From: Tetraselmis striata
Lineage: Eukaryota; Chlorophyta; Chlorodendrophyceae; Chlorodendrales; Chlorodendraceae
Direction of reading: 5' to 3'
Assembly (NCBI GenBank): GCA_006384855.1
Contig: VCJN01000810.1
Span: 229,337 to 293,336, forward strand
DNA: 64,000 bases
Position 1 is the stretch's first letter. Each line of letters opens with the position of its first letter. Positions 1 through 64,000 of the stretch are shown piece by piece. Under the pieces are notes generated by a model, which was given only the letters and a program-made list of their open reading frames with translations, was not told the DNA's origin and ran no database searches. The translations under genes and the position numbers were made by a program.

Positions 1-1800
1 GCGGGCTGTCCTTGCACAGCAGTTGCTGCCTGCATTAATCAGAAATGCAGCACTTCTGAAGAATCATGCACAGCGGTCAGACCAGGCGCTGGGAAATAAA
101 CAAAGGCATCCGCGGGTCCAGCAGCCCCAAGCCCTGCCACTGCCGACGCTTATCTGGCATCGCAACTGCTGCTCAGCTCGCCACGTATGGGCAGGGTAGC
201 GGGTAAGTTTGAAATTTGAAATTTCTTTCAGCTTAATTCCCGCCTCGTCTTCGATGCTAAACGAGACAGCTGTCTCTCGGCACGGCTGCACAAACCCGCA
301 AAAGGTCCACTAATTCAAGTGCGGAGCCTGCAGCCCTCTGAAGGCCTGGTCCCTCAGCTATCGGGCTTATCCCGTCTCCTTTGCTGTATTTCCATTTCGA
401 TTTTTGGTGAACCCCCACCCTTTCCTAGCCCTACCCATACCGTAGTCCGCTCTTGCAGAGCATTCCCATAAGGCCATTCCGACAAAATGACCTCGTTAGG
501 TCTCCCCCCCCCCCCCCCTCCCCCCCCTCCCCGAGCCCCCCTTCGATTTGTTTGTACTAATTTTCTAGTACTTTATGTACTGCGGCACAATATGTAATTC
601 ATTTTGACATGTGGCATGCACTTCCAACAACAACGAGATGCACCATGCCTCTCCCCCACCCCAACTGTCTATAGTAAGCCACTAACATGCGGAGGGTGGG
701 AAACATTTGAGAGAACAAGCGTTGAGTAGTGCCCCGGCGACCCAGCAGAGGGCACCTGGCGGTGCTGCGGGCTTGGTGCGGCTGTTGTAGTGCTTAGTTT
801 GGATACTAGCTATGTTGAGAGTCGTTCCGGCAACGCATGAGCGGTCGTGCGGTGCACTGCGGTGGCGGTGCCATCATTCCATGTATTGAAATCTTGATTT
901 TGCAGCAAATTCAGCGTGCAGCATGCATCGCCGCTTGCTGCGGCCGAGCTGTTGCCCCGCCAGCCCTTTGCACATGCCGACAGCATACCCACTGTGTGAT
1001 GTCCCGGCGACGCAGCGGCCGTGCGGTGCTCTGCGGCGAGGGTTTCAGCACTGGTTTCGGAGCATTTTTTGAGTTGCGTTGTTCCCGGCGAGCATTCCGT
1101 GTGTGGGGGGCCTAGCCCCCCCCCCCCCCCCCCCAGTTTATATGGCCAGATGTAGTCATCTAGAGGTTTACAATACTTAGCAATGTTGTACTGCGCACGA
1201 TCCCCGCGGTCGGCGCACGGACTGGGGCCTGCCGGCCCGCACCAGCACCACGGCCTGAGGGATCCGCCCTCGGGCACCGGCACTCTCTGCTTTGCGCTCG
1301 CCTCAACCGGCTCGCGCACCCACCCACCCACCCACAACCATCTTTCTGCGCTAGGAGATACCCAGGCCAAGCCTGTGGTTCTCGTCTTAGCCTCCAATGT
1401 AAGCGAGCTGAGATTCTTCGGCAAATCGTGCCTCCTTGGGTAAACGTGCTTATTGTACTCATGTAAATATAACTTATATATATACATATATCCGGATAGC
1501 ATATATGTATAGCCGGTACACGGGCAGCCGAGTACCGGTATATCGCGTTGTACTCGTATCGATAACAGGCAGCCGAATATCGGTACGAGTTTAGCTCATC
1601 ACGGGTGCTCCTCCAACATATGTGCCAGTAGCTGCAACCAGTCTGTAACGCTGGCCGATGTCCACGTGCACGATGCCGCGGGCTCATCGTGGGTCACTGC
1701 CCACCGGGCTGCTGGCAGTCCGCGCTGACCGCAGTAAACTGCGCGTGCGGCATCAAAATAGAGCTGCATGGACGCAATCGGGGGCTGCGCGCGCGGAGGA
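1..1800. other. Intergenic, no gene recognised
   Basis: I see no convincing coding region here. The longer open frames are low-complexity or GC-driven and show no domain. The stretch holds C-rich runs at about 505-540 and 1116-1134, short duplicated phrases near 835-860 and 1005-1030, and AT-rich zigzag sequence at 1440-1600. A GAAATTT duplication sits at about 215-230. Confidence 0.5.
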
Positions 1801-1802
1801 AT

Positions 1803-2374
1803 CTAACACTGTAACTTGCTGTCACGTTGTTGCCCTCGTTTGCCTTTTCGGTCCCGATGGTACAGTAGGATTGTGCCATCTTCAGTAACCGTCAAATCGT
1901 CCGTTTGGCAAGCTGCATCGCCGGCCTTGCCATGCGCGTATAGAACACATACATGGCAACGACTGCCATCGCGGCGCGGAACAAGTAGAGGATACGAGGC
2001 TGCTGGTCGCGGGTCCATGTGGGTCCCAACTTCTCACGCAGGGTCTCCGCCAGCCGCATTGTCCGTGTGATCATCCGGGTGAGGACGTCGGTGCGGACCC
2101 CGGGCGGGTCTGGCTCAATCTGCTGCGATGCCGCGAGGCCCTTTCTCACCTTGTTGATGAGGTCGCCTTGCGCCACCGGCTCCGCGCCGTGATCGCGATA
2201 TAAACCGTTGATTGCGGAAAAGTAAGGTTGCATATTGGGGGCCTTGGCAGTCCCCCGCAAAGCCTGCCACGCGATGTAGCGCGCGACGGTTGCCGCCGTG
2301 GCACCAATGGGCGGCACACTCTGCTCATTGCCGTACGTAATGGCGGTAATCTCTGCCCACACCGACGCGTGCAA
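1803..2374 (-). pseudogene. DIRS tyrosine recombinase, truncated
   Basis: The frame from 2374 down reads as the N-terminal SAM-like half of a phage-integrase-type tyrosine recombinase (phrases WQALRGTAK and YFSAINGLYRDHG). A second frame continues with LLYHRDRKGKRGQQRD, where the catalytic half begins. The sequence stops resembling a recombinase near 1803, so the R-H-R-Y catalytic set is missing and the gene cannot work. DIRS elements encode this enzyme to insert circular cDNA without an integrase. It lies downstream of the methylase and RNase H remains on the same strand, the order expected for DIRS. The frame change near 1892-2018 is a further break. Confidence 0.65.
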
Positions 2375-2479
2375 ATGAAGCGCCGCGTTTCGCCGTGTTG
2401 GTCGTTGCCTAGTAATGAACGCATGTACGGACGCGCATCGTAGCTGTCCACGGGTTCGTGCCGCTCGTCTGGATGGCTA

Positions 2480-2928
2480 ACAGATATTTTGCCTGCGGCA
2501 CGCGTGGTGCACGCGCATGCCTGACGACATGCGTAGCACCGCGTCGTACGGGGAACAACGCCAAAGTTGCGCTCACTGATCCGCGGCGCAGTTGCAGCCA
2601 GGACGGAATGGCACACGGAAGATACTCACTGCCCGGCGCGGCGATCCGGGCACATCGCGCCTTGCCCTCCGCCTCGGCCGGAAAAGATCACGGCGAGGCA
2701 GTATATCACTACGCGCTCCGCCACCGCGCTCTATGTCGGTAAGTGCATGGTGCCACACCGTGCCCTCCCAACGAGGGGGGACGACGGTAGCAACCGCGCC
2801 GCTCTGGCGCAGCTTCTGTACCATGTCCTGCAGAATCGGCCGGGGGGGTTGCAGTAGTAGTTCTCGCGACGCCACTCCGCCGCCTCGGACAGGTGCATGG
2901 AGTCCACCGCCTCGCAGCCGGGGTCCAA
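2480..2928 (-). pseudogene. DIRS Dam-like methylase domain, frameshifted
   Basis: This follows the RNase H remains after an in-frame TAG at 2929-2931. It opens with DPGCEAVDSMHLSE and WRRENYYCNPP, then shifts frame to PILQDMVQKLRQSGAV and PPRWEGTVWH. DIRS elements carry a Dam-like N6-adenine methylase domain at this position with an NPPW-type motif IV. Here a run of seven C breaks the frame exactly at that motif. The other DIRS copy (3483-5518) matches closely in opposite orientation. The domain name is inferred from order and motif; activity is unlikely. Confidence 0.6.
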
Positions 2929-3249
2929 CTACGCCGCGTGGTAGCCTGGTAGCATCGCGCTCAGGGCTGACGTGAACCGATCGACGGAGTTCGCACACCA
3001 CATGGCCTCCTGCTCTGCGAATAGGACGGGAACCAGTTGCCAGTCGTCGCTGTCGAGGTGTCGGTTCAGTCGATCCGCCCAAACGTTCGCGGCGGACTGG
3101 ATGCAGCGGGCTCTGATGTGTACGCCGTTGCTGTCCGACATGTACCATAGCTTGCGTGGTTCCGCCATTATCTCCGGAGATCGGGAGGTGACGCCAGCAA
3201 GGACGCTGCAAACCGCGTGATTGTCCTCGTGTAGCAATCTAGGTGTCAA
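2929..3249 (-). pseudogene. DIRS RNase H domain, 5'-truncated copy
   Basis: The 106-residue frame contains LLHEDNHAVCSVLAG, MSDSNGVHIRARCIQSAANV and WADRLNRHLDSDDWQL, typical of the RNase H domain after the RT in DIRS and pararetro-type elements. The RT that should precede it is absent: homology to the plus-strand copy stops at about 3240, where the head-to-head junction lies. The frame ends in TAG after LPGYHAA. The plus copy has the same TAG at the same site, so the stop predates the duplication, or is read through in the intact element. Confidence 0.7.
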
Positions 3250-4190
3250 CGACCTTCAAGAGCCAGGCAACGGAGCGCGACACCAACCGCGACACGGCGG
3301 GGAAGGAAAATGACAAAGCAGCGTGCGAGAGGCGGGAGCAGCAACGCCGCTAGGCGGACGCCAAGAACCGCGACAAAAACGGCGGCAATGCCGGCGACAA
3401 AACACGCGACTGATGGTGTGGTGCGCCGCGCCGACAACTGCCGCCCCGACTCCGACTATATGCGTCACCGCGTAAGGCGGAGTTGGCGGCGCACTGGCGG
3501 CAAGACATCGGCGCGAGCGCGCAAGTGACGAGCTGGATACGGGATGGCGTACGCGTGCCTTTCCACTACAACCGGCCACCCTCAAGATTCAACCAAGGCG
3601 TCTCGCTCAACGACGCGACCTCTGCCCAACTCAAGTTCCTCACCGCTTTGTGGCGGCCAGCGTGTGGGAGAAGTCCTCGTGCGCGTGGTGGGTGTCCCGG
3701 GCGTTCTTCATTCCGAAGTCCGGCGACAACTAGTGGCGTTTCATCATCGACCTCCGCGTACTCAACACCTTCTGCGCACGCAAGCGACTACGCATGGAGA
3801 CACTCATGGGCGTCCGACACCTGACCGCGAAAGGGGGCTGCATGTTTTCGTTCGACCTTCAAGACGGCTTATATGCCCTTTGAATCGCGCCCTCCAACCG
3901 CGACTACTTCACGGTCAACATCCGCGGGACCCTCTACCGGCTGTGCGGCCTCCCCATGGGCTCGTCGCTCAGCCCTTACTACTTCACGACGTTCGCGATG
4001 ACGTTCGTCAAGCCCCTACGCTCTCCGACTATCCCCGCTGCGCCTGGCAATGTCCCTCGGTCGCGCCGCTGGCTGCGCCGCGGCCGGTGGAGGGGGGGCG
4101 CGCATTTTACCATACGTAGTCGACAATTTATTGTTGTTCGCCTCGTCGAAGCCGGAGGAGCTATAGCTCCGCCAGCGCGTCGCCGACTTG
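3250..4190 (+). pseudogene. DIRS reverse transcriptase, decayed
   Basis: Fragments in several frames add up to a DIRS/kangaroo-type RT: WIRDGVRVPFHYNRPPSRF (from about 3534), then SSCAWWVSRAFFIPKSGDN, FIIDLRVLN, MFSFDLQDGLYALGI and LCGLPMGSSLSPYYFTTF. A TAG interrupts just after SGDN near 3733. The catalytic box near 4110-4145 reads PYVVDNLLLF, so the first Asp of YxDD is Val. The upstream 3250-3480 part is charged, frame-broken sequence, probably the linker before the RT. At least two frameshifts, a stop and the lost catalytic Asp mark it as dead. Confidence 0.7.
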
Positions 4191-5088
4191 CTAGTCAGCA
4201 TGGGGCTGCAACGCAACTCCGCCAAAGGGCTGTGGGAGCCGGTCCAGTACGGCCATCACCTGGAGGTGGACATCGACACGGCCACGGGAAAATTTTATGC
4301 CCCGGCGGACAAACAGCAGCGGCTTGCACGCCGCCAAGCCAAGCAGCTGGTGCAGCGCGCGGGCCGCGACGCCCGTTGGCTGTCCGTGCGGGAGCTGCAG
4401 TCGCTCGTTGGGCGGGCTCTATACATGTACATGGCGATCCCGGCCACGCGCTTCTACCTGCGGGAGCTCCACGACGTGGTGGGCTCCAAGTGGGGCGGTC
4501 GAGTGCGCACGACACACCAGTTGCGGCGCGACATGCAATGGTGGACCGCCGTGCCGAATCAGACCAACGGCCGCCCTATCCACCGCCATGTGGAGACGGC
4601 CTACGCGCACTGCGACAGCTCCGGCTATGGTTGGGGTGCGGTGCTGAATGGCAGGCTGGAGGCGCGGGGGTTCTGGGGGGCAGCCGACGAGCGCCGGCAC
4701 ATCACCTGGAAAGATTTGAAGGCCGTCCGGCTGACAGTGGAGATGGTTCCCGCCGCACCTCGCCGGTCACCGCATGTTGTTGCACGAGGACAATCACGCG
4801 GTTTGCAGCGTCCTTGCTAGTCTCATCTCCCGCTCTCCTGAGATGATGGCGGAACCACGCAAGCTATGGTACATGTCGGACATCAACGGCGTACACATCC
4901 GAGCCCGCTACATCCGGTCCGCCGCGAACGTCTAGGCGAATCGACTGAACCGACACCTCGACAGCGACGACTGGCAACTGGACCCCGTCCTATGCGCAAA
5001 GCACGATGCCATGTGGGGTGCGCACTCATCCGTCGAGCGGTTCGCGTCAGCCCTGAGCGCGATGCTACCAGGCTACCACGCTGCGTAG
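4188..5088 (+). pseudogene. DIRS RT thumb and RNase H, one stop
   Basis: From 4188 the frame is long and clean: SMGLQRNSAKGLWEP, HHLEVDIDTATGKFYAP, then RELQSLVGRALYMYMAI (thumb/connection) and ETAYAHCDSSGYGWGAVL, which carries the RNase H acidic start. After a frame change near 4750 it continues with LLHEDNHAVCSVLA and SAANV, a TAG, then ANRLNRHLDSDDWQL. The minus copy has TGG (Trp) where this copy has TAG. It ends with LPGYHAA and a TAG shared with the minus copy. Confidence 0.7.
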
Positions 5089-5518
5089 TTGGACCCCGGC
5101 TGCGAGGCGGTGGACTCCATGCACCTGTCCGAGGCGGAGTGGCGTCGCGAGAACTACTACTGCAACCCCCATGGCCGATTCTGCCGGACTTGGTACAGAA
5201 GCTACGCAAGAGCGGCGCGGTTGCTACCTTCGTGGCCCCTCGCTGGGAGGGCACGGTGTGGCATTCGGCACTTACCGAGATGGCGGCGGAGGAGCGCGTA
5301 GTATACTGCCTCGCCGTGATCTTTTCCGGCCGCGGGGTGGAGGGCAAGGCGCAATATTCATGGAGCGCCGCGCTGGGCAGTGATTATCTTCCGTGTGCCA
5401 TTCCGTCTTGGCTGCAACTGCGCCGCGGATCAGTGAGCGCAACTTTGGCGCCGTTCCCCGTACGACGAGGTGCTACGCATGTCGTCGGGCCCACGCGCGC
5501 CCCACGTGTGCCGTAGAG
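5089..5518 (+). pseudogene. DIRS Dam-like methylase domain, frameshifted
   Basis: This copy reads LDPGCEAVDSMHLSEAEW and YYCNP, then needs a +1 shift in a five-C run to give PPWPILPDLVQKL, RKSGAVAT and APRWEGTVWHSALTEMAAE. With one more C the motif would be CNPPW, the Dam-like motif IV. The element ends abruptly at about 5518, so no recombinase follows. An ATG-triplet microsatellite follows after about 20 bp. Confidence 0.55.
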
Positions 5519-5543
5519 GGGATTACTGGTCGACGATTTTGAT

Positions 5544-5580
5544 ATGATGATGATGATGATGATGATGATTAGTAGTAGTA
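5544..5580. repeat. (ATG)n microsatellite
   Basis: Roughly nine ATG triplets run directly into AGTAGTAGTA, just after the broken end of the plus-strand DIRS copy. Confidence 0.9.
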
Positions 5581-5605
5581 CACTTTTCCACAAAAGTTAG
5601 CCTTC

Positions 5606-7716
5606 TTGAGCCGCTCACACTTTTGTCCCGTTTGGACGGGGTTTCAGCCCCCGACTACGGCTGGCTGCCATGAGGGTATGGCGGCATGTCGCAGCCGCCC
5701 GCGACTACATCAGGAGACAAAACCCGGCAGTGCACCACGACACAGCTCGCGACTGTCACGTCGGAGCGCGCGACACGTTGACCGACACGGTCACGAGGCT
5801 AATCGCGGAAGCGGCAGAGCAAAAGGATGCGGGGGGGGGGGGGGGGGGGGGGGGGGGGCATCGAGCGGTAATAGAGCGGGAGCTGCGGTCCCGGCTTGCT
5901 GCTGCCGAGGCCGCTGCTGCACAATACCGGGAGAAAGCACGGGATGCGGCGAGCAAGCTCTACCACACCAAGTACAACTTCCTCAAGCGCAAGATGGAGG
6001 TGGAGGACGAACGACGACGAGGAGCAGGAGGAGGAGGCTGAAACGGGCGACGAGAGCAGCGGGGCGAGCGATATCGACGAGCCGCAGCGGGCTCGGCGGA
6101 ACCGCCCTACCGGCCTTCGCTACAGAATTTGCCGGAGGGGTGCGGACGTGACAAAGGACATCATCGACTTATACATCAGGAAGCGGCGGGAGGAATTCGA
6201 GTCATTGCTGGTGGACCAGTTTGGAACCAAGTGGCAAGAGTTCTACAAGCTGGGTGGGACGGGCGAGGAGCTGGAGGCGGCGGCCGCGGCGAAGGACGGT
6301 GGCGGCGGCCGCGGCGGCGGCGCTGCTAGCGGTGGTATCGAGGCCGGACCGGCATGTAACCATGTTAGTCCGGCAGGCAAAGAACACCACTCGACTGAAT
6401 ACATGCCGCGATGGGTGCTTAGATCCTTCTTTGCGATGTACCCTCACGTGCTAAATGCCATGCTGAACGACTTGGGGCACAACATGCAGTTGGAGGAGAA
6501 TGCAAAGGCCGTGACAATGAAGCATTGGCGGGAGAAGGCCGTCAAGATATTTACAGACACTGCGAGCACCAACCGTGCGTGGTAGTGGCTGCGCATCTTG
6601 CTGTCGCACACCAAGGACCCCGCCACAGGGCTCTACGTGCCGTTACCGTGGCCGCACGGCACTGCCTCCCCCAGTTACGGTTTTTGTGTTACAATCAAGC
6701 TACAGCTACAGCTACAGCTACAGCTACCTGGCCACGCAGTACCATGGCTACCCTGGCTACTGCCTAGCTATAGCTACGGCTACGGCTAGCTCTCACCTTG
6801 TCGGAGTGGACAGAGGCCGGCATCAGGATGCGCGACATAGACAAGATGGAGAAGCTCACCCACACCGTCATGGGCAGCCGCTGCCCGTCTGGCGAGTGCA
6901 CAAACTGGAATGTCAACATCGACAGCCCTGAGCTTACCACGAAGGGCGAGCGCCCATAGGAGGCGGCTGCTGCAGCAGTTGCATTGGGGCATGTGCAGGG
7001 GGAGGAGCCCGTACATCAAGCTCGCCCACATCGTAGACTATGTGGTGGACATACTACACCTCATGCTGTGAGTCATCCCGCACACAGATCTTCAAGTTCA
7101 CGGTGTCCAAGCATTGCGACGCCGCCAAGCAGCAGCAGCTGGTCCTGTGGATTGAGAAGCAGCTCAAGGTGAAGCTCACCGAGAACAAGCCCGGGCAGTC
7201 CAAGACATGCACTAGGAAGATCGATATGTCGGCAGAGTTTTGGCCGGGGATACATGCCAAGTGTTGCTAGACAACTTTGTGCACATCCTACATCGGGCAA
7301 TCCCTACGTGGCAAGGCAGGGACATGCGGAGCTATCATGACGCTGTCAAGGTGTGGGAGATGTTCTTCTGTCTCAACTACATTGCCACGCACGGATGCGA
7401 TGACACGGATCCGGCTGCTGTGCTGGCTCACGCTGCTGAGGTGGGGGCGCTGGGGAACGAGTTCCTTACCGCATTCCTCCAAGTGGCGAGCCAGAAGGAC
7501 GTCACGGTGAAAATCCACGTGAGCGCCGTCCACCTCGGGCAGATGATCCGCCGGCATGACATCCTTGGGAAGTGGTGCAGCCAGGGGCTTGAGGCCTTGC
7601 ATCAGTGGGTCCACTTCTTCGGACGCCGACAAGCGCGGTCAGTGGGTGGCCACTACCATCAGGCAGCGCGATCAGCAAGAGGGCGTGCTCACCGTCAGGG
7701 GTGCAGCAGATCGTGA
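5606..7716 (+). pseudogene. Unrecognised element-like gene, frame-broken
   Basis: Coding-like pieces follow each other on the plus strand. First an Ala/Glu/Arg coiled-coil-like part (5670-6041) interrupted by a glycine run from a poly(G) tract. Then an acidic part with VTKDIIDLYIRKRREEFESL and EYMPRWVLRSFFAMYPHVL (to 6585). Then EAGIRMRDIDKMEKLTHTV, SPYIKLAHIVDYVVDIL and FKFTVSKHCDAAKQQQLVL. Last comes LDNFVHILHRAIPTWQGRD, VWEMFFCLNYIATHGCDD and KWCSQGLEALHQWVHFF (7240-7716). An 18-bp intron-like TGAG..CAG gap lies near 7070-7090. The final phrase resembles the C-terminal part of uncharacterised, amplified transposon-type proteins in other eukaryotes, but I cannot name the family. Several frame changes and stops suggest decay, or introns I cannot place. 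Confidence 0.4.
6697..6790 (+). repeat. (AGCTAC)n microsatellite and derivatives
   Basis: Five exact hexamers from about 6701 are followed after a gap by diverged AGCTATAGCTACGGCTACGG. It lies inside the unrecognised element-like gene and breaks its reading frame. Confidence 0.85.
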
Positions 7717-7796
7717 CCGCGCCTAGAAGAAGAAGGCATGGATCTTGCTGGTGTTGTGTATATCCGGGCATGGGTCCTGCTGCTGTTGTGTAGGAA

Positions 7797-7915
7797 AAAG
7801 GGCGATTATTGAGTCAAAATGGGCACATTTCTGGACTCAAAGTTGCACCCCCCTTAACTCAATATTGTACCCCTTTTGGGGGGTGCAAATTTGAGTTACG
7901 CCTAACACTGTACGA
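7797..7915. repeat. Short palindromic repeat, GAGTCAAAATGGGCACA type
   Basis: The phrase GACTCAAAGTTGCACCCCCC is followed some 40 bp on by a near reverse complement, GGGGGGTGCAAATTTGAGTT. Related wording recurs as a perfect hairpin at 12506-12556. This could be the end of a DNA element, but no transposase is visible between the two sites. Confidence 0.45.
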
Positions 7916-8700
7916 ATGTACTTTGAAACTGGCCTTTGACACATTCCTTTTCTTGCCAACACTGTACGAGGTACTATTCAGTGAAATGAACCTGCACTAT
8001 GTACTACACGCCTGTCCACCGCCCTTTGACGAGATGCGTCGCTACCCTTCCATGCTTACCGTTTTTTCTGGCCTCGAATGCTACGCCGCCACTGTGCTTC
8101 CCACTCAAATACCCCTCGCAAGCTCCCTCGCGCTTGTATTCTTTGAGGCATGTTAACACTTCTCGGTGCACAAAAGCATGGCAGACCGTCCTGGCAGAGC
8201 AAAACGCACATCTGCCCGCTTGCGGAGTCATGTGCGTGGCGGGGACATCTGCGGCTGCAGTTGGCTTTGACCCAACGAGCAGGGCTCTCGACACACTGCT
8301 AGTGACCCCCATGGCGCAAGATTCTCCGCAGATGCACTTGCGTTCCGGCAGGAGGGCGTCTCATGCGCCAATACCCACAACTCAGCCTTGAGGCCCCTGC
8401 ATCCGGGCGGTGGGCAATATGGAAGCGGACCGCTATGGCCCGGGGCCGGAGAGTCGCAGCCTTCGCCTCACCGCGAGCCTCAGCCCGACCCCCCAAGCCT
8501 GAAGGTGTGCCATCTTTGGACCCTCTCCCTGGAGCGACTCCAACGGCACGCGGACTCGAATCTTCACTCGCATCTCTCATCAGGGCACCGTGGGGTGCGT
8601 TAAGCGCACCTCGCCGTCGCGCATCTCGACATGAGTGGTGACACCCGCCCCGTTTCCCACCCGTTTCGTGTTTTCGTCCGGGGGCGAGATGTCGACGCCT
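7916..8700. other. No gene seen; repeat-derived
   Basis: No frame here shows a recognisable domain. The second half contains several GCATCTC words that recur to 12.2 kb, and from 8640 it grades into sequence repeated at 9300. Confidence 0.4.
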
Positions 8701-8701
8701 T

Positions 8702-8786
8702 GAAGTTGGTCGTCGGACGAGATTCGGCGACTTAAAGGGCGCATCTCTCGGAGCACCTCGGCAAGCAACGTGGGTTCGTGTATGCG
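8702..8786 (+). repeat. ~85-bp dispersed repeat, copy 1
   Basis: This matches 9300-9384 with only two or three differences. The shared block contains GATTCGGCGACTTAAAGGGC and CATCTCTCGGAGCA. In copy 2 it carries the stop codon of the methylase fragment, so it is probably part of the same element family. Confidence 0.8.
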
Positions 8787-9058
8787 AGGCAGCGAGAACC
8801 ATGGCGGCGGCAAGAGATGCGGCACTGGAACCCGGAGGCCCACATTGGGGACGACGGGTACGTCTTCCCGGACGTCAAAGCAACGGTGGCTGAGGCCACC
8901 GCTGGCACGACTGACGAGCAAGAGATGCGGTGATGGGTGGAGAGAATTTAAAGGTAGAGGGTGGGATTACCCGCATCTCCGCAGTGGGGGGATATGAACG
9001 CTCGCATCTCTCGCGGACAAACCCGTGTACTGTCGCTCCTAGCTCTTGTAACGCTGCC

Positions 9059-9328
9059 ATGTGCAAGGATCCCTTTATCGTTGTCACGTCGCCTTGGTTC
9101 ACTCACCTGAATTTGCTCCTACCGCTGCTGGCGGCCTACAAGGCGGAAATCTATCGCGTGCAGATTCCGAGCACCTACTTGACGCAAGGGCCCCTCCCGC
9201 GAATGAACTACCTCCACAGTCTGTTGAAAGCGGGTCGTACACTTCTCATCGCGTCAAAGCACCCAAGAAACCCCGACACCAACGGACGCGCCTTGTGGTT
9301 GGTCGTCGGAAGAGATTCGGCGACTTAA
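9059..9328 (+). pseudogene. Ty3-type SPWF methylase fragment
   Basis: The ATG at 9059 opens MCKDPFIVVTSPWFTHLNLL, then YRVQIPSTYLTQGPLPRMNY and GRALWLVVGRDSAT before a stop. Phrase for phrase it parallels the last domain of the Ty3-type element at 21475-21740 (IVVTSPWFQLLDLALPI, QVPIFYIAQGPSPRMQW, STLWLAV), but is clearly diverged. The SPWF box sits where class I methyltransferases have motif IV. Motif I is absent, so this is a fragment of a related, older element. Upstream 8790-8930 has coding-like wording (GDDGYVFPDVKATVAEA) that may belong to it. Confidence 0.6.
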
Positions 9329-9384
9329 AGGGCGCATCTCTCGGAGCATCTCGGCAAGCAACGTGGGTTCGTGTATGGTCCGTG
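9300..9384 (+). repeat. ~85-bp dispersed repeat, copy 2
   Basis: This is the partner of 8702-8786. It overlaps the end of the methylase fragment and continues past it. Confidence 0.8.
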
Positions 9385-9540
9385 ACAAGGGATTCATGCA
9401 CCTTGAAACTCGCTGCCATACCTCCCTGGGCAATACCTCATTAATCATAATCAACGATCATAACAAATCATTCTCGACCGCAGATAAGAGTTTGAATCGA
9501 CTCCTGTCCGTCGATTTCACAAACCGCACTTCCTTTGCTA

Positions 9541-9919
9541 GCGCGGCCGGGGCAGCGGGGCGCCAGCGGGGCGCCAGCGGGGCGCCAGCGGGGCGCCAAC
9601 GCGCCGCGGCCGGGGCAGCGGGGCGCCAACGCGCGGCGGCCGGCGCAGCGGGGCGCCAACGCGCGGCGGCCGGCGCAGCGCGGCGCCAACGCGCCGCGGC
9701 CGGGGCAGCGGGGCGCCAACGCGCGGCGGCCGGCGCAGCGGGGCGCCAACGCGCGGCGGCCGGCGCAGCGCGGCGCCAACGCGCGGCGGCCGGCGCAGCG
9801 GGGCGCCAACGCGCGGCGGCCGGCGCAGCGCGGCGCCAACGCGCGGCGGCCGGGGCAGCGGGGCGCCAACGCGCGGCGGCCGGCGCAGCGCGGCGACAAC
9901 GCGCGGCGGCCGGCGCAAG
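9541..9919. repeat. 30-bp GC minisatellite, short array (~12 units)
   Basis: Units of 30 bp, two per 60 bases, alternate GCGCGGCGGCCGGCGCAGCG and GGGGCAGCG variants and end GCGCCAAC. The first units are degenerate and include a GGGGCGCCAGC sub-repeat. Thirty is a multiple of three and stops are absent, so several frames stay open; I do not call a gene. The same unit makes the 2.5-kb array at 59184-61687. Confidence 0.95.
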
Positions 9920-9937
9920 TTGATGATTCATGTAACC

Positions 9938-10384
9938 CCGCATACTAAATTGTTTGCAGCCATCTAGGCAATCAAAGCATGCTTAAAGGCAGCATCTGCG
10001 GTGCAGCGCTGCAGCAATCTGCGGTGTGCCGCCAGCAAATATCAAGTATTAGTCCTACTGCCTTACAGTCCGTAAAGTATCGGCAAGCAGGTGCGTGTTC
10101 ATATCCCTTCTATGCCATGCAGCCCCGCATACTAAATGGTTTGCAGCCATCATCTAGGCAATCAAAGCATGCTTAAAGGTAGCATCTACGGTGCAGTGCT
10201 GCAGCAATCTGCGGTGTGCTGCCAGCAAATATCAAGTATTAGCCCTACTGCCTTGCAGTCCGTATAGTATCATCAAGCCGGTGCGTGTTCACATCCCTTC
10301 TATGTCATGCACCCCGCATACTAATAAATGGTTTGCAGCCAACTAGGCAATTAGGGCATGCCTTAAGGCAGCATCTGCGGTGCA
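9938..10384 (+). repeat. ~185-bp satellite, units 1-2 and start of unit 3
   Basis: Each unit begins CCCCGCATACTAAATGGTTT, at 9939, 10123 and 10311, giving periods of about 185 and 188 bp. Shared landmarks are GGCAGCATCTGCGGTGCAG, AATATCAAGTATTAG and CATCCCTTCTATG. Unit 3 breaks off at about 10384, where foreign sequence begins; the array resumes at 11062. Confidence 0.85.
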
Positions 10385-11061
10385 ATACAAGCTTTAGGCG
10401 AGATACTGTAACATAGGCAAGGAAAAGGTTTGCAGCAAAGGAAATTGTTACAGTTTGCCAAGGCATACACGGCTTTTGTACCACTATCCGTTTGGCAGTC
10501 TGTTTGCATGTAGGCATTTAGGTTCATGTATGCAATCTAGGCTTGCTGTCATCATGGGGTCATCGGGTTGCTATGGCTGGTGAAAGCATGGCATGTGGCG
10601 AGCATGTGGCAAGCATGTGACAAGCTCGTGGCAAGCATGTGGCGAGCATGTGGCAGGCATGTGGCAAGCATATCTGTGTGGGTGGGTGAGCAGCTTAGTT
10701 GCGTGTTGTTGTGTTAGTATAAGGGAGTGAGTATGTGGTATGAGTATGACGGTATAGGTGTGTGGGCATAGGTAGGTATAGGTGGATATATAGGTAGGTA
10801 TAGGTAACGCTAACATTCCATCCCGGCCCAAAAAAGTAGCCCTACGGGATACGTAAAGGAAAGCGGGCGGGGTATTTGGCAGACAAGATATGATAATCAT
10901 GTTGCGTAAACAGAAGGCGGAGGGAAGGTGTGTTTCGGGCATAGGCATGTAGCATATCGACATTTTTGAGGTTGGCATAGGGTTCCCATGAGTCGTGGGA
11001 ATCGTCGTAGCCGGACCAATGCACAAGGAAAACTAAAGCAGGGCCGCGGGCATGGTGTGGC
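10385..11061 (-). mobile_element. Insert in satellite with chromodomain remnant
   Basis: About 677 bp separate satellite unit 3 from its continuation. On the minus strand, about 11050-10930, it encodes VFLVHWSGYDDSHDSWEPYA followed by NLKNVDMLHAYARN, a clear chromodomain (hydrophobic, Trp and WEP core), as found at the integrase C-terminus of Ty3 chromoviruses. Integrase itself is not visible. Nearby are degenerate repeats of GCATGTGGCAA (10587-10670) and of GGTATAGGTA (10760-10810). It is probably the 3' end of a chromovirus plus flanking DNA. Confidence 0.6.
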
Positions 11062-11300
11062 AAATATAAGGTATTAGCCGTACTGCCTTGCAATATGTAT
11101 AGTATCGTCAAGCCGATGCGTGTTCACATCCCTTCTATGCCATGCAACCCCGCATACGAAATGGTTTGCAGCCATCTAGGCAATTAAAGCATGCCTTAAG
11201 GCAGCATCTGCGGTGCAGCGCTGCAGCAATCTGCGGTGTGCCGCCAGCAAATATCAGGCATTAGTGGTACTGTCTTGCAATATGTATAGTATTGTAAAGC
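11062..11300 (+). repeat. ~185-bp satellite, resumed copy
   Basis: Satellite sequence resumes in the last half of a unit (TATTAGCCGTACTGCCTTGC), followed by another unit starting at 11148. The match fades after about 11300. Confidence 0.8.
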
Positions 11301-11394
11301 ATATGGGCGATTAAATCCCCTTTTTGTCATATAAATCCTTATACTGGAAGGTTGCCGAGCCAGCTCTTTACCCCCCACCGTCTTGGTCGACGAC

Positions 11395-12270
11395 CGCTAC
11401 TACCAGGTCGTAGCGGCGCCGCGTCAGGCTGGCGGGTCCTCCAAGCCCGCATCTCAACCACCGCCACCGGGGTACGGCGGAGATGGCTCCCAAAACGGCG
11501 CTGCAGCATGTCTCTTGATAGAGCTTCGAGCAGCTCCGCCCCTCCCCCGAGCAGGTTTGGTCCCTCGGAGACTGCCAAGCCGCCGAGTGAGCCTCAACCT
11601 TCGAGTGCGACGAAGCGCCCGCACGGCGCGTTGAGCACGGGAGGCAAGAGCAGCTTGTCGCCCAACAAGCTGCGCAAGAAACATTCCAAGAAGCGCGGGC
11701 CGAGTCCTCCTTCAAGACGGCAATAGAGTTGGAGGACGACGACCCTTCCAGGCGCCTAAGCCGAAACACGAAGCCACGTCAAGCCGTCAGGCGCCTTCGG
11801 GTGCCGCTGGTGGGAGTCGCAGGGCCACATCTTCCCGTGGCGGTGCCGCATCTCCGCTTCCCCGACCCGCATCTCCGCCTATGGAGGCAAGAGCAGCAGC
11901 AGCTTGTCGCCCATTAAGCTGCGCAAGAAGCATTCCAAGAAGCGTGGGCCGACTCCTCCTTTAAGATGGCGAAAGAGTTGGAGGACGACGACCCCTTCTA
12001 GGCGCCGAAGCCGAAACGCGAAGCCACGTCAAGCCGTTAGGCGCCTTCGGGTGCCGCTGGTGGGAGTCGCAGGGCCACATCGTCACGTGGCGGTGCCGCA
12101 TCTCCGCCTCCCCGACCCGCATCTCCGCCTAAGGAGCCCTCATCTCTGGACGCGAAGCCCGCACCGCTGCCCGCGCCGACATCTCGCCCCAACTCCGCGT
12201 CGCTGTCAGCAGGGTTCAGAGGTAGCATCTCGTTGCGACGAACACAATCTCTGAGGCCGGCGATAGACTC
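11395..12270 (+). pseudogene. Gag-like basic/Pro-rich coding remnant
   Basis: Plus-strand pieces read SLDRASSSSAPPPSRFGPSE, KLRKKHSKKRGPSPPSRR, and later AASPPPRPASPPKEPSSLDA and PNSASLSAGFRGSISLRRTQ, ending at a TAG near 12270. The composition (Lys/Arg cluster, Pro/Ser/Ala-rich tail) resembles the N-terminal or gag-like proteins of retroelements, but no zinc knuckle or fold is visible. A ~243-bp segment is tandemly duplicated inside it. The minus strand is also open over 12037-12513, so the coding strand is not certain. Confidence 0.35.
11640..12131 (+). repeat. ~243-bp tandem duplication
   Basis: 11640-11881 and 11884-12131 are near copies, both starting GAGGCAAGAGCAGC and both ending in doubled CCGCATCTCCGC words. 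The second copy has an extra AGC triplet or two near its start. The spacing shifts the frame between copies. Confidence 0.9.
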
Positions 12271-12505
12271 GTAGGCCCGGGGCGTCTTCTCTGCGCGAGT
12301 GAGGCTCGATTTCCAGGCTCGAAACGCCAGTGGCCACGCGCTCGCGTCCGCAATCTTCCAAGGTGAGGCGGATAGTACTTTACGCGACTGAGGGCGCGAA
12401 GAGGACACGCCGATGTGCCACTTTAGTACTCTCGTATAGTATTGCATTGCACCTGAAATGTGACCGAAAAATGGGTACATATCCCAGCCTAAGCGATCAC
12501 GTGGG

Positions 12506-12556
12506 GGGCACATTTTTGAGTCTAGGAATTGGACCGTTTTGACTCAAAAATGTGCC
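12506..12556. repeat. Perfect 17-bp hairpin
   Basis: GGGCACATTTTTGAGTC and its exact reverse complement GACTCAAAAATGTGCCC are separated by 17 bp. Similar wording occurs at 7800-7915. It may be a transposon terminus or a short structured repeat. Confidence 0.85.
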
Positions 12557-12644
12557 CTATACCCTGTTGTGTAAATATGCACTCGAGGCAGCATGAGCCT
12601 CCGATGAGCGCCATATCTGCGCAGTTCGCGACAATGCGCCATTA

Positions 12645-13490
12645 GGGGACGTCACTAACGACGCAGTGCCAACGCGCACACGAGATAGCGTTGCAAGCGC
12701 ACCTAACAGCTTCCTAAAAACACCCTATGGAACGCTTGCAAACCGTTTGCATGCAAGTATCGGCCGAAATTCGTGCTGGTCTGTCTCTCGAGCAGGGCGG
12801 ATGGTGCAGCGGGTGGCGGGCGACGCGACAGCAATCTAGGAAGTCGCCAAGCGGGAATGGGGCAGCTCACCGCACGGGGGCGCTCGCGGCCGGTCAGCGC
12901 CCGATCAAACCTGCCTAAGGGGTATATGGTCGCGGCGGAGTCAGGGTGGTGGTCGGTGATGGTCCGCGGGCGGCCGCTCGCCGGTTCTTGGAATGGTATC
13001 GGTGGAGATGTGCACAGTGGTGGCGCGCCATGTTAGTGCGGTGCGCGACACAACGCCAGTAGGGCACATCACTAACGACGCAGTGCCGACGCGCAAACGA
13101 GACAGCGTTGCAAGCGCACCTACTAACACCCGGAGAACACCCTATGGAACGCTTGCGAACCGTTTATAGGCGGACATTGGTCGAGATGCTTGCAGGTTTA
13201 TCTCTCGAGCTGGGCGGATGGTGCCGCGGTTGGTGGGTTACGCGACATCAATCTAGGAAGTCGCTAGGCGGGAATGGGGCAGCTCACCGCACGGGGGTGC
13301 TCGCGGCCGGTCAACTCCCGGTCAAACCTGCCTAAGGGGTATATGGTCGCGGCGGAATCAAGGTTGTGGTCGGGGATGGCCTGCGGTCGGCCCCTCGTTG
13401 GGTCTTGGAATGGTGTCGGTGGAGATGTGCAGAGTGGTGGCGCGGCAGTGCCGAAACCCGTAGTATCCGTGAGTTCCTGTACGGGATCGC
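12645..13490 (+). repeat. 416-bp tandem duplication
   Basis: Two copies start near 12650 and 13066, both with CACTAACGACGCAGTGCC. They share CCTATGGAACGCTTGC (12725 and 13141), GGGAATGGGGCAGCTCACCG and AACCTGCCTAAGGGGTATAT. They differ at many scattered positions, so the duplication is not recent. Frames in it are short and carry no domain I know. Confidence 0.9.
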
Positions 13491-13778
13491 GACATTAAAA
13501 AATCGATACCCGGTACTGTACTCGCTGTGAGGACCGCCAAGGAAGTTGCGCACAGCCAACAACACCGCGAAGATGTAGACCACCGTCAAAGCGGACTTCC
13601 CGAGACGGCCGCGGCCCTCAACCACAAAAGGGTGATACCGGTGATCACTCTGCACTGGAGCGGAAGACGCCCGGTCGTCCGCTGGCAACTTTACCTGCTC
13701 CACCTCGGTCGTCGCGATCCCCGGTAGCACCAGCGGGGGTCGTTGCTCCAAGAGCTGAGGGTCGTAGAGGACACGCAC
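13332..13778 (-). CDS. Unrecognised ORF fragment
   Basis: The 148-residue frame starts LYDPQLLEQRPPLVLPGIAT and contains DHRYHPFVVEGRGRLGKSAL. The first 80 residues look like real coding sequence; the rest runs into the 416-bp duplication and is probably spurious. No domain is recognised. A 23-bp poly(C) tract lies just upstream on this strand. It may be the edge of a retroelement polyprotein. Confidence 0.25.
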   Translation of the reverse strand: MRVLYDPQLLEQRPPLVLPGIATTEVEQVKLPADDRASSAPVQSDHRYHPFVVEGRGRLGKSALTVVYIFAVLLAVRNFLGGPHSEYSTGYRFFNVAIPYRNSRILRVSALPRHHSAHLHRHHSKTQRGADRRPSPTTTLIPPRPYTP

Positions 13779-14122
13779 GCAAAGTCGATAATGTAATCGC
13801 CCCCCCCCCCCCCCCCCCCCCCCGCCAACGTCAAGTCCGACGACGGCCGCGAGCTGTCCGCTGGGCGCAGCTCACTCATCGTCTCAAAGGTCAATATATA
13901 TATAGACTTCTCACTTTCCAGCCGGCCCTTAACACCGGGCGAAGTACTGCGTATGTACTAAATCCGGGCGAGCAGGCGCGGCTACTGGTACTGGTAGCGT
14001 GATCCTCATGTGAAACGGCGGATCCTCCGACGACCGGACGACCCACCACCAAGCCAGCTGACGGCTTGCGCCCACAGCGGCGTGAAGATTCGGCCTTCCA
14101 GGAGGACACCACAACAGCTAGC

Positions 14123-16750
14123 ATGGATACAAACAGCTCTGAGAAGCAACCGGACGCCGGGGTCGGCACCTTTCTGGCCGCACTCCGAGGCGGCAGAGTG
14201 CAACATCCAACGATCCGTACGGTCGCAACTGCAAAAAAAATCGCAGGCACCCAACTCCCACCAGCAACCCGCCGCCACATACGCGTGCTGCAACTAACGC
14301 CCATCCCACCTACTTCTCACCGGCCTCCCCGCCGGTACGGACGATGCCCCCATGTGGCCCTACTGTTCGGCGATCTGGTGGCCCAGCACCAAGCCATGGA
14401 CGAGGAGTCGCGCAGCCGGACTGTGACGAACCTGATCCGCACCCTCACCCCCAAAATCGGCGTTCAATTCCTACCAGCAGACGCCAGGGTGGTGACCCGC
14501 CGCCCCCCCAAGCCAGCCGCCGCCGACACCGCTGGACCGATTGGCACTAGGCTCCCCACCACCACATGGTCCGTCATCCTGCGACTGGCCCGCAGAGACA
14601 CACCCGAGAGCGTTCTGCATACCCAATGGACTGGAGAAGGCACAGCGATCCTCGACCGCCAGGGCCGCCGCTGCTCCATCCGCCTGCTCGGAGCACCACA
14701 CCTCGACGACATCGAACGCCCGATACACCAAGTGTGGCTTCGCTCCCCTTCGTTCAGAGCCCTCACGGAGGCCGACATGTGGCTGCGCCTGGCGGAGGGC
14801 CTTCTCCCAGCATATGACCAACCCCAGCCATGCGAAGCGGCAGCAGACCGACCGGCGGCGACACCGGCGGACGTCCTGGCACTCGCAGGAGTGAGAGTCT
14901 GGGCCGAGTACGAGGCCGACACAGACGCAGACGACGCCGTCATCTGCCCCCCGACCCGCACACTACTGGCCCTCCTGGAAGTCCGAGAGATATGGAAAGC
15001 CCGCCGCTCGGCAGACTCGGTTCGCCTCGAACTCCTCGATCCCGAAGCGGCGCGTCTACTACAGGATGTGTGCCGCGATGCGGCATTGGCGCTGCCGTTT
15101 GGCGGCCAGTCGCAGGGCCGAGCAGTGATCCAAGTCACAGTCGAACACAGCGAGGACCGCGAGGACCAGCCCACCGCCCCGCTCCCAGGAGTACTGCCCC
15201 CGGCGCTGTCCAAACAGTTCTTCCGATGCGCGTTGACGGCCAAGGCGGTCTGCACCGGCCCCCTGGCCAACCTGGAGCTGCCGACGGTGGAGCAGCTAGC
15301 GGAGGCCATCGCAGCCACTGTAAGCCAGCGCACCAACACACCCCCCGAGCTGCACCACGCACAATGGCTGACAGACACCATGACAGCTGCTGGCGTCGAG
15401 ATTCGCCACTACCACACAGAGCCGACACTGCTGCGAGTGGGGGACGACCACCTCTGCGCCATCTCCCTCGGCAAAGAAGACGAGGAGTTCGCGGACACCC
15501 TGCGCCTGGCAGTGGCCCTCACCTCACATGTCGCACTACTGCGGGCGATACGCCTCCGCACCATCGTCATCTACCTCACGGAGTCCGAGTTCGACCCCTC
15601 GGAGCTGCTCATCCACCCCTTCAGCCAGACGATCCGCGAGGCGGGAGAACTGGGTGGCAACACTGGCCACAACCAGATCCGACGCGCTGCGATAGGCATA
15701 CGTAAGAAGGTCCGGAAGACCGCCCCAGCGTCACTAGCCCTACGAGCCACCGGACGCCCATTCTACACCCTCACCCTGCAACTGACCGCCCACCACCACA
15801 GCATCATTGGTGGCACCCGCAGCACCGACAGAACGGAGCAGTGGCGCAAGACAGTGTCGACAGCGTGCGGGAAGATCAAGGCCGCGCCAGCTCCGGCACC
15901 AGCCGAGAGGCGCCCTGCCGACACATCACCAGCCCCGCCACCGGCAGGCCCAATCGCACTACCTCTTCCAGCGACCCCAGCAGCCCAGACCGCACCCCTG
16001 GTCCGCGACGCTCCCCCCCCCCCCCCCCCCCCCCAGGGTTCGAGCACGTCCCACCGAGGCGCGGAGCGGTTGCGGACGCAGTGGCAGCCATCGACCAGCG
16101 AGGAGCTGCAACGGAGCGAGCCCCCGGAGCAGCCCCCCGGCCCCCAGCCCCTGCACCTACAGCCACAGCCCCAGCGGCAACTGCCATGCCTTGAGTACAT
16201 GCGGACGACGAGGAGGAACTGGAACTCAACTACGAGGAGAACGACAGCGCCATGGAGGTGGACACCACTCAGGGCGCGGCAGCAGAGACACCAGGTCTGG
16301 CACACATATCCCTCGATTCCCCCCAGCGCTCAGCAGTGCACCGCACATTCAGGGAGGGCACACCCAATGGCAGCACTGAGAGACTAGCAGAACTCCACCA
16401 CCTCACCACAGCAGCCACAGAGCTGCTTGCACAATCCTCTCCTGCCATTCAACCAGCACTAGCCGCCAACCTGGCAAGCCTCGCAGCAGAGACACATACA
16501 CCAGCTACGCAACCCACAGCGCCTCTCCATCCAGCTGGAGCGCCACCCCAGCCAACCCACCCCAACCAGCAAGGGCAAGGCAGCCACAACAGCCAAACAT
16601 AAGAAGAAGCAGCCCAGGGGCCGCAGCCGCTCGGACGGCGCCACCCGCAACCGCAGCAGGAGCAAGCTGCGCCTCTCTGGCGCCCACGGCTTAGACAGCG
16701 AGTGGGAGACGGACGAGGAAGCAGCTCACCCGTCCAGCAGCTCACACCAG
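14123..16750 (+). CDS. LINE-like ORF1 protein, frame slips in 3' part
   Basis: The frame from MDTNSSEKQPDAGVG runs about 750 residues to 16387 without a stop. The central part (about 14560-15830) is well structured, with alternating hydrophobic and charged stretches such as WSVILRLARRDTPESVLH, QFFRCALTAKAVCTGPLANL and GRPFYTLTLQLTAHHHSII. The tail is Pro/Ala-rich, crosses a 22-bp poly(C) tract (16013-16034) and changes frame. The most natural ending is a basic Arg/Ser/Lys segment (KKKQPRGRSRSDGATRNRS) closing at SSSSHQ near 16750. Size, basic tail and position before a LINE-type 3' UTR suggest ORF1 of a non-LTR retrotransposon. No zinc knuckle, RRM or RT is seen, and no ORF2 follows. The assignment rests on context. 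Confidence 0.5.
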
Positions 16751-17335
16751 TAAGCTGCTGAGCGAGCCACTGCAGCACCACCCAAGCCAGCTGCCTCAAG
16801 AACACCGCCCACCACTAACCATGTGCCCGGTGCAGCTCACACACCAACACGCACCCTACACACAATGAACACACAATCCGAATACCACAACCGCCACAAA
16901 CAACACCCACCCAATTTCATGCTGGAGGACATCGCAACCCCCACCAATCATATTAGCCGGCTCAGCGATGCATAAATACTGAGCACCACATAGCTATTCC
17001 GGTCAGCCCCCTTCCCCCATCATACCTTGGTAGTTGTAGGCGGGACGCTTCGGCTGCCTAAGCTTGCCTGCTGAGCTCTGGATGGGATATATAGGCCTGA
17101 CTTAGGTAGGGACATCATGGGGGCGCTGCTGTCTTAGCTATATATAGCCCACTGGAAGGAGGAGGGGCTAGGAAACATTGAAGGATGGCCGGTAGCTTGA
17201 ACTGTGATAACGCTTCGTGTTCCCCACTGTGGTTAGAGATAGCAGGTCCTGAGAACAACTTAATCTGAGCGAGCGGATGCATTAGACTAGACGTTGTAAC
17301 TAATTTCAATTTCAATTTCAAGTTCAAGTCGCCGG
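16751..17335 (+). mobile_element. LINE 3' UTR with (ATTTCA)n tail
   Basis: Non-coding sequence follows the ORF1-like gene and ends in repeats of ATTTCA at about 17303-17325. The block from about 17050 (GGCTGCCTAAGCTTGCCTG, GAGCTCTGGATGGGAT, CGTGTTCCCCACTGT, TTAGAGATAGCA) recurs in reverse orientation at 45566-45850 with the same tail. A short simple-repeat tail is typical of several LINE groups. An RT-encoding ORF2 should lie between ORF1 and this UTR and is missing. Confidence 0.65.
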
Positions 17336-17830
17336 CTCCCGAGCGGTCCATGTCAAGCACCGCCCCCGCTTTAATTGCCACAGATGCCCACAGATTCTTC
17401 AAAGCGGTATGCGTGCGGTCCTTGTAGTTCGCTACGGGGCAGATGGGTAAATGATCCACGATGAAATCCGTAGCGCTCCAGTTCGAGCCATCCGTAGAGC
17501 GAAGCCATAAGGGATCAATACCACACGTGCGGCCAGGGCAAGTGACAAGCGCGGAACCTCCACGCGGGCAAAGGCCCAGCACCCGCGCAGCGGCGGCCGA
17601 ATAAGCAACATGGGGAATCTTGCGGGCTGATTCGTGATCCGACTAGAAAAGCGACACGGAGCCCGGCCCGCACGCGCTGTACATGCGCAGGGTATCAAGT
17701 CGCGAGGCCGCGGCACCAGTACGCTGGAAGTTGAGATCGAGGGCCACGAAGTCACGCAGGCGAATCGCACGGCTGAGGTGGCGTTGGACAACCATGGTCG
17801 TGGGCTGATCATCGGAGGCCGCACCCGAAC
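17336..17830 (-). pseudogene. Unrecognised coding remnant
   Basis: Minus-strand frames give GLCPRGGSALVTCPGRTCGI, DGSNWSATDFIVDHLPICPV and NYKDRTHTALKNLWASVAI, then AGAVLDMD. An earlier frame (17824-17600) supplies a different upstream part, so at least one frameshift is present. It looks like an eroded element protein, but I do not recognise the family. It abuts the LINE tail. Confidence 0.35.
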
Positions 17831-18454
17831 CCGTACTTCGTAATTAATATGGTAGGATACGCTCGTACATACGCGCTATCACGGTGTATATACTCTAGTA
17901 CTCTATAGTGTGTATCCATCTACTACTCCCTTCAGCCGTGAAAAATAAAAGCCGGCCTCTTCGTCTGTCCGCTCGGCGGTAGAGCGCGCGGAGGTCTACC
18001 CGTACTGGTACTCACGAGATAACCGCCCGGATCGATTATTGCCGGCTCGGTCAGTTCAGTAGGGCAATATCGCCCGGCCCCGTGTCCCGGCTTTACCGGT
18101 TAATGCATTATATTATTTACATGAGCTAGCAGCAGAGGGCGATATATCGGAAATCACCAAAATAAAAGGCAATCAGAAAGGTCCTCTACAGCGACTGCGG
18201 GGTTAATGCATTATATCGCCCCTGCTCATCGCGGTTCAAATGCGGCAACGGCGGTCTAATCTGAGAACAGGTATCTCACATAGTAGTCGCTACCTGTATG
18301 CGTGACCCACGCGACTGCAGTCGGCGCACGAGGTCAGGTGCTGGGGCGGCTTCTGCACCCGATGACCCGGCCCTGGGCGAACTCCACTTTTACTTACTGT
18401 ACAGATAAAAATATACATATAGATACAGTGACACTACCTCTATAGTGAATATTC

Positions 18455-18486
<32 letters not shown>

Positions 18487-19453
18487 GTTCACTGTAGATG
18501 TAGGTTCACTATGGAGGTATTCACTGTAGCCTTCCGGCAGCCTACCTCTGCAGTGATTGTGTTCACTATAGGGGTAGGGTTTTCACTATAGGGGTAGTGT
18601 CAGACGGTTATCGTTGTGGCGGGGCGAGCGATTGACCTTCAAACAGGTGGGAATCGTTTTATGTACTTTTTGGTTACATGGAGAGCGTCAAGAGAATCGT
18701 TTCGTGCATTACATCAAACAACACCTTAGCCCTGAGAGGGATGGGGGTTGTCATCTATGGGCTGCACCCTTTCTACAGCGGTGAAATAAGAGCCATTGGC
18801 ACGGCACTGTATTTCTCGGGAAACTTGGCCTCGTACTCCCCCTGGCACATGTGGTGCAACAATCCGGTGCAGCCAGCTACACCACACTCTTTCAGCTCTG
18901 GCCCGCCGGGCTCTCCCATGGCGGCAACTACGCAGTGCATGCCATAGCAATAGCGCTAATCGGGTTCCACCATGGCGGCGAGGCTTGCGTTGCTGTGATG
19001 GCATCACCGACTGTGCATGCAGCGAATGTATGTGCCGCCAACAACACTGTGTCAGTGTAATACAGTATAGAGCCGCCGCGCACGCCGCCACCGCAGCCGG
19101 CGCTCTACTTTACAGCGAGACAGCGAGTAAAGTAATGGAGGTTCACTATAGAGGTAGGGACCCCCCATTCGGGACCCCCCCCCTTTTACTATAGGGGTAG
19201 GTTCACTATAGCAGTGTGTTCACTATAGACTAATTACATAAGGGCTTTCACAAAAGCGCACTACAAGCAGAACTAACGTCGACTGTGAAAGGTTGCCAGC
19301 AAAAGAGAGACATAAGCCTGAAACCAAGATCGAGTAGGAGGACATGGAGCCAAGAACCAAGAAGGAGCCAAGGGAACCACGAAATCACTTAGCTGCCAGG
19401 GACCAAAGGGACCCCCGCCCCGGGGTAGGCTATCAGCCTTCACTATAGAGGTA
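17831..19453. repeat. Repeat field with TTCACTATAGRGGTAG motifs
   Basis: No gene is supported. The motif TTCACTATAGAGGTAG and close variants (GGGGTAG, TGGAGGTA) occurs about ten times in both orientations between 18425 and 19455 and again at 32190-32225. A 29-bp poly(C) tract lies at 18456-18484. An ~85-bp block at 18117-18202 starting TTACATGAGCTAGCAGCAGA recurs at 32297-32380 and, shorter, at 32664 and 44764. A small frame at 18678-18950 has no domain. Confidence 0.7.
19231..19263 (-). repeat. 33-bp dispersed motif, GTGCGCTTTTGTGAAAGCCC
   Basis: On the minus strand this is identical over 33 bp to the core of the 44-bp insertion in the copia LTR at 52648-52691. Diverged copies lie at 32262 (plus) and 33074 (minus). 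Confidence 0.85.
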
Positions 19454-20206
19454 TGCCGCAGCATCCGTCATATCCGCGTGCGCGTGAAGAACGGGACAGC
19501 CAAGCCCTTCCGGGTCGGCTAGGGTTAAAGCTAGGGTTCCATACCCGGTTGAGACCACAGGCAGGGCACCTGATTGGTTAGGGTTCCATACCCTGGCCAT
19601 AGCCCTGCGCGAGGCGCAAGGAGACATACATACCGGAGATCAGAGACCCGCCCAAGCACACCTAGGCGGGACTTCTAAGGGAACTCAGATAGTACCTCTA
19701 ATCGGGACCTCTAACAGGGACCCCCAAGGTAGACTACCTGCAGAAGACGAAGTACTGTACTGCTGCTGGTACAAGGCGCAAGACTCACTGTAGCCGCGGC
19801 CGAGTAGTAGTATAGGACTTAATGAGTACAATTAGACAAGAACAGTGCGTAATGCGTCTGGCGCGCGGTGCGCGCACGGCGCGCGTGCTATTAGCACTTA
19901 GCGTGACGTGCGGCCGCCTTGCCATGGCCGCGATCGCGTGCTTATAGAGGGCCTCCGCCTTCTGGCGGTCCCTCTTCCCCCTTGTCTTGCCTGTGTGTGC
20001 CTGTGTTTGCCTATGTTTGCCTGTGTTTGGCATAGGCAAGAACCTCTGCACGGGACGGAGACGGTGTAAGAGACGGAGATCGGCTTGAGGAACGAGGGCC
20101 AAAGGTAATCACGGTAGCCTGCGTGCTTGTCGTACGGTCGCACGCGTGCTGCTCGCTGCATCGTGCGCGCGCGCTGCTGGTGGTGCTGGGTTGTCACCAT
20201 TCGACC
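19454..20206 (+). repeat. Ty3-type LTR, partial inverted copy
   Basis: The sequence starts TGCCGCAGCATCCGTC and is the reverse complement of 20531-21276 with small indels. It is therefore an LTR in plus orientation lacking its last ~315 bp. Its left flank is the TTCACTATAGAGGTA repeat. It faces the 3' LTR of the minus-strand element, forming ~750-bp arms around a 324-bp centre. Confidence 0.85.
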
Positions 20207-20210
20207 ATTC

Positions 20211-21276
20211 GTCTTATGTACTCTTACGAGCAGTTCCCATATAGGTTTGCCTCCAACACCCCTTAGACCTTTCCTCACCTCTAGCACTCACTCTCACCCA
20301 CAAGAGCTCTTCCCCCTTGTCTGAACGCGAACCTAAGTCACGACAGGCACCTCTCAGACGCCTATAGGGCTTTAGTTCAGACCAGCGTTGCTGGTCTTGC
20401 CCGTACTCAGGGGGGTGAATGCCAGTGGCAATGAAGCCTTTCACCACAGGTCACTGCCACGCCGTGCAGTACTTTATGCAGTGCTGGTCGCGGCTATCAA
20501 CCGTTCCTACAGTACTTTACGTCGGTACCGGGTCGAATGGTGACAACCCAGCACCACCAGCAGCGCGCGCGCACGATGCAGCGAGCAGCACGCGTGCGAC
20601 CGTACGACAAGCACGCAGGCTACCGTGATTACCTTTGGCCCTCGTTCCTCAAGCCGATCTCCGTCTCTTACACCGTCTCCGTCCCGTGCAGAGGTTCTTG
20701 CCTATGCCTGTCATAGGCAAACACAGGCACACACAGGCAAGACAAGGGGGAAGAGGGACCGCCAGAAGGCGGAGGCCCTCTATAAGCACGCGATCGCGGC
20801 CATGGCAAGGCAGCCGCACGTCACGCTAAGTGCTAATAGCACGCGCGCCGTGCGCGCACCGCGCGCCAGATGCATTACGCACTGCCCTTGTCTAATTGTA
20901 CTCATTAAGTCCTATACTACTACTCGGCCGCGGCTACAGTGAGTCTTGCGCCTTGTACCAGCAGCAGTACAGTACTTCGTCTTCTGCAGCAGGTAGTCTA
21001 CCTTAGGGGTCCCTGTTAGAGGTCCCGATTAGAGGTACTATCTGAGTTCCCTTAGAAGTCCCGCCTAGGTGTGCTTGGGCGGGTCTCTGATCTCCGGTAT
21101 GTATGTCTCCTTGCGCCTCGCGCAGGGCTATGGCCAGGGTATGGAACCCTAACCAATCAGGTGCCCTGCCTGTGGTCTCAACCGGGTATGGAACCCTAGC
21201 TTTAACCCTAGCCGACCCGGAAGGGCTTGGCTGTCCCGTTCTTCACGCGCACGCGGATATGACGGATGCTGCGGCA
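20211..21276 (-). repeat. Ty3-type element, 3' LTR
   Basis: On the minus strand the LTR starts TGCCGCAGC at 21276. That boundary is set by three-way comparison with the inverted copy starting at 19454 and the internal copy ending at 32128. The other end is near 20211-20217 (CA at 20217), where homology with the 5' LTR copy at 30082 stops. Length is about 1.06 kb. It contains two AGGGTTCCATACCC phrases and an open frame of 105 codons (plus, 20625-20942) that I do not regard as a gene on its own. Confidence 0.75.
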
Positions 21277-21474
21277 GCTGCCGTCGCATGCTCGCATTCC
21301 CGCGTGGGGCGCTGTCACCAGCTCAATGGGCGGCCCATCCCCCCCCCCCCCCCCCCCAGACGGTTGGTCGCCAGAAGGGTGAACGGCCGCTGGGCGTCAA
21401 TTGACGCTCAGTGATGCTGGTCGCCAGCGCACGCCTCGGTGTGGAAGTGAATTGACGCCACGGAGTGACGCCAC

Positions 21475-24400
21475 TCAGCTCGCAGTTCTCGCTCTCGCAG
21501 CTCGTTGGAAGACCGCGAGCCACAGAGTTGATCGGCGCGTAGTGCGGTTACGCTGCATGTCGCCGGCAATAATGTGGAGCCGCCCACAGTCGCCTAGATG
21601 CCGTAGCCACTGCATGCGCGGGGAAGGTCCCTGCGCGATGTAGAAGATCGGTACTTGCACGAAAAGGATGTCCGCGCATGACGCCATGATTGGCAGCGCC
21701 AGATCAAGCAGTTGGAACCACGGGGAGGTCACCACTATGAAAGGGCCCTCTACCCGCGGCTGTGTTGTCATCATCGTTGTCGTCATCGTCGTCGTCGCCA
21801 CGGTTGCACTTACATCCGGGCGCACTGGTACACAAAGGACTCCAGCGCGTCCTCGCACATCTCAGTTTGGTACATCGGATTGAAGTCGTTGTTGATCACT
21901 GTCGCACCGCACGGCCGCAAGGCCTCAGCGGTGCTGCCATGTCCCGCCCACGGATCAAAGATTACTCGGCCGCGCCAGCTGATCACGTTGGCTAGCGCAG
22001 CGTACTCGCTCACTTGGTTACTGATCGCCGGTAGATAGTCATTGATTGCTCGCAGGTTGTTCATCGTTCTTGTCACAGTTGCTGGGTGCCAGGCGCCAGG
22101 CATGCCCCAGTTCAGTCTTGCTGCCACCGCTGCTCTTGTCGGCTGCAAAGGCGGGGCAGGGTCTTGAATCTCCTCGTCGCTGTCGTCGTTGTCACTGATT
22201 GTTGTGGCGGCTAAAGCCACCGATGCCCACTGTGCCGGCAACGCTGCGTCATCAGCGCTGCACTCCGCACACCGCCATGCCCCCCGCGGCACACGTGCCA
22301 CAGGTGGCTGATGACACAACTTGTGCCAGCCTCGTTCACAGTCTTCGCAGATGATGATCGGGTTGCGCTGGGTGCTGACGCGCCCGTCGCACTCCTCGCA
22401 CGCCATATTTGGGTCTTCAAATCCTGCCGGCAACACCACGTATGGAACGGCGCACCGCGCCAGCTCCTCAACGCGCACGCGCGCCGTGTCGCCGTCTGCG
22501 CCTTGGATGACCACCACTCCGTTGTCGTTCACCTCGTAAACCTTGTAAACAGCCGGTCGCACTCGTGGATCGAGCGCGTCTTGCTGCCGATGTTGCACGT
22601 AGACGAAGTCGCCGGGGCTGAAGCGCTGCACTCCGGGCGCCACCAACCCCGCGCGCCTCCTGCGATAGCGCATCACTTCACGATGCTGCGCCGCCTCCAC
22701 GTTGTGCATTGCCGTCGGCACCATGAGCGCCAAACGCTCCGCGCGCACTGTCATCAGCTCCCACATGCCCTCCGGGCTGTTGAAGTCCACGGCGCTCTCC
22801 TCAAAGAGCGCTCTCGCCTGCGCGGGAAACACGGGCGCCATGCCGTACACCAACTCGTATGGGCTGTACCTGGTGCTGGCTTGCTTGCTGCAACGGTAGC
22901 CCAGCTCGATGGAAGGCAGAAAAGTGTCCCACACGACGCGCTTGCCGGGCTGAACCACATAGCGCATCAGTGCCTCCTTGACTGTTTTCACCATCCCTTC
23001 CGCCAACCCATTGGGCTGCGGATGATAGGGCAGCGGCTTCGGATGATCGATGTCGTGCTCCACGAGAAGTTCGTGGAACTCGCCGCTGAACTCGGTACCG
23101 CCGTCGGTACACACCTCGCCTGGCGCCGCGAAACGCGCCAGCACTCTCTCTTGAAAGGCTTGTCGTATGTTGACTGCCTCCTTGGTGCGCAGCGGCACCA
23201 ACTCCACCCACTTGCTCGCCGCTTCCACCATCACCAACACCCAGACGTTGCGACTGCGGGTGGCCTCAAAAGGCCCCGCCAAGTCCAAGTGCCAGCGGTA
23301 GAACATGCCGAAGTGCGGCAGCGGCTGCATGTCCAGCGGTGAGGCTGCCTTCAGGCGACCGCTGGTGCCGCCGGGTCGATGTTGCAGCCGATCGCAGTAT
23401 GGACACGCCTTCTTGACTCGGGCTACATCCTCCACCATCCCTGGCCAGAAATATGAAGCGGCGATAACACTGCGCAGCCGATCCCGCCCCAAATGGCCCA
23501 TCTTGACATGCACATCCATAATCACGGTGTCTCGCTCACTGGGTGGCGGTACCTCGCGGTGCGTGCCGTCCTTGTGTAAATACCACAAGATGTTGTTTCT
23601 CCATGTATAGCGGGCATAAGGTTGCGGCATGTTGACGTTGCCCGCCTGCAGCTCCGCCATCGCCTCCGCGTCCATCCACGGATCGCCTCTCCGCGGTCCC
23701 GCCGTCAGCTCGCCGGTAACCGCCACCAAGTCGCCGTCGGACGTGCCCTCATGGGCGGTGTCCAGCACGCAGCGTCGCGCCCATGCTGACAGCTCCGGCT
23801 GTCGGCTGCTCTGAGCCGTTGCGCACCAAAAGGCTGCCGCATGTCGCACGGTGCCCTCCGGTGAAAACTCACCGCGCCCATCCAGCTCCGTTGGCTCGCC
23901 CTCCACGGGCCCCCGACTCAGACAATCTGCGTTGACGTGGTGAACGCCCTTCCGATAGCGAACCACGAAGTCGTACTCGCTGAGCCGCATCGCCCACCGC
24001 GCCAACTTCCCACGAAGCTGAGCGGTGTTCATCAGCCATTCCAAAGGCCGATGATCTGTCACCACCACAAACTGCCTGCCACACAGATAGTATCTGAACT
24101 TGTCCATGCCATACAACATGGCAAGACACTCACCCTCATAGCTGGCATAGTTTGGCTCCGCGCCTTGGCAGGTGCGGCTCGCAAACTCCACCACGTACTC
24201 CTGTCCTTCGTCGTCCTCCTGCGCCAGCACCGCGCCCAATCCAGCTCCGCTGAAATCGGTGTGCAGGATGAAAGGGCGGCTCCAATCCGGATTTCTCAGC
24301 ACGGGAGCTGAAACCAGGTCTGCCTTGAGCTGCTCGAAGGCTCGTTGCTGCTCCGATCCCCACTCCCACGGCACCTTGCCGGTGAGCTTGGTCAGCGGCT

Positions 24401-25018
24401 TGCGCTTGACTGCAACTTGCTCGATGAACTTGCCGTAGTAGCCCACCATGCCGAGGAAGCGCCGAAGCCCCGCAACGTCAGTTGGCGGCGGCATCTTCAC
24501 CACAGCCTCCACCTTGGAGTGCTGCGGGAATACGCCTTCGCCGTCGACCCAATGGCCCAAGAAAGCAATCTGCCTCACAGCCATGCGCCCCTTGCCGGGC
24601 GCCAGTCTGATGCCCGCTTTTGCGAGCCTCTGAAACACCGTCTCCAAATGCTGAAGGTGCTGCTGAAACACCTCAGCGTCGCTCATCTCGGCTGCGCCTG
24701 AAAAGACACAGATGTCATCGGCGTAAACCGCCACGAACGGCAGATCGCCAAGGGCCTCATCCATGACACGCTGCCATGCTTGGCTGGCGTTCTTGAAGCC
24801 CATCGCCATCCGGCACCACTCATACTGCCGGTCGCTGCCCCCAAAGGCAGTCTTGTGTATGTCCTCCTCTGCGATGGGCAGCTGATGAAACGCCGACTTG
24901 GCGTCAAACCCGCTGTACATGCGCGCGCCTGCGACCTTGCTGAGTAGCTCGTCTGTCTTGGGCATACAATACGCCCACGACTCAGTGACACTGTTCAACG
25001 GGCGAGCGTCCAAACACA
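21475..25018 (-). CDS. Ty3-type pol: RT, RNase H, IN, PHD, methylase
   Basis: The frame from 25019 to 21810 encodes, in order: RT (YCMPKTDELLSKVAGARMYS, FDAKSAFHQLPIAEEDIHKT, catalytic VAVYADDICVFS); RNase H (FILHTDFSGAGLGAVLAQED, YASYEGECLAMLYGMDKFRY, VTDHRPLEWLM); integrase with its HHCC finger (HLGRDRLRSVIAASYFWPGM, CPYCDRLQ) and DDE residues (WHLDLAGPF, CTDGGTEFSGEF, NGLAEGMVKTVKEAL); a PHD finger (CEECDGRV, IICEDCERGWHKLCHQPP, WRCAEC); and the first half of a Rossmann methyltransferase (VIFDPWAGHGSTAEAL, INNDFNPMYQ). A frameshift near 21810-21858 moves the end into another frame (IVVTSPWFQLLDLALPIMAS), closing at 21475. The RT N-terminus lies beyond a solo LTR at 25024. The retroelement core is otherwise uninterrupted and probably young. 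Confidence 0.9.
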
Positions 25019-25023
25019 CCCGG

Positions 25024-25851
25024 TGTCACAACCCCCTTTAGGACTTAGGCCGAATAATCGTCTAGCCATAGATGGTCCTAAAGCAGGAGCTGAGTCGAGG
25101 GCCCATTGGACCGTTATTCCACACGGCCAGGAATAATGAGCGGAGATTTGGGAAAAGGGATTCTTACAGTACCGGAACTCGGTAACCTGGGTGACTTGCC
25201 CGGCGGTGGTTTTGCCGGCCTATTTATAGTCGCTGGTTTCCGTCATTCCGTGCGCTGCGTATTGATTCCAATTCCCGGCACTTGTGCTGCGTGTAACTAC
25301 TAGACTAATACTAAAATCGACGTGTGCGGTCCTAACCCGCGGCCCGTCGGTATTTTAGTCACACACTACTAAGTACAGACACGGTTGCTAGCACCTTCGT
25401 CTGTCCGCAGCACAGTGATATAATATCTTACTACTATTGCTATAGCAAGTGCTATAGCATTCTAGATAGTTCTAGTAGGTTCTAGTACCTACTACTAACA
25501 CTCCACTAAGGCAGCGCTCCATCTCACGCTTGGTATCATCATCCTCTAGCAGGTGACACCATAGCGTACGACAATCGCGCTCCTGCTGGTACGCAGGCGT
25601 AACTACAGGTTACTCGCACCCCATGTGGGTACTCGTAATACTGTCCTGCACTACTAGTCGCCTTGTAGTCGCTCGTACTGTCGCCTCGTCGTCCTCGTCC
25701 CAGTACTTCGCCTTCACTTGTACTCGCACTCGCAATGCTCATACTCGTACTTCGCTTGGCTTGTACTCGTTCTCGTCCGCCTCAGTCGCCAGTTCTTCGC
25801 TCCTTCGTCGGCTCCCGCAGTACAAAGTACAGCAGTGTAGAGTACATAACA
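25024..25851. mobile_element. Solo LTR inserted in the RT gene
   Basis: This 828-bp block starts TGTCACAAC and ends GTACATAACA (TG...CA). It is flanked on both sides by CCCGG (25019-25023 and 25852-25856), a 5-bp target duplication. Removing it and one CCCGG joins NWTGIRV to CLDARPLN in frame, the expected RT motif order. It has no coding capacity of note. The parent family is not otherwise visible here. Confidence 0.9.
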
Positions 25852-25856
25852 CCCGG

Positions 25857-27055
25857 ATCCCGGTCCAGTTGCCGTCGTCGTCCTTCTTCGGTGGACACAC
25901 TACTGGGATGCTGTAGGGAGATTGGCTCTCGCGGATCGCCCCAGCTGCCAACAGCTCCTTGCACCAGCTGTCCACGAAGTCCCACTCAGTCTTGCTCAAT
26001 CGGTACTTGGGTCGCTTAATGGGCTGCGTGTTGGTCGTCGGTATCCTGAACTCCCAGTGGTTGACGGCCGGTAGGTCGCTGACGGACCACACCCACACGT
26101 CATCCCAAAAGCTGTCGCAGAGCTCCACTAGCTGTCGTTGCTGTGAAGCCTCGCACTCGCGCCCGCACCCCCAGTGTTTCTCAGGATCCTTCAGGCTGCG
26201 AACATCCTCCACGTGATCATTCATACTTGCCTGCGTGTAGCCACGATTGGCCCACGCAGCCGCGCTACTCCGTTCCGCAGTCCCGCCGCCGTCCGACACG
26301 GCGTTGGCGCCGAAAGCTCGGCGCCCCGCCCTGCTTGTCGCTGTTACCTCGCGGCGGTAGCGCGCGCTTGCGCGCACCATCACTGCCACGAACATGGCTA
26401 ACACCGTGGTGTTGCCGAGACGACTCGCCTCGCTGAAGTGCATTGACGTGCCGCCCAACCAAATGAGCAGCAGCCAGCAGCATAGCGCCTGTTGACACAG
26501 CTGCTGCCATGCTCTCCCGCAGGATCTCTGCATCCTGCGTTGATCTCGTCTCTCTCGTTCCGCGCGCTGAGCTGCCTGGGCAGCCCGAGCTGCGCGCTCC
26601 AGCTCCTCCAAGTCCCTCAGTCGCTGCTGCTCCACGAAGAGCTGCCCGACGATCCACGCGACGCTGTGCAGACCCATGGCATTGCCTATGAGGCGCTCAT
26701 GGTCCGGCAGCGATATGCCGTGACTTACGTTCGGCTCGTAACCGAAAAGCTCCTCCTTCATGTGGACAGTGGGCCGTTCCCACTCGCCCGTGTTGATGTT
26801 GAACAACATGCCGGCCCCCTCGCCGGAGTAGGCATCTGAGTCCGATCGCGCCAAGATCGTTGGCAACGCGCGTGGCTGCCCCGGTTTGTTGACGCGAACT
26901 CCGTTGGGTGGTGTCGGCAGATTGACATGCGGCCGTAGGTGCGGTGGCAGCACCTCTCGCAGCAGTCGTGGCTGCATATCCGCCCGCCTCTCCCACGCCA
27001 ACTTCAGTCTCTCCTCGTCCAGAATCGTCGCACTCGGTGATGATTCGCTCCACAA
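25857..27055 (-). CDS. C5 DNA methyltransferase C-part and RT N-part
   Basis: The frame opens in the methyltransferase (ATILDEERLKLAWERR) and carries LIGNAMGLHSVAWIVGQLF, the GN-type motif X of C5 methyltransferases. It continues through an Arg/Glu/Ala coiled-coil-like stretch and a hydrophobic patch (ALCCWLLLIWLGG) into the RT start: NHWEFRIPTTNTQPIKRPKY, LSKTEWDFVDSWCKELLAAG, SPYSIPVVCPPKKDDDGNW, TGIRV. It is cut there by the solo LTR. The methyltransferase is thus fused upstream of the RT in one polyprotein. A frameshift near 27010-27050 separates it from the catalytic part. Confidence 0.8.
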
Positions 27056-27522
27056 CCCGCCTCATCAATCACGAGCGCTCTCCCGATGATCTTCGTGATG
27101 TATTTCTCAGACTCTTTGATGTACGGTCTCTCGTCTCCGCTCGTATCCACGTTCTCCAGCAGCCACCCCACGCCGGTGGGCTGCTTCTCCTCGAGCTTCT
27201 CGATGAACGCGGCCACGTGAAAGAGCAAACGTGACCTCCGGTCGCGCAATCCCAGCGCGTTGCGATTGGCTCTGCTCATGCCTGGGCAAGGCCATCCACA
27301 CCCCACTATGTCTATGTAAGGCAGGCGCCTCACGTCCTCCGCTGTGATCGCCGTGATGTCCTGTGGGAACGAGTCCCACCCCTTGATCGCGCTAGCTGGT
27401 AGTAGATCCGGATATCTCCTACTGAGCTCCTTGAACACGCTGCCCAGCGGCCTTGCGGGCTGCCGGGTCGATGTCCGAATGCCGGTATCTGGCCACCTTC
27501 TGACCGTTGGCCAGCATGGCAT
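27004..27522 (-). CDS. C5 cytosine DNA methyltransferase, catalytic part
   Basis: The frame contains FKELSRRYPDLLPASAIKGW, DSFPQDITAI and YIDIVGCGWPCPGMSRANRN, the Pro-Cys motif IV with the catalytic Cys codon at 27286-27288. LLENVDTSGDERPYI is motif VI (ENV). It ends near HHRVRRFWTRRD. Motif I lies in the preceding frame (27420-27565: SLYEPCGGGYVAVLNAML, HSDIDPAARK) after a one-base shift near 27440; motif X lies in the following frame. The enzyme would transfer a methyl group to C5 of cytosine. Retrotransposon-borne C5 methyltransferases are known from some algae and dinoflagellates. Two frameshifts make this copy doubtful as an active enzyme, unless they are sequence errors. Confidence 0.85.
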   Translation of the reverse strand: MPCWPTVRRWPDTGIRTSTRQPARPLGSVFKELSRRYPDLLPASAIKGWDSFPQDITAITAEDVRRLPYIDIVGCGWPCPGMSRANRNALGLRDRRSRLLFHVAAFIEKLEEKQPTGVGWLLENVDTSGDERPYIKESEKYITKIIGRALVIDEAGCGANHHRVRRFWTRRD

Positions 27523-29209
27523 TCAGCACGGCAACGTAGCCTCCGCCACATGGCTCGTACAGGCTGATGCCCTCTTCGCGGGTGCTCAGCCTCGCCAGCC
27601 CGTGACGCTGCAGGCTCTTCACCTCCTGCAAAGGCGGTAGGTCTGCCGGCTCGCAGGTCTTGGACTCTTGCACGTCACGCCGTGAGGGTTCGTGGGCGGC
27701 GTGGCTGTGAGACACGTCACTGCCCCCCCCACTCTCCTCCCCCATCTCATCATCGCCGAGCTCCATCCCATGGCAGTAGCTCGCTCTCTCCACGCGCACC
27801 ACAGGTTGGTGCTCGCGGACCCGCCGTTCCCATGCCGTTTGACTGAGCAATGGCACTCTGCCGGCTGGTCGGTTGGGTGCGCGGAAAGTGCAGATTCTGG
27901 TCGCCGGGTCCGGTCGCAGCCCGAGGGCTGTGATGGTGGGTCCACCGAGCAGCAAGCCCGGTGCCTCGCCTCCATTCTCGTACACGCGCGGTGCGTGATG
28001 AGCTGCCATGATTGAGGTGATGGGGTCCCGAAGCGTGAAGACCACGCCATCCCGCAATCGTCGTTGCTGCTCGCATGAGCGCTTGCCATTGGCGAGCACC
28101 ACCACCATGTCAACGTCTACCCACCCGCCAGCGCCCTTCACCACGGCCTCTGCCGCGCTTGGTTCCATCGCTGACGCGTTCATGCGGGTGTGGCTGCTGC
28201 CGCCGTCGGAAATGGTCTCACACTGCAGCAGGGTATTGTTGGCGTGCAACTCGCACGTGATGGTGTCAAGCCGAGCCGTCTCCGGCTGCTCCTTCGCCTC
28301 AGCCCCCGTGGGCTGAAGGGCAAAAATGCCCTTGTTGGCGACTTCCGCCTGCTGCTCCAGGCAGCGTCGGGTCTCAGACCCTTTGGGCAGCCGTAGTGCT
28401 TGCTCCCTGATGTCTGCCTTAGTGGCATTGCGTCGATAGTCAGTGGCGGGTTGCCACTTGCCGCTGCGGCGACACACTGATGCCTCCTCAACCGCCGTGC
28501 TGGCATTGCGCTGCGCATTTGCACGCTTGCGATCTTCCTCCTCCTCGCGTTGTCTCGCGAGTTGACCTGGCCGGTAAATGGCAAAAGACCGTTCAGTCTC
28601 AGCCTCTCCGCCGGCGGTCTTCTCCTCCGCGGTAGACTTGCCGCCGCTTCGTTGGTCAGCGACCTCCTCCACCATCATCAGCGCTGCCGCGAAGGCGCGC
28701 TCCCCGCTCGAGGTCATGGCTGAGTGAGCGTGGCTGCTGATCGGCTCGGTACTCAGGGCACCGCCGCCCCATGCTGTTGCCATGACGCTCTCCATCATCC
28801 CGCCGCCGCTGCGCTCGAGCTGGTAAGCCTCCATCAAGCTGATGGAGACTCGCTTGCTCTCCAGAGCACGCATGACAGCATGCTTCTCCCAGCCATCCTC
28901 CACGGGCTCGTGCTTGACCAGCCGCTTGGCGATCTCCATCAGTGGCATGCGCGGCTGTCCACCGCCGTTGGCCAGTGACACAGGCACCGTGACGCTCTGA
29001 GCTGCGCTGGTGAGCTTCGCCGTCAGCTCTGTACGGCTGTGCATTTGCTGCGCCATCTCCATCGATGGGGTGGTGAAGCCGCGAGGCAGCCTCCGCTGCC
29101 TGGCCTCACGTTCTCCGTCCTCCATGCGCACCGTGTTCACGCCATGGCGTTGAGCCTCCGTGCTCTTACGCTGTGGGCGCAACGGGCTGGCTGCTGCCAG
29201 CCCCACCAC
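27419..29209 (-). CDS. Ty3-type gag/protease region and MTase motif I
   Basis: The 596-residue frame begins inside gag-like sequence (VGLAAASPLRPQRKSTEAQR, then MPLMEIAKRLVKHEPVEDGW and ALESKRVSISLMEAYQLE). A basic coiled-coil-like part follows (ARQREEEEDRKRANAQRNAS). Next is a protease-like segment, TISDGGSSHTRMNASAME, where Asp-Gly-Gly stands in for the usual Asp-Ser/Thr-Gly, followed later by GLLLGGPTITALGL. The end (residues about 549-596) is motif I of the C5 methyltransferase. No CCHC knuckle is seen. The protease call is by position and a weak motif. Confidence 0.65.
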   Translation of the reverse strand: MVGLAAASPLRPQRKSTEAQRHGVNTVRMEDGEREARQRRLPRGFTTPSMEMAQQMHSRTELTAKLTSAAQSVTVPVSLANGGGQPRMPLMEIAKRLVKHEPVEDGWEKHAVMRALESKRVSISLMEAYQLERSGGGMMESVMATAWGGGALSTEPISSHAHSAMTSSGERAFAAALMMVEEVADQRSGGKSTAEEKTAGGEAETERSFAIYRPGQLARQREEEEDRKRANAQRNASTAVEEASVCRRSGKWQPATDYRRNATKADIREQALRLPKGSETRRCLEQQAEVANKGIFALQPTGAEAKEQPETARLDTITCELHANNTLLQCETISDGGSSHTRMNASAMEPSAAEAVVKGAGGWVDVDMVVVLANGKRSCEQQRRLRDGVVFTLRDPITSIMAAHHAPRVYENGGEAPGLLLGGPTITALGLRPDPATRICTFRAPNRPAGRVPLLSQTAWERRVREHQPVVRVERASYCHGMELGDDEMGEESGGGSDVSHSHAAHEPSRRDVQESKTCEPADLPPLQEVKSLQRHGLARLSTREEGISLYEPCGGGYVAVLNAMLANGQKVARYRHSDIDPAARKAAGQRVQGAQ

Positions 29210-29214
29210 CTCGA

Positions 29215-29823
29215 TCAGCTGGTCTTCCTCCAGCTCGTCCAGTGCTGCCCACAGGTCGCCCAGGGCAAAGCCGCCCTCTGCGCTTTACAGCGCGTCCACT
29301 GGCTGTCGCCCACGCCGGGGCCCTCAAGCTCAGAAGTGGGGCTACGTCCACGCGGCCTCAGAAATCTGAGGGCCGCTGCCGCGTCGCCTCGCCGGTGTTG
29401 GCGCACACCCGTCTCAAGCCGATACACGAACAATTCCAACGTCTGGTATAACTCAGTGCCGATGAACCTCAGATCCACTCCACCGCCACGAAGAGGTTGG
29501 CACCGAGCTGAGCCACGCACCCGCCAGCCGTCACCCTCGCCGGGGCCCTCAGGCGGCGATGCCGCTCCCTCCAAGTGCACTCCGGCACTGACACACGACT
29601 GTGAAGCCGGCGCCCTCCCACTCCCGGGCTCACGCCCTGCCTCCTTCCTACCACCTGTCGTCGTTGAACCGTTGAACTGGAGCAGGTCGTTGAACTGGAG
29701 CAGGCCAAAAGAACCGGAGCAGGCCAAAAGAACCGGAGCAGTCCAATTGGTACCCAAAGGAACACGCCGCTCTCTCACCTCCCGCGGGATTGTGAAAGAG
29801 CGTCGGCACGCCGTGGCTCTCAC
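29215..29823 (-). CDS. Ty3-type gag N-terminal part, frame-shifted
   Basis: A 202-residue frame precedes the gag/protease frame. Continuing its last part in the neighbouring frame gives ALDELEEDQLIEVVGLAAA, which joins smoothly to the frame from 29209, so a frameshift lies near 29220. Two tandem duplications (GAACTGGAGCAGG twice, then CCAAAAGAACCGGAGCAG twice) lie at about 29678-29740. The start codon is uncertain. Confidence 0.4.
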   Translation of the reverse strand: MRATACRRSFTIPREVRERRVPLGTNWTAPVLLACSGSFGLLQFNDLLQFNGSTTTGGRKEAGREPGSGRAPASQSCVSAGVHLEGAASPPEGPGEGDGWRVRGSARCQPLRGGGVDLRFIGTELYQTLELFVYRLETGVRQHRRGDAAAALRFLRPRGRSPTSELEGPGVGDSQWTRCKAQRAALPWATCGQHWTSWRKTS

Positions 29824-30081
29824 TCAGAGGCCGCGCTGGGTGAAAGAGCCACTCAGCAACACACTTAGCTTGGTGTTAGTGCCCTTCGCCTACTCAATGC
29901 CCCGTTGTTCACGGCTCGCTCAGGCACAAACACAAAGTGTCCCCAGAGGTGGCAAACCCTTTGCCTCTCGCTCGTCACCAAACCCAAAAGGAAACTCGAA
30001 CCACTCCACACCTTGTCACCTCACTAGTCCGAGGGCCTTCCTGGCCCACCCTCTAGTGGGTTTTGTCCCCTCACCCTTCGA

Positions 30082-30693
30082 GTCTTATGTACTCTTACGA
30101 GCAGTTCCCATATAGGTTTGCCTCCAACACCCCTTAGACCTTTCCTCACCTCTAGCACTCACTCTCACCCACGAGAGCTCTTCCCCCTTGTCTGAACGCG
30201 AACCTAAGTCACTACAGGCACCTCTCAGACGCCTATAGGGCTTTAGTTCAGACCAGCGTTGCTGGTCTTGCCCGTACTCAGGGGGGTGAATGCCAGTGGC
30301 AATGAAGCCTTTCACCACAGGTCACTGCCACGCCGTGCAGTACTTTATGCAGTGCTGGTCGCGGCTATCAACCGTTCCTACAGTACTTTACGTCGGTACC
30401 GGGTCGAATGGTGACAACCCAGCACCACCAGCAGCGCGCGCGCACGATGCAGCGAGCAGCACGCGTGCGACCGTACGACAAGCACGCAGGCTACCGTGAT
30501 TACCTTTGGCCCTCGTTCCTCAAGCCGATCTCCGTCTCTTACACCGTCTCCGTCCCGTGCAGAGGTTCTTGCCTATGCCTGTCATAGGCAAACACAGGCA
30601 CACACAGGCAAGACAAGGGGGAAGAGGGACCGCCAGAAGGCGGAGGCCCTCTATAAGCACGCGATCGCGGCCATGGCAAGGCGGCCGCACGTC
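30082..30693 (-). repeat. Ty3-type element, 5' LTR, truncated
   Basis: This is nearly identical to 20211-20823 in the same orientation, so it is the 5' LTR of the minus-strand element. It stops at 30693 (CCGCACGTCACG) and runs directly into inverted internal sequence. The outer ~450 bp of the LTR are missing. Confidence 0.85.
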
Positions 30694-32001
30694 ACGGCGC
30701 AGCATCGTGAAGTGATGCGCTATCGCAGGAGGCGCGCGGGGTTGGTGGCGCCCGGAGTGCAGCGCTTCAGCCCCGGCGACTTCGTCTACGTGCAACAACG
30801 GCAGCAAGACGCGCTCGATCCACGAGTGCGACCGGCTGTTTACAAGGTTTACGAGGTGAACGACAACGGAGTGGTGGTCATCCAAGGCGCAGACGGCGAC
30901 ACGGCGCGCGTGCGCGTTGAGGAGCTGGCGCGGTGCGCCGTTCCATACGTGGTGTTGCCGGCAGGATTTGAAGACCCAAATATGGCGTGCGAGGAGTGCG
31001 ACGGGCGCGTCAGCACCCAGCGCAACCCGATCATCATCTGCGAAGACTGTGAACGAGGCAGGCACAAGTTGTGTCATCAGCCACCTGTGGCACGTGTGCC
31101 GCGGGGGGCATGGCGGTGTGCGGAGTGCAGCGCTGATGACGCAGCGTTGCCGGCACAGTGGGCATCGGTGGCTTTAGCCGCCACAACAATCAGTGACAAC
31201 GACGACAGCGACGAGGAGATTCAAGACCCTGCCCCGCCTTTGCAGCCGACAAGAGCAGCGGTGGCAGCAAGACTGAACTGGGGCATGCCTGGCGCCTGGC
31301 ACCCAGCAACTGTGACAAGAACGATGAACAACCTGCGAGCAATCAATGACTATCTACCGGCGATCAGTAACCAAGTGAGCGAGTACGCTGCGCTAGCCAA
31401 CGTGATCAGCTGGCGCGGCCGAGTAATCTTTGATCCGTGGGCGGGACATGGCAGCACCGCTGAGGCCTTGCGGCCGTGCGGTGCGACAGTGATCAACAAC
31501 GACTTCAATCCGATGTACCAAACTGAGATGTGCGAGGACGCGCTGGAGTCCTTTGTGTACCAGTGCGCTCGCGATGTAAGTGCAACCGTGGCGACGACGA
31601 CGATGACGACGACGACGATGACGACAACGATGATGACAACACAGCCGCGGGTAGAGGGCCCTTTCATAGTGGTGACCTCCCCGTGGTTCCAACTGCTTGA
31701 TCTGGCGCTGCCAATCATGGCGTCATGCGCGGACATCCTTTTCGTGCAAGTACCGATCTTCTACATCGCGCAGGGACCTTCCCCGCGCATGCAGTGGCTA
31801 CGGCATCTAGGCGACTGTGGGCGGCTCCACATTATTGCCGGCGACATGCAACGTAACCGCACTACGCGCCGATCAACTCTGTGGCTCGCGGTCTTCCGCG
31901 ACAACGAGCTGCGAGAGCGAGAACTGCGAGCTGAGTGGCGTCACTCCGTGGCGTCAATTCACTTCCACACCGAGGCGTGCGCTGGCGACCAGCATCACTG
32001 A
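30496..32001 (+). CDS. Chimeric ORF: LTR start fused to PHD-methylase
   Basis: A single 501-codon frame starts in LTR sequence (MITFGPRSSSRSPSLTPSPS) and crosses the junction at 30693/30694 (RRPHVTAQHREVMRYRRRRA). It then carries an intact inverted copy of the Ty3 C-terminal region. Features in order: an integrase C-terminal, SH3-like part (FSPGDFVYVQQRQQDALDPR); a PHD finger at about residues 163-215; methyltransferase motif I DPWAGHGST near 312; SPWF near 393; and a tail ending HTEACAGDQHH. Unlike the minus-strand copy, it has no frameshift between motif I and SPWF. The PHD Trp before HKLC is Arg here. It could be a new LTR-driven gene or simply a rearranged fragment. Confidence 0.6.
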   Translation: MITFGPRSSSRSPSLTPSPSRAEVLAYACHRQTQAHTGKTRGKRDRQKAEALYKHAIAAMARRPHVTAQHREVMRYRRRRAGLVAPGVQRFSPGDFVYVQQRQQDALDPRVRPAVYKVYEVNDNGVVVIQGADGDTARVRVEELARCAVPYVVLPAGFEDPNMACEECDGRVSTQRNPIIICEDCERGRHKLCHQPPVARVPRGAWRCAECSADDAALPAQWASVALAATTISDNDDSDEEIQDPAPPLQPTRAAVAARLNWGMPGAWHPATVTRTMNNLRAINDYLPAISNQVSEYAALANVISWRGRVIFDPWAGHGSTAEALRPCGATVINNDFNPMYQTEMCEDALESFVYQCARDVSATVATTTMTTTTMTTTMMTTQPRVEGPFIVVTSPWFQLLDLALPIMASCADILFVQVPIFYIAQGPSPRMQWLRHLGDCGRLHIIAGDMQRNRTTRRSTLWLAVFRDNELRERELRAEWRHSVASIHFHTEACAGDQHH

Positions 32002-32128
32002 GCGTCAATTGACGCCCAGCGGCCGTTCACCCTTCTGGCGACCAACCGTCTGGGGGGGGGGGGGGGGATGGGCCGCCCATTGAGCTGGTGACAGCGCCCC
32101 ACGCGGGAATGCGAGCATGCGACGGCAG
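32002..32128 (+). other. Ty3 internal 3' end with poly(G) tract
   Basis: This continues the inverted copy past its stop codon, through a 16-bp poly(G) tract (32052-32067) in polypurine-tract position, to GACGGCAG at 32128. There it leaves homology at exactly the point where the LTR starts in the minus-strand element (21276-21278). Confidence 0.7.
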
Positions 32129-33900
32129 GTAGCTAACACGGTGTTAAGCGTTCCGTCCCCCCCCCCCCGCCCCCCACCCCCCCCGGTTTACTATAGATAG
32201 GGGTAGGTTCACTATAGAGGTAGTGTCACTGTACAGCGTCACTGTACTGTTAGTTCTGTTGTAGTGCGCTTTTGTGAAAGCCCTGATGTAATATAATTAC
32301 ATGAGCTAGCAGCAGAAGGCGATATCGGAAATCACCAAAATAAAACGCAATCAGAAAGGTCCTCTACATCGACTGCGGGGTGGAAGCAGTAACACGAGAA
32401 GACGCAGAGTGGGCACGAGCACACGCATCAGACTTGGCCGTCTGCACACCGGCAGAGAGAATGCCGCCCAGGGTAGCCCTGATGTAATTAAAAGTCACTG
32501 TACAGCGCCAGGCTTGATGCGCCGCGTAATACTCGCACAGTAAAGTATTTGCGAGGGATTTTACGGTTTGTCATTAAGTACTGAACTGAGTTTAGTCAGA
32601 CAAGTCGGGTGGCGCGCGCGGACGCCCGCATCAGCGGGAGTGTGCGGTTCGTATACAGGTTATTTACATGAGCTAGCAGCAGAAGGCGATATATATCGGA
32701 AAAAAAACAGGTACCCCGTACCAAGAATGTTGTAGTCCGGGGGCGGCGCCCATCTGCGTTAATACAGTCGTTGGACACTTCTAGAATGTTCCGTCAGCGA
32801 CTGCTTCCAGCGCATCAAGGAATCCTTAACCCGTGGTCGCCTAGTTAGGGCTGTAGAGGGCAGCCGACAGGCAGCTCCCGACCTTGCCTACATCAGTGAT
32901 AGCAATCGAACAACGAAAATACGACGAATCAGAACCGCTGAAAGCTCCCGGGGGTGTCCCGGGGGCCGATTAAAAACGGCGAATCTGACAAGCTGCAGAC
33001 CACATCAGATTCTACGCAACACGACAGACTCGTACTACATGCAATCAAATCATGTTCTTGTAGTATATATTTACATCGGGGCTTTCACAAAAACGCACCA
33101 TGTTCTTGTAGTATGTTGTCACGATAGTGGCACCATTGCCTCCTCTTGCTACCGCCGGTATCTGCTTATTAAATCGATGCATAGTTTGGATGCATAGTTT
33201 CTGACGGTGATCGAACCGCTGTTCTGGATATCCACCAGGATACAGGGTTGTGGGAAATTGTATCACTGGCCTCCAGCTGGTTTTATATTGGCTTGGGGAG
33301 CAATGAGGCAACATTTTTGATTGATGTCGATGCTTTTCCTACTGATGGCTGTAGTAACACGCGGTGATGTCGCGTAACACGCCATCCTGCGCTGTTGCCA
33401 GTCTGTCCCGGGGGCGAAAAAAATGGGGAATGATGTATCAATGCCATATCGCGATCCAAGATGTCATGATCTGCATCAGCTCCAAATCCATCACAATATC
33501 TGATCACAAGTGACGATCGTACTATGCAAGGATGTAAGGATGACATCAAAATTGCCCTCGTAGCAAGATATGTACCCGGTACTACTGACGATAATCGTTA
33601 TGCTGGCGATACAGGTACGGGTAGCGACTACCCCGTACCGGTACCCGTCGTACGAGTTCGAGTAGTATAGTCCACGAAATCAATGAGGGCGCAATCCCTG
33701 CAGCCGGGCGCGCGCGCGCGGGTTCGTCACTTGGTCGCGGGCGCCCTGCAAGCCTCTCGTTGCACACTGCGCCCACCCCAGAGATCGGTAGTCATTCGGA
33801 AGGTTACGACTACGCGATACCGGTATATCAGTACGACGGAGGATTACCTACAGTCAAGCTCCTCCAGGACCTCAACTCCACACTGAACCACGGCCCAGGC
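32129..33900. repeat. Repeat field; no gene seen
   Basis: This contains a C-rich tract (32157-32184), TTCACTATAGAGGTAG motifs (32190-32225), the 33-bp GTGCGCTTTTGTGAAAGCCC motif at 32262 and a diverged inverted one at 33074. The TTACATGAGCTAGCAGC block lies at 32297-32380 with a short copy at 32664. A minus frame at 33283-33549 (HHSPFFSPPGQTGNSAGWR) may be an eroded element scrap, but no family is recognised. Sequence just before 33901 is probably 5' UTR or promoter of the next gene. Confidence 0.5.
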
Positions 33901-35382
33901 ATGTCTCCGCCGGACGGGTATGTCATGGATGCATACCACGAGAGATTTGGACCGCGCTCCGGCTGCTCTCCGCTGCCGCCCGCGAAGGCCCCGCCAGCGG
34001 TCGGGGCCGTCCCTGTCACTCCGCAGCCGCACATGAGTGCCGGAGTGCAGGAGCTTCTGCAGAAGGCGCGGACACAATGGCTGAAATGCAACGAAATCGT
34101 GGAGCTTCTCTCCAAGGCCGCGGAGGAGAAGTTCCCTTTCAGCATGGAGGCTGCGGACAGGCCTCCAGGTGAGGCACACAACGCCCCCCCCCCCCCCCCC
34201 CCCCCCGCCCCCGCCTGCTCGCCGCTTTGCCGCGGGTACGAGCATAAAGGATTACTGCTGGGCCAAGCTACCAGTACGACGGTCAGCTCTTTATCAGCTC
34301 GCTCTACAACACCCTGTATATAAATATTCACAGAGCAGTAAAAAGAACTCAGTACGGTACCTGTACCAGTACCTGAACCGGGTTTTTACCCTAAAACCCT
34401 AAAACCCGACCAGGACCTGTACCAGTGGCTGGTCGCTGCAGCTATTGTACCCTACAAAACCCTAAACTTCTTAAAAACGTGCATCTACGAGTTCTACGAG
34501 CATAAAACCGCTGGAATAAAGGATCTGGAACTGTTTTTACAGTATTCAGCACCAGCACCCCATAATATCAGGAGTACGTAGACTCCTCTAGGTTTTGTGG
34601 ATCAGCTGTATATGACAGGGAATAAATAATATATATATATATATATATAATATTAAGCTTTACCACATTTACGTACCAGCACAACCAGTACGGCAGCCGC
34701 TACCCGGGAGCCGCTGGGCCCTGTGTATGCATCTGTCCAGCCATCAACAGCCCGAACACATAACTGACGGGCTGACTGGCACGACGCAGGTGGGGCCCTG
34801 TTTCTGTACGACCGCGTGAATGTGAAGTTCTTCCGCCTGGACGGGCACGAGTGGCGCAAGAAGGGCGACGGCAAGGCCGTCAGGGAGACGCACGAGAAAC
34901 TCAAGCTCGACCAGGTGGTCATGCTGAATTGCTACTACGCGCACGCCATCTACCCGGAAAACCTGCAGGTGGGGGTCCTTGCCCTCTCGTCATGACCAAG
35001 TGGCTGACTGGCTCCTGGCGACACGAGATGCTCGCTCCTCCCCCATCATTACTGCCGACAACCGGCTGCGAGTCTGAATATTGCATCCCCTCCCCCTCCC
35101 GGTTCTGCAGAGGCGCTGCTACTGGCTGCTCGAGAGCGACCAGAGCTTTGTCATCGTTCACTACCTCAACGTTTCGTCCGACGGCAGCGGCTCCGACGGC
35201 GGTACCAGCGGCTCATTTGACAGCAACAATTCCGCCAACACATCATCACCGGCCTTCCACTCGGGGGGGAAGCCCGACCACAACTGGGGCCACGGCCAAA
35301 ATGACTTGCGCGCGAACGATAGTGATTGGCAGGTGTGGCCCGGATGAACTATTGCCCCCCCCCCCCCCCCCCCCCCCCTCCC

Positions 35383-35449
<67 letters not shown>

Positions 35450-35886
35450 TTCCCGCCCACCATTCCACCCCCCAGCCATGCCGCTTTCTTCTAATCCAAC
35501 ATCTAGCCTACCTAGTCAGGACGAAGGTATATTTTGTACGAGCATATGTTTGATGCATACACACTGGGCTTAGAAATTATTTCGAACTGCGCCTCTGCAG
35601 AACGGGGCGCCCAAACCTGGGACATTGAGAGAGTGAGCGCTGTTGTAAATGGCTTACAGACTAGATGTGTCGATGTATATCACCCATCATGTGGAGAGAA
35701 CACATTTCCTTTCTTCAGAATGTGCAAACAGTTGCAGGAGGCTATCACGCACATGGAGTGGAAAGTGCGCCAATCTCCCGGAAATGATCGGTGTTAAAAT
35801 CTGAGAGTTTCCTCCTTGGCATAGTTTCTTTGTACTCTCCCTCCCTCTCTCCCCCTCCCTTTCTCTGTCTCCCTCTCTGCCCACTT

Positions 35887-35930
<44 letters not shown>

Positions 35931-37907
35931 TCGGCTTCTCCAACTCCACAGTCTATGAGGATGGAAGTTGGGCAGCATTACAAATAGAATAAAAATATGT
36001 GTTTATAATGTGGACTATTTTGAAAGAGAACTAGCAGATACACCCCACCCGTGTTGCAAACCAATTTCGGAAAGCGCAAAGTACATTTGTTGAGTTCGCA
36101 TCGCCTATTTATTCAGAAAACGTATACGTGCATTGTTTGGAATCGGATAGCGCTACCCGCACGCAGACCGATGCAGAACGATAAGACAACGTTAAATTAT
36201 ACTGGCAATTATTACGACGCGTTATTGCAAGCACTTTTACGCGTTTATTTATTAGGCGATTAACGGCACGCATACATACTGGTAGGGATTGTAATAACAT
36301 TCTAATCATACGTACTAACAACGGAATACATAATCCTTACCACGTCCAAACAGTATATTTTGATAGAACTTCAGCAATCATAATAGGGAAGACTGACTGC
36401 CGGCTGAAGCAGAATGGAATAGAACAAGCGCTAGAAGGGTCACAAGACACAGCCAGGCACCGCCGTTTACTTGTGTTGCCACCTGCGTGCTGGTTTTAAT
36501 AACTGTGTTTTGTTTCTTCCCCAAAGCAGGACGTGCGCTACAGCCATGCGCAGCAAGGCGTGTGCAACAACCTTTCCTGGCCAACCACAGATGCCGAGGA
36601 GCAAAGAGCGACTGCGGTCGGACAACACCCAGATGTCCCCCATGGGCCGTGGCAGCATTCAATCTCACAGCTCCTCCGATTCCCTGGCAGGCGGGCATTG
36701 CGCCCCTACCGGAGGGCACTACCCGGCTGACGATCTGCTGCACCTTGCCGACGATCTGCCGGACCTGGGAGTCGACGACCTGGATCTCGGCCTGGCTCCA
36801 GACATGCTGCAGCGCCACAGCACGATTGAGCGCGACCAGCACGACGTCGCCCAGCCCATCAACACCTTGAGCATGGACTCCCATCTCAGGCAGGCCGTAA
36901 TGCCTAGGGACTCGATGCACCCGGGCGTCTACTCAGACGAAGGTTCCCTCCACGGCATGTGGCACGACGATGGATCCCCCCATGGTGTGCGATCCGATGG
37001 GGGCTCCTTCCGCAGCGGGAATCACAATGATGGATCCCCCCATGGTGTGCGATCCGATGGGGGCTCCTTCCGCAGCGGGAATCACAACAATGGATCCCCC
37101 CATGGTGTGCGATCCGATGGGGGCTCCTTCCGCAGCGTGGATCACAATGATGGATCCTTCCAGGGTATGCATCAGGATCCCGGATCCTTTCCTGCTGACC
37201 ATGGATGCGATGCGGGCTCTTACCGCGGCGTGCCTCACAGTGAAGCCCCCCTCTCTAGCACACAGTTTACCCAGGACGCCGACCCTTTGATGAGCGGACT
37301 GCTGTCCACAATAGAGCCCAACCCAACAATGTTCAGGGACTTGGCAGACGTTGAGGCTGAGCAGCTGTGGAACCTCGGAGCGCCTGAAGATGTGGTGCCC
37401 CAGGCCACTGGCGCAAACGGGCCGAAGAAGGCGACCTGTGGGACTGTGCCCTGTACTGTACAGGATGTGTCGCCTGAGATCATCACTTCGACCGGTGGGG
37501 ATCGCGTTTTGATGGTCATTGATGGCCTGGCACAGTGCAGTATGTCCGGCCGGCAGCTGCGCATCAGCATTGGTGGCATCCTGGTCTCAGCCCAGCACGT
37601 GTCGCCCGGCGTCGTCAGCTTTGTGGCGCCCAAGCTCAAGGAAGGCGATGCGGAAGTGTCGCTCGTAGATACCGCTGCAGTTCCGTGGTTTCGGATGTGT
37701 CCTCCGGCCCTGATCACGGTGGCACCATCAGAGCAATCGCTGTGGAATGTCCGCGCCGCGAAATCGCAGCCCCACAGGTCCCTGGCGCCGTTCCTCGCAG
37801 CGGCAGCGGACGGCGCCTATCACGAGCACGTGCTGAAGCTTACCAGGGCGCTGCTTCTGAACATGCCAGCGCTGGAGATTGAGGCAATGGCCCTGCAGGG
37901 GCAGTGA
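33901..37907 (+). CDS. CAMTA-like transcription factor 1 (CG-1 + TIG)
   Basis: Proposed exons: 33901-34168, 34790-34968, 35111-35334, 36530-37907 (682 residues). Junctions are GT-AG, and phases agree if the third donor is the GT at 35335. Start MSPPDGYVMD is the first ATG in the frame. CG-1 DNA-binding domain, residues about 49-170: MSAGVQELLQKARTQWLKCN, FLYDRVNVKFFRLDGHEWRK, RETHEKLKLDQVVMLNCYYA, RRCYWLLESDQSFVIVHYL. An acidic/His-Gly-Ser middle part has three copies of a 20-residue repeat. The TIG/IPT domain is at about 532-613 (VQDVSPEIITSTGGDRVLMV). Plant and animal CAMTAs add ankyrin repeats and calmodulin-binding IQ motifs; I see neither. It is probably a nuclear regulator. Introns 1 and 3 contain poly(C), (AT)n, (CA)n and (CT)n runs. 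Confidence 0.8.
34186..34206 (+). repeat. Poly(C) tract in CAMTA1 intron 1
   Basis: About 20 C lie 18 bp after the splice donor. Similar tracts occur in CAMTA1 intron 3 and in CAMTA2 intron 1. Confidence 0.9.
34389..34407 (+). repeat. Interstitial telomere-type repeat
   Basis: CCCTAAAACCCTAAAACCC is 2.4 copies of the (CCCTAAAA)n motif used at Chlamydomonas-type telomeres. A degenerate neighbour (ACCCTACAAAACCCTAAAC) lies at about 34448. It sits within CAMTA1 intron 1. Confidence 0.7.
35355..35447 (+). repeat. Poly(C) followed by (CA)n in CAMTA1 intron 3
   Basis: About 24 C are followed by about 30 CA dinucleotides. A (CT)n run follows at 35896-35930 in the same 1.2-kb intron. These create spurious Pro, Thr-His, Cys-Val and Arg-Glu frames. 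Confidence 0.95.
36967..37146 (+). repeat. Three 60-bp in-frame repeats in CAMTA1
   Basis: Three 60-bp units encode GSPHGVRSDGGSFRSGNHN-type repeats. The first two are almost identical; the third ends SVDHN. Flanking SLHGMWHDD and SFQGMHQDPG look like older, diverged units. Confidence 0.95.
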
Positions 37908-38059
37908 CCTGCCAGGCAAAATACGATTGTGCATGTTGTGTAGTCTGTAGCAACTCGGTTTTTCGTAGATGTTCATCATCTTATAAGTATGTGCGGCTGT
38001 ATAGACGCGAGGCGCGATGTACACGGCATCGCTGTCCCCCACTCAGCCTAGCCATACGG

Positions 38060-38064
38060 TGTAA
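38060..38064 (+). terminator. Candidate polyadenylation signal TGTAA
   Basis: TGTAA lies about 150 bp after the CAMTA1 stop codon. This pentamer is the usual poly(A) signal in chlorophyte algae such as Chlamydomonas. Confidence 0.5.
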
Positions 38065-39760
38065 TAATATACTATCGGTAGCAAGTGATGTTTGGTGAAC
38101 GAGCGGCTGCTGGTGAAATTTGGATTATCCCAGTAGGGATCTACCTGGTGCATGCGGTATGTGCATGAGTACTGAACGGTGTGATTGCCCTCTGCTTAAC
38201 TCCACATGATGGACAAAAAGGCCATCCCTAAACTTCTGGAGGTTTTTGTCAACCTTTTGGTTGGCAAACACCTCCAAGGGGAGGGGGGGGGGGGGGGGGG
38301 GGGGAGCTGCCAACTTTGGACGATGATCCAACTTTCGTCCATCATGCTATGCAATTGGCATTAGGTCAATAACCACGCCTACTGGTTTATCCATTGCCAC
38401 ACACTTCACCTTGGCTGCGCATTTGATATGTCAACCTCTTGTGAGGCCACAAGGCATGGTGATTAGGTGTAAGTACAACATTCATTTCCACTGCATTGGT
38501 TGTGCTATGTAAATTCTTGCGGGGAAATGCGACGACTCTGCCCCACCTTCCTGGCGAATGTCTTGCTGTGTTACAGGCTGCGGCTTTACCGGAATGCTGT
38601 TCGGCAATCAGCAGGTTGAAACCAACCAGTGCATTGGTCTTACATGCGCTGCTGTAGTGGAATAAGGGCTTGCTAGATGAGGTCAGCACCTGACAGTAAA
38701 CTACGCGTTGGCAATTGCTGTTCAGCACGGAGATCAGTACTCAATTTTGGGACTAAATGCTCCATTGGATACAGCTCCTATCTACATGTATCCACCTCCT
38801 GTGAGGTCGAAATGTGCATTGAATGTCCTACTCTGCAAGCTGCGCCTGCACGCTCACGGCCAGTAGCGCTGAAGTCCCTCGGTACGACAGACCCGGGTTC
38901 GAGATCTGGACGGGGAGCGCCTGGGGTGGACTGTGACCAAGGGCGGTTGAATGTTTTTGTATATTAATGTATATTAAAAAGACCAGCCCGTTTTAATCTT
39001 TTAGGGTTACTGAATTTCGTGTTGGGACTGCAGGGTTTAAAGTTAAATCATTATTGTTTATTTTTAGGGCTTTAGGTTTCGGGTTTGGGTTTATGGGCTG
39101 GGACTTAAGGGTCAGGTTTGCCGTTTGGGTTTTAGCATATAGGTTGTGTGTACTTATATCATGCATACTACTGTATTCAGGAGCAGATACAAAGACGACT
39201 ACCACTTCATTATGCGCGGATGGTTGCTGCATGGTGGCGGATACACACGGTGAAAGTCGTGTTCCCATGAAATGCGGAGTGCAACAGTGCGAGTTGACAA
39301 GAGCGCTACTTGTCAGCAAGATTGGAGGGCAAGTTGTATGCTCCGCTATGGGGCATGGGACCAGGAAATATCGCAGAGAAATATGTATGCCGGCAGATTA
39401 CAAGCCAAAATTGGTGTGCCAATACTATGCACTACGCTTTGCTAGCTGCTAAAATCCTAATCTATGCCGACCGGCTAGTAATATATTCGAAGTAACTAAT
39501 TTTCACGTACAAGCCATGAAGTGAGATGAGAGTGCCCTAGCTCATCCGGTATGTGGGTGTAATCATCCAACGCTGCTCTTCATGGAGCGATCATGGTGTT
39601 GTTTCTCCAGATGGGGTGCGCGAGACGCGACCTTCGCCTCGGTGCACAGTCCCCGCTAAGAAGTTGGATGTGAAGGCCTGCACACATCAATTCGGTCCAT
39701 GTCAGGGAACAACATCCATTGGTGTACACATCTACTCAATGAGGGGGGAGTAGTAGGCGC
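38065..39760. other. Intergenic between the two CAMTA-like genes
   Basis: No gene is seen. It contains a 22-bp poly(G) tract (38283-38304). A short segment at about 38850-38960 carries the RNA polymerase III B-box-like GGTTCGAGATC after an A-box-like TAGCGCTGAAG, which might be a tRNA-derived SINE. Confidence 0.45.
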
Positions 39761-42356
39761 TTACATGGCCGGCATAGAAAGCATGGGTTCAGCAAACTCC
39801 AGGGCTGCAGTTGAGCTGATGGTGTTCCCGGAGGCACTGAAGATCACAATGCGGGCGAGTCCCTTGGGATGCGGCCTCGTGTAGAAGCCGATGACGCCCG
39901 CGTGGACAACTTGGCTGGTACACCGAACGCCGTCCACCTCAATGTATACGCCGCTGTTGAGCTCGCACCCGCTGCCCACAACGAGCACCTTGTCTCCGCC
40001 CTGAACGCTGACAACTTGGGGGCTGACCTCGCATACCGAAAATATCGGTGCGCCGACTTGCTGGGAAACTGCCGAGTCGTCCAGAGACGGCCTCCGCGCC
40101 GTCATGGTGTGTGTGCTGCCGCTGTGCTGTTTGGGATCAACATCCATGCCATGGTGGCTGTGATTCTGGGCGCTCATGGTCGGCTGCGCGTGGTGAAAGG
40201 ATAGAAACTCTTGGGGCTGGTGGTCTTGTTGGGCGTGCTCTGGCACCTTGGGCATGTGGAGAGCGGATGCAGAGTGGGGTACTGAACCCCAAGGAAGCAT
40301 GTGCTCATAGCCGGTAGCCTCGGTCTACACATGCCAAAATACACAGTCAGGCCGGGTTGTCTGTTAGAACAGAGTAAGGCACGTGCAATTCAGGAGGGCG
40401 GCTGCACCTGTTGCCAGTGCATCGCGCCAAATTGGCCAGCAGGATTCCAAGGGTTGAGCCTCATCATTTGTGGATGGACCGCTGGCTGCCACGCACTTGT
40501 CGCGACCACGTAAGTGTCACGAGAGTCTTCCATACTCGAGTGTCGGCGGGACGTCTCTTCAAGGGACACCCTTCCGGCGCGGCCAACTGTATGCATGCCT
40601 TCTGACATCTTGGAGCTGTCCAAGCTGCACCGGCGGCGCTGCATCATGCTTGTCGAAGCACCCGGGGCAGGCATCATCGGCCTGCCTTCAGCATCCGTAT
40701 CGGCCATCATCGACATTTCGGGCTGCTGCTGCACGAGCTCGTTCCAGCGGTTGGCGGCTCGCTTGGTGCCAAAGCCGGTCTCCAGGTAGTGAACTAGGAC
40801 AAACTTGTCGTTGTCCAGGAGCCAGTAGCAGCGGCGCTGCAGGTTGAAGGGCTCCAGAGCATGCGCGTAATAGCAGTTCAGCTTGTCCACATTGTCCACC
40901 TGCGGAACAAACAACAGATTAAATAAGCCGTCCAATATATCTCAGGAAAGTATTTCGCTAGTCCATGAATACTACAATATACCGGTATTGCCAATGTGCT
41001 ACATTGCAGAAAGGGCCGTTGAAAAAGTCCCACAACATATTTTCGCAAGGCCTGGGGTACGTGTCAACATGTGTACGATCAGCGATCCTTGGCAGCAAAC
41101 AGTGAACAAACAGTAAGGCCAGTGAGAAAAGGACCCCAAAGCGGCCAAAATCCAGGGGGGGGGGGGGGGGGGGGGGGGGGGGGAGTGTAAACCGGACTAT
41201 TGTGTAGCCAGTATATTGGCAGTACTTGATGGCCGCAGCCGGCTTACGCGCATGCACCGCCGCAGCCGCTGTCGCCATGTTGCGGCATGCAGCTGCCCGT
41301 GTACCCATTATTGCTATGTTGGTATTTGCGGTAGACAACAACCTGCCGGCTCCCAGCACCCGGGGTCCAGAGCACATGCAAATGGCTGTTGCACCAACAC
41401 GTGCACAACTGGCTGTCCCGCCCCCCTCGTACAGTGCTGAGTACAGTACTTTACACAGCACATGAACCAGCTACAGACCTCCTGGGAGGAGGGGGGGAGG
41501 GCAAAGCCCGGGCGGGGGGGGGGGGGGGGGGGGGGGGGTGGCAAACCCCATCATCTTCCCTCACTGGCCTAACCATAAATATATATGCGGGGTACTACAT
41601 GCCCAGGGGTAGCATATCTGGTACGGGTACAAGAATACCTGCCTACCCACGGGGAGGGACTACAGGTACTGGCAGGTACCCACTTATAGGCCTGTGCCTG
41701 CCAGGATTATTCGAACGCGGGTAGCTACTCGACTACTAATACCTGTACATAGGGGCTGACTGGTGGCTACCATTACATTAGTGGTAAATCTAGCCGCTGA
41801 TTATTCTGATTCAGGCCCGTCGCTGGCTGCCGGGCCCGGAGTCGGGTTCAAACACCGCACACAATTATTTCAACTGCATGTGTCGCCGGGCCGGGGAGGG
41901 GAGGGCGGGCACCTTCAGCTTCTCGTGTGTCTCCCGAACGGTCTTTCCGTCGTGCTTCTTCCGCCAGTTGTGGCCATCGAGGCGGAAAAATCGAACCTTC
42001 TTGCGGTCGTACAAAAATAGCGAGCCGGACGGGGGCATGTCCGCCGCTGCTGCTGACAGTGGGAACTTGCCGGCCACCCCTTGCTCGAGCAGCTGCATCA
42101 GCTCATTCCCCTTCAGCCAGCTGCCGCGCGCCTTGATCAGTAGCTTTGCGACGTCGCTCGACATTTCCGGGCATGGCAGCAGCGGCGTAGACACCGCCTC
42201 AACGACAGGAGGCTGGCCCGGGAATATGTTCAGCGCGGTCGGGGGCGGCTGCGAGAAGTGCTGCATTGACGTAGCCATGAGCGTCCCGTCCTGCAGCTGC
42301 ATACCCACTGGATAACCAAGAGACTCGGCGGCGTGGCCATACATGTTTCCAGACAT
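39761..42356 (-). CDS. CAMTA-like transcription factor 2 (CG-1 + TIG)
   Basis: Proposed exons on the minus strand: 42356-41913, 40899-40408, 40324-39761. All are GT-AG and phase 0, giving 148+164+187 = 499 residues. The start is MSGNMYGHAAESL. CG-1 domain, residues about 65-190: SSDVAKLLIKARGSWLKGN, LFLYDRKKVRFFRLDGHNWR, KLNCYYAHALEPFNLQRRCY, WLLDNDKFVLVHYLETGF. A Ser/Met/Arg-rich linker follows. TIG domain at about 406-485: CEVSPQVVSVQGGDKVLVVG, IEVDGVRCTSQVVHAGVIGF. Ankyrin and IQ motifs are absent, as in its convergent neighbour. The intron positions differ: here exon 1 runs through the site of intron 1 in the first gene. Intron 1 holds a MITE with two poly(G) tracts. Confidence 0.8.
41116..41570. 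mobile_element. MITE in CAMTA2 intron 1
   Basis: The ends are inverted: AGGCCAGTGAG at 41116 and its complement CTCACTGGCCT ending at 41570. TA precedes the left end. The same terminal sequence ends the 2,052-bp element at 53682-55733, so this is probably a non-coding relative. It contains two poly(G) tracts in the same orientation (41155-41183 and 41514-41538) and no long real ORF. The right flank is AA rather than TA, so the target duplication is imperfect. Confidence 0.65.
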
Positions 42357-45300
42357 TGTTCGCGGCTGTCCTATTATATGCGTTTAGCGAGCTCCAGAGC
42401 TGCTTCGCGCTCGGCCTCCGGTGTAAATTGTCGGTGAAACGGAAATGTCAGCTTGTACTACAGCTGACGCGTTGACGTATCGCCGCCTTGCAGAGGACGT
42501 CTTGTTGGGCTTATTCACGGCTCAAAAAGGGCGGGGCCACGTGCGGGCGCGTTCCTATCGTCGCTAACCTGCGATGGCCAGAGATTTCAGACGCTGCAAG
42601 TGGACGGCGGGGCAGTGGCGAGTATTCGTGCAGGCCTTTCCGAGAGTTTCGGCTTGTGTCTCCGGGACGACGCAAAGGAGTCACAAGGGCAGCGCAGTAG
42701 ACAGGCAACCGGGGCTCGCAGGCTCGCAGGAGTTGCAACTGACCTTCCGAATCCGCAACCCCTCTGAACCCCTCAGAGGAAGTAAAGTTTCCGATTCTTG
42801 TCAGGCGCGTCCCGATAAGATTTTGCCACCTGCCACGCGCCTGCTCCGCGTTGTCGGGCGATATTGTCACACGGTTTCGGAGGGGGTGAAGGTGACGGGG
42901 GTCAAAGCCACGAACTGGCTGCTACGAGCACCGCCACAAAGCCTATATTTTCTGGGGCGCTTTACGCGCGAGTTGCTGCGGCCTGTCTGAACTGCTGTTG
43001 GAGAAGCGGCTGGAGGCGAGGTAGGCCGGACAGCCACTGTTTGCAGTGTCGAAAGTGCACACTCCGAGGTGTTGGTCTCTGCGAGGTGGGTAGTCGCTAT
43101 ATTAATATTATTGCCGAAATAATAGTATGGAGCAGAGCTGGTATCTATATAGCGGTTATTGTTGTCGCGCCGCCGGTGATGACCGAATCTAGCACCGGTC
43201 CGGGATACTGGTACTTGTACTCGTACTCATACCGCGGTATCCCGGTGTAAGGCGGATTATCGGTGGCGCCGCGCATCGCGCGCGAGCGCAGGCGCGTTGA
43301 CGACATACATTATACGGGCGCGCGCCGGCGCATCAGCAGGGCGCGCGTGCCGTATTTCCTGTACGGGATCGTACTCGTACGAGTACAGTGGATAGTGGTA
43401 CTCAGCATAATCGTAAATTATCGTACTAATATAGTAACATGAGCTCATGTAATCTCTTCTCCCCCCCAATATAGTAACATGAGCGACCTCCACAGGCGAT
43501 CGATAGTCGCGCCCGGGAGCGCCGATGCCTCTTATTTATTGGAAGTGTGCATATACATACATAAGGCGAATAATATTAATGAGAACAATTCGTAGTCGCT
43601 CCCTGGTATCGGTACCGGTATCGGTATCGGTATCGGCGTATAGGTAATATAAATTGTTTCGCTACCCGTAGTAAGGATTATTCTGCGGATGAGTAGTAAA
43701 CACCCGCAAGCAGGACTCCATGGCGTACAGCAATGGCGACGTAACGACGAATCCCTTTGGCTAGCATGCCTATTCTGACGACTGCCCTCTTTACTACCAC
43801 TGTTAAGTAGGGGAGAACAGGCGTAGAGGGCAGACTGGCGCTCAGTAGCCCGAAAAAGTACGGAAAGTATCAGGATAGACAAGGTGGGATAGACAAGAAG
43901 GTCCCAGAAGGGTAAAAAGAAAGCACAGGAAGCGGGTACGCTAGTACTGGTGTGAATTACAAAAAGGGCAGTTCCCCAGAATTAGAAAATCAACGCTAGT
44001 ACGCTAGTACTGGTACTGGTACCCGTAGTGATTTGATACATAATCACCCACCCCCAATCAAGCCGCACCCCATGATCAAGCTGCCAAAAATGCGTCCTAT
44101 TCCATATAGAAGTAAGGATTAGGCGGTACATTAATACATCTAATCCGTACATATTACCAATCAAGCCGCACCCCATGAACCAGCTGCCAAAAATACTTCT
44201 TATAAGGATGAACAAGTCGGCGGCAAATAATATTATTTAATCTGTATAATCCTTATATATATACATCATTTCTCATACATTATTAGAGCGCAGCAGCGGT
44301 AGTTATTCACAGCAAAATGCTGTGCCTATACGAGTACAGTATGCCGTTTGTAAATGTAAAGTGAGCATAGTCTTGCTGGATTTCGTTTCGGGGCGCGCCG
44401 GCAGTGGTTATTACAGCAAGCACATCAGGCTACCCGTCCTGTACTAGAAGCGCTATGTTGCAGTACATTTAGTACCTGTAGACTGTAGTCGCCACCCACG
44501 TTCGAATTATGCGCGTCGTTTGTCGCGTTTTAGGATATCAAACTCACGTGCAGATACACGTAGATGCGCGGATGTGCACTTTTTCCGACATCGCGAAACG
44601 CGTCGTCAGGCGCGTAGTTTCGAAAGCGCTGATCGCTCCTACGAGTATCCGGTACTAGTGTGAATTACAAAAGACCAGTGTAAAATTAGAAATCCACCGC
44701 TAAAAGCAGTACTAAAGTAAGATCAGCACAAGGTGATTATTACTGTATATTACGTACTACTTTATTTACATGAGCTAGCAGCAGAAGGCAGTATTACGTA
44801 CGACGCGGAAGCGCGCGCCATTTTGTGGCAATTCAAATAGCAAGGCGGATAAGCCGGCGCGAGATGCCGAACAGATGGCGACTTCATACATGCACTACGA
44901 GTACGGTATTCGTCTGCAATATGGGTCGCACCGACTACGCGGCGTCCCCGCTCGTAATATACCTGTAGTACCCTACGCGCGAACGCGTATGGGTAATATA
45001 TGTACATTTTTATACCGGATTTATATACAATAAAGGGCCCGACATAAATAAAGCACTCGTTGTAGTACCGAAAGTACTGCAGTGTGCGCTGACGCGTTGA
45101 GCAGTGCCGCGTTATTTTAAAATTCATAATGGCGACCCCCTGCTCGTCTACACCCACCTGCTAATCCTTATCGACTATAAACTTGACTTCGAGACACAGT
45201 TTCAGTAGCTTTTAAAACCAAGTTTTTCACATTGCTCTAATCTCTTTGCGACGCGCTGAACTCGCTATCGACCACCTGTATATGTAGCGACTCTCCGAGA

Positions 45301-45565
45301 TTTTGAGCTTTAATAGGTTTTGAGCGTTTTGAACTCCACATGCCAGCGACATTTTGAGTTCGTTGGATATCTATAAGTATTGGGTGCCTGCCCAGGGATT
45401 ACACAAACCCTACTAGGGATTGCCTTCACGAGTAGGAGTACCCGTACTGAGACGCGTAGAACAGTAAATTAACCTATTTTGTAGCGCGTATTTCATTTTG
45501 CCCCACATGTTTTGTCATACCCTAGTTCTCGGGGCTACTATCAGCACTGAAGTCTCAAGGGTGTT
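42357..45565. other. Intergenic; no gene seen
   Basis: The first ~150 bp upstream of 42356 are probably the 5' UTR/promoter of the minus-strand CAMTA-like gene. The rest shows short open frames without domains. It has many GTACTCGTAC/GGTACCGG phrases, a (GGTATC)n run at 43605-43640, and an ~50-bp duplication at 44054-44100 and 44156-44205 (CAATCAAGCCGCACCCCATG). GTGAATTACAAAA phrases recur at about 43951 and 44659. A short copy of the TTACATGAGCTAGCAGC block lies at 44764. Confidence 0.5.
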
Positions 45566-45850
45566 GTAGCTTGGAAATTGAAATTGAAATTGATTGCAAT
45601 TGCTAGTTTGCTGCACCCACTTGCTCAGACTGAGTTGTTTCGAGGGCATGCTATCTCTAACAACAGTGGGGAACACGAAGTGTTATCACAACTAAAGCTG
45701 TGGGCCATCCTCCTATGTTTCCTCGCCCGCCCTCCTCTGTCCAGCGGGAAATAGATAGCTAAGACCGCAGAGCCCCCCTGTTGTCCCTACCTACGTCGGA
45801 CCCATCCCATCCAGAGCTCAATAGGCAAGCTAAGGCAGCCAAAGGCATCA
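45566..45850 (-). mobile_element. LINE 3' end, 5'-truncated copy
   Basis: In reverse complement this matches the 3' UTR at about 17050-17330 along its length (GAGCTCTGGATGGGAT, CTTCGTGTTCCCCACTGT, TTAGAGATAGCA) and ends in the same ATTTCA repeats. Divergence is substantial. Nothing of ORF1 is present, as expected for a copy truncated during target-primed reverse transcription. Confidence 0.75.
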
Positions 45851-47440
45851 TGCATGATGCTATTGAGGTGTGATGGGTGAGGGGAGCAAACCGGAATAGT
45901 TGTATGGTGCTCAATATTTACATATCGCTGAGCCGGCTAGCTTGGCGGGGTGGGGGCTGCAATAGGAACCGGCACCTGGCTGGGGGGATGCGACTACGCT
46001 ACCCGGCCCGGTGTGTACGGCTAGTACTTAAGCATCCGGTAGCGAAATCATACCGGGCGGTGCGTAGTACTATGAAAATCATTAAGTAGGCTCATCACAA
46101 TGCAGCATGACGCTAGCCTGGCATCGCGAGTCCGCGCGATGATGACAACGCGCCGCACAGCATGGTCATAATGTATTTAAGTCATACATTAAACAAAGTA
46201 CAATGATGACGGATTCCGGGCGGGTGGGCGCGCAGTCGCGCGAGCGGCCGGGGCCGCGGCCGGCGCGCGGGTGGCGGGGCCAGCCAAGCCACAGCGCCAT
46301 GCCATAATGGCAACAGCAAGGTAGCAAGATGGGAGCGAGGGAGTATTCGATCACACCCCGAGGCACCCACTCGACCGGCACTCTATCAGGAAACGCAATT
46401 AACGAGTATCTTAACGCCACAGGCGAGATGTTACGGGCAGTCGTGCATGGTACACGGGCAGTCGCGCACGGCACTCCTAGGGAAAGCCAACGCAATCAGG
46501 GGTCACGGACGGGCCGCTAGGCCGTTATGGCGCATTGAGCGCCGCGATGCCCCCCCCCCCTTCCCCCCCCCCCCCCCCCCCCCCCGTTATTCGAGCTGGC
46601 CTACTAGTATGTGTGCTTTAGCCAGTGACACAGGGACGGTCGTCTACCGTTGGCGAAGCAAACACGACAATAAGGTACGGACGTGGCTGCCCGCCTGCCC
46701 AGGGGCGGCGAAACGCGACCACACTCGCGTATTATCTTGTCGGGGCTTTCATCATTGGTTGTTGCTACATGCCATGAGTATGTGTAGCAACGAGGCAGCT
46801 CCTGGGTCTAAGACGTTTAGCATGTGCATGTTGGCCGCGTCAAGCATCTTGTTCGGCTGAATTTGGGTTGTCTTTGGAGCGTGGTTTGTGGCGTTGTGTT
46901 TACAAGTATGCCTCCCACGATTGCACACAACAATCCTATGTTGTGAACAGCTTCCGCTTCCACACCCCTTCCCACGAGTTGTCTTTCAACTTTCGAGGCT
47001 GCAGTTTTTCCGAGTGATGCAAAGCGCCTAGCTCTCGCTGAGTTGCTTCTCCTCCCCGAAGGAGCAATGCATGTTATACTTTCAGGCACATGTGTGTGCA
47101 TGGCAAATATTTGAAGTAATTATGATTTCAATTTGTACGGAAGCCTGTGGTACAGACAAAGTTGAAATATGGAATGCTGGAGTATAAATAGCAAACTAGC
47201 CGCTTACCACTGCCAAAAGAAGTTGGCTTCGCCTTATAGCGTTGCCAGCACGCCAGTTGGTCCCATACCGCGTACACGCTCGGCGCCAGTGATCTCGCTA
47301 CCGCCATCGGTGCAGCATGCTCCGACACCCGCATGCACGTATAAGTCGGGGCCATAATCTCGTGTATAGCATGTCCGGCCAATATTTTCTTCTTGGCAAT
47401 CAGCACATCATACGCTTGAACCAGAGACAATGCCGCGTTG
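45851..47440. other. Intergenic; no gene seen
   Basis: A C-rich tract lies at 46550-46585. Frames are short and lack recognisable domains. The Pro/Arg-rich frames at 46160-46500 look compositional. Confidence 0.45.
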
Positions 47441-47446
47441 GCATAG

Positions 47447-47600
47447 TCACTCCTCTGTTGGCACTGCAATCAATATCTCCGCTGATTGAAGCGCAACATA
47501 ACTCTCGTGGCACATCTTCTCTGACTGTGCAAACATGGATGACGCGCATTTGAAGCGCTTGTCGAGAGATCCCACCAGATGCTCAATGCAATTGATACGG
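47447..47600 (-). pseudogene. Possible hAT-type transposase scrap
   Basis: The minus strand reads RINCIEHLVGSLDKRFKCAS and SYVALQSAEILIAVPTEE before a stop. A hydrophobic residue, Asp/Glu-His-Leu and then Leu-x-x-Arg-Phe resembles the 'DHL...L..RF' segment in some hAT-family transposases. The fragment is too short for a firm call. Further minus-strand wording down to 47128 is not recognised. Confidence 0.25.
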
Positions 47601-47842
47601 CGCATGTATATACACATTGATGGCATTCCAAATTTCAGATATGTTGGTGCATATTTAAATATTATGTATATACACAAATACATATGTAATATATAATATG
47701 CATGTATGTATGTACGTATGTATGGCAACAGCAGTACACAGTACCAAGTAGCTGTTGATAGGTTCATTGATATATAGCAGTATTTTGGAGTTGGTGCAGG
47801 TTGCCTTGGAGACAAGCAACCGCTGTGGGTGGCTTAGAATAT

Positions 47843-47884
47843 GTTTCGGTTCTCATGGCTCAACAGAGCCATGAGAACCGAAAC
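47843..47884. repeat. Perfect 19-bp hairpin with 4-nt loop
   Basis: GTTTCGGTTCTCATGGCTC is followed by AACA and then its exact reverse complement. A direct repeat of TATCAGCAGCTACACCT follows at about 47890-47950. The hairpin could be a transposon end, a small-RNA precursor or a recombination product. Confidence 0.9.
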
Positions 47885-48297
47885 TTTGCCTATCAGCAGC
47901 TACACCTTTGTACTATCCGCAGCCCTTTGTACTATCAGCAGCTACACCTGCAGTCTGAAGGCTCAGTTGGAAATGCTAGCTGGTGCACCTTGGCACAATT
48001 GTATTCTAGTATATAAAGCATGTTGAGCCGCAGTTCTGGCGGCTCCTGTCTCTAAAGTAATGGCTGTGGTGGTGCCCAGAGTTGCATGACCATCTGAGGT
48101 CGTTCTAGAGTGGGCATGTTCGCCACATGCCTACTGATGACTCTCTAGGAACGGGGTCATGGGGGAGCTCTCAGCTCCTTAATACATTATGCCATACATG
48201 TAATATCCCTAAGTACTACTGCCAAATATCGGCGCAACACATCCAGCTCTCAGTGAGCAGTGCAGTCTGCCTAACATTACAACTGGTGGTCTTACAG

Positions 48298-49428
48298 TCA
48301 GATCAGTAGATCTGTAACATACCGGTGTAATCTATTACTTCTCAACACCCTCTTCACTGGTTGCTGTAGCTTGCATATCATTCGTGACCTCAGCCATGAG
48401 TGCCTAAACTTGAAGTCGTGGCAGTGCTTTGGTAAACATGTCTGCAAGCATCTCATGAGTGGGCACATAGTGGATGTGCACGGCACCTGCTTGATGGGCG
48501 TCCCGCACGAAGTGAAATCGGATGTCCAAATGCGCGTTGACGTCACATCCGTGGTGGCGATGACTATGCACGCCTGGTTGTCATCACCGACGGGAGTGGG
48601 TGCTGTCTGCTGGAAGCCAAGTTCTTCTAACATTTGGCGCAAGAACACTGCCTCTTGCAGTGTCATGCAGAGAGCGATGTACTCTGCCTCTGTTGTGGAC
48701 AAGGCCACCAGTGCATGTAATTTCGACAAAAAACTGATTGCTCCGTCCTCCGCAAAGGAAGAAAACGTAGTCGGTAGTAGTCTTGCATTGACTGGGGTAG
48801 GTCGTCGGGAAGTTGGCGTCACTGTATCCATGCAGTGCCAGCTTGTCGTCGCCACCAATGGTGATTCCACGGCTGTTTGTCCCCTTGAGGTACCTCCGAC
48901 AGTGTCGTGCGTCCTCCATGTGTGCCTTGGTTGGGGTAGACATGTCTTGAATCGGCACAGTCGGGCGACTGATTCAGCGATATCTGGCCGAGTGGCGACT
49001 GCGGCGTAGAGCAGAGCTCCCACAAGGCTGCGGTACGTGCTGACCTCAGTCTCGGTGCACTGTTCGGACTCGCGGGGATCGTTGGCCACACTGGAAACCT
49101 TGGATGCACAGTAGTGCTCCATTCCAAATCAAGCGAGTAGGTCATGGATGTACTTGACTGGTGAATGGTGATGGTGCGTGATGCTCGCTTCGGTCTCGCT
49201 CAACCTTGACGCCCAATAGCCATGAGCAGCTGCCGAGGTCCTTGATGTCAAATCGGGCTGCCATATGGACTCCTTGAATGATGCGATCCAGGCCATAGAG
49301 TTGCTAGCGATCAGGATGCCATCAACGTAGATGGCGATGACTGCCATGGCGATGATTGCCGAGTCGCTGCTGCGGTAGACATAAGCACCATGATATGTTC
49401 GTAGCTGTGTGCAGTTCATAGTGATCAT
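48298..49428 (-). pseudogene. Copia RT C-part and RNase H, frameshifted
   Basis: The first frame (49428-49129) has AVIAIYVDGILIASNS, the copia RT catalytic box with the second Asp replaced by Gly (YVDG). Then MEHYCASKVSSVANDPRESE and TYRSLVGALLYAAVATRPDI (49122 on), TPTKAHMEDARHCRRYLKGT with HGYSDANFP in another frame, and KLHALVALSTTEAEYIALCM with QEAVFLRQMLEELGF, which is copia RNase H. At least three frame changes occur. No 3' LTR is found below 48298. Confidence 0.75.
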
Positions 49429-50116
49429 GAAGTCTTGAAGAGCACGGTGCCAATTGTGTCGCTTGCTTCAATCCATAGACGGTTTTGAGGAGGCGACATG
49501 CGAGGGACCTCCCATCATGGCCATATTCAACGAAGTCCTTTGGTTGCTCCATGTAGATTTCCTCATCCGGATTGGTGTACAGGAATGCGCAGTCGACATC
49601 AGTTTGTTCCATGTGCATGTCAAGGTGAGCTGCAATGGAGAAGATGACTCTGAGGGTGGTGAACTTCACCGTCGGTGCGAAGGTTTCCATGAAGTCGAGG
49701 CCTTGCACTTGGGTGAAGCCTTTGGCGCTGAGCCGGGCTTTCTCCTTTGAGACATTCCCATCTGCATTGTGTTTGGTTTTGTACCCCCACTTGGATTTAA
49801 CGACTCTACGACCACCTCCGGGCTTGGGTGCCAACTTCCACGTACCACGGTTGACCAGTGACGTGTATTCATGTCGCATAGACTCCATCCATTGTGGTGC
49901 CTTAGGGCCATTAATCGCCTCCTCAAATGTGATAGGGTCACCGGGCGCCTCGCCTGCCACGAGTGCCCAATCGGCTGGGTAAATGTTGCGGCCGAAGCAC
50001 AGTAATGACAGCTCATCATGTACGGGGCACTCGCCAGTCATCACTGCTACAACAAATAACTGAGTCTGCCACGAGCCATCATCTGTGTTGTACACTCCGC
50101 GGTGTCTGTTGCGCAC
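49322..50116 (-). pseudogene. Copia reverse transcriptase, N-part
   Basis: The frame contains DPITFEEAINGPKAPQWMES, NRGTWKLAPKPGGGRRVVKS, KWGYKTKHNADGNVSKEKAR and FTQVQGLDFMETFAPTVKFT, then TDVDCAFLYTNPDEEIYMEQ, the first RT catalytic Asp region. It goes out of frame after LLKTVYGLKQA near 49450. Between it and the integrase frame is a short overlap at 50047-50168. Confidence 0.85.
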
Positions 50117-50167
50117 TCCTCGGGTGTCCTGTCGGGTCCGCGCTGCTGCTGCTGGCGTTGGTATTGT

Positions 50168-52162
50168 TTATGAAGACGCTGTGGTCGCAGGTAGAGTGCC
50201 GGATTGTGGTGGCTGATTGGGGACGATCGGCGCGCGAATGACTGATGATTCGCGCGCAGTGGGGTGATAATAGGGGGCTGAGCTCGTGGCATAGGAGGAG
50301 GGGGAGTAATTTCTCTGCTCGGAGGCGGAGGTGTTGCTTCGCGAGGCGCTGTAGGCTCTGGGCGCCGGGGGTAAAGTGCTATCAGGATTATCACTGAGGT
50401 TGATGTCGTTGCTGCCGCTGTCGCTGTCGTTGTGGATACGGTTGAAGCTCCGGGTAGAGCCCCAGGCAAGAGATAGGGGGTCGACGGGCTGCAGTATTGC
50501 GCATGTGGGGCAGCGGGGGGCCGGGGCTTTTCCAGGGGCGGATGCCCCTCTTGAGGTGGAAACCCCTCCTGAGGTGGACGCCCATGAGGCTGATGGTGGT
50601 CTCAACCCCTCCTGAGTGGCAGCATGCCACTCATCAGGCACATCAACCGCCACGGCGGGGCCATGGGGCGTCTCATCGAACGCGACGGACCGGCTGGCGA
50701 TGACGGTGCGAGTGTCAGCCATGTGGACTAGCCACGCTGGGGAGTCGGGCGAGTAGCCAACGAACATGCCCTTGCGGGCTGAGTGAGCGAGTTTGCGCCG
50801 ATTCTCTCGGGGGACGTAGGCTGGACGTCCGAGTACTCGCAGGTATGACAGGTCGGGCAGGGCGCCGGTGATTTTCCGCAGTGGGATGTCCGCGACGCCT
50901 CGCCGCATGGTGCGGTTGTGGATATGGGCTGCGACCATCATACCAAACTCCCAGTACGAATCCGCGAGAGTGGCATAGGTAAGCATGCAGCGCGCCCATG
51001 TACTAAGAGTGCGCCACGAGCGCTCAGAGAGATCATTATGGAACTGGCTGTACGGGGCTGCATATGTGCGACTCACTTGTAACTCATCGTAGGCTGCAAT
51101 GTATGATGCGCTCCGGAACGCGGTGTCATTGTCAACTCGCAGGACGTGTACAATGAATCCGAGGTTGACGACCACTGTGTTGAAGGCGCGCAGACATGTA
51201 ACTGCTGCGGAGCGTGAGCGCACAAAGTACAGGCATGCCATGGACGAGGCGTAGTCGAAGGCGCCACAGCAGTAGGCATTGCCTTGCAAAGATGGAGTTC
51301 TGGTTTCCCCGAAGTCCCAACCCACCAGTGAGAACGGGACAGTGGGTTTGTCGTGGCATCGGCGCAGCATCGGTGCAGTGGTCGACTTGACCAGTGCACA
51401 CGCCTTACAGAACGGTATGCTGATGTGCTGCAGCTGGCCATAGCGGGGTACGTCATGGTCTGCCAGGGCGGCATCCATTGCATGCTCATGGAGATGACCG
51501 AGAGGAGCGTGCCACAGCATCTTGATATGTTCCTTCGGCGAGCGCAATGCAAGCAGGCATGTGGAGCTAGATGTGTCGGCGGACGGCGATGACTGAGCAG
51601 TAGTGAATGTTGTGTTTAGCACAAAGAGCTGACCATTGAACTCAATGGGGACAGATACATCATCGGATAGCTGCATGGCATTGCTTTGAGCTGTCATCAG
51701 CACTTTGAATTCCGGGTTGGCTATCTGAGCGGCTCGCGCACTAAACAACCGAAGTACGCATTCATTTGATTTCGATGTCAAGTCGGGGACGTGTAGGCAG
51801 TTGCGGACCATGGAAGACACAGAGCGTCCACCCTCAGTTTGCATGGTAAGGTGGATTGTGCCCACACCCACTGCGTACGCGCCAAGCCCACTGATCCATC
51901 GTCGGGTTATGGTTCGGTAATCACCGGCGCTGGCGTAGTCCGCGAAGCAAGCTACCATATGGGACGTGGCGCCGGTGTCGAACACCCATTGGTCAGGAAA
52001 GGTGTGGGTGTTGGGCAAGGCTGTTTCATCCTTCCAGGATGTCACGGAGATAGCGAGAGCCAACCAGCGAGCAACGTTGGCATCAATATACGCTCCAAAT
52101 GCACGACGCCGTAGGTCCTCAGATATGCCATGGAGGTTGAGCGTGGACTGATCGAAGCCCAT
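50168..52162 (-). CDS. Copia protease and integrase polyprotein part
   Basis: A 664-residue frame. The protease motif is VFDTGATSHMVACFADY. The GAG-pre-integrase finger is WHAPLGHLHEHAMDAALAD with CKACALVKS. The integrase core is VGWDFGETRTPSLQGNAY, VLRVDNDTAFRSASYIAAY and SQFHNDLSERSWRTLSTWAR, where the DDE triad can be placed, followed by RMFVGY-type wording (KGMFVGYSPDSPAWLVHMA). The linker to the RT is Pro/Ser-rich. Order PR-IN-RT-RH marks Ty1/copia. Gag is almost entirely missing: only about 30 codons separate the LTR-proximal leader from this frame. Confidence 0.9.
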   Translation of the reverse strand: MGFDQSTLNLHGISEDLRRRAFGAYIDANVARWLALAISVTSWKDETALPNTHTFPDQWVFDTGATSHMVACFADYASAGDYRTITRRWISGLGAYAVGVGTIHLTMQTEGGRSVSSMVRNCLHVPDLTSKSNECVLRLFSARAAQIANPEFKVLMTAQSNAMQLSDDVSVPIEFNGQLFVLNTTFTTAQSSPSADTSSSTCLLALRSPKEHIKMLWHAPLGHLHEHAMDAALADHDVPRYGQLQHISIPFCKACALVKSTTAPMLRRCHDKPTVPFSLVGWDFGETRTPSLQGNAYCCGAFDYASSMACLYFVRSRSAAVTCLRAFNTVVVNLGFIVHVLRVDNDTAFRSASYIAAYDELQVSRTYAAPYSQFHNDLSERSWRTLSTWARCMLTYATLADSYWEFGMMVAAHIHNRTMRRGVADIPLRKITGALPDLSYLRVLGRPAYVPRENRRKLAHSARKGMFVGYSPDSPAWLVHMADTRTVIASRSVAFDETPHGPAVAVDVPDEWHAATQEGLRPPSASWASTSGGVSTSRGASAPGKAPAPRCPTCAILQPVDPLSLAWGSTRSFNRIHNDSDSGSNDINLSDNPDSTLPPAPRAYSASRSNTSASEQRNYSPSSYATSSAPYYHPTARESSVIRAPIVPNQPPQSGTLPATTASS

Positions 52163-52267
52163 GCTTTCGCATCGGACGTCCCGTCACGTTCCGTCCAAAC
52201 TCCATCGAGGAGCAGCATGCCGCGGCCCGGGATTGGGCCGTGCATTCTCTATGCCCAGGTTCCCTTG

Positions 52268-52840
52268 TGCGGCAGTCTCGCCCCTCACACACGCAAAAGG
52301 CAAGACTGGCGTGAAAACACAGAGGCAATAGAGAAGAAAGAAACAATGGTTACAACGCTGTCACCACCCGCCGCTATTTATGCGTCTGGCTAGCTCGCAG
52401 CTAGCCACCACCAAGCGGCACGCGCACTGCGAAGCGCGTCACCGTGGAGAGTCGTGCCTTGAAGTGTCGAACAGGAGGTCGTCGCTTAGAGACCTCCGCA
52501 CAAGTAGTTGACACATCAGTTTATACACAAGCATGCAACTGATGTTACAGAGGCAGGTGCATTATACATATATGCCTGCTACGCGGGTACGGACATGCGT
52601 ATTATCCCGTAACTACCACTGAACAGTATACCGGTACAAGTAGGACTTTTTTTAGTGCGCTTTTGTGAAAGCCCTTATGTAATTAACTATTAGTAGGACT
52701 CATCTCATGATTCATCATCCACCAGTACTCGTATTGTGGCGCGTGACACACGCGCGCAGACATACGATACATCAGGTACTCGTACATGAATGATGCTACG
52801 ATCATACAGTACCCGTACAGAGTATGCCATTATTGTCACA
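52268..52840 (-). repeat. Copia 5' LTR with 53-bp insertion
   Basis: On the plus strand it runs from TGCGGCAGTC to TATTGTCACA. The second copy at 55997-56516 is 520 bp; this one is 573 bp, the difference being one 44-bp insert plus a 9-bp duplication. The two otherwise differ at about ten positions. It directly precedes the copia reading frames on the minus strand. Confidence 0.85.
52648..52691. mobile_element. 44-bp insertion with 9-bp target duplication
   Basis: The insert is flanked by AGTAGGACT at 52639-52647 and 52692-52700; the other LTR copy has a single AGTAGGACT and no insert. It contains GTGCGCTTTTGTGAAAGCCC, then TTATGTAATTA. A 33-bp identical stretch lies at 19231-19263 and relatives at 32262 and 33074. 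It is too small to encode anything. Confidence 0.85.
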
Positions 52841-52898
52841 CTAGTGGCTACTTCTCTCCCCCCTTGACAACAGTGTGAAATAGCATTCCACAGGCAGT

Positions 52899-53670
52899 TT
52901 AATTTGCAGTCGGCACACGTGCCGGGTATTTATGCATATGCTCCACAAATTCAGGTGACTTTACAAAGTCCAGCCATTTGGGAGTAGCCATGAAATCCTG
53001 CAATGCTATTGTCCTTTTAACATCAAACAAACGATGCCAAACAGGGGCAATAGACTCATCCGCAAAGTGAACAAGAAATTGCAACTTAGTACCACGTAAA
53101 TCGGGCATGGAACCAATCTTCACGCTGGTAATCTTGTCAATCTCATACTCATCATCAGAGTCGTCACCGGTACCAACAACAAGAGGTACATGCGGGCGCA
53201 ACTAACGGCGCAGTGGGACGGGGTCTCAAGTTATAAACATGAAATACTGGGTGCAACTTAACACCAGCAGGTAATTTCAGTCGATAACTATGACCGCCAA
53301 TTTTCTCTACAATAGAAAATGGGCCAAGCTGCTTGTCCATCAGCTTTTTGCAAGGCTGGCATTTGACCTTAAGCAGACGGGTATCCACACATACTCTATC
53401 TCCAACATTGAAGATAGGAGGATTGCGCTGTTGCCTAACGCTAGGACGAACAGTCAATTCATCTTTATGGACAGCCAACACTGACCGAACCAACTCATGA
53501 ATCTCTTTCATATCTTGGATACGTTGCTGATGAGCATCACGGGAGAATGCTATTGTTGGTCTCACACCAAACAATACATCCGGAGGCGTTTCAGGATTGA
53601 AACCATACATAACCTCAAATGGTGCATGCTCAATGCCAAGTGCTTTGTTGGAACTATACGCAAATTATTC
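52899..53670 (-). pseudogene. Chromovirus integrase C-part with chromodomain
   Basis: The minus strand reads FAYSSNKALGIEHAPFEVMY (after a TAA near 53670) and GFNPETPPDVLFG. It continues with VGDRVCVDTRLLKVKCQPCK, LMDKQLGPFSIVEKIGGHSY and VKLHPVFHVYNLRP, the end of the Ty3 integrase. In the next frame, EIDKITSVKIGSMPDLRGTK and QFLVHFADESIAPVWHRLFD form a chromodomain-like end, stopping at 52899. It continues upstream at 55784 beyond a transposon insertion. Confidence 0.8.
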
Positions 53671-53681
53671 CATCAATGGTA

Positions 53682-55733
53682 AGGCCAGTGAGATTTCATT
53701 GTCGGTTTTAGGCCCCCCCCCCCTCTGATTTGCGCCCCCCCTCCAGAGATTCCGTAGCTGGGTGATGTTCTATTTTAAAGTACTGTGCACCCTACTGCCA
53801 GCACGCAAACTGCGTTGTAAGCGCCGGTTTGTTCAATAGCGTAAGACTGTGCATGTACACTCATGGGAACAACATTAAGAGCTGAAACCACATTATTACA
53901 GTGGTTTATGGCTACAATACAAAGGCATTGCTCAGCACATCTAGTTGTCCGCTACTCTGCCGGCGGTGGCTCAGGTTTTTGCCCCGCGCCTTCTTTCCAG
54001 TTCTAGTGCACGAAGCAGCTGCTTGCCATTTGATAGCCCCTAGCATAATACTTCTGATTGTTATTTAGGCATGTCTGGCAAATACACAGTGGCGTGGTGA
54101 ATACCGCTGCTAGCTTGTCATCAATGAAGGCGCCGTCTGGATCCATTGACATGCCAGCACACAGTGCACATAGCATTGGCTCGACAATGACATCGGCGTC
54201 CCCATCATAGGTCTTGCGGCGCTTGTTGCCACTGCTGTAGAATGTGAGCTCCACCACTTGTAAGTTGGCTGTCACACACAAACACATTGTGCAAGGGGTG
54301 ATCTTGGTCCAATGGCTGCGTAACACCGACATATGCGTCGGAAGCCATGACGCCATGCAATGCTTGAGTAGCTAGCACCCTGCACCAAATGGCAAAGAAC
54401 TCAGTCAAGGGATCTATTAACATGCAAAATTGCAAAGTAAGAAAAAATAATATGCAACATGCAGGCAAATGGGCACATGACCAGCACCTGCATGCAAACT
54501 CCTCGTGCGCAGTGAATCGCGCAGCATGCTGCATGGTGGAAGGCGCCTTGTGCGAGTAGATGCACCTTTGCTTCCTGGATTTCGGCTTGTAGCATAGAAC
54601 CAATCCCCTGATGTTGGCAGCTTTGCCAATGCTGAAATCCTTCTTGTTGGGAATGATGTGAATCATGGATTCCAGCGTCTCAATGGGTGCCGCTCCTGCA
54701 GTTGCTTCTTGTGCATGCTGGGTAGCAGCAGCAGTAGCATGCCGCCACGGCCGCGAGCAACACTACCCCGTCCGCCCTGGCCACGGCCACGGCCATAGCC
54801 ACGGCCGTTCCCGCTGCCTGTAGCACAGTGCGTTGCTTGACGCCGGGCCTTTGCACGCGCAATCAGGGACGGCTGGTGCTCACCTGTGAATGGCCTCCTC
54901 ATTGACTCCGTGAGGGGCAGATATTGGATTTTGTCTTCCTGTCCTCCTTATGACCTGTAGGGCGACCTCGAATTGGAAGTGCCTAGTGGCACATCCTCCA
55001 TGACATCGTGTACGTTCACGTGCAGCAAACGGTTGGCGGTGACGCTGGCTGAGGGCCGCCGTCGCTTTCGCCCGGAGCCAGTGACTATGTCCTTGTGCTC
55101 CACGCACACCATCGTCACTTGCTCCACGAGGTCAAAGGACAACTCCGGGTCTATGTCCTTCGCCACATGCTGGATCAGCTCGTAGCAAGTGTGTGCTTGT
55201 AGCCAGTGCTCGTCAAAGACATGCAGCGGTGCCCGCCCACCGCGTAGCCTGCCATCCTAGGTCGCGGCCACTTTCACAGTGCAGTTGGCGTTGCGTGCCA
55301 TCGCACCGTTGGTATTAGCTCGACGACGCGGCCGCTTACGGACCCTACCTCCGGCGCTAGACACTGGCACAGGTTGGTTTAATGGTGTTTGCTGCTCAGG
55401 GCATCCATTGCGCACCGGCCGGTATGCGTGCAGATGCATGCAGCGGCGCGGCGGTGGCGGCGCGTACCTACCTACACTACGGGTACCGGGTACTTACTCT
55501 GCGTGATAATCTTCCGACGATATCGCCTTTTTCACCTAGCTCATGTAAGTATACTTACCCTGGGTACTCTGCGTTCGTGCGCGATAATACTAGTTGGCCC
55601 GGTTGGAGTACGGTTGGGAAGTACTGCCAATGTATTGGCTACACAATTATCGGGGTTATACTGAATAAATCCCCCCCCCTCCGATTTCGGCCAGAAAAGG
55701 ACCCTAAAACCGACAATTAAATCTCACTGGCCT
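53682..55733. mobile_element. 2,052-bp TIR transposon with TA target duplication
   Basis: A 31-bp inverted repeat with one mismatch (AGGCCAGTGAGATTT...GTCGGTTTTAGG) bounds the element, and TA flanks both ends (53680-53681, 55734-55735). It splits a chromovirus integrase reading frame: GSNLVDQ on one side and LPLMExFAYSS on the other. Poly(C) runs lie inside both ends. Minus-strand open frames within it may be its gene or captured host sequence. TA duplication fits Tc1/mariner-like or related superfamilies, but no DDE domain is recognised. Confidence 0.85.
54003..55166 (-). CDS. Unrecognised ORFs inside the TIR transposon
   Basis: Pieces, in transcription order: AKDIDPELSFDLVEQVTMVC, KRRRPSASVTANRLLHVNV (55166-54948); an Arg/Gly-rich part GNGRGYGRGRGQGGRGSVAR (about 54800); HIIPNKKDFSIGKAANIRGL, CYKPKSRKQRCIYSHKAPS (from 54666); and KRRKTYDGDADVIVEPMLCA with C-x2-C, C-x-C-x2-C spacing (54356-54003), ending ARGYQMASSCFVH. 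The Cys pairs may bind zinc. Frames differ, so introns or frameshifts lie between them. It may be a transposase of unknown type or a captured gene. Confidence 0.35.
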
Positions 55734-55783
55734 TACTGATCTACCAAGTTTGAACCATCGAAACAACAAAACGCACGAGCCAA

Positions 55784-55996
55784 CTAAGCGACTATGGCAT
55801 TAATGCGTTCAATCAAACCATCTGTTTCAGGATTTTGGCCACTAGACATGTTCAATTTAGTGCCAAGTCTCCGCCACAGAGTTTGCCATAATGCAGACAG
55901 GAACCGTGGATCTCTATCAGAGACGATCACACGAGGTATTCCATGCAGCCTGAATACTCCCTTCAAAATAATTGTTTCTTTCTTCTCGGAAACCAG
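55784..55996 (-). pseudogene. Chromovirus integrase core fragment
   Basis: The minus strand reads GVFRLHGIPRVIVSDRDPRF, LSALWQTLWRRLGTKLNMSS and GQNPETDGLIERINAIVA, the second Asp and the Glu of the DDE core. A stop follows (55784), then LARAFCCFDGSNLVDQ to the transposon edge. The fragment begins exactly at the copia LTR copy at 55997, so the first catalytic Asp, RT and RNase H are missing. Confidence 0.8.
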
Positions 55997-56516
55997 TGCG
56001 GCAGTCTCGCCCCTCACACACGCAAAAGGCAAGACTGGCGTGAAAACACAGAGGCAATAGAGAAGAAAGAAACAATGATTACAACGTTGTCACCACCCGC
56101 CGCTATTTATGCGTCTGGCTAGCTCGCAGCTAGCCACCACCAAGCGGCACGCGTACTGCTAAGCGCGTCACCGTGGAGAGTCGTGCCTTGAAGTGTCGAA
56201 CAGGAGGTCGTCGCTTAGAGACCTCCGCACAAGTAGTTGACACATCAGTTTATACACAAGCATACAACTGATGTTGCAGAGGCAGGTGCATTATACATAT
56301 ATGCCCGCTACGCGGGTACGCACATGCGTATTATCCCGTAACTACCACTGAACAGTATACCGGTACCAGTAGGACTCATCTCATGATTCATCATCCACCA
56401 GTACTCGTATTGTGGCGCGTGACAAACGCGCGCAGACATACGATACATCAGGTACTCGTACATGAATGATGCTACGATCATACAGTACCCGTACAGAGTA
56501 TGCCATTATTGTCACA
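55997..56516 (-). repeat. Copia LTR, second copy (520 bp)
   Basis: TGCGGCAGTC to TATTGTCACA, about 98% identical to the LTR at 52268-52840 without the 53-bp insertion. Its left flank is chromovirus integrase and its right flank is methyltransferase sequence; no matching 5-bp target duplication is seen (ACCAG against ATTCC). It is therefore not a simple solo LTR. Confidence 0.85.
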
Positions 56517-57231
56517 ATTCCGAGACATGAGTTTCGGAAGGACGCTGTCTTTCAGGTGCGGGGGAGCCGCCCATGCATGCGAGAAGTTGCCACGGGTAAG
56601 CATGTCATCCACTGTCATTATTGGTGGTCTCACACATCGCTGATAGTGTCGTCGTAGGTCATCAAGGCTGTGAATGTTGGTCCAGAATATAGTGTCAAGC
56701 CGTGCGGTGGAGCCCAGTTCGTGCGCTCGTGCGAGCATGGGCTACCCAAGGGCTGCGCGGATCTGTGGTGACCGAGGCGCGCCGGTGACATTTTCAGCCA
56801 CATCGTTGAGACCACGCGGCTGTTCGTTGGCGTTGGATATCATAAATGAGTGTGGTCGTCGCATAGAATGCATGTGCTCGGTCGTCTCGTAGGCCTAGAC
56901 TGAGTCCCGCAACAGAGAACGGTTGACATGGTGGGGAGCTAACCAACACATCGACATGTAGCAGGGACTGGAAGTCCTTAGCCGAAAGTGGGTTGACATC
57001 TTGTGATGGGAGTCGATCAAACGCATTGTCCACGGCCGTACGTGGCAAGCTGTGAGACCATTCACTGTGAGATTCAGATGTGACGTAAATGTGCCCTACT
57101 GGTGACGAACGACGACATACGGGGACGATACGGGACGGACGAGGGACGTGGATTTCATACCCAGTAGCGACGACTATCGCGCGCGACCTGTAAAGTACTA
57201 TATGAATTTCTCGTTTCCATAATTTCATCAA
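56517..57231 (-). pseudogene. Broken C5 DNA methyltransferase next to copia LTR
   Basis: The frame from 57384 carries DNAFDRLPSQDVNPLSAKDF, VDVLVSSPPCQPFSVAGLSL and GLRDDRAHAFY, a textbook motif IV (Pro-Pro-Cys-Gln) with its catalytic Cys. After a frame change the strand reads DVAENVTGAPRSPQIRAALG (motif VI ENV), a TAG, then AHELGSTARLDTIFWTN and RGNFSHAWAAPPHLKDSVLP. Motifs I and X are not recognisable. It is more like classical C5 methyltransferases than the Ty3-borne one and clearly a different gene. It stops exactly at the LTR, so it may be the 3'-terminal gene of a copia element. Confidence 0.75.
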
Positions 57232-57675
57232 ATTGATATGCGCACGCGGGCTCGCGTGTCGCCCGCCGACGCGGAGCACCCGGGCTAAGTACAGGCGGAT
57301 GTACGCACTCATTGCACATCGCCGCACATCGCTGACCGCACATCGCTGACCGCTGACCCCGCGGTGTGCCGCGATGTGCGGCACGACGGGCGGAGGTGTG
57401 GGCGGATGTAGGTGGTACGGTAGGTGGTAGGCGGTAGGTGGTGTTCGTAGGTGCGCGTTTTAATGCAGCCGCCCTAACTGCTGATGATTGTGTAACGCCC
57501 CAGCACGCGCATGAAGTACGGGGTCGCCTCACGGTCACCGCCGCTCACCGTTGAATCAAGCGCGGACAGCCGCGCACTCGCATCTGTGTTGCCTGCCGGT
57601 GGTGGGTTACATCCACCCCAACTCTCAACCCCCCCCCCCCCCCCCCCCCCCCCCCCGCCCCCGCGCGCGGCAGCA
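57232..57675. other. Intergenic, short repeats and poly(C)
   Basis: Repeats of GCACATCGCTGACC occur at 57315-57360 and of GGTAGGTGGTAGGCGGTAGG at 57415-57440. A 28-bp poly(C) tract lies at 57629-57656. No gene is seen. Confidence 0.5.
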
Positions 57676-57678
57676 GGC

Positions 57679-58770
57679 ATGCCGGCAAAGGGATGGATAG
57701 CGAGTGTGTCGAAGGATGGCGTGTACTCATGCAAGCACTGCCGGGGCAACGTGACGGGCACTTGTGATAAGATGGCGCGAGAGCGGCACTTCCTAAAATT
57801 CCCGAACTGTAGCCACTCGTTGAAGCGTGCGGCTAAGTTGCGCCGCAAGGCCGCCTTATCACAAGCAGCAGCAGCAGCAGGGGCGGCAGCAGCAGCAGCA
57901 ACAACAACAGGGGCGGCAGCAGGAGTAGCTGCAGCCGTCGGAAACGGCCCGCCGGCGCCGGTCTCGGACGACGGCGGCTCGAAGGTGGACGATGTGATGG
58001 GCGTGGGGGAGGACCCCGTTGGCGAAGACGGTATGGACATCGACGCGCATGCGTGGCCGCCGGCGGGCGTGGAACCCGCGATGAGGGCGTGATATGGAAA
58101 GGCGATCCCGGCGACTTCTACATGAAGGTCATCGCCAAGAAGTTCCGGGGAGTATGGCACTACGGCGTGATAACCGGCGTCGTTACCGAGTGGGTGTTGG
58201 AGGACTACGGCGGGGCGACCCAGTGGCGCGCTGTTTTCGAGGACGGGGGCATTGTGGGCCTTCTGCGTTCAGAGGTGAGTGGGCCCGGCCTGCGTGCTGG
58301 TGGCACCACTCAACTGCGGTTGTATGGAATCACACGCACCCGCCCGGTCGGCGTGGCAGGTTGTGGAGGCTATGACGGCTGCCCAGGAGCACCCCCCTGT
58401 GGATGCGGACGGGGAGGCTCGCTTGGTAACCGTCCATGAAGGCGATGACTTGTCCAGTGAATCACGCACCTTGCCCGGCGTGCGGTCAACACAACCCGGC
58501 TGGCGGAGGCCAAGCAGAACACTGGCTGCCATGGCGTGTGCCATGTGCATGTGGTCCGGGGCTATGTCAGCATGGTCAACCTCTTCCCCCTCGCGCCGTT
58601 CCACCTGTTTTTTTTTGGCTTGGGAAGGGACTTCTGGAGGAAATTTGTCACCGTGCAGGGCCACATTGGATTCCGAGCTATGAAGCAGGAAGACCGGCGC
58701 CAGGCTTTAGTCCCGATACCCAGCAACTTTGAACGCGGGTTGCGCCCTTCGTTTGCAGTGTCCAAGAATC
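57679..58770 (+). CDS. BED-finger-like gene, 5' part
   Basis: The start MPAKGWIASVSKDGVYSCKH leads into a BED-type zinc-finger pattern: CKHC, then REREHF-like RERHFLKFPNCSH. An Ala run from (CAG)n and an acidic tail follow (VDDVMGVGEDPVGEDGMDID). In the neighbouring frame GDPGDFYMKVIAKKFRGVWH, YGVITGVVTEWVLEDYGG and WRAVFEDGGIVGLLRSE look Tudor-like. After a possible intron from 58275, RGYVSMVNLFPLAPFHLFFF, GLGRDFWRKFVTVQGHIGFR and QALVPIPSNFERGLRPSF run to a donor at about 58771. BED fingers are common in hAT-type transposases and derived genes, but no transposase core is recognised. Frame joins are not proven. Confidence 0.4.
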
Positions 58771-58857
58771 GAAAGGTAAACCCCTCCCCCCCCCCCCCCC
58801 CCCCCCCCGGGCGTGGGCGTGGGCGTGGGCGTGACGGCATTCCCCTCCATGACTGCA

Positions 58858-61752
58858 GGGTCAGGCAAGGTGACGGTGCAGCCCGGCTGGGTCATGGAGG
58901 ACTGCTTGCACCACATGGAAACGTTTTCCATTCTTAACGCCGGTCCGCTCCTCGAGGAGGCCCGGGTGAAGGCGATCATGCCCGAGAAGGAGCTCGCGTC
59001 CCCAGCGGTGGTGCGTTCGGTGTCACGACTGGCGGTGCTTGGGCACATGTACAAGCGCCTGCAAGGAGCTGCGTGGTTCGTCACGCTGTGGGGGTTGCAG
59101 AATGTGGTGACGGAGGAGGACGGCCCCGAGCGCAAGGCGCAGGTGGACGCGCTCACTAGGGAGGGGAGGACTCGATACCCAGCGCGGCGCCAAGGCGCGG
59201 CGGCCGGGGCAGCGCGGCGCCAAGGCGCGGCGGCCGGGGCAGCGCGGCGCCAAGGCGCGGCGGCCGGGGCAGCGCGGCGCCAAGGCGCGGCGGCCGGGGC
59301 AGCGCGGCGCCAAGGCGCGGCGGCCGGGGCAGCGCGGCGCCAAGGCGCGGCGGCCGGGGCAGCGCGGCGCCAAGGCGCGGCGGCCGGGGCAGCGCGGCGC
59401 CAAGGCGCGGCGGCCGGGGCAGCGCGGCGCCAAGGCGCGGCGGCCGGGGCAGCGCGGCGCCAAGGCGCGGCGGCCGGGGCAGCGCGGCGCCAAGGCGCGG
59501 CGGCCGGGGCAGCGCGGCGCCAAGGCGCGGCGGCCGGGGCAGCGCGGCGCCAAGGCGCGGCGGCCGGGGCAGCGCGGCGCCAAGGCGCGGCGGCCGGGGC
59601 AGCGCGGCGCCAAGGCGCGGCGGCCGGGGCAGCGCGGCGCCAAGGCGCGGCGGCCGGGGCAGCGCGGCGCCAAGGCGCGGCGGCCGGGGCAGCGCGGCGC
59701 CAAGGCGCGGGGCCGGGGCAGCGCGGCGCCAACGCGCGGCGGCCGGGGCAGCGCGGCGCCAAGGCGCGGCGGCCGGGGCAGCGCGGCGCCAAGGCGCGGC
59801 GGCCGGGCAGCGCGGCGCCAACGCGCGGCGGCCGGGGCAGCGCGGCGCCAACGCGCGGCGGCCGGGGCAGCGCGGCGCCAAGGCGCGGCGGCCGGGGCAG
59901 CGCGGCGCCAACGCGCGGCGGCCGGGGCAGCGCGGCGCCAACGGCGCGGCGGCCGGGACAGCGCGGCGCCAACGCGCGGCGGCCGGGGGCAGCGCGGCGC
60001 CAACGCGCGGCGGCCGGGGCAGCGCGGCGCCAACGCGCGGCGGCCGGGGCAGCGCGGCGCCAAGGCGCGGCGGCCGGGGCAGCGCGGCGCCAAGGCGCGG
60101 CGGCCGGGCAGCGCGGCGCCAAGGCGCGGCGGCCGGGGCAGCGCGGCGCCAAGGCGCGGCGGCCGGGGCAGCGCGGCGCCAACGCGCGGCGGCCGGGGCA
60201 GCGCGGCGCCAAGGCGCGGCGGCCGGGGCAGCGCGGCGCCAAGGCGCGGCGGCCGGGGCAGCGCGGCGCCAAGGCGCGGCGCCGGGAGCGCGGCGCCAAG
60301 GCGCGGCGGGGCAGCGCGGCGCCAAGGCGCGGCGGCCCGGGCAAGCCGCGGCGCCAAGGCGCGGCGGCCGGGGCAGCGCGGCGCCAAGGCGCGGCGGCCG
60401 GGGCAGCGCGGCGCCAAGGCGCGGGCGGCCGGGGCAGCGCGGCGCCAAGGCGCGCGGCCGGGGCAGCGCGGCGCCAAGGCGCGGCGGCCGGGGCAGCGCG
60501 GCGCCAAGGCGCGGCGGCCGGGGCAGCGCGGCGCCAAGGCGCGGCGGCCGGGCAGCGCGGCGCCAAGGCGCGGCGGCCGGGGCAGCGCGGCGCCAAGGCG
60601 CGGCGGCCGGGGGCAGCGCGGCGCCAAGGGGCGCGGCGGCCGGGGGCAGCGCGGCGCCAAGGCGCGGCGGCCGGGGCAGCGCGGCGCCAAGGCGCGGCGG
60701 CCGGGGCAGCGCGGCGCCAAGGCGCGGCGGCCGGGGCAGCGCGGCGCCAAGGCGCGGCGGCCGGGGCAGCGCGGCGCCAAGGCGCGGCGGCCGGGGCAGC
60801 GCGGCGCCAAGGCGCGGCGGCCGGGCAGCGCGGCGCCAAGGCGCGGCGGCCGGGGGCAGCGCGGCGCCAAGGCGCGGCGGCCGGGGCAGCGCGGCGCCAA
60901 AGGCGCGGCGGCCGGGGCAGCGCGGCGCCAAGGCGCGGCGGGCCGGGGCAGCGCGGCGCCAAGGCGCGGCGGCCGGGGCAGCGCGGCGCCAAGGCCGCGG
61001 CCGGGGCAGCGCGGCGCCAAGCGCGCGGCCGGGGCAGCGCGGCGCCAAGCGCGGCGGCCGGGGCAGCGCGGCGCCAAGGCGCGGCGGCCGGGGCAAGCGC
61101 GGCGCCACGCGCGGCGCCGGGCAGCGCGGCCCAACAGCGGGCCGGGACAGCGCGGCGCCAAGCGCGCGCCGGGCAGGCGCGCCAACGCGCGGCGCGGGCA
61201 GCGCGGCGCCCAACGCGCGGCGGCCGGGGCAGCGCGGCGCCAAGGCGCGGCGGCCGGGGCAGCGCGGCGCCAAGGCGCGGCGGCCGGGGGCAGCGCGGCG
61301 CCAAGGCGCGGCGGCCGGGGCAGCGCGGCGCCAAGGCGCGGCGGCCGGGGCAGCGCGGCGCCAACGCGCGGCGGCCGGGGCAGCGCGGCGCCAACGCGCG
61401 GCGGCCGGGGCAGCGCGGCGCCAACGCGCGGCGGCCGGGGCAGCGCGGCGCCAACGCGCGGCGGCCGGGGCAGCGCGGCGCCAACGCGCGGCCGGGCAGC
61501 GCGGCGCCAACGCGCGGCGCCGGGGCAGCGCGGGCCAACGCGCGGCGGCCGGGCAGCGCGGCGCCAACGCGAGGCGGCCGGGGCAGCGCGGCGCCAACGC
61601 GCGGCGGCCGGGGCAGCGCGGCGCCAACGCGCGGCGGCCGGGGCAGCGCGGCGCCAACGGCGCGGCGGCCGGGGCAGCGCGGCGCCAAGACAGCGCATAC
61701 AGCGGAATCGGCGGAAAGGGATGCATTACAAATTGTGGATGGCAGCCGCTGA
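58858..61752 (+). CDS. BED-finger-like gene, 3' part running into minisatellite
   Basis: After a probable intron (58771-58857, containing a 23-bp poly(C) and GGGCGT repeats) the frame reads GSGKVTVQPGWVMEDCLHHM, ETFSILNAGPLLEEARVKAI, VVRSVSRLAVLGHMYKRLQG and AAWFVTLWGLQNVVTEEDGP, then enters the 30-bp array at about 59184. There it would code for hundreds of residues of a 10-residue RRQGAAAGAA-type repeat with frame changes. It exits in AHTAESAERDALQIVDGSR and a stop at 61750-61752. The first 110 residues are plausible protein; the repeat part probably is not a natural domain. The array may have expanded inside an exon. Confidence 0.4.
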   Translation, partial: GSGKVTVQPGWVMEDCLHHMETFSILNAGPLLEEARVKAIMPEKELASPAVVRSVSRLAVLGHMYKRLQGAAWFVTLWGLQNVVTEEDGPERKAQVDALTREGRTRYPARRQGAAAGAARRQGAAAGAARRQGAAAGAARRQGAAAGAARRQGAAAGAARRQGAAAGAARRQGAAAGAARRQGAAAGAARRQGAAAGAARRQGAAAGAARRQGAAAGAARRQGAAAGAARRQGAAAGAARRQGAAAGAARRQGAAAGAARRQGAAAGAARRQGAAAGAARRQGAGPGQRGANARRPGQRGAKARRPGQRGAKARRPGSAAPTRGGRGSAAPTRGGRGSAAPRRGGRGSAAPTRGGRGSAAPTARRPGQRGANARRPGAARRQRAAAGAARRQRAAAGAARRQGAAAGAARRQGAAAGQRGAKARRPGQRGAKARRPGQRGANARRPGQRGAKARRPGQRGAKARRPGQRGAKARRRERGAKARRGSAAPRRGGPGKPRRQGAAAGAARRQGAAAGAARRQGAGGRGSAAPRRAAGAARRQGAAAGAARRQGAAAGAARRQGAAAGQRGAKARRPGQRGAKARRPGAARRQGARRPGAARRQGAAAGAARRQGAAAGAARRQGAAAGAARRQGAAAGAARRQGAAAGAARRQGAAAGQRGAKARRPGAARRQGAAAGAARRQRRGGRGSAAPRRGGPGQRGAKARRPGQRGAKAAAGAARRQARGRGSAAPSAAAGAARRQGAAAGASAAPRAAPGSAAQQRAGTARRQARAGQARQRAARAARRPTRGGRGSAAPRRGGRGSAAPRRGGRGQRGAKARRPGQRGAKARRPGQRGANARRPGQRGANARRPGQRGANARRPGQRGANARRPGQRGANARPGSAAPTRGAGAARANARRPGSAAPTRGGRGSAAPTRGGRGSAAPTRGGRGSAAPTARRPGQRGAKTAHTAESAERDALQIVDGSR
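59184..61687. repeat. 30-bp GC minisatellite, long array (~84 units)
   Basis: The unit is GCGCGGCGGCCGGGGCAGCG followed by CGGCGCCAAG or CGGCGCCAAC. About 18 identical CAAG units open the array; mixed units follow; 60280-61200 is full of one- to several-base indels; the last units are mostly CAAC. The unit lacks stops in all six frames, which explains the very long open frames on both strands here. It is the same unit as at 9541-9919. Confidence 0.97.
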
Positions 61753-62286
61753 AAACTATGCGGTCATGCCGCAACAACCCAGCACTGGCTTTCTGGATAC
61801 CTCTGATCTGGCTGGCGGCGGCGGGCTGCGGGATGCAGGGCCGCATGACTGAGGTGGCGGTGCTGGTGAGCCCGGAGAGTCTGCATGCGGCGGAGGCGGC
61901 GCAGCCGCATAGGCACTAGACAATGCTCTGAAGCGAGCCCCAATTGTCTGCCCAGCGCCTGCCCCAATGTAACGCACCAGCTTGGCAGCAATTGGCAGCT
62001 CTTTTGCCCCCCCTCCACCCCACAGACACACTACCAATACCAGTTTCTCATCCCGGCGGGCAGTTGATGCGTATACCCAGGCTTGTGCGTACGCGGTGCG
62101 GGGGGGGGGGGGGGGGGGGGATCACTATAGCTAAGCTAGTGATGTGAGATATGAGTGCAGCAACAGATATTGTGCAAGATATAATACGATGGCATGCAAG
62201 CGGGTCCCCGCTCTTCCACAATCATTGGCCCTGCTCCCTCTTGCCCCGCCCCCGGTGCCCTTTAGCTGCTCTCAGCATCCCGAGTG
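61753..62286. other. No gene supported; poly(G)
   Basis: Pro/Ala-rich frames on the minus strand look compositional. A 20-bp poly(G) tract lies at 62101-62120. Confidence 0.4.
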
Positions 62287-62595
62287 GGATGGGCGGGGCA
62301 GCGGTTGCTACCGAGTGAGGCGTAGCATCGTTTGCAGTAGCAACGCAGCCTTTCCGGTGTGACGCCGCCTGGATGTAACCCAGCAGTACGCGCAAAGTGC
62401 AAGTGCAAGCTGCTGATGGCGGGGATCCCGCGCGGGGGGGGGGGGGGGGGGGGGGCAGCGGCTGTGGGATAGGCGGGGCAGCGGTTGCTACCGAGTGAGG
62501 CGTAGCATCGTTTGCAGTAGCAACGCAGCCTTTCCGGTTGCATAGTGTGACACCGCTTGGATGTAACCCAGCAGTACGCGCAAAGTGCAAGTGTT
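62287..62595 (+). repeat. ~125-bp direct duplication, period ~184 bp
   Basis: GGCGGGGCAGCGGTTGCTAC through CAGCAGTACGCGCAAAGTGC occurs at about 62290-62402 and 62474-62592. The second copy has a 9-bp extra TGCATAGTG-like phrase. A 22-bp poly(G) tract separates them (62433-62454). Confidence 0.9.
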
Positions 62596-62635
62596 ACACG
62601 TCCGTGTGCCCCACCCAATGACATTGCGCCCGACC

Positions 62636-63442
62636 TCACTGACGGCATGTCTCGCTCTCCTTCAGCTCCTGGGCCGTCCGCCGCCTCACCCTGCGCACCC
62701 TACCAGCCGCGCGTGCCTTCTCGGAAGCCTCACACACGGCGGCGCGAGTCGCGTCGTGGAACGCGTCCCTGACATGGCGGAACTCCGCCCTCACCGTGGC
62801 CGTGGTCGGGCAGAGGACTGCCCGCTGATGGGTCGCCATGCATGGGTACTTGGGGCCGCACAAAGCCGGGGTGCCGTCGCAGCAACACTCCCAGTCCGTC
62901 CGTTGGCCGCAGTCCACGCATGACGGGCGTCCGGCCAGGACACGCACATGATAGTGCATGTGGCCGCCTCCCGCCACTGCTCGTAGTGCTCCGGTCAACA
63001 TGGCGACGAGCAAGTCGGCATGTCCCGCAGGTGGCTGCGGGGCGGGTGGCGCGAGCGCAGCCTCGCTCGCCTCGACAACCCCCTCAGCCCGATCAGTCGC
63101 CTCGACCACGACCTCCTCCGCCTCCTGACGCGGCGCACCAGGCGCATCATCGTCGCCTGGCAGGGCGTCCCCCCCCGCAACGGCGCCGTCGGCGGTGGCC
63201 GACGCCGTCGTGGCGGGGTGTTGTGAGGAGGTGGCCCTAGACATAGGTGGGGCCGGCACCGCCATGTGTTGCTCCACATGCGGTGCGGTTCCTGACGCGA
63301 CAGCTCCGTCGCACCAGTACCGGCGCCGGCACCCCACGCCTGCTGGGATTACCACCAACCGGCATGTTTCCTTTGGGAGGCGGTTCATCCGCGTCGGAGG
63401 TGAGCGGCGGTGCCTGTGTGGGTGTGAATACTGCCCGGCCAT
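62636..63442 (-). CDS. Cys-rich protein, possibly piggyBac-type C-terminus
   Basis: The 268-residue frame has an Ala/Pro/acidic middle and a cysteine cluster CVDCGQRTDWECCCDGTPAL, then CGPKYPCMATH. This spacing (C-x2-C, C-x-C, LC, C-x3-H) resembles the zinc-binding domain at the end of piggyBac-family transposases. A helical basic segment follows (FRHVRDAFHDATRAAVCEAS). An earlier CRLVVIPAGVGCRRRYWCDG may be a second Cys patch. The DDD catalytic core is not in the window, so this may be a 3' exon, a fragment or a different zinc protein. Confidence 0.35.
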   Translation of the reverse strand: MAGQYSHPHRHRRSPPTRMNRLPKETCRLVVIPAGVGCRRRYWCDGAVASGTAPHVEQHMAVPAPPMSRATSSQHPATTASATADGAVAGGDALPGDDDAPGAPRQEAEEVVVEATDRAEGVVEASEAALAPPAPQPPAGHADLLVAMLTGALRAVAGGGHMHYHVRVLAGRPSCVDCGQRTDWECCCDGTPALCGPKYPCMATHQRAVLCPTTATVRAEFRHVRDAFHDATRAAVCEASEKARAAGRVRRVRRRTAQELKESETCRQ

Positions 63443-63530
63443 TAGGGCTCCCGCCGCCTGCCGCTCCGCCGACCCAAGCCGCGGCGTGTGCTGCGCCCCG
63501 CATAGTCGCCTCGAATATAATATACATGAC

Positions 63531-63876
63531 GCGGGGACGGGGGGGGGGGGGGGGGGGGATTCGTGCGTTTCGTATGTCGGCGGAAAGGCGTGCGAAGCTG
63601 CGGCTGGCGAAGGTGGTGGAAATAAGCGTGGCGGCGTCGGCGGCGTATTACCGTGCGTGCATGCGTGCGCAACCCCGCGGCAGCAAGCGCCGGACTCGGC
63701 GTGTGCCGGCGGCAGAGCTGCGAAGCCATGGACACGGTACGGGATGCCAAGTCTGGCTAAGCAACTGCCGAGGCTGGCGGCTTAACCCCCATGTCCGGCG
63801 GTTAAGGGACGGAAAGTGCGTAGAAGTTGATCGGCAAAGCGGGCATATAAGCCTGGCTGTGCTAGGTTCCTATTAA
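63531..63876 (+). CDS. Unrecognised small basic ORF
   Basis: After a 20-bp poly(G) tract the plus strand reads IRAFRMSAERRAKLRLAKVV, EISVAASAAYYRACMRAQPR and GSKRRTRRVPAAELRSHGHG, to a stop at 63876. It looks like coding sequence of a basic protein, perhaps a downstream exon. The strand opposite to the Cys-rich gene makes it a separate unit. No domain is known to me. Confidence 0.25.
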
Positions 63877-64000
63877 GTAATGGCGGTTTGGTGCTAAGTA
63901 ATTCGTAGGGGTGGACCATGCAGCGCAGGTAGGGGGCGGTATAAATGAGGCCGGGCACATATACTGCTCCACGAAACGACACTGTCGCACGTGTAGTTGA

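Follow-up and report, generated by a model that had tools for sequence, protein, structure and literature searches.

The stretch of Tetraselmis striata DNA analysed here (the window; 64,000 nucleotides) contains, on its minus strand, an element with the coding order gag/protease, C5 methyltransferase, reverse transcriptase (RT), RNase H, integrase, PHD finger and a second methyltransferase-like domain (MT2). This order on one strand had been named in an earlier note on the same DNA, and it is borne out by Pfam matches above the gathering thresholds, all on the minus strand: RT_RNaseH (118.6 bits), RVT_1 (80.8), Integrase_H2C2 (50.3), rve (35.1) and PHD (27.9) in the open reading frame (ORF) 21810-25025, and DNA_methylase (PF00145, 26.4 bits) in the ORF 27004-27522. 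The minus-strand copy begins on its 5' side with a truncated A region and leader (30082-30696), followed by ORF1 (27419-29284), which holds a gag remnant, a protease-like DGGSSH sequence and C5 motif I (YEPCGGG). ORF1 overlaps ORF2 in the +1 frame at 27419-27522, inside the C5 domain. The first part of ORF2 (27004-27522) carries C5 motifs IV (GCGWPC), VI (ENV, within LLENV) and a VIII-like motif (HRVRRFW) and gives the PF00145 match; the next (25852-27061, aligned with proteins P0001 and P0006) carries C5 motif X (GNAM, in the ORF 25739-27061), a linker and the start of RT, and the last (21813-25023) runs from RT to the first half of MT2 with its FDPWAG box. Within this last part, Pfam places RT at 24549-25010, RNase H at 23973-24287, H2C2 at 23382-23549, the integrase core at 23043-23300 and PHD at 22260-22400. 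The C5 motifs are therefore present in these frames as had been claimed, and the protease stands as a reading by eye (DGGSSHTR) that received no Pfam hit. The top solved match of P0001 is Ty3 Gag-Pol (8.1e-75), and H2C2 and rve follow RNase H, which gives the order RT-RNase H-integrase with an integrase that is of the DDE type by Pfam; the phage-integrase family (tyrosine recombinase) is not listed by Pfam in the ORFs of the element, where rve was found instead.

The minus-strand copy is degraded: its gag core is gone (judged against P0017), its C5 domain has a small deletion (judged against P0006), and its MT2 is interrupted by a frameshift, the second half with the TSPWF box (21475-21861) being out of frame with the preceding ORF. 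Its RT is also interrupted by a solo LTR, 828 nt long and on the same strand, that belongs to another element (25024-25851); an intron was considered for this insert and ruled out by its TG...CA ends and the 5-bp CCGGG duplication. On the 3' side, the first B region (B1) ends in ACGGCA at 21279 and is separated by a GC spacer (21277-21278) from a second A region (A2, 20211-21276), which continues past A position 953. This copy is nested in a partial copy on the plus strand (19454-20206 and 30695-32127), so that the structure extends past 21475-29823. The A region of the outer copy (19454-20206) begins with TGCCGC and is a 97.4% inverted repeat of 20531-21276, and its 3' part (30695-32127) comprises the end of the integrase, PHD (30988-31128), MT2 (31219-31998) and a B region ending in ACGGCA; its PHD-MT2 frame is open and is 61% identical to that of P0001. 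The outer copy is bounded by GGTA on both sides (19450-19453 and 32128-32131), a target-site duplication whose 4-bp type agrees with that seen in 15 of 16 other copies. The 99.5% direct repeat formed by 20211-20825 and 30082-30696 was dismissed as an LTR pair, since other copies show the arrangement A-coding-B or A-coding-B-A-B.

When the RT-to-MT2 ORF was used as the query against the 224-Mb assembly (2,903 contigs), 47 matches were obtained, including 25 near-full-length copies (residue 2 to 1070) besides that in the window, and 15 of these 25 copies have an ORF2 that stays open for 1,750 aa or more with no internal stop. The unit is about 10.5 kb long (10,544 bp in copy C1431). The window element is 84-100% identical over the matched part to 11 Tetraselmis striata gene models, with at least 97% identity in eight of them, and no relatives of the element were found in the viral-contig scans. 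The 5' sides of 20 copies, and the 3' sides of the same 20, were fetched for comparison. The Ty3-type element was found to keep its C5, PHD and MT2 domains together in many copies, as the earlier note would have it. As for copies without a methyltransferase or PHD, which that note had taken as the evidence to look for against it, 24 of a panel of 29 copies (20 sequence pieces, L002-L008, L034 and the plus-strand copy of the window) have a PHD-MT2 frame that runs open to its end or close to it, and PHD-MT2 DNA is present in four of the five truncated or divergent matches inspected, the fifth (C1995) being an internal deletion without it; forms without PHD or MT2 are under-sampled in these counts, as the copies were found through their match to the RT-to-MT2 ORF. 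Two copies suspected of lacking PHD-MT2, C398 and C102, both contain its DNA.

The units start with TGCCGC (this A start is present in 17 of the 20 fetched 5' sides) and finish with ACGGCA. Two ordinary long terminal repeats, a trait of Ty3/Gypsy elements, were not found; the layout is instead A-coding-B, mostly followed by A-B. In 18 of the 20 copies, B1 is followed by a GC identical in all 18 and by a second A, which is closed by a second B in 14 copies, giving the DIRS-type split direct repeats A-coding-B-A-B, and is not closed within the stretch examined in four. The other two copies (C1431 and C2171) stop at B1, with a target duplication and no repeat. Of the 14 closed copies, 12 have a second A that stops at position 951-954, against 615 and 961 for the other two; the start of the second B lies 25 to 70 nt from the end, and the filler, 0-53 nt long, varies from copy to copy. 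The target duplication of 4 bp is perfect in 15 of the 16 copies with both outer ends and is never longer; C238 lacks it. Elements of the DIRS order are not known to have a target-site duplication, and the present element differs from them in this duplication as well as in having a DDE integrase and no tyrosine recombinase. Within the 14 closed copies the two A regions are 98.3-100% identical (the comparison covering just 192 nt in C2631 and a part of A in C981), and thus these insertions look young. Priming probably takes place at the B-A junction, usually with a subsequent jump to a 3' end of the RNA that would lie near A position 953, and copies without the A-B tail would be those in which no jump took place. 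We class the element as a retrotransposon family of the Ty3/Gypsy type, from Tetraselmis striata or a species close to it, whose direct repeats are split in the DIRS manner and whose integrase is of the DDE type, an assignment that, jointly with the whole explanation developed below, we hold with evenly balanced confidence.

The PHD finger matches PF00628 with 27.9 and 31.0 bits, the eight ligands of its C4HC3 signature are invariant across the four lineages aligned, and its nearest solved relatives include ATXR5, KAT6A, PHF21A and AIRE. The profile searches proposed earlier thus recovered the C5 (PF00145) and PHD (PF00628) domains, and left MT2 itself with no Pfam or NCBIfam hit; PHROG likewise gave no significant hit to it. 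A profile of four MT2 sequences had no significant relatives among solved structures, and when further relatives were added it gave three weak hits (E 0.15-0.3), all to DNA amino-methyltransferases or a putative modification methylase. A Foldseek search with a model of PHD-MT2 (mean pLDDT 53.8) gave no matches at E<=0.001. A resemblance of MT2 to the Dam-like family PF05869 was considered and rejected, no hit backing this family. MT2 relatives encoded elsewhere in the same genome, which have no Pfam or NCBIfam hit, retain DPC(A/S)G and TSPWF, and one of them matches a phage DNA-methyltransferase family. The TSPWF box of MT2 is presumably not the canonical catalytic box of amino-methyltransferases.

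It is possible that PHD and MT2 are passengers or structural parts, with a dead MT2 that binds DNA or RNA and with Dnmt3 as the only active enzyme, a reading that we consider unlikely but of some weight. It accords with the absence of any family model that hits MT2, and with the fate of the FDPWAG and TSPWF boxes, which have both decayed in two of the four aligned lineages, P0008 and P0010, while the domain stays, and which are both lost in L053. Against the passenger reading, P0001 has both boxes, as do 22 of the 24 T. striata copies with an open frame (L065 lacking TSPWF), the relatives in the same genome keep their versions of them, and both halves of MT2 are constrained. In the 24 of 29 PHD-MT2 copies with open frames and equal length, a choice of copies that favours low values, pN/pS was 0.31 for PHD and 0.22-0.23 for the MT2 halves, so that both domains evolve under purifying selection where the frame is open. 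L053, which has lost both boxes of MT2, was left out of these figures. The low-complexity insert in MT2, with pN/pS of 1.09, shows no purifying selection, and when this insert and L053 are included the values are 0.50 for MT2 and 0.29 for PHD plus linker. In a panel of seven closely related copies, pN/pS was 0.29 for RT-RNase H (2 variable sites), 0.00 for the integrase (6) and 0.00 for PHD (1), values that are too thin to weigh with so few variable sites. The claim of two writers in one element thus finds no support in that form, the fold and activity of MT2 being at most indicated and both of its boxes being degenerate in half of the lineages aligned.

The C5 domain itself is divided, with motif I closing ORF1 and motif IV onward lying in ORF2. 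In all 18 copies in which both motifs are found (20 fetched), motif IV is located 256 nt downstream of motif I and in the +1 frame relative to it. As the same frame change is seen in the window, the element does not encode the one polyprotein that had been claimed for it. Among the 19 copies in which motif I is found, seven have an ORF1 of 1,129 aa (counted between stop codons), and 15 share the sequence leading up to the ORF1 stop, GCC GCT GGG CAG CGT GTT CAA GGA GCT CAG TAG. None of the 12 found proteins with motif I runs on to GC.WPC. The same arrangement is seen in a second, metagenomic lineage, where the end of P0025 and the start of P0001 can be encoded by one DNA stretch in the +1 register over 35 nt, an overlap that was reached by none of 500 shuffled heads and none of 38 other proteins, and the DNA deduced for it is close to that of the window. 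P0032, which is 33% identical, likewise terminates at the C5 break. The C5 domain read through the break is Dnmt3-like, judged by its nearest solved sequences: its 37 matches comprise 27 to DNMT3A/B/C, which ranked first, and 10 to HhaI, with a best E of 1e-4 and an alignment that starts at motif III. The PF00145 match starts at profile position 48, even when both C5 parts are joined, and thus the motif I part is supported by alignment and motif rather than by the profile; the end of ORF1 resembles AviRa with a score below the AviRa cut-off. In open-frame copies of equal length, which again favour low values, pN/pS was 0.16 in the portion of C5 that lies in ORF2 (16 of 20 copies) and 0.15 in the terminal part of ORF1 (15 of 20).

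Alternatively, the frame change could be bridged by an intron, in which case ORF1 and ORF2 would be joined by splicing with no ribosomal frameshift, giving a product short of part of C5. Such joins are indeed drawn in gene models, from ...LANG to MS(R/K)AN in P0007, P0019, P0034 and P0037, and from ...QGAQ to ANRN in P0024 and P0027. But these joins differ between models and drop motif IV, the stretch that they skip shows good conservation at the protein level between T. striata and P0001, and the +1 overlap recurs in the metagenomic lineage; we therefore regard splicing as quite unlikely. It keeps some place because no slippery site was recognised at the overlap, the RNA after it folds no better than shuffled sequences (z -0.31), and the gene-model joins differ. 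Conserved programmed +1 frameshifting inside the C5 domain is the reading that we prefer, as the likeliest from the sequences compared.

In the frameshifting explanation, which taken as a whole, including the Ty3/DIRS-like family and the roles of Dnmt3, PHD and MT2, we hold neither more nor less firmly than we doubt it, the starting point is what the sequences show: ORF1 (gag-protease) ends inside the Dnmt3-like domain and ORF2 resumes C5 in the +1 frame, followed by RT, RNase H, integrase, PHD and MT2. Some ribosomes would shift by +1 in the overlap of ~100 nt, and a whole Dnmt3 would then be made only within Gag-Pol and packaged with RT. In the particle or at integration, Dnmt3 might methylate the element cDNA or the insertion site, while the PHD finger behind the integrase might contact the histone H3 tail and bias integration. 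MT2 might be a relative of the Rossmann-type amino-methyltransferases that adds a second base mark, or, where its boxes have decayed, it might only bind nucleic acid. A point against this explanation is that MT2 of P0008, 33% identical to that of P0001, is no better kept than the C5-RT linker (38.5%). That the extra domains serve the host or defence, e.g. against DNA viruses, as has been hypothesised for retrotransposon methylases in general (PMC6338049), appears most improbable, since they lie inside the pol frame of the element and stay with it across lineages.

We tentatively propose, as a possibility short of probable, that a gag-pol recoding site inside a DNA methyltransferase couples methylation to the life cycle, the whole enzyme being present only in frameshifted Gag-Pol; that the same protein would carry a histone reader and another enzyme that modifies bases, with marks both written and read at integration as a result; and that every insertion would rebuild the A2-B2 tail, whose A end is fixed near position 953 and whose B start is private to the copy, through priming and template jumping unlike those of ordinary LTR elements. 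A recoding site within a catalytic domain, if true, would be a direct way to confine an enzyme to the virus-like particle. With many near-identical open copies, methylation by such elements of their own DNA becomes directly testable by long-read methylation and RNA mapping.

Retrotransposon-borne Dnmt3 enzymes are known from charophytes and dinoflagellates, and de novo CG methylation has been reported for the DNMTs of other retrotransposons (PMC5890265). A literature search, mostly of papers available without subscription, found no report of the present element, and the closest published element found is KnitGypsy-Dnmt3 of Klebsormidium nitens (PMC5890265), from which the present one is set apart by description. 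Both have the domain order of Gypsy elements and a methyltransferase related to Dnmt3, the DNMT is under purifying selection in each, and both have, as far as the published description goes, the DIRS-like repeats A-coding-B-A-B. What differs is the host group, a chlorophyte instead of a charophyte; the Dnmt3 split over two frames, whereas that of KnitGypsy-Dnmt3 is described in the Pol ORF; and the presence of PHD and MT2, the words 'PHD' and 'frameshift' occurring nowhere in the main text of PMC5890265. No Klebsormidium-labelled sequence is among the element protein matches listed. As a Dnmt3 is thus found in a chlorophyte with the repeat layout of a charophyte element (PMC5890265), one ancient green-algal lineage can now be tested against repeated capture. 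SymbioDIRS-Dnmt3 of Symbiodinium (PMC5890265) has both Dnmt3 and A-coding-B-A-B in common with the element, but is described with a tyrosine recombinase in place of the DDE integrase. The DIRS elements described with a Dam-like adenine methyltransferase (PMC5890265, PMC6338049) share an amino-methyltransferase-like domain with it, whereas its RT, integrase and target duplication are of the Ty3 kind and its MT2 has no adenine-methyltransferase Pfam match. Among the proteins found, P0014 has an annotated PHD and no recognisable MT2, and chromodomain Ty3/Gypsy elements (P0035, P0036; PF00385) likewise have a chromatin reader annotated on the pol protein, a chromodomain in place of PHD and MT2.

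The first 106 residues of ORF1, the gag-protease frame of the Ty3/Gypsy-type element, contain no methionine, as seen in L011 (a sequence fetched from the same assembly) and in other 5' sides, and in the gene models of two related proteins, P0007 and P0037, a short exon matching the start of A, the repeat region that opens each unit, is joined to gag. Because an early methionine is missing and the two models contain such exon joins, ORF1 may take its start site from a spliced leader.

Relatives of MT2, the second methyltransferase-like domain of the element, also occur in open frames of their own elsewhere in the assembly (G000:C2240, C1921 and C423; L074-L076), and one of them belongs to a large repeated set. 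In the window, a C5 methyltransferase-like ORF separate from the element lies at 56797-57459 (-); it matches PF00145 in Pfam at 34.3 bits and contains SSPPCQPFS, and its frame breaks off past motif IV.

A stretch at 1895-5516, read by eye as a DIRS-type RNase H/tyrosine-recombinase-like ORF, contains an inverted repeat of ~740 nt (arms 2493-3237 and 4777-5516); Pfam returned no matches for two ORFs from this stretch. A Copia-type element occupies 48301-52183 (-), with integrase-side domains at 50171-52183 (-), followed by RT-like ORFs, seen by eye, at 48301-50167.

The ORFs at 39764-40941 (-) and 36435-37904 (+), with CG-1 and TIG domains in Pfam, are fragments of CAMTA-like transcription factor gene sequence, the TIG match of the latter scoring under its cut-off. 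Finally, the same minisatellite, with a period of roughly 30 bp, is found at two sites, 9541-9917 and 59180-61689, the latter array spanning 2.5 kb.
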